DNA from: Chloroflexota bacterium
GTDB taxonomy: Bacteria; Chloroflexota; Anaerolineae; Anaerolineales; UBA4823
Length of the DNA: 41,482 bases
NCBI GenBank assembly: GCA_029265355.1
Contig: JAJUJL010000032.1
Location: forward strand, 1 to 41,482
Direction: 5' to 3'
Below, piece by piece: positions 1 through 41,482 of this stretch (the first letter of the stretch is position 1; each line of letters starts with the position of its first letter). The notes beneath the pieces are model-generated. The model was given only the letters and a program-made list of their open reading frames with translations, was not told where the DNA came from and ran no database searches. Both the position numbers and the translations under genes were made by a program.

Positions 1-243
1 ACCGGCGTGGTGCGGCTGAAGCTGTACAAGGGCAACGTCATCCCCGTCGGGCGCAAGTCCAAGCTCAGCCTGTACCGCGAAGACTTCGCCACCTTCGGGC
101 AGGAAGACGTCTACAACCAGACCGACGCCGAGGGCTTCATCCGGCTGTTCGGGTTGCCGCTCAAGGTGCGCGCCTTGAACGGGCTGCCGGTGTCGGGCCT
201 GAATATGTCCAAGCCGGACTACACGCGCTTCAAGCGAGACTGA
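1..243 (+). CDS. argG: Argininosuccinate synthase, C-terminal end (partial)
   Basis: The reading frame is open from base 1 and stops at 241-243, so only about the last 80 residues are present. They contain the typical ArgG tail: KLYKGNV, a GRKS segment, [11 protein letters not shown], and [20 protein letters not shown]. ArgG joins citrulline and aspartate using ATP in the penultimate step of arginine synthesis, in the cytosol. The stop is followed one base later by the argH start, so the two are almost certainly co-transcribed. The family is recognised from these conserved strings. The catalytic ATP-binding part lies outside the window. Confidence 0.93.
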
Positions 244-244
244 A

Positions 245-1612
<1,368 letters not shown>

Positions 1613-1624
1613 GGGCGGATCGCA

Positions 1625-1652
1625 TAGGGGGCGGATCACGATCCGCCCCCTA
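1625..1652. repeat. Palindromic hairpin between argH and lysW
   Basis: TAGGGGGCGGATC at 1625-1637 and its exact complement at 1640-1652 form a 13-bp stem with a tiny loop. A related half (TAGGGGCGGATCG) sits just before it at 1611-1623, so the stretch looks like a duplicated repeat. No U-run follows, so a simple intrinsic terminator is unlikely. It may be an interspersed palindromic repeat or an mRNA stability or attenuation element between argGH and the lys genes. Confidence 0.6.
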
Positions 1653-1681
1653 CCAATACAATCAACTTTTTGGAGGAACCG

Positions 1682-1852
1682 ATGAATACTGCTGTTTGTC
1701 CCGAATGTGAAGCTGAAGTCGTCCTGGAAGCCGGCACCGAGGTCGGCGAGATCATCGTGTGCGGCGACTGCGGCGTGGACCTGGAAGTGATTTCCCTCGA
1801 CCCGCCCGAGGTGGCGCTGGCTCCGATGGAAGAAGAAGACTGGGGCGAGTAG
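1682..1852 (+). CDS. lysW: LysW amino-group carrier protein
   Basis: A 56-residue acidic protein that acts as a removable carrier. The amino group of alpha-aminoadipate (or glutamate) is attached to the gamma-carboxyl of its C-terminal Glu and carried through the pathway. The sequence shows two zinc-binding pairs (C6-P-E-C9 and C27-G-D-C30) and ends in EDWGE, the hallmark LysW tail. The ATG at 1682 was chosen because GGAGG at 1672-1676 lies five bases upstream; an upstream in-frame TTG at 1670 would overlap that ribosome site. lysX begins four bases after its stop. The call is secure from the tail motif and context. Confidence 0.96.
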
Positions 1853-1856
1853 GCGC

Positions 1857-2735
1857 ATGGTACCGCGCATACGCATTGGCGTGCTCTTCTCGCGCGTGCG
1901 GGTGGAGGAAAAGTGGATCTTTGCCGCGTTGGAGCAGCGCGGCATCGATTACGACCGCCTGGACGACCGCCTGATCTATTTCGACCTGGATAACCCCGGA
2001 CCCTGGACGCAGTATGATGCTGTGCTGGAGCGCAGCATCAGCTTCGCCCGCGGGCTGTATGCCCTGCGGGTGCTCAACGCCTGGGGCGTGCCGACCGTCA
2101 ACACCGCCGCGGTGGCAGAAACCTGCGGCGATAAGCTGGCGACCAGCGCGGCGTTGGCGCGCGCCGGTGTGCCCCAGCCGCGCACCGTGGCAGCCTACAC
2201 GGTAGAGTCGGCGCTGGATGCCATCGAAAAGATGGGATATCCGGTGGTGATCAAACCGGTGGTCGGCTCGTGGGGCCGCCTGCTGGCGAAGATCAACGAC
2301 CGCGACGCGGCTGAAGCCATCCTGGAGCATAAAACCACCCTGGGCTCTTACCAGCACTCGATCTTCTACATCCAGGAATACATCGCCAAGCCGGGGCGCG
2401 ATATCCGCGCCTTTGTGGTCGGCGACCAGACCATCTGCGCCATCTACCGCAAGTCGGAACACTGGATCACCAACACAGCCCGCGGTGGGCAGGGCGAAGT
2501 CTGCCCGGTGACCTCCGAACTGGCCGATATCTGCGGCAGGGCCGCCCAGGCGTTGGGCGGCGGCGTGCTGGCGGTGGACGTGATCGAAGACCCCGAGCGC
2601 GGCTTGCTGGTGAACGAGGTCAACCACACCATGGAATTCCACACCACCGTCCCCACCACTGGCGTGGATATCCCCGGCATGATCGTGGAGCACCTGTTGG
2701 CGGTGGCGCGGCGCGAGATCGAGGTGCTGGCATGA
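1857..2735 (+). CDS. lysX: LysW--alpha-aminoadipate (or glutamate) ligase, ATP-grasp
   Basis: A 292-residue ATP-grasp enzyme of the RimK-like LysX/ArgX family. It uses ATP to couple the amino group of alpha-aminoadipate or glutamate to the C-terminal Glu of LysW. Visible features are the [15 protein letters not shown]-binding strand, the [12 protein letters not shown] segment, and the metal-binding end [15 protein letters not shown]. The length fits the family. It starts four bases after lysW and overlaps lysY by four bases (ATGA). Whether it prefers aminoadipate (lysine) or glutamate (ornithine/arginine) cannot be settled by eye; the linked argGH genes make an arginine role, or dual use, plausible. 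Confidence 0.93.
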
Positions 2736-3766
2736 TCCGCGCTGGCATCATTGGCGGGTCGGGCTACACCGGCGGCGAGCTGCTGCGCTTGCTGTTGGCG
2801 CACCCGCAGGTCGAAGTGGCGCAGGTCACCTCACGCTCCCACCTGGGCGAGTACGTTTACCAGGTGCACCCAAACCTGAGAAAACAGACCCAGCTCAAGT
2901 TTATCGACCCGGAGCAGGTCACGCCGGTAGATGTGCTCTTCCTGGCGCTGCCGCACGGGCAGGCGCAGCACAAGATCGATCACTACGCCTCCCTGGCGGA
3001 GCGCATTGTCGATCTCTCCGCTGATTTTCGCCTGCGCAGCCCCGAAGCCTACCGGCGCTGGTACGGCAGCGAGCATGCCGCGCCGGCCTGGCTTGGGCGC
3101 TTTGTCTACGGGCTGCCCGAGCTGCACCGGGTTGAGCTGCGCAGCGCCCGCTACGTCAGCGGCGTGGGCTGCAATGCCACCGCCAGCAACCTGGCGCTGC
3201 TGCCGCTGGTGCAGGCAGGTCTGCTGGACGAGTCGGCGCAGGTGGTGATCGAGATCAAGGTCGGCTCATCGGAAAGCGGCGCAGAGGGCAACCCCGGCAG
3301 CCACCATCCCGAGCGCAGCGGTGTGATCCGCACTTTCTCTGCCTTTGGCCACCGCCACACCGCCGAGGTGATCCAGGAGATGGGCTTGCACAACGTGCTG
3401 CTGACCATGACCTCGGTCGACCTGGTGCGCGGCGCGCTGGCGACCGTCCACGCCACGCTGAAGCCCGGTGTGGCGCTCAAAGACCTGTGGAAGGCCTACC
3501 GGGCAGCCGCCAGCGAGAATCCCTTCCTGAGGGTGGTGCGCGAGCAGCGCGGCATCTACCGCGTGCCAGAGCCCAAGATCCTGGCTGGCTCGAACTACGC
3601 TGATCTTGGTTTCGACCTGGATGAAGCCAGCCGGCACGTGGTCTCGATCTGCGCCATCGACAACCTGATGAAGGGCGCCTCCGGCTCGGCAGTGCAGTGC
3701 ATGAACCTGATGCTCGGCCTCGATGAAACACTCGGGTTGGAATTTCCCGGGCTGCACCCGATTTAG
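2732..3766 (+). CDS. lysY: LysW-gamma-aminoadipyl/glutamyl-phosphate reductase
   Basis: A 344-residue NADPH-dependent semialdehyde dehydrogenase of the ArgC/LysY family. It reduces the phosphorylated LysW-bound intermediate to the semialdehyde. The Rossmann start [15 protein letters not shown] is at the N-terminus, and the catalytic cysteine is in [16 protein letters not shown] (Cys147). ALPHGQAQ and LSADFRLR are further family strings. The ATG overlaps the lysX stop (ATGA), so the two are translationally coupled. It could equally be annotated argC, but the LysW context favours the carrier-bound substrate. Confidence 0.93.
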
Positions 3767-3767
3767 T

Positions 3768-3791
3768 AGGTCGAGCTGTGAGCTCGCCCAT
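3768..3791. repeat. Degenerate palindromic repeat before lysZ
   Basis: GTAGGTCGAGCTGTGAGCTCGCCC contains a short stem (CGAGCT/AGCTCG) and resembles half of a longer GTAGG...CCTAC palindrome. It fills most of the gap between the lysY stop and the lysZ ribosome site. Whether it is functional is unknown. Confidence 0.35.
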
Positions 3792-3811
3792 GGATGATGG
3801 AGACATTGCGC

Positions 3812-4633
3812 ATGGATCACTCAACGACAATCGTCGTCAAAGTCGGCGGTACGGAAGGGGTAGACTTTTCCGCTATCTGCCAGGACGCCGCCCAGGCGAT
3901 CGCCGCCGGCAAGCGCCTGGTGCTGGTGCACGGTGGATCCGCCGAAGCCAACGCTCTGGGCGAGGCGCTGGGACACCCGCCGCGCTTCATCACCTCGCCT
4001 TCCGGCTACACTTCGCGCTACACCGACCGCAAGACGCTGGAGATCTTCGCCATGGCGGTCAAGGGCAAGGTGAACACCCTGCTGGTTGAGCAGCTCCAGG
4101 CGCGTGGTGTCAATGCCTTGGGGTTGAGCGGCGCCGATGGGCGCCTGCTGCAAGCCACGCGCAAAGATGCCATCCAGAGCATCGAAAACGGCAAGCGTAA
4201 GATCATCCGCGACGATTACACCGGCAAGATCGAAGCGGTCAACGCTGCCCTGCTGCAGTCGCTCCTGGCGCAGGGTTATACGCCGGTTGTGGCGCCCATG
4301 GCGGTCAGCCCTGCCGGGGAGGCGCTGAACGTGGACGCCGACCGGGCGGCTGCGATGGTGGCTACGGCGCTCAAAGCCGAGGCGCTGCTGCTGCTGACCG
4401 CTGTGCCAGGCCTGATGCGCAAATTCCCGGACGAGAGCACGCTGATTGCCAGCCTGAGCGCAGCGCAGCTCGGCCAGGCGCTGGAATACGCCGAAGGGCG
4501 CATGAAAAAGAAGGTGCTGGGCGCCCAGGAAGCGTTGCAGGGCGGCGTCGGGCGGGTGATCATCGCCGACGGGCGTATCCTGAACCCAATCACCGCCGCG
4601 TTAGCTGGGCTTGGTACGATCATTCAACTTTAA
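3812..4633 (+). CDS. lysZ: LysW-gamma-aminoadipate/glutamate kinase
   Basis: A 273-residue amino acid kinase of the ArgB/LysZ family. It phosphorylates the carrier-bound side-chain carboxyl ahead of LysY. It opens with VVKVGGTEGVDF, the phosphate-binding Lys-Gly-Gly loop, followed by LVLVHGGSAEAN, then LNVDADRAAAMVATAL and LLLLTAVPGLM in the nucleotide-binding half. The ATG at 3812 was preferred because ATGGAGA at 3797-3803 is well placed as a ribosome site; in-frame ATGs at 3794 and 3797 would add five or six residues before a normal N-terminus. About 150 bases separate it from lysJ. Confidence 0.92.
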   Translation: MDHSTTIVVKVGGTEGVDFSAICQDAAQAIAAGKRLVLVHGGSAEANALGEALGHPPRFITSPSGYTSRYTDRKTLEIFAMAVKGKVNTLLVEQLQARGVNALGLSGADGRLLQATRKDAIQSIENGKRKIIRDDYTGKIEAVNAALLQSLLAQGYTPVVAPMAVSPAGEALNVDADRAAAMVATALKAEALLLLTAVPGLMRKFPDESTLIASLSAAQLGQALEYAEGRMKKKVLGAQEALQGGVGRVIIADGRILNPITAALAGLGTIIQL

Positions 4634-4783
4634 CCGCGATGACGCAAAGGACACTAAGTGGAAAGATTGAAACACGAAGACCACAAAAGTCGAGCACAAG
4701 TTCACAAAGTCCTTGAATCATACACTTCGTGAGCTTTGCGCCTCCTTTGTGTTGATCTTTTCTTTCTAAAAAGAGCAGAACAC
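4634..4783. repeat. Imperfect inverted interspersed repeat in the lysZ-lysJ gap
   Basis: The gap is less GC-rich than the flanking genes. Its left part has gacgcaaagg, cactaagtg and cacgaagacc. Its right part (about 4725-4760) has the complements of similar words: cttcgtgagctttgcgcc and tcctttgtg. Both arms therefore carry GCAAAG and CACAAAG-like words pointing at each other, like a decayed inverted element. No ORF or clear ribosome site for lysJ is visible beyond aagagcag at 4771-4778. Confidence 0.45.
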
Positions 4784-5958
4784 ATGGATATTAAATCACT
4801 GGAGTCTCAGCACACCAGCGGTGTGTACGCCAAGCGCGATGTGGTGATCGTGCGCGGCAAAGGAGCGCTACTCTACGACGATCAGGGCCGCGAGTACATC
4901 GACTGCGTCGGCGGGCAAGGCGTCGCCAACCTGGGGCACGCCCACCCGGCGGTAGCCGCAGCCATCGCCAGGCAGGCGGAAACGCTGATCACCTGCCCGG
5001 AGATGTTCTACAACGACCAGCGGGCAGAGCTGGCGGCGCGCCTGTGTGCGCTGGCGGGCATGCCGCGCCTCTTCCTGTGCAACTCGGGCGCCGAATCGAT
5101 CGAGGCGGCATTCAAGTTTTCTCGCCTCGCTACGCGGCGCACCAAAATCGTGGCTGCCATGCGCGGTTTTCACGGGCGCACTTTCGGTGCGCTCTCCGCC
5201 ACGTGGAACAAGAAATACCGCGAGCCGTTCGAGCCGCTGGTGCCGGGGTTTGTGCATGCGCCTTACAACAACCTGGAGCGGCTGGCGCAGGCCATGGACG
5301 GCGAGACAGCCGCGGTGGTGTTGGAAGTGGTGCAGGGCGAGGGCGGCGTGTACCCCGGCAGCGCCGATTACCTGCTGGGGGCGCAGCGCCTGTGCCGCCA
5401 GGCGGGCGCGCTGCTGATTATCGATGAAGTGCAGACCGGTTTTGGACGTACCGGGCGCACCTTTGCCTTCCAGCATCACGGATTGGAGCCCGACCTGGTG
5501 TGCGTTGCCAAGTCTCTCGCCGGCGGCTTGCCGATGGGTGCGGTGTTGATCGGTGAGCGGGTGGGCGAGATCCCCACGGGCAGCCACGGCAGCACCTTTG
5601 GCGGCAATCCGCTCGCTTGCGCCGCCGCGCTGGCTGTTTTGCAAACTTTAGACCGCGAACGTCTACCGCAGCGCGCCGCTGAGCTGGGCGCCTATTTGAT
5701 GGAAAGACTGAAAGGTTTGGACTCGCCGCGGGTGCGTGAGGTGCGCGGCCTGGGGTTGATGGTGGGCGTCGAGATCCGCCAGAAGGTGGCGCCCTACCTG
5801 CAGGCGCTGATGGAGCGCGGCGTGCTGGCGCTGGCAGCCGGTCTGACCGTGATCCGCCTGCTGCCGCCGCTGGTGATCGAACAGCAGCAGCTCGACCGGG
5901 TGGTGGAGGCGTTGGCGGAGGTGCTGGCGCTCGACCTGAGCGAGGGCGGCGAGGTGGA

Positions 5959-5962
<4 letters not shown>
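4784..5962 (+). CDS. lysJ: LysW-gamma-lysine/ornithine aminotransferase
   Basis: A 392-residue class-III PLP-dependent aminotransferase of the ArgD/LysJ family. It converts the LysW-bound semialdehyde to LysW-lysine or LysW-ornithine using glutamate. Visible motifs are CNSGAESIEAAFKF (PLP phosphate), RGFHGRTFGALS, the IIDEVQTGFGRTG aspartate region, and the Schiff-base lysine in VAKSLAGGLPMGAV (Lys243). The ATG at 4784 (MDIKSLES) follows a purine-rich aagagcag. Upstream in-frame codons would translate the repeat-like gap and are not supported. It overlaps lysK by four bases (GTGA). Confidence 0.94.
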
Positions 5963-7044
<1,082 letters not shown>

Positions 7045-7070
7045 TTGACGCTCACAGCAAGCGGTTTTGC

Positions 7071-7745
7071 TCACCAACGCTCCCAATACTGCGGTTGGCG
7101 TCGCGTGGCAAACAGCTTCGCCAGCAGGAAGCCGGCGGCGAACCCGCCAATGTGCGCCCAGAAAGCTACTCCGCCCACATCCGGACCCCCCAGGCTCAGC
7201 ACACCCTGGAAGAACTGCAGCACGAACCACAGGCCCAACACCAACACCGCTGGCAACAGCGTGACACGCATGAAAAAGCCCAACGGAATGAGCGTCACTA
7301 CCCGGCTCTGCGGATACAGCACCAGGTAAGCGCCCAGCACAGCAGCGATGGCACCGCTGGCGCCCACGGTGGGCACCTGCGAGTTCGGACTGGTGAGGAT
7401 ATGTGTCAGGGAGGCGATCACTCCACCCAGCAGGTAGAAGAACAGGTATTTTCCGCTGCCCATAGCATCTTCGACATTGTCGCCAAAGATCCACAGGTAG
7501 AGCATGTTGCCGCCGATGTGCGTCAGCCCGCCGTGCATGAACATGCTGGTAAAGATGGTCAAATAGGGCCACAGCCCATAATTGCCGGTGACCAGCGCGG
7601 GAACCATGGCAAAGGAGTAGACCAGTTCCGGGTCGCCGGCGCTGAAGAGATACTGGAAGATGAAGACCAGCACATTGAGAGCGATCAACGCGTAGGTGAC
7701 AAACGGCGTGCGATGGGTGGGCATTTCATCACGTAGCGGGATCAT
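7071..7745 (-). CDS. Rhomboid family intramembrane serine protease
   Basis: A 224-residue polytopic membrane protein of the rhomboid (S54) family, which cleaves substrates within the membrane. The N-terminus MIPLRDEMPTHRTPFVTYALIA is typical of this branch. HIGGNMLYLWIFGDN carries the oxyanion Asn80, GASG the catalytic Ser130, and WAHIGGFAAGF the catalytic His198. At least six hydrophobic segments are visible. An AGGAGG site seven bases before the ATG supports the start. It is convergent with lysK and divergent from lipB. The physiological substrate is not predictable. Confidence 0.93.
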   Translation of the reverse strand: MIPLRDEMPTHRTPFVTYALIALNVLVFIFQYLFSAGDPELVYSFAMVPALVTGNYGLWPYLTIFTSMFMHGGLTHIGGNMLYLWIFGDNVEDAMGSGKYLFFYLLGGVIASLTHILTSPNSQVPTVGASGAIAAVLGAYLVLYPQSRVVTLIPLGFFMRVTLLPAVLVLGLWFVLQFFQGVLSLGGPDVGGVAFWAHIGGFAAGFLLAKLFATRRQPQYWERW

Positions 7746-7869
7746 ACCTGTTCCTCCTGGGCATTGATGAGATCAATTCTATCACCGATACCAGGCGGTT
7801 GGTGATCAAAGCATGCGCATAGCTCGCCGTGGCGGCGCATCCACCCCAAGCATTGGCCGGGTTCTAAGG

Positions 7870-7875
7870 TAAAAT
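7870..7875 (+). promoter_or_regulatory. Likely leaderless -10 box for lipB
   Basis: TAAAAT at 7870-7875 lies exactly six bases before the lipB ATG at 7882. There is no Shine-Dalgarno sequence and no good -35 box at 17 bases. This spacing would place the RNA start at or next to the ATG. The same geometry occurs at radA. Confidence 0.45.
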
Positions 7876-7881
7876 CATGGC

Positions 7882-8619
7882 ATGCCAGATGTCTGCCATG
7901 TACTTCGCCTGGGTCTCGTGGAATACCAGCAAGCCTGGGAGCTGCAGAACCGGCTGGCGGAGCAGGTAGCCGCCAGCGTCCGCCCGCAGACGCTGCTGCT
8001 ATTGGAGCACCCGCACGTCTTCACCTTTGGCAGGCGCGGTCACGCCGAACATTTGCTGTGGTCCCAGGACGAGCTGGCCAGGCGCGGCGTGCAAACGCTG
8101 TGGGTGGACCGCGGCGGAGATGTGACCTATCATGGCCCAGGGCAATTGGTTGGTTACCCCTTGCTGAAGCTGGCGGCAGCCCGGGCGGTGGCAGAACCTC
8201 AACACCTGCCGCAGGCAGATTACACCGGCTATTTGCGCCGCCTGGAGAGTGCGCTGATCGATGCTGTGGCTGAAATGGGCGTCCGCGCCCAGCGGCGAGA
8301 GGCAATGACAGGTGTGTGGGTACAGGTGGGGGGAGAGTTGCGAAAAATTGCGTCTATCGGGATTAAAGTCGATGCGCGCGGCGTGACCCGCCACGGATTT
8401 GCTCTGAACGTTGCCCCAGATATGTCCTTCTGGCAGGGGATCGTTGCCTGTGGACTGCCTGGTGAAGGTCAAACCAGCCTGGCAGAGTTGCTGCCCTCCA
8501 CCAGCATGCAGGCGGCGATCACTGCGGTCAAGGCTGCTTTCGGTAAGACCTTCGGTTTTCGAATGGTGGATGAACAGCCTGGCTCGTTCGAACCCGAAAA
8601 CATCCTCCAGACTGTTTGA
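7882..8619 (+). CDS. lipB: Octanoyl-(acyl-carrier-protein) protein N-octanoyltransferase
   Basis: A 245-residue cytosolic enzyme that moves octanoate from acyl carrier protein onto lipoyl domains, the first step of lipoate synthesis. Signature strings are RGGDVTYHGPGQLVGYPLL, RKIASIGIKVDARGVTRHG with catalytic Lys155, and GIVACGLPGEGQTSL with catalytic Cys190; the Lys-Cys spacing matches the family. No lipA is seen next to it. The start at 7882 gives the normal N-terminus, and the upstream sequence suggests a leaderless transcript. The promoter of the next gene overlaps its stop codon. Confidence 0.95.
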   Translation: MPDVCHVLRLGLVEYQQAWELQNRLAEQVAASVRPQTLLLLEHPHVFTFGRRGHAEHLLWSQDELARRGVQTLWVDRGGDVTYHGPGQLVGYPLLKLAAARAVAEPQHLPQADYTGYLRRLESALIDAVAEMGVRAQRREAMTGVWVQVGGELRKIASIGIKVDARGVTRHGFALNVAPDMSFWQGIVACGLPGEGQTSLAELLPSTSMQAAITAVKAAFGKTFGFRMVDEQPGSFEPENILQTV

Positions 8620-8644
8620 CAGGTGGGCGAAAAATCAGTACACT
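8616..8644 (+). promoter_or_regulatory. Sigma-70-type promoter for the FHA gene
   Basis: TTGACA at 8616-8621 and TACACT at 8639-8644 are separated by 17 bases. The -35 box overlaps the lipB stop codon. The predicted start of transcription is about 8651, some 23 bases before the ATG at 8674, which has a GAGGAG site at 8661-8666. Confidence 0.7.
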
Positions 8645-8673
8645 ATTGATAATTCATTAACGAGGAGAATTCT

Positions 8674-9318
8674 ATGGCTTCTCAAAGCTTCCAACTGGTC
8701 ATGCGCACCGGCCCTCATCCTGGCAAAGTCTTTGCCTTGAACAAGAACGAGATGTTCGTCGGGCGCGATATCAACAATGATATCGTAATCAACGATGCCG
8801 AGGTTTCTCGCAAGCACGCCCGCCTGCTAGCCCAGGCGGGAGGTTACCTGCTGGAAGACCTGGGCTCAACCAATGGCAGTTTTGTGAATGGACAGCGCCT
8901 GATGGGACCGCACGTGTTGCGACCGGGCGAGATGATCATGTTTGGTGAAAACGTCAGCCTGGCCTTCGAGCTGGTGTACGACGCCGATGCGACCGTGATC
9001 GGCGCGCCGCCGCCGGCAGCAACCTATGTCCCGCCGCAACCCGTTCCCGCGTACCAGCCGCCGCCTGTGCCAGCGGCGCAGCCTGTGCCACAACCAGCCC
9101 CCCAGCCGCGCTCGGTGTATTCCGGGCAGGTGCCGCAGGGCCCGGCCGAGCCGTATTACGAACCGCTGCAGGAGGAGCGCCGCGACAACCGCCGCCTGAT
9201 CATCGCCGGCTGTGTGGTGTTGGCTGTGCTGGCGTGCTTGCTGATTGCCGGGGCGTTTGCCTTTGATATGTTGAACTTATACTGCGTCCCGCCCTTCAAC
9301 GCCCTCTTCGGCTGCTGA
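8674..9318 (+). CDS. FHA-domain protein with C-terminal membrane anchor
   Basis: A 214-residue protein. Residues about 8-100 form a forkhead-associated phosphothreonine-binding domain with all key residues: GRD (Arg31), SRKH (Ser45, His48) and GSTNGSFVNG (Asn67). A Pro/Gln-rich linker follows (about 110-165), then a basic ERRDNRR stretch and one hydrophobic helix (about 175-198) with a short tail. This suggests a cytoplasmic FHA domain tethered to the membrane, binding Thr-phosphorylated partners. No Ser/Thr kinase gene is in the window, so the partner is unknown. GAGGAG eight bases upstream supports the start. Confidence 0.88.
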   Translation: MASQSFQLVMRTGPHPGKVFALNKNEMFVGRDINNDIVINDAEVSRKHARLLAQAGGYLLEDLGSTNGSFVNGQRLMGPHVLRPGEMIMFGENVSLAFELVYDADATVIGAPPPAATYVPPQPVPAYQPPPVPAAQPVPQPAPQPRSVYSGQVPQGPAEPYYEPLQEERRDNRRLIIAGCVVLAVLACLLIAGAFAFDMLNLYCVPPFNALFGC

Positions 9319-9347
9319 GGATCGGCGGCAGGCAGTTGAATAAATAG

Positions 9348-9391
9348 CGGATGCGCCCCGCTCTGTCGAGGGCGTATCCGTTTTTTATTTT
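9348..9391. terminator. Shared bidirectional intrinsic terminator
   Basis: CGGATGCGCCC at 9348-9358 pairs with GGGCGTATCCG at 9370-9380 (one G-U or A-C type mismatch), followed by TTTTTTATTTTT. On the other strand the stem is followed by a TATTTATT-like run. It lies between the convergent FHA gene and the minus-strand peptidase gene, whose stop codon sits in the T-run. Confidence 0.8.
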
Positions 9392-11037
9392 TGTTCCGGG
9401 CTTTCACCGGTGGGCGGCTCGCCTGGTTGTGGAAGCTGGACATCCGGGGCGATGGCATTGAGGGAGGCATTGACGCCATCCAACAGCGCCTGCGTCTCAG
9501 GATAAGCCTCATCCAGCAGCAGGCGGTAGGCATCCACCAGCGCCAGCTCCAGGGCGAGGTTGGCTGCCTGTTCAGGATGGCGCAGGTAATCAGCGGTGAT
9601 ACCTTGTTTGCGTGTTTCCAGCGTGTCCGGCAGCCAGGCTGTCAGGAAGTAAGCGGAAGGGTCAAGCGCCTGCTGGTAGCGGCGCAGCGTATCGAAGTAC
9701 AGCACCGTCAGGCGCACGTCCTCGCGCTGCTCAGGTGTGAATTCCTGCTGCTCCAGGAAAAGGCGGAAATCCCTTTCCAGTTCCTCCAGAGAGAGAGTGA
9801 AGTGAGCCTGTAGGGCACGGTCAATAGACAGCGATTGGCGCCCATCGCCATTCACCGGGTGAATATCGCGGTAGAAAGCCATGAAATCATCCCAGCCCCA
9901 GCGCTCCACCATGTAGGCCACCAGCGCGCCGGCCTGCAGGTAGCCAATCTCGTGCTGGGAACGGTAGAAATCGTTTGCCAGGCCCTCTAATGGCAGGTAC
10001 CACTCCAGCTCCAGAAGAGCAGCGGCGCGTGGCAGCAATGGTTCTGGCTTGAAGTGTCCCCCGCTCAGGTACACCGCCAGCCCTTCGACCAGTAAAGACG
10101 GGCGCAGGTCGCCGCCCAGGCGGCTGTCGTACCAGTGCACCATCTCGTGGTGCAACACCATGTCCACATTGTTGCCCGAATAGTTGCGGTCCAGGTAGGA
10201 AATCGCCAGCTCATCCGCAGCGAAGCCGCCATGTCCCAACAAACGAGAGATCAGCACCAGGGGTATTCTTTCCTCGGGATCGATCCCAAATTTGGAGGCC
10301 GCTGAGCTCGCCTGGGCATCGATGCGCTTCACCAGCTTTTGCAGGTCGCGTTCGGCTGCGCTGCCGGTCAGGTAATAAATATAGCAACACTCGCTCTCCA
10401 CCTGCGCCCATTCCGCCTGGGCTTCCACTGCTGGCAACGCTGCAGCGGGCTGGAGAGTGAGCGTCTCTGTCCAGGAGAGATTGTCTGGCAGAAGAGTGAA
10501 GGTCAATGTGTAGTCGCCGGCTTCCAGCCCGCTGGTATCCCAGGCCCAGCGCAGCGTGGCCTGCAGCCTGCCCTCCAGCCCGCGCCGCTCGAAAGCAAAG
10601 TTTCCTGGAATGGCGTCCGGATGCCCGTCGACCCGAACGGTGAGCGTGCGCTCGCGCAAATCCGCCTCCTGAGGAGCGATCACTTCCAGGCTGACCTTAT
10701 CGCCAACGTACAGCTTGCCATCCGGGTGGGTGCGCAGCGAGAAGCCGCTCGCCCTCAGCGCCGCAGCCTGCTGTTCGCCGTAGGGTTGTTGCGGAGCGAG
10801 AGTGATCAGCGGGACGGGTAAGCCGGTGGCGGTGGGTGCAAGGGGTGTGTCGGGTGTGCGGGTCGCCGTTGGCGTTGGGGTGGGGCGGGCGATCGGGCTG
10901 GTTGTCGAGGGCGGAGGCAAGGGGGGGCCGCCAGGAGCGCCAGCCTGGAAGGCGACCGTCGCGGCCCGGCAAGCGACCTGCGCTGCGCCGAGCATCAGTA
11001 GCAGGAAGGCCAGCCATTGGATGCGTCTGTGTATCAT
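9385..11037 (-). CDS. Secreted HExxH metallopeptidase-like protein (peptidase MA-like)
   Basis: A 550-residue exported protein. It opens with a basic end and hydrophobic helix, with Cys23 after AAQVA as a possible though imperfect lipobox, then a Pro/Thr-rich linker (about 35-75). Residues about 75-200 look like a beta-sandwich. The catalytic-looking segment is LHHEMVHWYDSRLGG, with His297, Glu298 and His301, and Glu318 in LLVEGLAVYL: a gluzincin-type HExxH...E arrangement as in the peptidase MA family. The C-terminal part is helical with DFRLFLEQQE. It is likely a surface zinc peptidase, but activity is inferred only. It is convergent with the FHA gene and shares its terminator. Confidence 0.75.
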   Translation of the reverse strand: MIHRRIQWLAFLLLMLGAAQVACRAATVAFQAGAPGGPPLPPPSTTSPIARPTPTPTATRTPDTPLAPTATGLPVPLITLAPQQPYGEQQAAALRASGFSLRTHPDGKLYVGDKVSLEVIAPQEADLRERTLTVRVDGHPDAIPGNFAFERRGLEGRLQATLRWAWDTSGLEAGDYTLTFTLLPDNLSWTETLTLQPAAALPAVEAQAEWAQVESECCYIYYLTGSAAERDLQKLVKRIDAQASSAASKFGIDPEERIPLVLISRLLGHGGFAADELAISYLDRNYSGNNVDMVLHHEMVHWYDSRLGGDLRPSLLVEGLAVYLSGGHFKPEPLLPRAAALLELEWYLPLEGLANDFYRSQHEIGYLQAGALVAYMVERWGWDDFMAFYRDIHPVNGDGRQSLSIDRALQAHFTLSLEELERDFRLFLEQQEFTPEQREDVRLTVLYFDTLRRYQQALDPSAYFLTAWLPDTLETRKQGITADYLRHPEQAANLALELALVDAYRLLLDEAYPETQALLDGVNASLNAIAPDVQLPQPGEPPTGESPEQK

Positions 11038-11424
11038 TCGGGCAATTATAAATGAACTGGATTAAGCCTCGATAAATGCAGCGTTGCCTCGCAACCGGCC
11101 AGTCGCTGCGAGCGGAGCGAAGCAGTCTCCCGGCTTGCAGGGAGATGGCTTCAGTCGCAGCCATCGCAATGACAGGCTGCTCCTGGACGGGAAAGCGCCC
11201 AGCGTCGTGGGGTTACCCGTAATGAACTGGGCTCACCGCCGCCCTGCATTGAAAAACGCTTCATTTCACACCCATGTAACGCAAAAATAACATTCCTCTC
11301 ACATGCTTTCTCTAGAATTATTTTCAGAGGAGCTGCGCATGGGGAATGCATCGACGCCAGGACAGCCGCGATTCGCAGTGGGTTTCTTATCATTGCCAGC
11401 CTGAGGCTGGGAAAGGAAAAAATC
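11038..11424. other. Intergenic region with a palindromic repeat
   Basis: About 390 bases between divergent genes. No credible ORF is seen. It contains the palindromic element described separately (11099-11174) and an AT-richer part near 11275-11330 with a TAGAAT word at 11312-11317 that could be a -10 box for the plus-strand beta-helix gene. The purine-rich GAAAGGAAAAAATC just before 11425 is the likely ribosome site. Confidence 0.5.
11099..11174. repeat. REP/MITE-like palindromic element
   Basis: The left arm has GTCGCTGCGAGCGGAGCGAAGC followed by AGTCTCCC. The right arm has GGGAGATGGCTTC followed by AGTCGCAGCCATCGCAATGAC. Read on the other strand it starts GTCATTGCGA and contains GAAGC...TCTCCC, the layout of a common class of bacterial intergenic palindromic repeats. 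No coding sequence is present. Confidence 0.55.
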
Positions 11425-13524
11425 ATGTTTGGGGCAAAAATTCGCATCACGATGGCAGTTATCCTCGTGACGATGCTGTTTGCTGGCCCGCTTGGGATGC
11501 AAGCAGTCATGGCAGAAGATGAGGGGCTGTGGGTGCCGCCGCCATTCCCGGGCATCGTGAGCGGCGTGGGCACCTTTTTCCAGATCACTGACAGCGCATA
11601 TCTCAATGTGAGCTTGCAGACCACGGAGCCGGTCTCAGCCATGCTCTCCTCGGCGCCCAGCGTGGTCGAGATTGTTTTGGAAGCGGCTGAAGGCGCCGCC
11701 TCCACCGAGGTGAGCCTGAGCGGCCTGGCGCCCAACACCACCTACTACAAGTACGACAACGACCTGGAAAACCTGGTGGTTTTCACCACTGATGACAGCG
11801 GCGCCTATGCCTGGAGCCAGGATCTGCTCGAGCCGCATGTCATCTTCCTGCAGCTCGTGCCCAGCACGAAGTATATCCGCGATACCACGACCGGCGGAGA
11901 TTGCACGCTCATCGGTACGTGGGCTTCTGCAACAAAAACCTGCACCCTGACTATGGATGTGTACGATACGATCCAGATCGCCAACAGCAACATTACACTG
12001 GATGGCGCTGGACACGTTGTATCGGGATATGACCTTCCTGGAAACCTGAGAGCAAACGGGGTCTTCATCCCGAAACCAAGCGGCCCAACCGTCCTGAGCG
12101 GCATCACGATCAAGAACTTGACCATCCAGGGCTTCCAAAACGGCATTGGGTTGGCGAGGACGACCGGCAACTTTATCCTCAACAACACCATTCAGGGTGT
12201 GAACCGGGGCGTTTCCCTCGATCCGCAAGCGACGGGTAACACCATCGCCGGCAATACCATCCTTGGTTTCAACAATGCCGGCATCTACCTGTTCAACGCT
12301 GGTGGAAACTTCATCCGCGGCAATGCCATTGATGGCGACCACCCGGTTGGCATTTGGATCCAGAAGGGCGCCAATAACCAGGTCACCGGCAACCGCATCA
12401 TCGGCTCCGATGTCGGTATCCAGCTCGATTCGGATGTCAACAAAGTCATCCGCAACACGGTGAACGACGCCATCGCCCCCCTGGATGGCTACGGCTTCAG
12501 CAACTCCACCTACAACAACAACTTCCTGGGATATACGTCTCCTTTCAAGACCTCAAACAAGAATAACCAGACGACCAACACCGGCGCGCCGCTGCTTGGC
12601 AACTTCTGGCATGGATATGACACAGACCTGGAAGGCTGCTACGACGCCAACCTGGACACGGTCTGCGATGCAGCGTACGCGTTGACCAATCAGAACAGCG
12701 AACTGGCTGGCGTGGATAATTTCCCCTGGAAGAAGCCCAACGGCTGGCACCCCATCGAGATCAGCGCGCCGGTTGCGCCGCAGTTGATCGGCACACCCAT
12801 CAGTGTCAGCGCAGTCTTCAGCGATCTGGATGTGCTTACCCTGGGCAAGCACACCGCTGAGTGGGGCTGGGGCGACGGCACCACCTCGCCCGGGACGGTA
12901 TCCGAGTCATTGGTCGACGGCAAGGTGGTGGGTACGGTGACTGCGCCGGTTCACGACTACCCCCTGAATGCCGGCATCTATGAGCTCAAGCTGAAGATCT
13001 CCGAATCCTACTACATGTCCTACGTGGAGAAGGTCTTCCAGTACATCGTTATCTACGACCCGGATGCCGGTTTTGTCACCGGCGGCGGCTACTTCGACTC
13101 ACCGGCTGGCGCGTATGCCGCCGATCCAGAGTTGACCGGCCTGGCAACCTTTGGCTTCATCTCCAAGTATCACAAGGGCGCCACAGTGCCGGAAGGGCAG
13201 ACGGTGTTCGAGTTCCACGCCGGCGACCTGTATTTCAAGTCCTTCACCTATGACTTTTTAGTGATGAAGGATGGCAAGGCCACTTTCAAGGGCACCGGCA
13301 CGATCAACGATATCCCCGGCTACAGCTTCTATATCACCGCCATCGATGGCGAGGTGCACCCGGTATACGAATTCGACACTTTCCGCATCCGCATCTGGGA
13401 AACCGATACCGGCTACTGGATCTACGATAACCAGATGGGCGCGCCGATCGACGCCGACTCCACCACCCGCCTGATCGATGGCAGCATCATCATCCAGATT
13501 GCCAGCACGGTCAAAGGCAAGTGA
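11425..13524 (+). CDS. Secreted parallel beta-helix (NosD-like) repeat protein
   Basis: A 699-residue exported protein. Residues 1-30 are a signal peptide ending AVMA before ED. About 150-400 carry repeated NxIxGN units (NFILNNTI, NTIAGNTILGF, NFIRGNAIDG, NQVTGNRIIG, NKVIRNTV), the right-handed beta-helix of NosD/pectate-lyase-like proteins. About 430-530 resemble a PKD-type domain (AEWGWGDGTTSPG). The end (about 540-699, starting GFVTGGGYFDSPAGAY) resembles domains found at the C-termini of other large secreted proteins. It is probably surface-exposed or extracellular, for carbohydrate or protein contact; no catalytic residues can be assigned. It is convergent with the 1177-residue gene downstream. 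Confidence 0.8.
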   Translation: MFGAKIRITMAVILVTMLFAGPLGMQAVMAEDEGLWVPPPFPGIVSGVGTFFQITDSAYLNVSLQTTEPVSAMLSSAPSVVEIVLEAAEGAASTEVSLSGLAPNTTYYKYDNDLENLVVFTTDDSGAYAWSQDLLEPHVIFLQLVPSTKYIRDTTTGGDCTLIGTWASATKTCTLTMDVYDTIQIANSNITLDGAGHVVSGYDLPGNLRANGVFIPKPSGPTVLSGITIKNLTIQGFQNGIGLARTTGNFILNNTIQGVNRGVSLDPQATGNTIAGNTILGFNNAGIYLFNAGGNFIRGNAIDGDHPVGIWIQKGANNQVTGNRIIGSDVGIQLDSDVNKVIRNTVNDAIAPLDGYGFSNSTYNNNFLGYTSPFKTSNKNNQTTNTGAPLLGNFWHGYDTDLEGCYDANLDTVCDAAYALTNQNSELAGVDNFPWKKPNGWHPIEISAPVAPQLIGTPISVSAVFSDLDVLTLGKHTAEWGWGDGTTSPGTVSESLVDGKVVGTVTAPVHDYPLNAGIYELKLKISESYYMSYVEKVFQYIVIYDPDAGFVTGGGYFDSPAGAYAADPELTGLATFGFISKYHKGATVPEGQTVFEFHAGDLYFKSFTYDFLVMKDGKATFKGTGTINDIPGYSFYITAIDGEVHPVYEFDTFRIRIWETDTGYWIYDNQMGAPIDADSTTRLIDGSIIIQIASTVKGK

Positions 13525-13560
13525 GCGTTCGCCGATATCGAGAATTTTTGCCCGAGATAC

Positions 13561-13593
13561 GAAAAGCCTGGGACGGGGATGCCCGTCCCAGGC
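13561..13593 (-). terminator. Intrinsic terminator of the metzincin gene
   Basis: GCCTGGGACGGG at 13566-13577 pairs perfectly with 13582-13593 (12 bp, loop GATG). On the minus strand the stem is followed by TTTTC, which fits termination of the gene ending at 13617. The plus strand has no T-run, although the hairpin also lies after the beta-helix gene. Confidence 0.65.
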
Positions 13594-13616
13594 GATTGTG
13601 AACTCGACCGGTTGGC

Positions 13617-16600
13617 TCAGCGCTGCAGCATGGGCAGGAAGATGGCGTTGCCTGTCACCTGCAGCGTGACCGGCAGCTCAACCGGGCTGCTGCCGGGCTG
13701 GTCGGATTTGAGGGTGATCACGCCGCTGTACAGCCCAACCATCAAACCACTCGGATCGAAGGTCAGGTTGAGGTCGGAGGGGGTGAGCCCGGCGTTTATG
13801 TCCAGCGAGAGCCAGGGCAGATCCTCGCTGGCCGTCCAGTTGATCTCGGTCTCATTCGAACTGCGCAGCGTCAGCAGCTCAGAGACAGGCGCTCCACCAA
13901 AGTCGGCAATCACAAACAGGTTGCCGGGCGCAGCTTGCAAGATCCCCGGTTCAGGGGCGCTTTCCACCGCGATGGTGATGGTGCGCTGCACTTGAGCGCT
14001 CTGCAGGTCGCTGTCGGTAGCAGTCAGGGTCAGCACGTGCACACCGGTAGTCAGCTCGGAGGTGTTCAGGGTGGCGCCCGCGCCCAGCACGCCGTCCAGG
14101 CTGGATTCCCAGACGAAGGCTGAATCATCCAGCATACCGTCTTCCAGGTCGTAAGCCGACCCCTGCAGCGTCACCTGCTGGGTGGGGAAGAAGATCTGAT
14201 CGGCTTCCGGCAGCACGATCTGCACGTCGGGGGCGTGTGTGGGAAGGCTGATTGCGCCGCTGGTGTCCTGCCCGCTCAGAAAGCCATCCGAGACCAGCAC
14301 CCGCAGCATGGCGGAACCGCCAGGCAGGTCGTTTGTGTCCAGTTCGAGCTGCTGGTCTGCCAGCCCGGTCGCCAGGGTTTGCCAGGTGAGGCCGCCGTCA
14401 TTGCTGTACAGCAGGCTGTAACTCAGCGCGTCGCCGTCCAGGTCGGAGCCTTCCCAGGTGACCAGGAAAGGTCCTTCTGGCAGCACGGCGCCATCCACCG
14501 GCGAAGTGAGGTTGACGCTGGGGGCGTTGGCGCTGGCGTCACGCGAGGTGATCAGCGCTCCCTGGCGGCGGATCTCCACCCGCACTGCGCCGGCAGCCCA
14601 GGGGATGATCTCGGCAATCACCGCCGGCATGCCGGGGCTTTCCTCTGCATCGGTCAACAGGTCTGGCTGGAAGGGATAAACCGCCAGGTCGGTACTGCTG
14701 CCGTCTACCAGGGCAAGCTCCCACTCGCCCGGCTCGGGCAGCTCCACCGCCGCGCTCTGGGCGATCTTGTAGACGCTCTCCAGGTTGGCGGTATTGGCCT
14801 CCAGGTCTGCCAGCCCCATCACTGCCAGGAACTCATCCGCCGAAACCTTCTCCAGGGCGGAGACGCTGCTCATACCGCTGCCGACCAGGTAGCTGCGAAT
14901 GCCCTCGTAGGTGAAGTCGGATACCCACTGGTTGTCGCAGTAGGTCATCACGTCTTTCCACGAAGGGCCGTAGATCGCCCGGGTGGTGATGTCGAAGCCG
15001 TAGATAGCGGTGTTGCCGCTCAGGCTGGGGCTGATGCGCCCGCCGGTGTAGGGGTAGGCCGCGCCGTCGCCCGCGCCGCAGAACTCAGCATGATAGCGCC
15101 CACGGGTGTGGCCGATCTCGTGCCCGCCGTACCAGTCGTTGTACGAGCCATCAAAATCCCAGCCCCAGGTGTCGGTGCCGGTCGGCCCAGCGGCGATGGT
15201 GCTGGGGATATCAGCGGCTTTGCCGCGCATGAAACCGCCGCCGTCATCCACCACGCCGTAGTACACCACGCGCCCATCCTCGCCGTTGAACAGGATGCGG
15301 AACAGTTTGATCAGCGCCAGCCAGCCATGCAGCGTGTCCACGTTGGGCAGGCCGTTGGTGGGGTACACAAAAGTCTGGCGCGAGACCTGCAAACTGTTGA
15401 TCGGGTAAGCCCGGCGCAACCAGGATTCGAGCGAATCCAGGTGGAAGTTGGCTGCCAGGTAGGTGTTGCCGCCGGAAGTGTACTGCACGTTGACCAGGCG
15501 CAAACGCAGCGGCGGCGTGTCTTTGAAGTTGACCGTGATCGATTGAATGTTATCGCTGGTGTCTGGGTCGAATTTGGCGCCGTTGGGGTCCAGGCGAGCG
15601 GTCAAGGTCAGGTTGCCGGCGGTGGTCCAGCTCGAAGGCAGCTCGAACCAGAAGCTGTCGTTGATCTGGCCGCGATCTGGGATGGTGCGCACGGTGATGT
15701 CGCTGCCCGGGTTGCCCGGGTTGAGGATGGGCGCCAGTTGGATAAAGCCGCGCCGCCCCGAGAGCGTGGCAAAGACATCTGGCACATTGGCTGGGCTGCT
15801 GGCGTGCACACGCACGTAGGTGCGCTTGCCGGCGACCAGGTCCACGCTGTTATTCAGATCTTGGATGGCCTGGGTGACCTCGATGGCGTCCACGTGCATG
15901 TCTGGCCCGGGTGGGGGACCAGAGCCAGCCCAAAGCAGGTGCACCGGCAGGAAAGCCTCGAAAAGCAGCGCAGACTGGTCGGGTGTCCACATCTGGACGC
16001 GCACCTTGTCCACGATCACCGGTCCGCTGGTCAGGCGGAACGATCCAGTGGCGCTGCCCGAGCCAGCCGGATGGACGATCGAGCCGTGGGCGGCGTAATT
16101 TGGAGACAGGTTGGCGCCGCTGAATGGGCGCGCCCAGATGCGCACGCCATCTTTGTTGATCGTCGTGTAGTCGAAGGTCAGGTTGACGTTGTCGGAGTAC
16201 TTGAAGATATTGGGGGTATCCGGCGCCAGCTCGATTTTGGTGATGATGTTTGGCGAGTTGCTGAAGCGGAAGTACACCGGTAAAAAGGCCTCGAAGAGCA
16301 GCGTGGACTGGGCGTCATCCCACATCTGGATGCGTAGTTGATCCACCACGGGCTGTCCATTGGTGATGGTGAAAAAGCCCGAACTGCTGCCGCCGCCGGT
16401 GGGGTGCAGGGGTGAGCCGTGCGCAGCATAGCTTGGAGTGAGGGCGCCATTGGTGAAAGGGCGACCCCAGATGCGCACACCGCCTGACTGACGAGTGATG
16501 TAATCGAAGGTGAAGCTCACGCTCTGGTTCAAGCCCAATACGTCAGGGGTGTCTGGCGTCAGGGCAATGTTGGTGACGGCGTGGATCGCATCGGTGAAGC

Positions 16601-17150
16601 GCAGGTAAACCGGCAGGAAGGCTTCGAAGAGCAGCGTCGAACCGGTGCTATCATAGATTTGAAAACGGATCTGGTCCACCACCACGTCTCCGGTGGTGAT
16701 GGTAAAGAAGCCATTGCCCACACCGCTGCCCATGGGATAAAGCGGGGATGGGTGGGCGGCGTAATTGGGGGTGAGCGCTCCGTTGCTGAAAGGGCGCGCC
16801 CAGATGCGCACACCGCCAGGCTGGTTGGAGATGTAGTTGAAAGTGAAGGTCACATTCTGGTTGGTGCGCAGGATATTGGGCGAGTCGGGCGCCAGGTCGA
16901 TATCGGTCACCAGGTGGTCGCCGGGCGCGGCTGGAACCAGGGGGGCATCCGGTCGGGGCTCCGCCATCGGCGGTTCGCTCGCTGCTGGCATTCCTGGCGA
17001 GGCTGAACCTGGCGGGGCGGGTTCTTGCCCAAGGGGCGAAACCTGGGATGCCGTCGCTGATGCGCGGCTGCTGTAAGGGGCGATCAGCATTGCCAACAAT
17101 ATCAGGATATAAAAGACCTTTTTGGTTATATTGCTGTAGGGACTTAACAT
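13617..17150 (-). CDS. Large secreted metzincin-like protein with triplicated N-terminal domain
   Basis: A 1177-residue exported protein with a signal peptide at about 1-32. Three similar units of about 110 residues follow (about 85-405), each with APDxPNI, F-F-YI, GVRIWxRPF, YAAH and LLFEAFLPVYLRF. Next comes a region beginning MHVDAIEVTQAIQDL and a zinc site GGHEIGHTRGRYHAEF: the full HExxHxxGxxH metzincin pattern at His677, His681 and His687 with Glu678. After about 850 there are Ig/FnIII-like beta domains (PVDGAVLPEGPFLVTWEGSD, ALSYSLLYSNDGGLTWQTL). It ends NAIFLPMLQR, possibly a short sorting-like tail. AAAGGAG six bases before the ATG supports the start. Family is assigned by motif; substrate unknown. 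Confidence 0.78.
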   Translation of the reverse strand: MLSPYSNITKKVFYILILLAMLIAPYSSRASATASQVSPLGQEPAPPGSASPGMPAASEPPMAEPRPDAPLVPAAPGDHLVTDIDLAPDSPNILRTNQNVTFTFNYISNQPGGVRIWARPFSNGALTPNYAAHPSPLYPMGSGVGNGFFTITTGDVVVDQIRFQIYDSTGSTLLFEAFLPVYLRFTDAIHAVTNIALTPDTPDVLGLNQSVSFTFDYITRQSGGVRIWGRPFTNGALTPSYAAHGSPLHPTGGGSSSGFFTITNGQPVVDQLRIQMWDDAQSTLLFEAFLPVYFRFSNSPNIITKIELAPDTPNIFKYSDNVNLTFDYTTINKDGVRIWARPFSGANLSPNYAAHGSIVHPAGSGSATGSFRLTSGPVIVDKVRVQMWTPDQSALLFEAFLPVHLLWAGSGPPPGPDMHVDAIEVTQAIQDLNNSVDLVAGKRTYVRVHASSPANVPDVFATLSGRRGFIQLAPILNPGNPGSDITVRTIPDRGQINDSFWFELPSSWTTAGNLTLTARLDPNGAKFDPDTSDNIQSITVNFKDTPPLRLRLVNVQYTSGGNTYLAANFHLDSLESWLRRAYPINSLQVSRQTFVYPTNGLPNVDTLHGWLALIKLFRILFNGEDGRVVYYGVVDDGGGFMRGKAADIPSTIAAGPTGTDTWGWDFDGSYNDWYGGHEIGHTRGRYHAEFCGAGDGAAYPYTGGRISPSLSGNTAIYGFDITTRAIYGPSWKDVMTYCDNQWVSDFTYEGIRSYLVGSGMSSVSALEKVSADEFLAVMGLADLEANTANLESVYKIAQSAAVELPEPGEWELALVDGSSTDLAVYPFQPDLLTDAEESPGMPAVIAEIIPWAAGAVRVEIRRQGALITSRDASANAPSVNLTSPVDGAVLPEGPFLVTWEGSDLDGDALSYSLLYSNDGGLTWQTLATGLADQQLELDTNDLPGGSAMLRVLVSDGFLSGQDTSGAISLPTHAPDVQIVLPEADQIFFPTQQVTLQGSAYDLEDGMLDDSAFVWESSLDGVLGAGATLNTSELTTGVHVLTLTATDSDLQSAQVQRTITIAVESAPEPGILQAAPGNLFVIADFGGAPVSELLTLRSSNETEINWTASEDLPWLSLDINAGLTPSDLNLTFDPSGLMVGLYSGVITLKSDQPGSSPVELPVTLQVTGNAIFLPMLQR
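15930..16910 (-). repeat. Three tandem copies of a ~320-bp coding repeat
   Basis: Within the metzincin-like gene, three successive units encode the same pattern (GVRIWARPF or GVRIWGRPF, YAAH, ALLFEAFLPV or TLLFEAFLPV). The DNA copies are similar too, for example gcgcacaccgcc and gcctcgaagagcagcg recur. This indicates domain duplication. Confidence 0.8.
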
Positions 17151-17197
17151 GGTTTGCTCCTTTAATCGCTGTTTTAGGGGGTCCTAGAGGCTCTTAC

Positions 17198-18943
17198 TCA
17201 AGGCATTCGGATCAGGCCGGGCGCCAGGGAGGCATCTGCCAGGGGCGCTGCCTCCAGCAAGATGCGTTGGTATACCTGCGCCTGGCTGGCAGACTGGTAA
17301 TAACGGGCGGCAGCTCCGCTGACCAGGGGCGTGGCAAACGACGTGCCCACCCAGTAGGCATAGCCGTAGGGGCCGGCAGCGCCGGGCGCCACGGCGGTGG
17401 TCAGGCTGATCAGCCCGAATGGGCAGTTTGCCGGGTCGGAGCTGGCGCTGGTGCAGGCAGCCGCCAGCGGCTTGCAGCGCGGTGTGGTTAGCGCGTCGCC
17501 ATCCTCGCTTGGGTCCAATTCAGCCTGCGCCCCGGGGGCGACCACATCGCCCAGGTTGGAGTAGCAGGCGGGCTGCCCCTGCGGCCCGCTGGCAGCTACG
17601 CTCAGCACGAAGGGATAGGCGCCGGGCAGCTCGCTCTCCAACTGCTTGTCGCCGTGCACAGAGTCATTGCCAGCGGCTGCCACGATCACCGCCCCAGATT
17701 GGTAGGCCAGCAGTGCTGCCGTATGCAGCGACTCGATGGCTACCTCGGCGCTGCTCATGCGGTAGGCAGCAAGGATTTCCTCCCCGTGGACTGCGATTTC
17801 TGCCAGCAATCGGTCGCGCTCAGCGCCATCCGGCAGGCGGCGCGGTTTCTGTATGCCCAGGCTGAGATTGATCACCGTGCGCGGCCGGCTGGCGAGGGCG
17901 GTTTGATCGGCTACAAAGCGCAGCATGCCACCCACCAGGTGATAAAGGTCACCGCAGCCGCTGTCATCCAGCACGCGGTACAGGTGGATCTGGCTGTTTG
18001 GAGCAGCGGCGTGGATCAGCCCCGCCACATACAGCCCGTGGTCTTTGACATCCACAGGCGTCGCCCCGGAGGAGAGCGCCAGGGGCGCCAGGGCGAAGGG
18101 GTGGTGGACGTTCAATGTCAATGCCGGGTCAATGGCAGAGATATTTTCCACTGCGTCGCCGGTCGCGCTGGCCATTTTGAACGGTGAGGTGTCGAAGATA
18201 GCCACTTGCACGCCTTCCCCGCTCAGCCTGGAACTTCCCGGCGGCAGCAGGCCGATCTCGCGAAACGCCCACTGCTTCCAGAATGCTCCCGGGTCAGCCG
18301 GCGTCGCCTGCCCACCATCCGGGCTGCCTTCCACGCCAAACGGGCTGCCCTCCACACCGAAGGGGCTGCCTTCCACGCCAAAGGGATGGCTGCACGGGCT
18401 GCCTGCCAGATGACCGGTCAGGTAGTTGGGATCAGCATAGGCTGCCAGTTCTGGTTGCTGTTGTTGCACAGACTGCACCGCAGCAATGGCCTGCTCCACG
18501 CTGCTGCCTGCGCCGACCTGGTACAGGTTGATCGCCAGCGCGCCGTCTTTGGGGGCCGCCACCCGTCCCTGCTGCAGGTTGTAGAATGGATAACTGGTTT
18601 CGCTGGCCTCTCGCCGCGATTCTAGTGGAAACTTCCCCGGTTGCCCGGCGGCAGGCAGGCGCTCCAGACCGCTCACCTGGCAACCTTCGTACAGCTCAAG
18701 GCTCACGCCCTGTTCCGCCAGGCCTGAGACCAACACCTGCACATCCTGGGGGCTGCCGCTCAAGATCAACTGGTTGCGCACGAAGTACGGATTGGCAGGC
18801 AGAACAGCGCCCACCTGGTAGGCTGGGCCGGGCTGGCATTTCAGGGCCACGCCTCGCGGCCGGGGAATGCAATAAGTTATGATCAAGACGATGAGCAGGA
18901 TGAGGGCGGCCAAAATGATAGAAAGGCGAGCTCTGCGTTTCAT
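17198..18943 (-). CDS. Subtilisin-like (S8) serine protease, membrane-anchored or secreted
   Basis: A 581-residue protein. The ATG at 18943 is chosen because AAGGAG lies nine bases upstream; an in-frame ATG at 18952 abuts the site. Residues 7-25 form a hydrophobic signal or anchor. Residues 50-185 look like a pro-region, followed by a GVEGSPF tandem repeat (about 189-208). The catalytic set is complete: VAIFDTSPF (Asp251), DVKDHGLYVAGLIHA (His302), VAAAGNDS (Asn426) and VGTSFATPLVSG (Ser535). It probably acts outside the membrane. It lies 165 bases after the CHAT gene and 47 bases before the metzincin gene, all on one strand. Confidence 0.9.
   Translation of the reverse strand: MKRRARLSIILAALILLIVLIITYCIPRPRGVALKCQPGPAYQVGAVLPANPYFVRNQLILSGSPQDVQVLVSGLAEQGVSLELYEGCQVSGLERLPAAGQPGKFPLESRREASETSYPFYNLQQGRVAAPKDGALAINLYQVGAGSSVEQAIAAVQSVQQQQPELAAYADPNYLTGHLAGSPCSHPFGVEGSPFGVEGSPFGVEGSPDGGQATPADPGAFWKQWAFREIGLLPPGSSRLSGEGVQVAIFDTSPFKMASATGDAVENISAIDPALTLNVHHPFALAPLALSSGATPVDVKDHGLYVAGLIHAAAPNSQIHLYRVLDDSGCGDLYHLVGGMLRFVADQTALASRPRTVINLSLGIQKPRRLPDGAERDRLLAEIAVHGEEILAAYRMSSAEVAIESLHTAALLAYQSGAVIVAAAGNDSVHGDKQLESELPGAYPFVLSVAASGPQGQPACYSNLGDVVAPGAQAELDPSEDGDALTTPRCKPLAAACTSASSDPANCPFGLISLTTAVAPGAAGPYGYAYWVGTSFATPLVSGAAARYYQSASQAQVYQRILLEAAPLADASLAPGLIRMP
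18321..18383 (-). repeat. Three 21-bp tandem repeats in the S8 protease gene
   Basis: Units at 18321-18341, 18342-18362 and 18363-18383 differ at only a few bases and encode successive GVEGSPF heptads between the pro-region and the catalytic domain. The length is a multiple of three, so copy-number changes would keep the frame. Confidence 0.85.
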
Positions 18944-19038
18944 CGAATCCATCTCCTTAAGGTTCCAATGTCCCGGACCGCCGTCAGGTGTTCGATCGTA
19001 AACGGAACTGTTATCTGCGCGCAGCCGCACGCTGGAGA

Positions 19039-19075
19039 AATGCCAGGAAGTGGAGTGTTATTCATCACTGGCATT
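19039..19075. terminator. Weak hairpin after the CHAT gene
   Basis: AATGCCAG at 19039-19046 is the exact complement of CTGGCATT at 19068-19075, with a long 21-base loop. On the minus strand it is followed by TTTCTCC. It lies in the gap between the CHAT and S8 genes and may be a weak terminator or processing site. Confidence 0.3.
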
Positions 19076-19108
19076 AACGCATGGGCTGGATTTTTTCCGG
19101 CATCCGGG

Positions 19109-22057
19109 TTAATACATTCCGGGATCGCCCACCAGGAAGAAGGGCGCCCAGTAATAGGGGTGGGTATATGCGGCGGGCAGGCGTTCCGCTTCTTGCGAAG
19201 CCCTGGTCAGAAATGCGCACTGCGCCTGGCGCAGCGCTTCCCCCTTGGACGCACCAGACTGCAACTCTCGGTAGAACTTCTCCATCAACATTGCCGTCGA
19301 GCGATCATCGACAGCCCACTGGCTGAGCAACAGCGATTGGGCGCCGGCGTACAGGAAGGCGCGCAGCAAACCCAACAGCTCGTCGCCTCCGCCGATCACG
19401 CTGCGCCCGGTCTGGCAGGCGCTCAAAGTGACCAACGAAGCATTCAAGCGCATGTTGAAAATATCCAGCGTGGTCAGCGTGCCGCCCGCTGGCTGTGCGC
19501 CATCTGAGAAAGCCAACCCCGAGAAGAGCGGGTTGTCGCTGCGGAAATCGCCGTGGCAGGCCAGGTGAATCAGGCGACAGTTGGGCGCGAGCTGTTGAAT
19601 CTTCTCACGGGTAGCCTGCGCGCCGACTGCCAGCTCGGCGTTCCACAGGCTGGCGATCGTCTTTGCCTCCTGCAGCGTGTGCTGCAGGCGCCCCTGGTAA
19701 GTATCACCAACCACCAGCGCCCCCTGGTTAGCAGGCTGCACCTCACGGCAGTAGCGCAGCAGGCTGGCAGCCGGCAGGTAACTGACGGCGTGCGTCTCGA
19801 CCAGGTAGCGCTCGCCATCGTGCAGAGCATGGAAAGGCAGATAGTGCAGGTTGCCATGCGGCACGAAGATCAGTTCAGAATATGCCTGCAAGTGCTCGCG
19901 CACATCTTCCAGCAGCAAGCCGTACAACTGGCGCAAGAGGCCGCGCGCATTGCGCTCCAGGTCGAGGGGGGGAAGCCCCATGCCGCTGGCGGCGGCTTTC
20001 AAGTTAAGGCCTAGAAGCTGCTGCAAGCGCATGACCCTGGGCATCTCCGCGGAAAGGCGCGCTACGCGCACCGCCTGGCGGTCCACCAGGAAGAGCAGCA
20101 ACTCGCCGCGCGAGCAATAGTATTCCAACAATAGCGTATCTTGCCCCAGATGTGGCTGCACCGCCTCGGTGCGCACCTGCCAGATGGCGGCCTGGCGGGC
20201 ATAGCCAGCGTTGCGGATGAGCAGCTTGTGCCAGATCTCAGTGATGCGCTTTTCGATCTCCAGCACGTCGCCCTGCACATGGCGAAAGGCGTCCTCGTAA
20301 TGGGGGTCGCCGCGCACGCGCATTTCCTCGTTGGCCTCGCTTTCCCAACGCCGGTACAGGCGATCGCGTTCAGCCCGCAGATAGCTGAGCTGCTCTGCCA
20401 GGGCGCGGTCATCGGGATCAAGCGCCGCCAGGCGCAGGTCCAGCCGGTGGGCCAGCAGGTCAAACAGGGCGCGCGACTTGGCGCGCTCGGCGAAGCGCAG
20501 CGCTTCATTCGGTTTACCCTGCTGGACGTGTAGAGCGACCATGTCTTCGTACACTTCTTGCTTGTCATCCAAAAAATCGGCGCGAAATTCGATCATCAAG
20601 CGACCGCGCAGGTTTTCCAGGTACTCGATCGCCTGCCCATACTCTGCCAGGGCCTGCTCGATCTCGCCGCGTGCTTCAGCCAGCCTGCCGCCCAGAGCAT
20701 GGGCGGCATAAGCCAGCGAGGGAACGTGCTGTTCTGAGCGAGCATCGCCGCTCACCTCGAGCGCCTGCTGGACGTAGCGGCTGGCCTGCTCTTCCATGTC
20801 CAAAGCCAGCAGGGCGCGCGCCGCTGCCAGGCAGGCCTGGGCGCGCTTCACCGGCTGGGCAGAGAGGGGCGCCAGGCAGTCTTCCGCCCTGCGCAGGCTG
20901 GCGCGGTATCGCCCCTGGCGCAGCAGCACGCCGGCGGCTTCCAGGTTGGCGTAGGCGGCCCAGGTGGGGTTGCCCTGGGCGAGAAAAGCTTTGGCGGCTC
21001 CCTCTAAGGAAGCCAGCGCCTCGTCGTAACGCTTGAGCCCGGCATAGGCGATCGCTTCGTTCATGATGGCCAGCCCCACCTCGAAGCGCGTGCCCAACTG
21101 ATCGAACACCTGGTACACCTGGCGCGATTTTTCTAGCACTTCTGGAAAACGGCGCAGTTGCAGCAAGCAGTCGCTGATGAAAAGCTCGGTCAGTATAGCG
21201 TCGCGATGGCGCCCATCCGCCAGGAAAGCCGAACGCACCTGGTCCAGGCGTTCGAGAGCCTCGTTGTAACGGCCCAGGACAAAATAAGTGAGCGCCAGGT
21301 TTTGCAGGGCGCGCGCTGCTTCCACCGGCTGCCCAAGCTCTTCCAACCGGCGTTGAGCGTTGAGGCTGGCCTGGATCGAATCGTCGAAGCGCCCCAGGTT
21401 GCGCAGGACAATGGCGCGATTGAACTCCGCTCGCAGCCAGCCCGGGCTGTCTTGCATGCCGGCGCGTTCATAGAGCCGCTGGGCGTTCTCGAAGGCCTGC
21501 AGCGCAGCGCCGTCGTCTCCCAGGCGATAATGCACGATCGCTAAGTTTCCGACAACTTTGGCTTGCGAAAACCAATCCTCATGCTGTTCCAGTACACTGC
21601 TGGCAGCTTGCCCGGTTTCCAACGCTTCCTGGTAACGCCCCAGAAAGACCAGGGCGCCGATCTTGCCGATTTGCGAGACAGCTTGCTCTACGGGTGAACC
21701 CTCAGCCAGGTAGATTTCCGCTGCCTGGTCGTAGAGCTGCAAGGCGGCTTCGTATTCTCCCAGCCCGATCGATCGGGCATTGGCTTCTGCCAGGTATGCC
21801 AGGGCGCGGGGGCGCAGGCTGCCGCTCAGCTCTGATAGCCGCACGAGTAACTGGCTGGTTTGCAGCGAGTATTGGATATTGGAGCGCAGGTATTGGTCAG
21901 CCTGCGCCTTCAATCGCCGGGCGGTTTCCTCCACCTCCAACTGGGCGATGTTCAGCTCCAGAAAGGCGCGTTGATCCTGTGGAGTATCCAAAGAAAACAA
22001 CCGCTCCAGCCTGGATTGCCTGTCCGAAGATGTCATGTGTGGTAATTCCGCGCTCAC
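19109..22057 (-). CDS. TPR-CHAT protein (caspase-like peptidase fused to tetratricopeptide repeats)
   Basis: A 982-residue protein. About 70-560 is all-helical with many TPR units (LGEYEAALQLYDQAAEIY, LGRYQEALETGQAA, LGRYNEALERLDQVRSAF and others), a protein-binding superhelix. About 690-982 is a CHAT domain, related to caspases and separases. The presumed dyad is His835 in HLACHGDFRSDNPLFSG and Cys881 in LSACQTG, followed by SLLLSQWAVDD. There is no signal peptide, so it is cytoplasmic. The start is uncertain: GTG at 22057 or ATG at 22036, neither with a strong ribosome site. It lies 57 bases after an anti-sigma-like gene and a sigma gene, which suggests regulated proteolysis. Confidence 0.9.
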   Translation of the reverse strand: MSAELPHMTSSDRQSRLERLFSLDTPQDQRAFLELNIAQLEVEETARRLKAQADQYLRSNIQYSLQTSQLLVRLSELSGSLRPRALAYLAEANARSIGLGEYEAALQLYDQAAEIYLAEGSPVEQAVSQIGKIGALVFLGRYQEALETGQAASSVLEQHEDWFSQAKVVGNLAIVHYRLGDDGAALQAFENAQRLYERAGMQDSPGWLRAEFNRAIVLRNLGRFDDSIQASLNAQRRLEELGQPVEAARALQNLALTYFVLGRYNEALERLDQVRSAFLADGRHRDAILTELFISDCLLQLRRFPEVLEKSRQVYQVFDQLGTRFEVGLAIMNEAIAYAGLKRYDEALASLEGAAKAFLAQGNPTWAAYANLEAAGVLLRQGRYRASLRRAEDCLAPLSAQPVKRAQACLAAARALLALDMEEQASRYVQQALEVSGDARSEQHVPSLAYAAHALGGRLAEARGEIEQALAEYGQAIEYLENLRGRLMIEFRADFLDDKQEVYEDMVALHVQQGKPNEALRFAERAKSRALFDLLAHRLDLRLAALDPDDRALAEQLSYLRAERDRLYRRWESEANEEMRVRGDPHYEDAFRHVQGDVLEIEKRITEIWHKLLIRNAGYARQAAIWQVRTEAVQPHLGQDTLLLEYYCSRGELLLFLVDRQAVRVARLSAEMPRVMRLQQLLGLNLKAAASGMGLPPLDLERNARGLLRQLYGLLLEDVREHLQAYSELIFVPHGNLHYLPFHALHDGERYLVETHAVSYLPAASLLRYCREVQPANQGALVVGDTYQGRLQHTLQEAKTIASLWNAELAVGAQATREKIQQLAPNCRLIHLACHGDFRSDNPLFSGLAFSDGAQPAGGTLTTLDIFNMRLNASLVTLSACQTGRSVIGGGDELLGLLRAFLYAGAQSLLLSQWAVDDRSTAMLMEKFYRELQSGASKGEALRQAQCAFLTRASQEAERLPAAYTHPYYWAPFFLVGDPGMY

Positions 22058-22114
22058 AACAGGGGTTTAGGAGCGCCCTGCTGCCAGTTCTCCTGGCCTG
22101 ATCGAGCGCTGCGC

Positions 22115-22741
22115 TCACGCGATGATCAATTGCTCGATATCGATTTCTATCTCGATGTTGCTCAAGCGCAGCGAATACTCACCGGGGGCTACCCTGTGGA
22201 TAGCGAAATTGCCCAGCTCATCGACCTGCGACTGGGCTGCCAGCGAGCTTGCCTGGTACAACCGGGCGATGAGCGGCGCGCTGGTGGGCTCGGCGCCGGT
22301 GAGCAAGCCCATGATCGATCTGCGGTCGGGCCGGTCGGCGTCCTGCTGGATATCGATCACCAGATGATACCCCTCGGCGTTGAAGCTCAACATGCTGCCC
22401 ACTTCGCCGCGCACGCCTGCCAGCGCCGGCGACCACCCCGTCCCAGGAAAGCTCGAGGGCAGCAGGCGGGCTACCAGGCGCTTCAGCAGAGTCTCGCTCT
22501 CCTGCCCTTTTTGGGGGTTGGGCGCGAGATCTGCGCTCACAGAGTCCATAAAACTGCGCAGCGCTTCTAGCTCATTGGTGCAATGTGGGCATTCCGCCAG
22601 GTGGGCGCGCAGCTCTCGCCGGCGGTCGGTGGAGAGCAGACCCAGGTGATATTCACCCAGTTCTGTGCTGTCGGGGCAGAATGCCCGGTAAAGTGTGGCG
22701 CGCAGTTTGCGTTCGATGTTGTCCATTGTATTGTTCCCCAT
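22115..22741 (-). CDS. Zinc-finger anti-sigma-like protein
   Basis: A 208-residue soluble protein. The N-terminal part has the ZAS zinc-binding pattern: Cys22, then HLAECPHC with His47, Cys51 and Cys54, as in anti-sigma factors that sequester ECF sigma factors. The C-terminal half (about 105-208) is beta-rich and resembles a small carboxypeptidase-regulatory-like domain (LVIDIQQD, GNFAIHRVAPGEYSLRLSN). No transmembrane helix is seen, unlike many anti-sigma factors. The ATG at 22741 overlaps the sigma stop (TAATG); an in-frame ATG at 22726, eight bases after GGGGA, is an alternative start. Anti-sigma function is inferred from motif and position. Confidence 0.75.
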   Translation of the reverse strand: MGNNTMDNIERKLRATLYRAFCPDSTELGEYHLGLLSTDRRRELRAHLAECPHCTNELEALRSFMDSVSADLAPNPQKGQESETLLKRLVARLLPSSFPGTGWSPALAGVRGEVGSMLSFNAEGYHLVIDIQQDADRPDRRSIMGLLTGAEPTSAPLIARLYQASSLAAQSQVDELGNFAIHRVAPGEYSLRLSNIEIEIDIEQLIIA

Positions 22742-23517
22742 TATAGTCTCTCCAGGTAGGCTGCCAGCTCCTGGTCGCGCTGCAGGCGGGCGAGAAGGTT
22801 CTCTTTTACCCGGTAGACTTCCTGGATATCTTGAAATAAGCCTGGATATTCAGCGTAAAGCTGGCGCGCTTTCAAGGCATTGACGAACATGCCCACCAGG
22901 ATGCAGCGCTCCTTGTAATCTTTGCAGCGCTCTTCGAGCAGCGACCACAACTGCTCGGCCTGAGTCTTGCGCAGCACACTGTCTTCCATGGAGCGCTGCT
23001 CGCTGCTATGGGAAGCGCTCCGTTCCAGCGCCTCATCCTCCACCAGGCTGGCTCGCGTGCGGCTGCGAGCTGCGTCCACCAATACCGCGTTGACGCACAT
23101 TTGCAGGTAGCGCAGAATTGATTTGAGATCGGGAAAGTTGGCAAATTTATTCGAAGAAACACCGACCCACAGGCGCTCGAAGGCGCGATTGGCCAGGTAT
23201 CCGGGTTCTTCACTGAGCACCGTGGACAGCCCGTGGCGGTGGATCCAGCTCAGCACCAGGGCCTGGTATTGGGTGTAAATGCACTCCCAGGCGGACTGGT
23301 CGTGAGCGACAATTGCCCGGCGAAATACTTCATAGCAATAGCGCGCATCGGAATCCTGGTGGCGGAAAAAGCGCTCCGTTTCAGCCGCGCATAAACTGCG
23401 CAGTTCTTCCAACTCGAGCATCCGGGGATCGCCGTCTAAAGGCATAACTGCCGTTCCAGGGTGAACAGGGATTTCCTCCAGTAGATTGGGATGCGTGGAT
23501 GCAAACTGTGCACACAT
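22741..23517 (-). CDS. ECF-like RNA polymerase sigma factor
   Basis: A 258-residue protein. About 65-150 matches sigma region 2 (RAIVAHDQSAWECIYTQYQALVLSWI, then a -10-recognition-like NFPDLKSILRYLQMCVNAVLVDAARS). A linker follows, then a region-4-like helical part (KERCILVGMFVNALKARQLY...FQDIQEVYRVKENLLARLQRD) that is divergent from ordinary ECF factors. The first ATG (23517) is only three bases after a perfect TATAAT at 23521-23526, so either the transcript starts inside this codon and translation begins at a later Met (for example 23445), or another promoter is used. It is coupled to the anti-sigma-like gene by a one-base overlap. Confidence 0.75.
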   Translation of the reverse strand: MCAQFASTHPNLLEEIPVHPGTAVMPLDGDPRMLELEELRSLCAAETERFFRHQDSDARYCYEVFRRAIVAHDQSAWECIYTQYQALVLSWIHRHGLSTVLSEEPGYLANRAFERLWVGVSSNKFANFPDLKSILRYLQMCVNAVLVDAARSRTRASLVEDEALERSASHSSEQRSMEDSVLRKTQAEQLWSLLEERCKDYKERCILVGMFVNALKARQLYAEYPGLFQDIQEVYRVKENLLARLQRDQELAAYLERL

Positions 23518-23557
23518 ATTATTATAAAGGATGTCAGAAAAGTCGATTAACGGGTAT

Positions 23558-23593
23558 TGGGGGCGCGGCGACCCCTGACCACCGCGCCCCCCA
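23558..23593. terminator. GC-rich hairpin between the 714-residue gene and the sigma gene
   Basis: TGGGGGCGCGG at 23558-23568 pairs with CCGCGCCCCCCA at 23582-23593 (one bulged base; loop 13). It lies 13 bases after the stop of the minus-strand gene ending at 23607. No clear T-run follows, so termination strength is uncertain. Confidence 0.5.
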
Positions 23594-23606
23594 GGTGAAC
23601 GATTCG

Positions 23607-25751
23607 CTATTCCAAAGGTTCTTCCAGGCAGAAGCCGACAGAGGCCGAGCGGTGGTGCCCGGAGTGACCGCTGTTGACTACGGCCCGGTCATAGGCATGC
23701 ACCTCGATGATGTAACCGCAGGGTTGCATACCAGTCGTGTTCAGCGTCCAGACGTTGCCCGGGGAGAGGGCGGTCTGGATAACGCCGCTGGATGGCACCG
23801 GAGAGACCGGCCCGGGTGGATTCAGCGTGGGCTTGACCACCAGGCTGTACGACTTGAAGTACAGGTCGCGCGCCACGAAGCGACCGCTCAACGTTACACC
23901 AGGCAGGAACTTGCCGCAGTTTCCCAGGCCGGTGTCGATGTTGATCTCGGCATCCGGCAGGGTGTTGTCGAGTTGCAGGCGATGGTAGGCGCCGATGGCG
24001 ACCAGGGTGTTGGTGTTGTCGTAGACCAGCATGCGGATACGCCACAGGCTGTTGCCGCTGGTATCCCACTGCCCCAGCACATTGAACATGTTCTGGCTCA
24101 CGGGCAGGAAGTCGAACTTGCCGGTGCCATCGTGAGTGTGCAGGCTGGAGACTCCGCCAGAATTGACCACGGTGAAGTTGTTCATCAGGGTGGTCCAACC
24201 GACAGCGCCCACTTCCTGCACCTCCAGGCGGTAGCTGTAGCCGGGGTAGCTCTCTCCGATCACGTTGACCCGCCCGCCGAACGGGCACGGGCGCCCCAGG
24301 CTGTCGACAGGCACGCTGATATCGGCGAAGGTCGCGGCGGGGGTGGTCAGGCCGCTGAGATCATCGATGTCGCCGGTGGGCACATTGCCCAGGATGGAGA
24401 TCTTGGGGATCACCACGCCGAAGGGGATTTCCGGGCCAGGGGTGATGTGCACCAGCGTCTGCTCGCGGTTGCCCCAGGTGGGGACGTAATTCGGGTTGAA
24501 GCATGGCGGCGGCACACCCCACGAGAGGATTGCCCGGATGGGAACTACCACTGGCCCTTGCTGGCAGGGCTTGCGGTAGTGCTTGAGATCGACTGGCAGC
24601 GCCACCGCGTACATCAAGCCCTGGGGCGGGATGTTGGCGATATCGTGCACGGTGACCGAGGCAGTGCCCAGGCAGGTTTCGAAGGTGCCATTGTTGTTGA
24701 AGTCGCCCCAGAAAGTGACGTATTCTTTGCTGCCAGCGGTGCATGGTCCGCCGCTGTAGCCAGATGGGCGCTTGATGTGGATGATGCCCACCAGCGTGTC
24801 CAGGTTGGTGTTCAACCCCACGCATTTGAGCTCCTCGTAGCGGGTGTTGCCGTCGGTTGGGAACAGGTTTGCGGTCAGCTCGTCGAGGTTCAGATCGATG
24901 CCCGGCAAAAGCGCCTGTAAACCACCCTCCACCAGGGAGGCGCCCGCCGCGCTGCTCACCAACTGGTTTAACTCAGCAAAGGCGTAGCGATGGGGTTCGA
25001 TGCCTTTATCCTTGTACAGCGCCTGCAGTTCCATGGCGTTCAGCGAGGCGGGCTCGGTCGCCTCGATGGGTTGATCCAGGTCGACGACACTCTTCAAGAG
25101 AGGCGGCAGCTTGACCTGCACGGCCTCGAACAGGTCGGCGATGGGGAAGCGGCGGCGCGGCTTGAGTTGGATGTAGGCGTCCTGCACCTCGCCCCACACC
25201 GGGATGAAATTCGGGTTGCCAGGCGGGGGTGCGAAGTTCCAGGAGAGGATGGCGCGCATGCGCACCACGTTGTTCTGGAAGCAGAAGCGCGTGCGCGGAT
25301 CGATGGTCAGCGTGGCGTCATACTCTAACCGCCGCGCTCCGACCGTGCCCTGGGGGATATCGTAGGCTTTGAAGGCCGTCAGGCCCTGATCGATCCAGGT
25401 AGCGCCATTGTCGTGCGACAGGAAAAAGCGCACGTACTCGCGACTGCCCGGCGAGCAGATATTGCCGCCGTACCCACTGGGCTGCTTAACGAAAACAACC
25501 GCTTCCAGGCGGCTGAGCTGGGGGTTATAGCCCACGCAGCCGATTTCTTCATAAAACGTGTTGGATTGGATTTCCAGGACTGCCTTGAAAGGGCTCTCGG
25601 TCAGGTTGCCAAAGTAGTTCGGGTTGGCTGCTACCAAGGCCTGGAACTGGGCGCGCTCCCTGGCGAACTTCGCCCGCTGCGCCTTAGGAGCTTTCTCTGT
25701 CGCCGCCGGCCCAGCCTGCTCATCATTTTGAACTGCTTCTTCCTTAGCCAT
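23607..25751 (-). CDS. Uncharacterised protein with duplicated domain
   Basis: A 714-residue protein that I do not recognise as a named family. The ATG at 25751 follows AGGAGG by seven bases. It starts with a charged Ala/Lys/Glu-rich stretch, without a signal peptide. Two similar units can be aligned (about 45-200 and 285-445). Both contain YEE(I/L)xCVGxN, a (V/I)K(Q/R)PSGY(G/S)G segment, a Cys and a GS(R/K)EYV segment, then a RAILSW segment with Pro-Pro and a NPN(F/Y)(I/V)PxWG segment. The rest (about 450-714) includes a jelly-roll-like part ending in HAYDRAVVNSGHSGHHRS. It lies upstream of, and in line with, the sigma gene. It may be a structural, binding or target protein. Confidence 0.8.
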   Translation of the reverse strand: MAKEEAVQNDEQAGPAATEKAPKAQRAKFARERAQFQALVAANPNYFGNLTESPFKAVLEIQSNTFYEEIGCVGYNPQLSRLEAVVFVKQPSGYGGNICSPGSREYVRFFLSHDNGATWIDQGLTAFKAYDIPQGTVGARRLEYDATLTIDPRTRFCFQNNVVRMRAILSWNFAPPPGNPNFIPVWGEVQDAYIQLKPRRRFPIADLFEAVQVKLPPLLKSVVDLDQPIEATEPASLNAMELQALYKDKGIEPHRYAFAELNQLVSSAAGASLVEGGLQALLPGIDLNLDELTANLFPTDGNTRYEELKCVGLNTNLDTLVGIIHIKRPSGYSGGPCTAGSKEYVTFWGDFNNNGTFETCLGTASVTVHDIANIPPQGLMYAVALPVDLKHYRKPCQQGPVVVPIRAILSWGVPPPCFNPNYVPTWGNREQTLVHITPGPEIPFGVVIPKISILGNVPTGDIDDLSGLTTPAATFADISVPVDSLGRPCPFGGRVNVIGESYPGYSYRLEVQEVGAVGWTTLMNNFTVVNSGGVSSLHTHDGTGKFDFLPVSQNMFNVLGQWDTSGNSLWRIRMLVYDNTNTLVAIGAYHRLQLDNTLPDAEINIDTGLGNCGKFLPGVTLSGRFVARDLYFKSYSLVVKPTLNPPGPVSPVPSSGVIQTALSPGNVWTLNTTGMQPCGYIIEVHAYDRAVVNSGHSGHHRSASVGFCLEEPLE

Positions 25752-25875
25752 GTTGTTACCTCCTTGTAACAAAAAACGTATACGAACGGGTTGATCACCC
25801 CTATAAACGACGACAGGCTTGTTTTTCCGGCAAAGGAGCGACTCTAAATCATCACCGCTGGTAAAATGGAAAGCG

Positions 25876-27111
25876 ATGGCCAATCGGACCGATTTCGAAG
25901 TCCGCTTATCTGGGCTTGTCTATGGCGGCAGCGCTCTTGGCAGACTGGAGGATGGGCGGGCAGTCTTTGTACCCCTGGCGCTGCCTGGAGAGCTGGTGCG
26001 GGCGCGTGCCGTGGAGGAGAAGGCTGGATTTGTGCGCGCCGAACTGCAGGCTGTGCTGGAGCCTTCACCGCTGCGCATCCAACCGCGCTGCCGGCATTTT
26101 GGCGTGTGCGGCGGTTGCCATTACCAGCATCTCGCATACAACGACCAACTCGAATTCAAACGCAATATTCTGGCCGAACAGCTCTCTCGCATCGGGGGAA
26201 TCGAAAATCCGCCGGTAGCCCCGCTTGTTCCAGGAGAAGCCTGGCGCTATCGCAATCACATTCAATTCCATTTGTGTGAAGATGGTCGGCTGGGTTTCAT
26301 GCCGCGCCAGGGAGATGAGCCATTTGCGGTGGAAGAATGCTTTTTGCCAGAAGAGGCGCTGATGCAAGCCTGGGCTAACCTGGATTTCGAAGCCATGCCG
26401 GAGGTCGAGCGCATTGGCTTGCGCGCCGGTCTGGATGAAGATATTCAGGTCATCCTGGAAGGCAGCGAGGAGGCTGTGCCAGAGGTGCTGGTCGAGGATT
26501 TGCCCTATTCGGTCGTTCACCTGGGCGCAGCCGACCTGGTTACCCTGGCAGGCAGCGAATTTCTCTTCATGCAGGTTTTGGAGCGAGAGTTTCGGGTTTC
26601 TGCCGGTTCTTTCTTTCAGGTGAACACGGCAGTGGCCGGGAAGATGGTGCAGCACATCCTGGGGTTGCTTCCCGCTACTGGCACAGACCTGCTGCTGGAG
26701 TTGTACAGTGGGGTTGGCCTGTTCTCGGCCTTTCTGGCGCCGCGAGTGAAACACCTGGTGGCGGTCGAAAACTCGCCGTCAGCCTGCGCTGACTTTGCCT
26801 TCAACCTGGATGAGTTCGATCATGTGGAGCTGTATGAAGCTCCAGCCGAAATAGTTCTGGGGGCGTTGAGCTTGCAGCCCGACCTGATTCTGGTCGATCC
26901 ACCGCGCGCCGGATTGGAACGGAATGTGCTGAATCGTATCGTCGCGATGGCGCCGCGGCGACTGATTTACGTGTCTTGCGACCCCGCCACCTTGGGCAGG
27001 GACGCTCGTCGTTTGCAGCGAGGGGGTTACCAACTCAAGCAAACCACGCCTTTCGACATGTTTCCGCAGACCTACCACATCGAGTCTGTCAGCCTGTGGG
27101 AAATGGCATAG
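25876..27111 (+). CDS. rlmD: 23S rRNA (uracil-5-)-methyltransferase, TrmA/RlmD type
   Basis: A 411-residue SAM-dependent RNA methyltransferase. An N-terminal TRAM RNA-binding domain (FEVRLSGLVYGGSALGRLEDG...VPLALPGELVRARV-like) is followed by an iron-sulfur motif, CRHFGVCGGC, with a fourth Cys later (EECFLPEE). The SAM fold is shown by LLELYSGVGLFSAFLA. Catalytic motifs are LVDPPRAGLERNVL and YVSCDPATLGRD, with the nucleophilic Cys. The start at 25876 has GGAAAG just upstream and a TAAAAT box at 25862-25867. RlmC and RlmD cannot be told apart by eye, so the symbol is approximate. Confidence 0.88.
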   Translation: MANRTDFEVRLSGLVYGGSALGRLEDGRAVFVPLALPGELVRARAVEEKAGFVRAELQAVLEPSPLRIQPRCRHFGVCGGCHYQHLAYNDQLEFKRNILAEQLSRIGGIENPPVAPLVPGEAWRYRNHIQFHLCEDGRLGFMPRQGDEPFAVEECFLPEEALMQAWANLDFEAMPEVERIGLRAGLDEDIQVILEGSEEAVPEVLVEDLPYSVVHLGAADLVTLAGSEFLFMQVLEREFRVSAGSFFQVNTAVAGKMVQHILGLLPATGTDLLLELYSGVGLFSAFLAPRVKHLVAVENSPSACADFAFNLDEFDHVELYEAPAEIVLGALSLQPDLILVDPPRAGLERNVLNRIVAMAPRRLIYVSCDPATLGRDARRLQRGGYQLKQTTPFDMFPQTYHIESVSLWEMA

Positions 27112-27369
27112 CCGGCTACGAGTAATTCCATTGTGGTTTCGATTTGCTTGAAGGCGAGAATCTCCAAAGATTTCTGACCTTCGGACAGCATTCATTTCAC
27201 GGGTCATTGCGAGATGTTTCCATGACGCTGGAAGCGTCATCCGGACTGGAAATGACAAATATGTCATGAGTGGCCCTGCAGGGGTGTGGCAATCGCCCAG
27301 ATGATCGCTGATCGCTTCGCTGTCGCTGCTGATGACAGCCTTATCCCGAACGCAAGTTGATTATTTAAC
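27112..27369. other. Intergenic region containing repeat copy A
   Basis: No ORF is supported here. It holds the interspersed repeat at 27175-27337. The remainder after the methyltransferase stop has no clear terminator. The promoter of the next gene begins at 27370. Confidence 0.5.
27175..27337 (-). repeat. Interspersed repeat, copy A (inverted relative to copy B)
   Basis: Read on the minus strand it starts TGTCATCAGCAGCGACAGCG followed by AAGCGA, and ends with CAATGACCCGTGAAA followed by TGAATGCTGTCCGAAGGTCA. Copy B at 37622-37729 has nearly the same ends: the first 26 bases differ at about 3 positions and the last 35 at about 4. The middles differ in length (A 163 bp, B 108 bp). A second internal palindrome (gacgctggaagcgtc) lies in copy A. 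Confidence 0.7.
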
Positions 27370-27398
27370 TTGACATCGAACATTTGTTCTAATATAAT
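27370..27398 (+). promoter_or_regulatory. Consensus sigma-70 promoter of the SOS-type operon
   Basis: TTGACA at 27370-27375 and TATAAT at 27393-27398 with exactly 17 bases between them: both hexamers are perfect. Transcription would start near 27405, about 16 bases before the GTG at 27421. Confidence 0.88.
27378..27389. promoter_or_regulatory. LexA/SOS-type operator in the promoter spacer
   Basis: GAACATTTGTTC matches the GAAC-N4-GTTC palindrome recognised by the Gram-positive type of LexA, with a preceding C as in the CGAAC consensus. It sits between the -35 and -10 boxes of a perfect promoter, where a bound repressor would block transcription. No lexA gene is in the window. Confidence 0.75.
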
Positions 27399-27420
27399 AG
27401 ATTAGCCAATGGAGGTGAAC

Positions 27421-28329
27421 GTGAACCTGAGTCCCGAAGAACGTATGGAAATAATGCTTAACGTGATGGAGCGCGTCTACGGCCAGGTCATGGACGCGCA
27501 GGAGCTGACCGCTTTGCTGCCCATCGTTGATCCTGGTCCTGTGCCGTCAGCGGATCATCCCATTTTGCCTTCGCCTGCCAAATCTCTGTCAGCACCAGCG
27601 ATTATCGATTCCCGGCTGCGCAGCCTGTCTCCGACGGTGCATGAATTGGTTGCTCGCATCAGTCCGCTGCCCGAGCTCAGCGCCATCATGGGACTCTGTC
27701 CGGATGGCCTACCGCTGCTCTTCGATCTGGCAGATCCGTATCCGGGTTCGATGCTGGTCCTGAGCAGCCAGCCAGAGGATATCCCCACCCTGTTCCGACC
27801 CTTGCTGCTCTCTATCGCCAGCCTGAATTCGACGCAGCAGGTTCGTTACAGCGTGATCAGCGAAAATCCCCACCAGTACCTGATCGCTGCTGGCGCGCAA
27901 CACTGCCTGGGAATTTATTCGGGTTGGGAACGGGAGGCCCTGGAGCATATCTTCGCCTGCAGCGAAGTTGTCGAACAGCGCCGCAGTGGGCGTGAGATGG
28001 GCGCTGTCCATGTTTTAGTGATCGATGACCTGCACGCGCTGCTGCGCATCCGCAACCAGGATCTCAATATCACACTGAAGTGGCTGGTGCGCAACGGCGC
28101 TCGGCAGGGAGTCTGGGTTTTGGCTGGTCTAGGTAGCCAGACCGAACATCACCTGCCAGGCAACCTGCTGGCTGAATTCAAGACCTTGATTTACGGCAGG
28201 CTCAATGCGGCGCAGCGCTTCCGGAAGGTCAATCCACCGCCCAGGCAAGCGTTCGAAATCAGCGCTGGAGATTTTGTCACCCGCCTGGGCAGTCAATGGG
28301 TACAGTTCTCCGCGTTGGAAGTCAGTTAA
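27421..28329 (+). CDS. FtsK/HerA-like ATPase-fold protein without Walker A
   Basis: A 302-residue protein. GTG at 27421 was chosen because GGAGG at 27411-27415 lies five bases upstream; the in-frame ATG at 27409 would overlap that site. The N-terminal part is helical (LSPEERMEIMLNVMERVYG). The rest aligns by pattern with an FtsK-like motor: LPLLFDLADPYPGSMLVLSS at the strand before the P-loop, VHVLVIDDLHALL as Walker B, GARQGVWVLAGLGSQ as the sensor strand, and an LIYGRLNAAQRFRKV segment. However, the GxxGxGK(S/T) loop is replaced by SSQPEDIPT, so ATP binding is doubtful. It is probably SOS-controlled. The function is unknown. Confidence 0.7.
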   Translation: MNLSPEERMEIMLNVMERVYGQVMDAQELTALLPIVDPGPVPSADHPILPSPAKSLSAPAIIDSRLRSLSPTVHELVARISPLPELSAIMGLCPDGLPLLFDLADPYPGSMLVLSSQPEDIPTLFRPLLLSIASLNSTQQVRYSVISENPHQYLIAAGAQHCLGIYSGWEREALEHIFACSEVVEQRRSGREMGAVHVLVIDDLHALLRIRNQDLNITLKWLVRNGARQGVWVLAGLGSQTEHHLPGNLLAEFKTLIYGRLNAAQRFRKVNPPPRQAFEISAGDFVTRLGSQWVQFSALEVS

Positions 28330-28351
28330 CAGGTTTTGGGAGGAAACTACC

Positions 28352-28612
28352 ATGAACATCGGCATGTTATGGTTCGATAACGACCCAAAAGTCGCCATCG
28401 ATGTCAAAATTGCCCGCGCCATCCAATACTACCAAAACAAATATGGCGCCTTGCCGAACCTGTGTTTTGTGCATCCCAGTATGCTGGAGAATGGTTCCTC
28501 AGCGCCCAATGGCGAGACGCGCCGGGCGGGCATCGAGGTGCGTTCATCCCGCTCGGTGTTGCCGCATCACTTCTGGTTGGGCGTCACTGCGAATGGACAG
28601 GCGGGGAGGTAA
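28352..28612 (+). CDS. Small conserved-looking protein downstream of the FtsK-like gene
   Basis: An 86-residue protein starting MNIGMLWFDNDPKVAID, with an IARAIQYYQNKYG helix, PNLCFVHPSML, and near the end a GIEVRSSRSVLPHHFWLG strand. GGGAGGA at 28338-28344 lies seven bases before the ATG, and the gene follows the FtsK-like stop by 22 bases, so both share the SOS-type promoter. Its 3' end overlaps the convergent holA gene by 29 bases. No motif points to a function. The order and ribosome site make it a real gene. Confidence 0.82.
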   Translation: MNIGMLWFDNDPKVAIDVKIARAIQYYQNKYGALPNLCFVHPSMLENGSSAPNGETRRAGIEVRSSRSVLPHHFWLGVTANGQAGR

Positions 28613-29696
28613 ACGCAACCGTGAACGTCTCCAGGGCAACATCCGTATCCACTTCCCCCGCTTTGATCGCGGTATCCATTGCCAGGAGCCGCCGGTAAAC
28701 AGCCTCCAGGGAGGTGAGGCTGAAGCGCCGCGCCTGCTCCAAAACCTTGCGCGCCAGCCACTCGCTGTGGGTGTCGATGCCCTTTTTGACCTCTTCCATC
28801 GAGGCATTGGTATCGAGCAGGTTGCGCCCCAAGAGCAGCAGGCGAAACTGGCGGATCACCATGGCGAAGATAAAGCTGGCTTCTTGTTCATCCAGCAATC
28901 GGCGCAGCAGCTTCATGGCTTGCGCCGCATTGCGCTGGCTGAGGGCGTCGACATAATTAAAAATATTCGTCTCGCTGCTGTCGGTGGAGACAAGCTCCAC
29001 ATCGTCCTGTTCGATCGTCCGGCGGTAGTTCACATAAGCCAATAATTTGTCGAGCTCGTGCATGGCAATGCGCGTATCGGCGCCTGCCTTGTACGCCAGG
29101 GCTGCTGCTGCGGCTGGAGAGATAGCGCCTCGCAGTTGGCGGGCGCGCTGGCTGATCCAGCGCGCCATGCCGCTGGCGCCAACCACGCAGGCTACTACTT
29201 GCACCCCTTCCCGCCCTGCCGCCCATTTGAGCAGCCAGTGCGGTTTATCTGGCTTGGGGCCAACCAGGATTTGATTTTCGACCAGGATCAGCACCGCGCT
29301 GGGTGGCAAGTTCTCCAACAGGCTGGTAAACGCCTTGCGCGCCTGTTGCACGCTGACCTGCTTATCGGCTGCACCACTGGGGCGCTCGCCAGTTTCCTGA
29401 TCATCTATGATTGCTTCTTCGCCATCCCCGAATTTTGACGCAGATCCGCCACGAGGGGAAGCCAGCCGCGCCAGGGGCGCTATGGCAACCACTACCCGCT
29501 TACCGCCCATGAAAGGCAAAGAGAGAACCGCGTTCTGCAGATTCTCCAATGTCAGGGAAGCGCCCTCCAGGCGCACCAGGTCGAAAGCCTCCGCCCCGGT
29601 AGGGCAGAATTTCTTGATCACCTCATCTACCTTGGCGCGAATGCTGACCTCGTCATCGCCGTACAGGATGAACAAGGTGGGTTGAGTTGGCGCCAT
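28584..29696 (-). CDS. holA: DNA polymerase III subunit delta
   Basis: A 370-residue clamp-loader subunit that opens the beta sliding clamp during replication. It is identified by LFILYGDDEVSIRAKVDEVI at the N-terminus, LVRLEGASLTLENLQNAVLSLPFMGGKRVVV, the LELVSTDSSETNIFNYVDAL-like region and the LLRRLLDEQEASFIFAMVIRQFRLLL helices. A Pro/Ser/acidic insertion of about 40 residues (about 95-135) after the first domain is longer than usual. It begins two bases after the stop of the DUF6391-like gene, as a two-gene unit, and overlaps the small plus-strand gene at its 3' end. Confidence 0.9.
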   Translation of the reverse strand: MAPTQPTLFILYGDDEVSIRAKVDEVIKKFCPTGAEAFDLVRLEGASLTLENLQNAVLSLPFMGGKRVVVAIAPLARLASPRGGSASKFGDGEEAIIDDQETGERPSGAADKQVSVQQARKAFTSLLENLPPSAVLILVENQILVGPKPDKPHWLLKWAAGREGVQVVACVVGASGMARWISQRARQLRGAISPAAAAALAYKAGADTRIAMHELDKLLAYVNYRRTIEQDDVELVSTDSSETNIFNYVDALSQRNAAQAMKLLRRLLDEQEASFIFAMVIRQFRLLLLGRNLLDTNASMEEVKKGIDTHSEWLARKVLEQARRFSLTSLEAVYRRLLAMDTAIKAGEVDTDVALETFTVAFTSPPVHSQ

Positions 29697-29698
29697 GT

Positions 29699-30232
29699 TT
29701 ATCCCTCTGTCAGTACACGGTGCGCCCGAACTTTGCCACGCCGGGTGGGAATGATCTCCACCACCCGCAGGTCGCCCGGCTGGCCTGAGGTGGTCAGGTG
29801 CTGTTGAGCCAGCAATCCCAAAGGCTGGGCTGCCAGCAAAGCCAGGGTTGCCAGGCTCACCACCAGCGGAAAACGCTCCAGGCGATCGCGCCGGCTGCTG
29901 CCGACGCCGATCATGGCAAGCATGGCGGCAGAGGCAGCCATCAGCCCGGAGGTGACGAAATTTGTCCCGCAGTTGGGGTGAATCGCCAGGTTTTCTTCGC
30001 CGGCGAGCAGGCGCTGGCGGGCTTTTTCCACCGCCTGGCGCAACTCTTCGGTGGAGACTTCGCCCAACAGCCAGAATCCGCCAGCATCCGAGTGCCCTGC
30101 CAGGCTGCGCCCAGGCAGTTCCTGGCTCAGGACATGCAGCGTGGCATGCTCCAACCCGTGATTGCGGCGGATGCGCGAAATCACCGGGTGGTTCAGTATG
30201 CCCTGCAAAGCAGCTTCTCTCAAGTCACGCAT
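29699..30232 (-). CDS. DUF6391-like membrane protein
   Basis: A 177-residue protein with a conserved-looking NHGLEHATLHVLSQ segment (residues 24-37), HPNCGTNFVTSG in the middle and two hydrophobic helices (about 90-112 and 123-143). The HGLEHAT segment recalls DUF6391; this is a memory-based match and could be wrong. The function is unknown. GGAGAG about six bases before the ATG supports the start. It is immediately followed by holA, so both are probably transcribed from the minus strand together. Confidence 0.65.
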   Translation of the reverse strand: MRDLREAALQGILNHPVISRIRRNHGLEHATLHVLSQELPGRSLAGHSDAGGFWLLGEVSTEELRQAVEKARQRLLAGEENLAIHPNCGTNFVTSGLMAASAAMLAMIGVGSSRRDRLERFPLVVSLATLALLAAQPLGLLAQQHLTTSGQPGDLRVVEIIPTRRGKVRAHRVLTEG

Positions 30233-30277
30233 TCGATTCTCTCCACGATCAGGCTAGAGACTATTCTACCACCGCGA

Positions 30278-30315
30278 GAAAAACAGGGTGTGCGAAGCGC
30301 GCTCCGCACACCCTG
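30278..30315 (-). terminator. Intrinsic terminator of the pucC-type operon
   Basis: CAGGGTGTGCG at 30284-30294 is the perfect complement of CGCACACCCTG at 30305-30315 (11 bp, loop 10). On the minus strand the stem is followed by TTTTTC. It lies after the last gene of the operon (stop at 30341) and before the DUF6391-like gene. Confidence 0.85.
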
Positions 30316-30340
30316 CAAGGTCATCCAGCAACCTGAAAGC

Positions 30341-31060
30341 TCAATCTGCCGCGGCTGAGGCAGACTTTGTCTCACCCACTGGGCGGGAGGCGGTTGCCTG
30401 GACGAATCCGGCGTACATCAGCACGACGCCAACGAACTCGCTCAGGTAGAGCACGTCCACCAGGCCTGCCTGTACAAAGGTGCCGGCGCTGGCTGGCATC
30501 AGCGCCCCCGCTGCAATCAAGATATTGCCCAACATGCGGTTGACCAGGACTTGCTTGCGCCAAAACAGGTATGCAGAATAGATCGCTCCACCCACCAGGG
30601 TGAGGGTGCCGTAGATGTTTAGCAAAATGGTCAGCAGAATCATTGGCCCGCTGCGCACCATGATCTCTTTATATTGCTGGGAGGCAGGCTGGCTGGGATT
30701 GTAACCGGAGGCCGCGGCTGTCACCGGCGCTGCAAATACCAGCAGCGCAGAGATCAGCGACACGATCACCAGCGCCACGGATAGCGCCTGCGCCACGCCG
30801 CGTCGGCGCACCAGCAGGTAGATGGTGCCTTGTCCCAACCAGGCTGCGGTGAGCATGGCTCCCGTGAGATACCAGATCTTCAGGGCAAGGGTGCTGTAGG
30901 TAAACCCGAGGATGACCTCCGTCAATGTGCCCAATCCGTAGAACATCAACCCAATGCCCCAGTGCAGCAGGTGGCTACCGCGCTTGAAGCTGTAGCGGCG
31001 AAATACGGCATAGGCAAAGATGAATGAGATAATGGTGGATAAGATCGATAGATAGTGCAT
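30341..31060 (-). CDS. Polytopic membrane protein, unknown function
   Basis: A 239-residue protein with about seven hydrophobic helices (LSILSTIISFIFAYAVF, HWGIGLMFYGLGTLTEVILG, LTGAMLTAAWLGQGTIYLLV, ALSVALVIVSLISALLVFAA, MILLTILLNIYGTLTLVGGAIY, ILIAAGALMPASAGTF, LSEFVGVVLMYAGFV). Charged patches RRYSFKRG and VRRRG sit at helix ends. I do not recognise the family. GGAGGAG lies about three bases before the ATG. It is last in a four-gene run with the PucC-type transporter, the regulator and a small membrane protein. Confidence 0.8.
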   Translation of the reverse strand: MHYLSILSTIISFIFAYAVFRRYSFKRGSHLLHWGIGLMFYGLGTLTEVILGFTYSTLALKIWYLTGAMLTAAWLGQGTIYLLVRRRGVAQALSVALVIVSLISALLVFAAPVTAAASGYNPSQPASQQYKEIMVRSGPMILLTILLNIYGTLTLVGGAIYSAYLFWRKQVLVNRMLGNILIAAGALMPASAGTFVQAGLVDVLYLSEFVGVVLMYAGFVQATASRPVGETKSASAAAD

Positions 31061-31100
31061 GAGCTCCTCCTTCAGGTAAAAGGTTTCAGTGTGCAGGCGA

Positions 31101-31247
31101 TTAAATGATGCCCAGGCCGGCTAAAAGGACCAGCACCGTGACGGCAACCAATCCCATTAAGAGCAGGGCCAATAGGACAGGCACCAATCGCTGTGTAAAA
31201 ATATTGGGTGTGAAGCGTTTAGTGGCAGGTTTGCGAGGCGGGTTCAT
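31101..31247 (-). CDS. 48-residue membrane protein
   Basis: A 48-residue ORF: a basic N-terminus (MNPPRKPATKRFTPNIFTQR) followed by one long hydrophobic helix (VPVLLALLLMGLVAVTVLVLLAGLGII), then TAA. Its ATG overlaps the stop of the MerR-type regulator gene as ATGA, the same coupling used elsewhere in the window, and a membrane protein gene follows 40 bases later. It is predicted to span the membrane once. It is a plausible small accessory subunit of a neighbouring membrane protein; the function is unknown. Confidence 0.7.
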   Translation of the reverse strand: MNPPRKPATKRFTPNIFTQRLVPVLLALLLMGLVAVTVLVLLAGLGII

Positions 31248-31873
31248 CGGTTATTGCGCTCATAGATTTCGTATGTTTCCATCAAGGTGATCATGATCTC
31301 ATCGGTAAACGAGTTCACCTTGCGGAACATGTCACTCCAGGCGCGCGGCGACCGCACCGCGGCCTCTTCGTACACATTCAGCATGGACTCCATCAGCACA
31401 TTTCGAAAGAAGAGGAAAGCATGGGCGGCATCCGAGACATTCAAGCCGCAACGCCGGCCGCGCGAGGCGTATTCATAACCCAGTGAACGCGCTTCTGCTT
31501 TTGCCTGGTCGCCGTGAGAAGTCAGGTAGCCGATCAAGCCATGCAGCAGCGCCCTGCCGCTCTGGCGGTACTGTTCCCGCGCCTCCTCATCCAGCTTCAG
31601 ATACCAGGCTTCCTGGTTGATGCGGCCTTCGCTGATCTGAAAACGAGTGTTGCGCAGCGCATTTTGCACCACCAAATCAGCTTCATGCTGCTTGTCGCTG
31701 CGCTGCGCCTGCGACCACAGCTCGATTTCGCTGCGCAGGTAGCGCCGGTGCCCGCCTTTTGTGCGGTGGACGGGAAGTAAACCCTGATCTGACCAGGATC
31801 TCACCGTGCTGGGATGAACGCCCAGCAGCCCAGCGACATCACTCAAAGACAGCCAATCTCCATTGGATGGCAT
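31244..31873 (-). CDS. MerR/excisionase-type transcriptional regulator
   Basis: A 209-residue protein. Residues about 7-50 are a winged-helix DNA-binding domain (LSLSDVAGLLGVHPSTVRSWSDQGLLPVHRTKGGHRRY), typical of the MerR/excisionase class. The rest (about 75-209) is all-helical, with EEAREQYRQSGRALLHGLIGYL and NVSDAAHAFLFFRNVLMESM, resembling RsbR-type N-terminal sensory helices; no ligand motif is certain. The ATG at 31873 (MPSNGDW) has GGAGAG six bases upstream; an upstream extension is not supported. It lies 34 bases after the PucC-type gene and overlaps the small membrane protein gene by four bases. Confidence 0.8.
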   Translation of the reverse strand: MPSNGDWLSLSDVAGLLGVHPSTVRSWSDQGLLPVHRTKGGHRRYLRSEIELWSQAQRSDKQHEADLVVQNALRNTRFQISEGRINQEAWYLKLDEEAREQYRQSGRALLHGLIGYLTSHGDQAKAEARSLGYEYASRGRRCGLNVSDAAHAFLFFRNVLMESMLNVYEEAAVRSPRAWSDMFRKVNSFTDEIMITLMETYEIYERNNR

Positions 31874-31907
31874 GTATCTCTCCGAAAAAGAAGATTTCAG
31901 CGGGCGA

Positions 31908-33221
31908 TCACGCCTCGCTGGCAATCGCAATCCGTTCAACCAACGAGGGTTGATCCTGCTGCTGCCTGAAGGCGGCGACATTCACCTGGCGCAGCATCAG
32001 CAGAGAAACCAACATCAGCGTTCCCAGGATTGAAAAGACGACCACGTATCCCAACACCGCGCTCCCGGAAATGCCTGCCACCAGGTCACGCACTGCGCCT
32101 GCCAGGAGGCTGCCCATCAGTCGCGAGATGGCGTTGGACATGCCCCAGGCGCCAATGAAGAGACCAACTTTCTCGGCCGTGGTCATATCCAGCATCAAAG
32201 ACAGGTTTGCCACGGTGGATAACCCGGTGCCCAACCCCAAAAGAACCACCCCGCTGTAAAAAACGCCCAGATTGAGCATGACGCCGCTCAAGGAGATCAG
32301 GCTGAAGCCGGCTAATGCCAGCCAGCCTCCCAGGCCGGCGACGCGGCGCTTGCCGATCCGGTTTTCCAGGAGACCAGCAATTAAAAGCGTCAACAACACG
32401 CAGACCCCCCAAATGGACGTGATGCGGGTGGTTTCCCGCACGGTCATGCCGAAAGTCTCCCCGGCGAACGGCTCCAGTAAGATATCCTGTCCCAGGAGCG
32501 CTGCCAGCAAGATGCTGAGATAGACAAAGAAAAAGGTGGCGTGGCGGTTTTCAAGAATTGCGCCAAACAGCACTTTCCAGGACTGTCCTTCGGCGGTTGG
32601 AGCAGGCAGGGTTGCTCTCCTGGCAGTACGGGTTTCCAATCGCACCAGGCCGATCAGGCCGAGCAGCAACGCAAAGAGACCGATCGACGAAAAAGCGCGC
32701 ACCAGGGCCTCTGGGGTGTATGGATCCACCATACGGCTCAAAGTGATAGCCGTGGCGATGATGCTGGTGATCATCATAAACCACATGATGGCAATTGTGC
32801 GCCCGCGACCTTCTTCGCCGGAGATCTCGGAAGCCAGCGACAGATACGCCACGGTTGCAAAGTTGAAGCCCATGCCCCAGGCGCCAAAGGTGAGGATGCC
32901 CAGCGCGACGCCAGCCCACCAATTACTGGCAAGCAAAAACGCCACCGATGGCGAAAGGATCACGCCCACCACGGTGAGCAGCAAACCGATGACAATGTAA
33001 GGCGTGCGTCGTAGGCCGAAGATTGGGTGGCGGTCTGAGAAAGAGCCGATGGCGACTTGTATGGGAGAGAACAGATAGGGCAACGAGGCAAGCGCTGCCA
33101 CGAGTGTGGCTGAGATGGCCAGCTCTTTGATCATCACCCGGTTCAGGGTGCTGTTGATCGGCACCAGCGTCATGGCAACCGCCACGTGAATGAGTCCTAG
33201 TTGGATACGTTTTCGAAGCAT
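31908..33221 (-). CDS. PucC/BCH-family major facilitator transporter
   Basis: A 437-residue protein with about 12 hydrophobic helices. It has the diagnostic start IHVAVAMTLVPINSTLNRVMIKELAI, then GSFSDRHPIFGLRRTPYIVIG, matching the BCH/PucC group of the major facilitator superfamily; FGAWGMGFNFATVAYLSLASEISGEEGRGR is a further match. In phototrophs such proteins help deliver bacteriochlorophyll to light-harvesting complexes. No other bacteriochlorophyll or reaction-centre gene is seen here, so the substrate may differ. AGGTGA about five bases before the ATG supports the start. It leads a four-gene operon with a MerR-type regulator. Confidence 0.85.
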   Translation of the reverse strand: MLRKRIQLGLIHVAVAMTLVPINSTLNRVMIKELAISATLVAALASLPYLFSPIQVAIGSFSDRHPIFGLRRTPYIVIGLLLTVVGVILSPSVAFLLASNWWAGVALGILTFGAWGMGFNFATVAYLSLASEISGEEGRGRTIAIMWFMMITSIIATAITLSRMVDPYTPEALVRAFSSIGLFALLLGLIGLVRLETRTARRATLPAPTAEGQSWKVLFGAILENRHATFFFVYLSILLAALLGQDILLEPFAGETFGMTVRETTRITSIWGVCVLLTLLIAGLLENRIGKRRVAGLGGWLALAGFSLISLSGVMLNLGVFYSGVVLLGLGTGLSTVANLSLMLDMTTAEKVGLFIGAWGMSNAISRLMGSLLAGAVRDLVAGISGSAVLGYVVVFSILGTLMLVSLLMLRQVNVAAFRQQQDQPSLVERIAIASEA

Positions 33222-33358
33222 AAAATCACCTGAACTGTATTGGAGTCGCCAATGGGAATAATACCAACCTAATTTATCAGACTTCGGCCCGGCTCACAAT
33301 GTAAGTTTACGTAGATTTTAATTAAGATTTGCTGGGATTCTTGGTTTCGAAATTGTGT
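33222..33358. other. Intergenic region upstream of the PucC-type gene
   Basis: A short AT-rich region between radA (ending at 33359) and the PucC-type gene. It contains the promoter described separately and a GTAAGTTTAC near-palindrome at 33301-33310 just upstream, a possible regulator site. No ORF is seen. Confidence 0.45.
33271..33299 (-). promoter_or_regulatory. Candidate promoter of the PucC-type operon
   Basis: On the minus strand, TTGTGA (33299-33294) and TAAATT (33276-33271) are separated by 17 bases. This is a moderate match to a sigma-70 promoter, about 50 bases before the ATG at 33221. The nearby GTAAGTTTAC at 33301-33310 would lie just upstream of the -35 box. Confidence 0.45.
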
Positions 33359-34765
33359 TTATTCAGAAGGCAACAACGCTTGCTCGAGGGCCTGCTTCAA
33401 AGAGCGCACTTCGATCACCTGCAAACTAGCAGGCCAGGCTTCACCTTTGCGCATGCGGCGCGGCACAATGGCGCTCTTGAAGCCCAGGCTGGCGGCCTCG
33501 CGCAGCCGGGCATGCATGTGCCCCACCAGGCGCAGCTCGCCGGAAAGCCCGACTTCTCCAATCAGTACCGTATCTGCTCGCACGGGGGTGTTGTGGGCAG
33601 AAGAAGCGATGGCAGCCGCCACTGCCAGGTCCGCAGCCGGCTCATCCACGGTGAGGCCGCCGACCACGTTGACGAAAATATCTTGCTCGCCCAGGCGCAG
33701 CCCAACCCTGCGGGTGAGCACGGCGGTCAGGAGCAGTAAACGATTGAAGTCCACTCCATTGGGGGTGCGCCGCGGGTTGCCGAAGGACGTGGCGCTGGTC
33801 AGGCCTTGTATTTCCACCAGAAGCGGCCGCGTGCCCTCCATGGTCACGGCGATGGCGGAACCGGGTGTGTTCACCATGCGCTCTGCCAGGAAAGCTTCCG
33901 AGGGGTTGGGCACTTCCGCCATACCGCGTTCGTTCATCTCAAACACGCCCACTTCCGAGGTGGCACCAAAGCGATTTTTCACCGAACGCAGCAGGCGATA
34001 CGATTGGAAGCGATCTCCCTCCAGGTACAGTACTGTGTCCACGATGTGCTCGAGCACGCGCGGCCCAGCAATCGTCCCCTCTTTGGTGACATGCCCAATC
34101 AAAAATACCGCGATCCCGGAGGCCTTCGCCAGCTCGCGCAGGCGAGAAGCGCATTCGCGCACCTGGGAAACCGATCCGGCGGACGATTCGAGCCCGGGCA
34201 GGCTGGTGGTTTGAATGGAGTCGATCACCAACAGGCGCGGTTTGACTTGCGTGACATGCTCCAGGATCACTTCCAGGTTGGTCTCAGTGACCAGAAACAG
34301 GTCTTCGGGTACCTGGATAGCGTGCCCGGTTTCATGGTTTGCCGGGCGCAGTAAGCGCAGGGCGCGCATCTTGATCTGGCGTTCAGACTCCTCACCCGAG
34401 ACGTACAAAACGGTTCCCTGGTGCGCCATTTCCAGGGCCACCTGCAGCAGCAGCGTGGATTTTCCGATGCCAGGATCACCGCCAATCAAGACAATCGATC
34501 CCGGCACCACGCCGCCGCCCAGCACGCGCGCGAATTCGTGTATGCTGACGGGCAAGCGCTCTTCGGCATCGCCAGCGATCTCGCCCAGGCGCTGCGGAGC
34601 GGAGCGCCCGGTCATGAGCCCGCTCGTTTTGCCGGGCTGCGAAGCTGTGCTGACGATCTCCTCGACAAAGCTATTCCATGCGCCGCACTGTGGGCAGCGG
34701 CCCATGTCGCGCACCGAGATGCGCCCGCATTGTTGGCAGACATACTGGCTTTTCGTTTTTGGCAT
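33359..34765 (-). CDS. radA: DNA repair protein RadA (Sms)
   Basis: A 468-residue protein of normal length that processes recombination intermediates with RecA. Features are an N-terminal zinc finger (C10-Q-Q-C13, C24-P-Q-C27), Walker A GGDPGIGKSTLL, Walker B LLVIDSIQTT, the RadA-specific KNRFGATSEVGVFEM, and a C-terminal Lon-protease-like domain (VNVVGGLTVDEPAADLAVAAAIASS). The ATG at 34765 has TATAAT at 34777-34772 with six bases between box and ATG and no ribosome site, suggesting a leaderless transcript. clpC lies just upstream on the same strand. Confidence 0.96.
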   Translation of the reverse strand: MPKTKSQYVCQQCGRISVRDMGRCPQCGAWNSFVEEIVSTASQPGKTSGLMTGRSAPQRLGEIAGDAEERLPVSIHEFARVLGGGVVPGSIVLIGGDPGIGKSTLLLQVALEMAHQGTVLYVSGEESERQIKMRALRLLRPANHETGHAIQVPEDLFLVTETNLEVILEHVTQVKPRLLVIDSIQTTSLPGLESSAGSVSQVRECASRLRELAKASGIAVFLIGHVTKEGTIAGPRVLEHIVDTVLYLEGDRFQSYRLLRSVKNRFGATSEVGVFEMNERGMAEVPNPSEAFLAERMVNTPGSAIAVTMEGTRPLLVEIQGLTSATSFGNPRRTPNGVDFNRLLLLTAVLTRRVGLRLGEQDIFVNVVGGLTVDEPAADLAVAAAIASSAHNTPVRADTVLIGEVGLSGELRLVGHMHARLREAASLGFKSAIVPRRMRKGEAWPASLQVIEVRSLKQALEQALLPSE

Positions 34766-34771
34766 AAGATT

Positions 34772-34777
34772 ATTATA
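34772..34777 (-). promoter_or_regulatory. Likely leaderless -10 box for radA
   Basis: On the minus strand TATAAT (34777-34772) is followed by AATCTT and then the ATG at 34765. No Shine-Dalgarno sequence lies in the six-base gap and no -35 match is found at 16-18 bases, where the terminator hairpin sits. The geometry is identical to that at lipB. Confidence 0.55.
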
Positions 34778-34794
34778 TCCTGCTGAGCAACAAA

Positions 34795-34821
34795 GGCCGG
34801 CGGGAAATTTTCCCGCCGGCC
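34795..34821 (-). terminator. Hairpin between clpC and radA
   Basis: GGCCGGCGGGAAA at 34795-34807 and its complement at 34809-34821 form a perfect 13-bp stem around a single T (in practice a slightly shorter stem with a small loop). It lies about 40 bases after the clpC stop (34860). The minus strand continues TTTGTTG, a weak T-run. It probably terminates clpC transcripts ahead of the radA promoter. Confidence 0.7.
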
Positions 34822-34859
34822 TCAGGGCTTTATAGATAGCGCGTGTCAGATCTGCTGCG

Positions 34860-37358
34860 TCAGGCTGCCGCCAACGCTTCGGGAGAGTCGGACGCTTCAG
34901 ACTGCTTGGGATGCAGCAGAATCTCGCCGTTTTCCACGTCGATCACGATGGTATCGCCGTCGCTGAATTCTCCGGACAACAGCGCGTCCGACAACGGATC
35001 TTCAACCTTTTGCTGGATGGCCCGGCGCAGTGGGCGCGCCCCCATTTCGGGATCATAGCCTTCTTCCGCCAACAGATCCAGGGCAGCCTGCGTGGGCATC
35101 AGGGTCACATTGTGTTCTTCCAGCCGCCGACCCACCTTGTTTAACTCCAGCTCGACGATTTTCTGGATATCGGCTTTGGAGAGGGCGCGGAACACCATCA
35201 CACCGTCCAGGCGGTTGATAAACTCTGGGCGGAAGACACGCTTGAGCGCTTCCATCAGTTTCTTGCGCATGTCGTCGTATGCTAGGCGCTCTTCCAACTG
35301 CTCATCTCGCTTGAGGGTAAAGCCAAGCCCGGTCTGGCGCTTGATCATATCCGCCCCCACGTTGGAGGTCATGATAATGATCGCATTGCGAAAGTCGACC
35401 TTGCGCCCGCGCGCATCGGACAGGTGCCCTTCTTCCATGATTTGAAGCAGCATATTGTGCGCTTCAGGGTGCGCTTTCTCGATCTCGTCGAACACGACGA
35501 TCGAATAGGGACGGCGGCGCAGCGCTTCGGTGAGCTGTCCTGCTTCTTCATAGCCCACGTATCCGGGCGGGGCCCCGACCAAGCGACTGACCGTGTGGCG
35601 CTCCATGAACTCCGACATATCCAGTTGGATCAGGGCTTCTTCGCTGCCAAACAAGAAGCGGGCCATGGCCTTGGTCAGCTCGGTCTTGCCCACGCCGGTC
35701 GGGCCCAGGAAGATGAATGAACCGATGGGCCTGCGAGGGTCCTTCAAGCCCGAACGCGCCCGACGTACCGCTTTGGAGATGGCAGAGATGGCCTCATCCT
35801 GGCCGATGATCTCGCGCTTCAGCTCTTCCTCCATGTGCAGCAGGCGCTGCGATTCTTCCTCAGCAAGTTGCATCACCGGCACGCCAGTCCACATCGCCAC
35901 CACTTCGGCGATATCCTGCGCCGAGACGACCGGGCTGGTGGAACGGTCCCAACTGGTGCGCAGCCGCTCCAGTTGGCGTTCGATTTCTTCCTGGCGTTCC
36001 TGGTATTCCAAGGCGTCGTCTTCGCGATTGTCTTCCAAAGCCAGGGCATGATTCTGGCGCAGCTCGCGCAGTTGACTCATCAGCTCTTTGGCCGACTTGG
36101 CAGCCGGGCTTTTGTACATGCGCACCCGTGACGAGGATTCGTCGATCAAGTCGATGGCCTTGTCTGGCAGGAAACGCTCGGTGACGTAGCGGGCTGAGAG
36201 GCGAACCGCTGCCTCCAGGGCTTCATCGGCGATGCTTAAGCGGTGATGTTCCTCGTAAGCGCTGCGGATGCCGCGCAGGATTTCGATGGCTTCATCGATG
36301 GTGGGTTCGTCTACCATGATGGGTTGGAAACGCCGCTCCAGGGCAGCATCGCTTTCGATGTGCTTGCGGTATTCATCCAGCGTGGTGGCGCCGATCACTT
36401 GCAGCTCGCCGCGGGAGAGGGCGGGCTTGAGGATGTTGGCTGCATCCACAGAAGAACCGGCCGCGCCAGCGCCGACCAACATGTGCACCTCATCGATGAA
36501 CAAGATGGCGCCAGAGGCTTTCAGTTCGTCGATGACGCGTTTCAGGCGCTCTTCGAATTGGCCGCGATACATCGTGCCAGCCACCAGTGAGCCAACATCA
36601 AGTTGCAGCACGCGCTTGTTCAGCAGCGGCACCGGCACATCGCCTTCGACGATGCGCTGCGCCAGGCCTTCCACGATGGCGGTCTTGCCCACGCCAGGTT
36701 CGCCGATCAGCGCCGGATTGTTCTTGGTGCGCCGGGCCAGGATTTGAATCACTCGTTCGATTTCCATCTGTCGCCCGATGACTGGGTCAAGCTTGCCTTC
36801 CTCTGCCAGGGTGGTCAGGTCGGTGGCAAGCTGGTCCACCATGGGCGTTTTGGGTTTCTGTTGTTCCTGGCGGGCAGGCTTCTGCTCGGGCGTGGGCGTG
36901 CTGGTGCGGCGGGAAGCGCTGCTTTCCTGGAGAACACGCCGGGTCTGGCGGCGGATTTGCTCGGGTGTGACGCCCAGCTTGCGCAGCACATCCAGGGCGA
37001 CCCCCTCGCCGTAGCGTACCAGCCCCAGGAGCAGGTGTTCCGTGCCGATATAATGGTGTCCCATGCGCCGGGCTTCTTCGACGGCGTATTCCAGGACTTG
37101 CTGGGTGCCGGGCGACAGATCCAGCTTACCGCCGCGGAACTGCCCGGTGCCGGTCAACCGTTCGATGATTTCTTGCACTCGCTCGGCTTCCAGTCCCAGC
37201 TCGCGCAGCACACGTCCGGCGACGCCGCCTTCTTCTCGGATCAACCCGAGCAGCAGGTGTTCGGTGCCAATGTAATTGTGGCGCATGCGCTCAGCTTCCT
37301 GGTGAGCCAGGCTAAGCACCCTGCGAGCTCGTTGTGTAAAACGCTCCATGCCAGCCAA
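34860..37358 (-). CDS. clpC: ATP-dependent Clp protease ATP-binding subunit ClpC
   Basis: An 832-residue AAA+ unfoldase that feeds proteins to ClpP. Order: two Clp-N repeats ([19 protein letters not shown] and [26 protein letters not shown]), AAA1 with Walker [11 protein letters not shown], a central helical region with a UVR-like motif ([19 protein letters not shown]), AAA2 with Walker [11 protein letters not shown] and Walker [14 protein letters not shown], and a C-terminal D2 small domain. The likely start is TTG at 37358, seven bases after GGAGG (37370-37366); the ATG at 37349 lies 16 bases from it. No clpP and no obvious CIRCE operator are seen nearby. Confidence 0.94.
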
Positions 37359-37739
37359 AGTAGTACCTCCTAAAGTGCCGAGCAAACGCTGCTCAACATA
37401 CTCACATGGTCAAGAACTGCATCAGGCAGGCGGCTGCCAATAAAGCATCCAACCAGCGCCGCGCCTGCCATCCCTGATTCTGAGACTTTTAGTCCGAATC
37501 GATTCTACCAAAGAATACCACGCCTTAACGTTTTAAAGGTAAAGAAAGAGCAAAGGTTAATAAATCTTTTACCTGCCGCGAGGAGGGCTCAAATTTAGGC
37601 AGTCGTTCGGACGATTACGATTGTCATTGCCAGCGACAGCGAAGCGACCTCCGCCATCATTATTTAGGGGATACCCACGTCTCAATAGAGTTCCCAATGA
37701 CCGGTGAAAGGGATGTTGTCCGAAGGTCAGCGAGGGTGC
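37359..37739. other. Intergenic region between clpC and the ribose operon
   Basis: Divergent upstream region of clpC and the lacI-type gene. From 37359 to about 37560 nothing coding is supported; it must hold the clpC promoter, which I could not place with confidence. From 37622 to 37729 lies repeat copy B. A Gly/Cys-like or CIRCE heat-shock element was looked for and not seen. Confidence 0.45.
37622..37729 (+). repeat. Interspersed repeat, copy B
   Basis: It begins TGTCATTGCCAGCGACAGCG followed by AAGCGA and ends CAATGACCGGTGAAA followed by GGGATGTTGTCCGAAGGTCA. Both ends match the inverted copy A at 27175-27337, while the middle is shorter. It lies just before the promoter of the lacI-type gene. 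Confidence 0.7.
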
Positions 37740-37768
37740 TTGACTCTCATGCGAGGTTATGCTAAGAT
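37740..37768 (+). promoter_or_regulatory. Sigma-70-type promoter of the ribose operon
   Basis: TTGACT at 37740-37745 and TAAGAT at 37763-37768 are 17 bases apart. The predicted transcription start (about 37775) falls inside the palindromic operator that follows. Confidence 0.7.
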
Positions 37769-37771
37769 ATA

Positions 37772-37805
37772 AAAACGATTGCGCAATCGATTGCGCAATC
37801 GTTTT
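37772..37805. promoter_or_regulatory. Double LacI-family operator (perfect 34-bp palindrome)
   Basis: Bases 37772-37788 are the exact reverse complement of 37789-37805. Inside, CGATTGCGCAATCG occurs twice (37776-37789 and 37788-37801), each copy being itself a palindrome with the central CG typical of LacI-family operators. It covers the predicted start of transcription of the lacI-type gene, implying autorepression and control of the whole ribose operon. Confidence 0.85.
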
Positions 37806-37838
37806 ACCAAGCCTGCGCTCGTTTGCTTCTGGGATAAT

Positions 37839-38840
37839 ATGGCCACCATCCGTGAAGTTGCTGAGCTTGCCGGGGTTTCTCCCACCACTGTTTCACATGT
37901 CATCAACAATACGCGTTTTGTTTCCCCGGCGCTGCAGGCGCGTGTCCAGGCGGCCATGGAGCAACTGGATTATCGCCCCAATGTCCTGGCTCGGTCTTTG
38001 CGGCGCGGTGAAACCCGCACGCTGGGACTAATTCTGCCCGACAGCGCCAACCCATTTTTCGCCGAAATGGCGCGCGCGGTGGAAGGCGCAGCTTTTCACC
38101 AACATTACAGCGTGATGATCTGCAATACCGAAGATGACCCAGATAAAGAAGCCCACTATGTAGAAGTGCTGACGAACAAGCAGGTCGATGGGCTGGTTTT
38201 CATCGCCGCCGGTGACCAGTCGGCTGCATTGGCCTCTCGCAGCAACCACATTCCACCTTTGGTGCTTGTGGATCGTGACCTGGGAAATTCGCAACTGCCC
38301 ACGGTTTTGGCAGATAACTGCCAGGGCGGCTACCTGGCTGCGCGCCACCTGATCGAAACCGGTTATCGCCGCCTGGCGTGCATCGCTGGCCCATCGCATG
38401 TCACTCCTTCTGCCCAGCGTATCACCGGATTTTTAGAAGCTTTGCATGAAGCGGGCTTATCTTGCCCACCCGAGCGCCTGCTGCGGGGCAATTTCCATCC
38501 CTCCAGCGGCTATGAGGCGGCAAAACTGCTCCTGGAAGCGAGCGAGCCGCCGGATGGCATTTTTGCCTGCAACGATCTGATGGCGATCGGTGTGCTGCGC
38601 GCTGCCTTGGAGAGCGGTCGCTCTATTCCAGATGATTTCGGGATCGTTGGTTTTGACAACATTGAACTGGCGTCTTATACCTCTCCCGCGCTGACCACCA
38701 TCGCCCAGCCCATGCAGCAAATGGCGCAAGAGGCCGTCAATTTGCTGATCGAGCGAATTAATGACAGCCAGCCTCCCGCGCAGCGCCTGGTGCTGCCCAC
38801 CGAGCTGGTTGTTCGTCAATCTACCAGGAGAAACGTATGA
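37839..38840 (+). CDS. LacI-family transcriptional repressor (ribose operon)
   Basis: A 334-residue protein. Residues 1-50 are the LacI helix-turn-helix and hinge (MATIREVAELAGVSPTTVSHVINN, SPALQARVQAAMEQLDYRPN). From about 60 it has a periplasmic-binding-protein-like sugar-sensing domain (TLGLILPDSANPFFAEMARA, NKQVDGLVFIAAG, FDNIELASYTSPALTTIAQP). The start at 37839 gives the standard N-terminus; an upstream in-frame start would translate the operator. The stop overlaps the rbsK start (ATGA). Repression probably acts at the 34-bp palindrome, with ribose as the likely inducer by context. Confidence 0.92.
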   Translation: MATIREVAELAGVSPTTVSHVINNTRFVSPALQARVQAAMEQLDYRPNVLARSLRRGETRTLGLILPDSANPFFAEMARAVEGAAFHQHYSVMICNTEDDPDKEAHYVEVLTNKQVDGLVFIAAGDQSAALASRSNHIPPLVLVDRDLGNSQLPTVLADNCQGGYLAARHLIETGYRRLACIAGPSHVTPSAQRITGFLEALHEAGLSCPPERLLRGNFHPSSGYEAAKLLLEASEPPDGIFACNDLMAIGVLRAALESGRSIPDDFGIVGFDNIELASYTSPALTTIAQPMQQMAQEAVNLLIERINDSQPPAQRLVLPTELVVRQSTRRNV

Positions 38841-39742
38841 AACCAGTGGTCGTTCTTGGCAGCTTGAATATGGATCTGGTCGTTCGCTCTCCTCGCCTGC
38901 CTGCCCCTGGGGAAACTCTCCTGGGAGGGCCATTTCAAACATTTCCCGGTGGAAAAGGTGCCAACCAGGCAGTCGCTATAGCTCGTCTTGGTTACCTGTC
39001 TGCCATGATTGGGCGGATTGGACAGGATGCTTTTGGATCTGAATTGCTGGAATCTTTAACTCGCGACGGAGTAGATGTGGCTGCTGTCAAGCAAGACCGG
39101 CGGGCTGCAACTGGTGTAGCGCTCATCACGGTTGGAAGCGATGGGCAGAATACGATCGTGGTTGCTTCCGGAGCGAATCACCGGGTATCTCCCGCCGATG
39201 TGGAGGATCATGCCAGCTTGATCGCTGGCGCGGCTTTGCTGGTGCTGCAGTTGGAATGTCCCCTGGATGCTGTGCAGGCGGCAGCCCACCTGGCCCGCCA
39301 AAACGGCGTACCCGTGTTGCTCAACCCGGCTCCGGCATGCCCGCTTTCGGATGAGCTGTTGTCGAGCGTGGATGTGCTTGTGCCAAATCAGACCGAAGCC
39401 GCCTTGTTGACCGGGGGGTTGGAGCCTGAGACAGCCGCCCGCCAGCTAAAGCAGCGCGGCGCATCTGCTGTGATCGTCACATTGGGAGCGGAAGGCGTCT
39501 ATTTGCTGGATAACTCAGGGAGCACCCATCTCCCTGCCCACAAAGTCAAGGCGATTGACACGGTTGCTGCTGGCGATGCCTTCGTTGGCGCGCTGGCTGT
39601 AGCTCTGGCGGAAGGAAAATCACTGCGCGAAGCCGCCCACTGGGGCAACGCCGCGGGCGCCATTGCTGTAACCCGCCAGGGCGCGCAGCCCTCTCTACCC
39701 ACCCGCAAAGAAGTGCTTGCTCTGCTGGAGGAAACCAGATGA
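38837..39742 (+). CDS. rbsK: Ribokinase
   Basis: A 301-residue PfkB-family sugar kinase that makes D-ribose 5-phosphate from ribose and ATP. It has GSLNMDLVVRSPRLPAPGET at the N-terminus, the GGKGANQAVAIARLG substrate motif, NPAPACPL, NQTEAALLTG and the catalytic AIDTVAAGDAFVGALA (base Asp247). The length is normal. It overlaps the repressor gene by four bases upstream and rbsD by four bases downstream, as an ATGA-linked chain. The pairing with rbsD and rbsC makes ribose the substrate. Confidence 0.94.
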   Translation: MKPVVVLGSLNMDLVVRSPRLPAPGETLLGGPFQTFPGGKGANQAVAIARLGYLSAMIGRIGQDAFGSELLESLTRDGVDVAAVKQDRRAATGVALITVGSDGQNTIVVASGANHRVSPADVEDHASLIAGAALLVLQLECPLDAVQAAAHLARQNGVPVLLNPAPACPLSDELLSSVDVLVPNQTEAALLTGGLEPETAARQLKQRGASAVIVTLGAEGVYLLDNSGSTHLPAHKVKAIDTVAAGDAFVGALAVALAEGKSLREAAHWGNAAGAIAVTRQGAQPSLPTRKEVLALLEETR

Positions 39743-40134
39743 AAAAAGGCGCACTGCTGCACACCGAACTTTCGGCTGCGATTGCCGGTTCAGGTCATCA
39801 TGATCGCTTTGTGATTGGGGATGCGGGCTTGCCTGCTCCGAGTGGCGTTCGGTACATTGACCTTGCCCTGACACGCGGTATCGCCAGTTTTATCGATACC
39901 CTGCAGGTTGTGTTGAGCGAGCTGCAAGTCGAGCGCATCATCGTCGCAGAAGAAACCCAGCGTGTTAGCCCGCATGTTTGGGAAGCTATCCAGCGCTTGC
40001 TCCCAAACGCGCCGGTAGAATGGGTCTCACACGAAGAGTTCAAGCGCCAGACCGCCCAAGCCCGTGCTTTCATTCGCACAGGTGAATTCACGCCTTACGC
40101 CAATATTATCCTGGTCGCCGGCGTGGTTTTTTAA
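39739..40134 (+). CDS. rbsD: D-ribose pyranase
   Basis: A 131-residue cytosolic enzyme that interconverts the beta-pyranose and beta-furanose forms of ribose for ribokinase. It begins MKKGALLHTELSAAIAGSGH with catalytic-type His20, followed by DAGLPAPSGVRYIDLALTRG, and ends with FIRTGEFTPYANIILVAGV. The ATG overlaps the rbsK stop (ATGA). rbsC starts 12 bases later, so no rbsA lies in the usual place between them. Confidence 0.95.
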   Translation: MKKGALLHTELSAAIAGSGHHDRFVIGDAGLPAPSGVRYIDLALTRGIASFIDTLQVVLSELQVERIIVAEETQRVSPHVWEAIQRLLPNAPVEWVSHEEFKRQTAQARAFIRTGEFTPYANIILVAGVVF

Positions 40135-40146
40135 TCTGCATCTATC

Positions 40147-41124
40147 ATGACCACACCGAGCATTTCCCGCCTGTCCGATCGCCCGCGCCTGGATGCGCGC
40201 AGCGTTGCCCAGCGCTTTGGGCTTCTATTTGTCTTCCTGCTGCTTTGCCTGGTGCTGACCTCGCTCTCGGATCGTTTCTTACAGGTCTCTAATCTGGTCA
40301 ATATCTTGCGCCAGGCATCCATCAACGGAATCGTTTCCATCGGTATGACCCTGGTGATTTTGATCGGCGGCATTGACCTATCAGTCGGATCTATCCTGGC
40401 TCTGTCCGCTGTAATTGGGGCAGACTTAATCAAAAGCGGGCTGCCAACGATGCTGGCATTGCCTGCGGCGCTGTTGGTTGGAGCATCCTTGGGGGCAGTC
40501 AATGGCTTCATCATCACGCGCGGCCGCATTCCTCCTTTCATCGCTACCCTGGGCATGCTGACAGTTGCCCGCGGATTGACGCTGATGTACACCCAGGGCC
40601 AGCCGGTAACTGGTCTGCCTGATGACTTTCGTTACATCGGCGCTGGCGTGCTGGCAGGAATACCCATGCCGATCATTGTCTTTGGCGCGGCGCTCATCAT
40701 CGTATACATCGTGCTGACGCGCATGCGCCTGGGGGAATATATTTACCTGCTGGGCGATAACCCAGTCTCAGCGCGATTGGCAGGCATCCCGACCGAACGA
40801 ATCACCATCCTGGTTTATGCCCTGTCTGGTTTCTTTTCCGCTCTGGCTGGTTTGGTTTTGATTGCTCGTTTGGACTCGGCCCAACCGGTCATCGGCATGG
40901 GTTATGAGTTCAACGCGATCGCTGCCGTGGTGGTCGGCGGCACCAGTTTCAGCGGGGGCGAGGGCAGCCTGGTCGGTACTTTGCTCGGTGCACTGCTCAT
41001 CGAGACCTTGAACAATGGCCTGAACCTCTTGAATGTATCACCGCTGTGGGAGCAGGTCGTGAAAGGTGTGGTGATTGCCGTTGCCTTGCTTTTCTACAAA
41101 GCGATAAACCGCAATTCCCGATGA
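40147..41124 (+). CDS. rbsC: Ribose ABC transporter permease
   Basis: A 325-residue inner-membrane permease of the BPD_transp_2 family with about nine to ten hydrophobic helices. Typical strings are SINGIVSIGMTLVILIGGID followed by LSVGSILAL, LGAVNGFIITRGRIPPFIATLG, and AIAAVVVGGTSFSGGEGSLVG. It forms the channel of the ribose importer with an ATPase (RbsA) and a binding protein (RbsB). The start at 40147 lacks a clear ribosome site but follows rbsD by 12 bases. The gene is complete. Confidence 0.93.
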   Translation: MTTPSISRLSDRPRLDARSVAQRFGLLFVFLLLCLVLTSLSDRFLQVSNLVNILRQASINGIVSIGMTLVILIGGIDLSVGSILALSAVIGADLIKSGLPTMLALPAALLVGASLGAVNGFIITRGRIPPFIATLGMLTVARGLTLMYTQGQPVTGLPDDFRYIGAGVLAGIPMPIIVFGAALIIVYIVLTRMRLGEYIYLLGDNPVSARLAGIPTERITILVYALSGFFSALAGLVLIARLDSAQPVIGMGYEFNAIAAVVVGGTSFSGGEGSLVGTLLGALLIETLNNGLNLLNVSPLWEQVVKGVVIAVALLFYKAINRNSR

Positions 41125-41230
41125 AATTTGTATCCGTAAGGAGGTCAACCGTAGATCAAACAGAGCCTGTAGACAAGTTGAACCTGCGCATGAACAACGC
41201 AATAGACAAGTGAAAAGGAGAGAGTAAGAA

Positions 41231-41482
41231 ATGAAACGCACGATGTTTTTGATGAACATGCTGCTGCTAGCAGCCCTGCTTCTTTCAGCTTGCCAGCCAC
41301 AGGCTGCACAAACCCCCGAAGCCCCGCAGGCCACCGAGCCACCGGCTGCAGAGAAAGTGACCCTGGGGCTGGTGCTGAGCACGCTGAACAACCCGTTCTT
41401 TGTCACCTTGCGGGACGGCGCGCAGAAAGCAGCCGATGCGGCTGGGGCTGAGCTGATCATTGTCGATGCCCAGGACGACGCC
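41231..41482 (+). CDS. rbsB: Ribose-binding lipoprotein, N-terminal part (partial)
   Basis: 84 residues reach the window edge. They show a lipoprotein signal peptide with lipobox LSAC (Cys21), a Pro/Ala/Gln-rich linker, and the start of a sugar-binding domain (KVTLGLVLSTLNNPFFVTLR, AADAAGAELIIVDAQDD) as in RbsB. AAGGAG at 41214-41219 lies 11 bases before the ATG. It would deliver ribose to RbsC. The rest of the gene, and any rbsA beyond it, is not visible. Confidence 0.88.
   Translation, partial: MKRTMFLMNMLLLAALLLSACQPQAAQTPEAPQATEPPAAEKVTLGLVLSTLNNPFFVTLRDGAQKAADAAGAELIIVDAQDDA

Follow-up and report, generated by a model that had tools for sequence, protein, structure and literature searches.

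A conserved sigma–ZAS–TPR-CHAT gene cassette as a candidate CRISPR-independent, protease-gated transcription switch

Genes for an ECF-type sigma factor, a ZAS anti-sigma-like protein and a TPR-CHAT protease recur side by side in a Chloroflexota genome and its relatives. We favor, with some confidence, the view that they form a CRISPR-independent, protease-gated transcription switch in which ZAS holds the sigma factor and TPR-CHAT frees it by cutting ZAS. The window (the whole stretch of DNA analyzed) comprises 41,482 nt of contig JAJUJL010000032.1 in assembly GCA_029265355.1, from a Chloroflexota bacterium (Anaerolineales; UBA4823). The first-pass annotation described five same-strand genes, for the sigma factor, ZAS, TPR-CHAT, an S8 protease and a secreted metzincin-like protein. 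All five are present, on the minus strand, with intact catalytic residues (Table 1). The sigma and ZAS genes overlap by one base (TAATG), as that annotation had stated, and the other genes of the run are separated by gaps of 47–78 bases.

Table 1. Features of the gene run, in window coordinates.
Feature	Position	Strand	Remarks
ECF-type sigma factor	22741..23517	(-)	258 aa from first ATG; assigned by profile and relatives
Soluble ZAS anti-sigma-like protein	22115..22741	(-)	208 aa; zinc finger and C-terminal region
Zinc motif H-x3-C-x2-C (HLAECPHC)	22580..22603	(-)	Within the ZAS gene; His is H47
TPR-CHAT caspase-like protease	19109..22057	(-)	982 aa; dyad His835/Cys881
Span from catalytic Cys881 codon (19415-19417) to His835 codon (19553-19555)	19415..19555	(-)	
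S8 subtilase	17198..19030	(-)	610 aa; N-terminal segment hydrophobic; by eye, a prodomain-like region; D/H/N/S complete
About three tandem 21-bp repeats, heptad GSPFGVE	18321..18385	(-)	In S8, after the prodomain-like region and before the catalytic domain
Large protein with metzincin motif HEIGHTRGRYH (15090-15122)	13617..17150	(-)	Family not usually cassette-linked
Housekeeping-like promoter before sigma	23521..23550	(-)	TTAATC, 18, TATAAT; 9/12
Strong G+C-rich hairpin, interval between upstream gene and cassette	23559..23591	(-)	

Conservation of the cassette

The run is more than a chance arrangement, since its order recurs in relatives. Sigma, ZAS and CHAT are consecutive in 37 of the 58 examined genomes that have the sigma gene, bearing out the conserved linkage on which the first reading depended, and S8 joins them in 19 of the 58. 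Counted by sigma place, a ZAS gene lies within the next three genes at 61/72, and ZAS plus CHAT follow at 42/72, some of the others reaching a contig end. Starting instead from the protease, 38 of the best 47 CHAT places have a sigma match no more than 9 kb away. In a second set of 20 further CHAT loci, another sigma-profile match (10/20) and a ZAS-profile match (14/20) stand just upstream. A third set, chosen by hand as a control from more distant CHAT loci (n = 20), has a sigma-profile match upstream in 11, with a zinc-motif protein between in nine of these; the sigma match is absent at the other nine, two of which are at contig ends. All ten sigma proteins tested from the second and third sets (five each) contain Pfam sigma region 2 and/or 4. 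At CHAT loci on plasmids or viral contigs, adjacent sigma, ZAS and S8 profile matches were found in 0/7.

The sigma–ZAS pair also occurs on its own. Among 40 loci across the phylum, ZAS adjoins sigma in 31 and the trio is found in only 12; with CHAT missing from the run beside so many pairs, ZAS can evidently work without it. Trees of the cassette proteins are congruent (r 0.80–0.91), a signal inseparable from shared species ancestry. The closest agreement among the pairs examined is between CHAT and S8 (r 0.909 over 17 loci). Two other labels were set aside: a mobile element, as the sigma factor is unmatched in plasmids or phages, and a phage-defense system, as PADLOC gives only subtilase (1.2e-6) and TPR (3.6e-4) matches. 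A scan of genome contigs returned a single short match, in Helicobacter, apparently by chance.

Sigma factor, ZAS protein and CHAT protease

The ECF-like character first ascribed to the sigma factor (regions 2 and 4) is borne out by the family profile and by relatives rather than by the lone sequence: the window protein itself has no Pfam sigma match. Among 41 aligned family members, 10 match Sigma70_r2 at E ≤ 0.01, and the family profile weakly matches ECF sigma factors of solved structure (best E 0.0079) and seven further genes in the same genome (best E 2.6e-9). Sigma70_r2 and r4 are both present in the single one of those seven that was tested. Translation of sigma probably starts some 24 codons past the first ATG, near residue 25, because TATAAT lies 3 bases 5' of that ATG and homology sets in near residue 20–38. 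AlphaFold models built from the lone sigma and ZAS sequences reached pLDDT values of 43 and 39, too low to be of use.

With an H-x3-C-x2-C finger and a gene adjoining sigma, the window protein has the sequence features of the ZAS family. It matches zf-HC2 (E 1.6e-6; motif H47-x3-C-x2-C) with one copy of the finger; 39 of 65 members of its group have two. The C-terminal region weakly resembles CarboxypepD_reg/transthyretin-like domains, with CarboxypepD_reg at E ≤ 0.01 in 4/48 members and at E 0.055 in the window and 1.2e-4 in L167. No membrane-like segment was found in 59 of 62 ZAS proteins, which makes intramembrane proteolysis unlikely. The ZAS profile matches the solved anti-sigma factors ChrR, DdvA and 3HUG (RslA). 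In the PDB copy searched, its matches include ZAS anti-sigma chains and none named Csx30. The window protein thus shares its finger and its place beside sigma with ChrR, 3HUG and DdvA, but its C-terminal region is of another type and a protease gene lies directly downstream.

Two kinds of gene fusion involve these proteins. Natural sigma–ZAS fusions stand directly before CHAT at three loci (L146, L174 and L175). In addition, the solved chain 8ROT_B ("CHAT domain-containing protein") matches the ZAS profile at residues 7–44 (E 0.0035) and the CHAT profile at residues 832–978 (E 1.3e-18), and is apparently a ZAS–CHAT fusion. A literature search found no paper naming both 8ROT and 8RW5.

The window CHAT matches PF12770 with E 7.5e-74 (249.2 bits against a curated cutoff of 24). 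Its dyad, noted at first sight, is kept in 45/45 rows spanning both positions, 7 of the 52 alignment rows not being usable.

Across 72 upstream regions, housekeeping-type promoters scoring at least 10/12 were observed 17 times against 1.3 expected, and those scoring at least 9/12 were observed 33 times against 8.6 expected, in loci that are related rather than independent. Judging from these matches, transcription of the operon seems to begin from a promoter of the housekeeping type. We rejected ECF-type autoregulation, as the upstream regions bear housekeeping-type promoters instead; an ECF-type motif was looked for only by eye, in 22 of the 72. A terminator scan gave no T-run site at the upstream hairpin.

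Taking gene order, conservation, catalytic residues, the membrane-free ZAS, the fusions and the promoter type as read from the sequences, we propose the following switch. Sigma, soluble ZAS and TPR-CHAT would be co-produced at a basal level, with ZAS binding sigma and keeping it inactive. A cytosolic trigger, probably sensed through the TPR repeats, would switch CHAT on. Active CHAT would then cleave ZAS, most likely in the linker between the sigma-binding finger and the C-terminal region, and the freed sigma factor would act on a set of target genes. The S8 protease would be a frequent, optional fourth part, made together with the switch rather than as its transcriptional output; some lineages have it with a segment for export or anchoring and others without. 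The conserved linkage, the kept dyad and the sigma–ZAS fusions, which stand in for an interface, lend weight to the earlier suggestion that CHAT may release sigma by cutting ZAS; the cleavage itself is proposed by analogy. Its precedent is Csx29, which cuts Csx30, the inhibitor of a sigma factor (PMC10028731). The three fusions and the compact operon make cleavage directly testable with purified proteins. If the switch works in this way, control of a sigma factor by a caspase-fold protease would be a common bacterial arrangement rather than a CRISPR specialty.

Known systems and competing explanations

The statement that CRISPR genes are absent stands for the window to the extent that no direct-repeat array is present, but RAMP and cas1 genes occur elsewhere in the genome, outside this contig. 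One other contig carries the RAMP matches, in ORFs 268 and 454 aa long. Cas7-11 is larger than either, so these ORFs are too short to be Cas7-11. The arrangement that defines a type III-E Craspase, Cas7-11 and a CRISPR array beside the protease, was not found.

Like the type III-E Craspase (Cas7-11, Csx29, Csx30, CASP-sigma), the cassette places a TPR-CHAT protease by a sigma factor and its putative inhibitor, and the relief of sigma by inhibitor cleavage described in PMC10028731 is what we would expect here. Unlike Craspase, the window has no CRISPR array, a ZAS protein takes the inhibitor's place, S8 comes next in the run, and its CHAT falls far under the cutoff of the Csx29 family (NF041237; 78.9 bits vs 300). 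CalpL/CalpT/CalpS and the type III CRISPR SAVED-CHAT systems likewise use a regulated protease to cut an anti-sigma factor or start a protease cascade, reading a cyclic nucleotide through SAVED (PMC11417357 and PMC11229360); the window CHAT has TPR repeats, and a Pfam scan found no SAVED domain in it. The EACC2/TRADD-N caspase systems also combine a caspase-fold protein, an ECF sigma factor and a TPR protein in a shared neighborhood, but with different domains, and the accessible part of their description names neither ZAS nor CHAT (PMC8195603).

The closest published gene context is that of ECF54. According to PMC8999054, ECF54 is linked to CHAT, subtilase and "carboxypeptidase" genes, proteolytic control has been proposed, and an anti-sigma factor is said to be lacking. 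The window, with its ECF sigma factor beside CHAT, subtilase and carboxypeptidase-like genes, resembles it by gene context, the carboxypeptidase part being weak. In contrast to ECF54 as published there, the carboxypeptidase-regulatory-like protein here has the finger of a ZAS protein, and three loci encode it as one chain with sigma. We suggest, as a new proposal, that the "carboxypeptidase-like" slot is probably the missing anti-sigma factor, which would give a name to that component of the ECF54-type context in print. Among the literature matches listed, only PMC10028731 and PMC8999054 were recognized as tying CHAT to an ECF sigma factor, in coverage mostly without subscription papers.

That same gene context led to a proposal of direct sigma proteolysis for ECF54 (PMC8999054), and CHAT, or S8, might cut sigma here too, with no dedicated inhibitor and ZAS only an adaptor. 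The second-set cassettes lend this some weight, pairing an ordinary ECF sigma factor with a protein that lacks the zinc motif in 11 of the 14 ZAS-like cases. Nevertheless, 61 of 65 slot proteins in the window's group keep the zinc motif intact, their profile matches established ZAS anti-sigma factors, and three loci encode the slot protein in one chain with sigma; we consider direct sigma cleavage unlikely.

Soluble ZAS anti-sigma factors usually answer oxidative stress (PMC8999054), so ZAS could instead be a conventional sensor of redox state or metals that lets go of sigma unaided, with CHAT and S8 as effectors of stress-induced cell death or defense that share the operon. A Cys pair is indeed conserved in sigma (Cys43 in 69/69, Cys61 in 67/73), and one branch lacking CHAT in the run has a redoxin-type gene near the sigma–ZAS pair (L035 and L038 directly, L036 and L039 by tally), neighbors that better fit an oxidative-stress ZAS. 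However, CHAT is retained beside differing sigma types and beside ZAS-like proteins without the zinc motif, so the conserved feature is CHAT adjoining a presumed inhibitor, not a redox site. The operon promoter, moreover, looks housekeeping-type. We give the sensor explanation a small chance of being right and retain ZAS cleavage by CHAT as the preferred reading.

The S8 subtilase and the metzincin-like protein

The first-pass annotation also had the freed sigma factor turning on the exported proteases. This idea finds no support, given one housekeeping-like promoter, a tight operon, S8 proteins that often lack a signal and a metzincin protein that is rarely linked. On operon layout, promoter type and the signal-less S8 proteins, S8 was rejected as a sigma target.

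The window S8 matches PF00082 (E 4.8e-21) with the catalytic set Asp280/His331/Asn455/Ser564. Across an alignment of 19 proteins, window included, Asp, His and Asn are present in all and Ser in 18 (not L087). By eye, its hydrophobic N-terminal segment has no clear lipobox. Export of S8 was claimed at the outset; about half of the cassettes have an S8 without an export signal. Of 37 CHAT-adjacent S8 proteins, 15 clearly have a segment for export or anchoring at the N terminus. The signal-less intact S8 genes of the first set (10/10) begin so close to the end of CHAT (−4 to 48 bases from its stop) that an export signal would not fit.

In many cassettes S8 directly follows CHAT, and a two-step cascade could be imagined in which CHAT cuts the heptad-repeat linker of an S8 zymogen, S8 is the executioner and the sigma branch is secondary. 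This would accommodate the tight spacing, the agreement of the CHAT and S8 trees, the tandem GSP[FW] heptads ahead of the catalytic domain in 6 of the 19 S8 proteins listed and the other-family proteases (C25, C11) after CHAT at some S8-less loci, but it is very unlikely, as the 15 exported or anchored S8 proteins would miss a cytosolic CHAT and S8 adjoins CHAT in only 3/20 third-set loci and is missing at many first-set loci.

A broader version of the ZAS-cleavage switch is doubtful, if conceivable. The cassette would then be a stand-alone caspase-like system, widespread in bacteria and representing the type of system that gave rise, by recruitment, to the CRISPR-linked Csx29–Csx30–sigma module; TPR-CHAT would sense a cytosolic signal, cut its dedicated ZAS and, in many lineages, also fire a subtilase zymogen via the heptad-repeat linker. 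If true, it would join a transcriptional arm to an executioner arm.

Cassettes do not usually include the metzincin gene. Among the fetched loci (L033–L102 and L104–L151), its family was found near the cassette only at L112, weakly and three genes past S8, and it was rejected as a sigma target on this basis and because the family is common in the class (146/298 genomes). The window protein does carry the expected metzincin motif, at residue 677.

The five-gene run and the probable sigma-ZAS partnership

The first-pass annotation listed five consecutive genes on one strand, and our analysis bears this arrangement out, placing them on the minus strand, with clear Pfam domains in TPR-CHAT (a caspase-like protease) and the S8 subtilase. 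Sigma and ZAS (zinc-finger anti-sigma-like) overlap by one base, and gaps of 57, 78 and 47 bases follow along the run. A NosD/right-handed beta-helix protein (11425-13524) is convergent with the metzincin gene.

Features of the sigma-ZAS-CHAT-S8 run in the window
Feature	Position	Strand	Remarks
Sigma gene	22741-23517	minus	first of five-gene run
ZAS gene	22115-22741	minus	zf-HC2, 1.6e-6
TPR-CHAT gene	19109-22057	minus	PF12770, 7.5e-74
S8 subtilase gene	17198-19030	minus	PF00082, 4.8e-21
Large protein gene, metzincin motif	13617-17150	minus	last of five-gene run
21-bp repeat coding S8 heptads	18321-18385	within minus-strand S8 gene	DNA repeat

No Pfam sigma domain matches the window's own sigma protein, which is identified instead by its family members and by profile matches. 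Of 41 aligned family members, 10 carry Sigma70_r2 (E≤0.01). The family profile weakly matches solved ECF sigma factors and seven further genes in the window's genome, the one tested of which carries Sigma70_r2 and r4. Our alignments use part of the available sequences (A1, 41 of 71 sigma; A2, 48 of 59 ZAS; A4, 37 of 46 CHAT). The N-terminal extension of the sigma family contains a cysteine pair that is possibly a redox or metal site (Cys43 in 69/69 sequences with a residue there, Cys61 in 67/73).

Three loci fetched from other genomes encode sigma and ZAS as a single protein directly before CHAT (L146, 488 aa; L174, 516 aa; L175, 498 aa), with the sigma profile first and the ZAS profile, zinc motif included, second. 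L174 and L175 belong to the same genus and L146 to another family. The ZAS profile also matches ChrR, 3HUG and DdvA. Judged from sequence, sigma and ZAS are very probably partners. Because a membrane-like segment is absent in 59 of 62 ZAS proteins, they fall outside the intramembrane proteolysis usual for membrane anti-sigma factors; the protease that the operon supplies is a cytosolic one. In the solved chain 8ROT_B (also 8RW5), a "CHAT domain-containing protein", a ZAS match (E 0.0035) lies near the N-terminus and CHAT near the C-terminus.

Conservation of the gene order

We searched 298 genomes of the class, a sample of a larger group, with the sigma protein and found a match in 59, the window's genome counted. 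All sigma places except one (genome G076) were taken with their flanks. Among 72 sigma ORFs with a length of 200 aa or more, ZAS lies within the next three genes in 61, together with CHAT in 42 and with S8 as well in 19. Per genome, 46 of the 58 examined have sigma-ZAS, 37 the trio with CHAT and 19 all four genes, so the linkage of sigma, ZAS and CHAT that the first-pass annotation proposed to look for in relatives is conserved. Absent partners are explained in part by contig ends and are in part genuine. Across the phylum, the sigma profile matches in 295 of 400 genomes, about 80 of them, counted by hand, more strongly than 1e-38; most of the matches are thus weak and may be general ECF sigma factors. 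A script tally of 40 loci from the stronger places, which leaves out the fusion L146 and L144 (no ZAS called there), found ZAS adjoining sigma in 31, the trio in 12 and all four in 3.

Seen from CHAT, the profile at E≤1e-60 picks out 109 of the 298 class genomes, and at 38 of the 47 best places a sigma match from the class-wide search is found no more than 9 kb away. The nine best places without one and eleven of those ranking after them form a second set of 20 loci, with another sigma-profile match upstream in 10, a ZAS-profile match in 14 and an S8-profile match behind CHAT in 15 (in L165, after opposite-strand ORFs). These sigma genes are of the ordinary ECF type (Sigma70_r2 in 5/5 tested). 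The zinc motif is absent from 11 of the 14 ZAS-like proteins; two of these were scanned, giving CarboxypepD_reg in L167 (1.2e-4) and no match in L160. As a control we hand-picked 20 further CHAT loci (E about 1e-91 to 1e-186), and this third set continues the cassette pattern: a sigma-profile match lies upstream in 11, with a zinc-motif protein between in nine of those, and S8 in three. Sigma domains were confirmed in 5/5 tested. Beside CHAT in five plasmid loci (Streptomyces, Caballeronia, Nostoc, Azospirillum and Hymenobacter; 5 of 201 matching records) and two viral-contig loci, sigma, ZAS or S8 profiles matched in 0/7. From the neighbor counts across these sets, we conclude that the trio is the core and S8 is accessory.

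CHAT, S8 and the genes in its place

Orthologues have not lost the His/Cys dyad noted earlier in CHAT: it is conserved in 45/45 rows covering it (seven more are gapped there or misaligned) and invariant across the 37 rows of A4. The N-terminus counts as strongly hydrophobic in 15 of 37 CHAT-adjacent S8 proteins. The same criterion rejects the other 22, among which L140, L162 and L164 are borderline and L087 and L158 unclear. In the first set, the loci around class sigma matches, the distance from CHAT stop to S8 start is -4 to 48 bases for all ten intact signal-less S8 genes. Tandem heptads GSP[FW]xxx precede the catalytic domain in 6 of 19 S8 proteins shown, the window's included (the 19 also count L075, whose S8 gene does not adjoin CHAT). 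Heptad-linker variants occur in L084, L087, L092, L094 and L102, and six GSP[FW] units were counted in the L157 protein. The S8 ORF of L087 (genome G030; 4876-6534) opens with apparent C-terminal CHAT residues, reflecting either a fusion of CHAT with S8 or a misassembly.

At loci without an S8 match, we scanned twenty neighbors with Pfam. Other proteases appear in L070 (C25), L068 (C11) and L047 (C11, after a gap), and in L041 the second gene behind CHAT has a C13 match (1.6e-6). The remaining neighbors include VanW (L075, L077), surface-type domains (L040, L054, L063) and redoxin-type proteins (L035, L038); five gave no Pfam family (L034; L040, 557 aa; L043; L058; L092, 710 aa). A SurA-like/AhpC-TSA protein lies downstream in L035 and L038, and by tally in L036 and L039, one branch whose run is without CHAT; in L035, L036 and L039 both the sigma and the ZAS gene occur twice. 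In L114, L116 and L133, which belong to a different family within the phylum, an amidohydrolase-like gene, judged by eye, seems to take the fourth place instead of S8.

Regulation and known systems

TTGACA/TATAAT-type promoters are over-represented upstream of sigma, with at least 10/12 positions in 17 of 72 genes against 1.3 expected from shuffles, and at least 9/12 in 33 against 8.6. The window's promoter scores 9/12 with a weak -35 box, and a strong hairpin separates the cassette from the gene preceding it. This housekeeping-type promoter and the hairpin suggest that the switch, and S8 together with it, seems to be made in advance. Such a scheme argues against the idea that sigma turns on the listed proteases, as do the promoter type and joint operon, and we regard that induction as improbable. 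A second promoter may exist. Just upstream of the cassette lies a rare 758-aa protein (23607-25883; 4/400 phylum genomes), also present at L134 (1707-4238), 24 bases behind the S8 gene.

The conserved trio, the dyad and the sigma-ZAS fusions favor the earlier proposal that CHAT frees sigma from ZAS; the cleavage itself is something we infer, and CHAT acting on ZAS is somewhat the likelier case. Both linkage and proteolysis idea are already in print, since the context given in the ECF54 passages of a review has the same gene company (PMC8999054). Our results suggest that the "carboxypeptidase" protein of that context serves as the anti-sigma factor itself, readily overlooked where the zinc motif has decayed; CarboxypepD_reg matches lead us to equate it with ZAS. 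The nearest mechanism to the one proposed here is that of Craspase, in which, according to the pertinent passages of PMC10028731, Csx29 cleaves Csx30 and thereby relieves a sigma factor; CalpL-CalpT-CalpS, as outlined in part of PMC11417357, is a third comparable case. By the curated cut-off, the window's CHAT is not Csx29. RAMP and cas1 genes are present elsewhere in the window's genome (contigs C41, C45 and C48 of G000).
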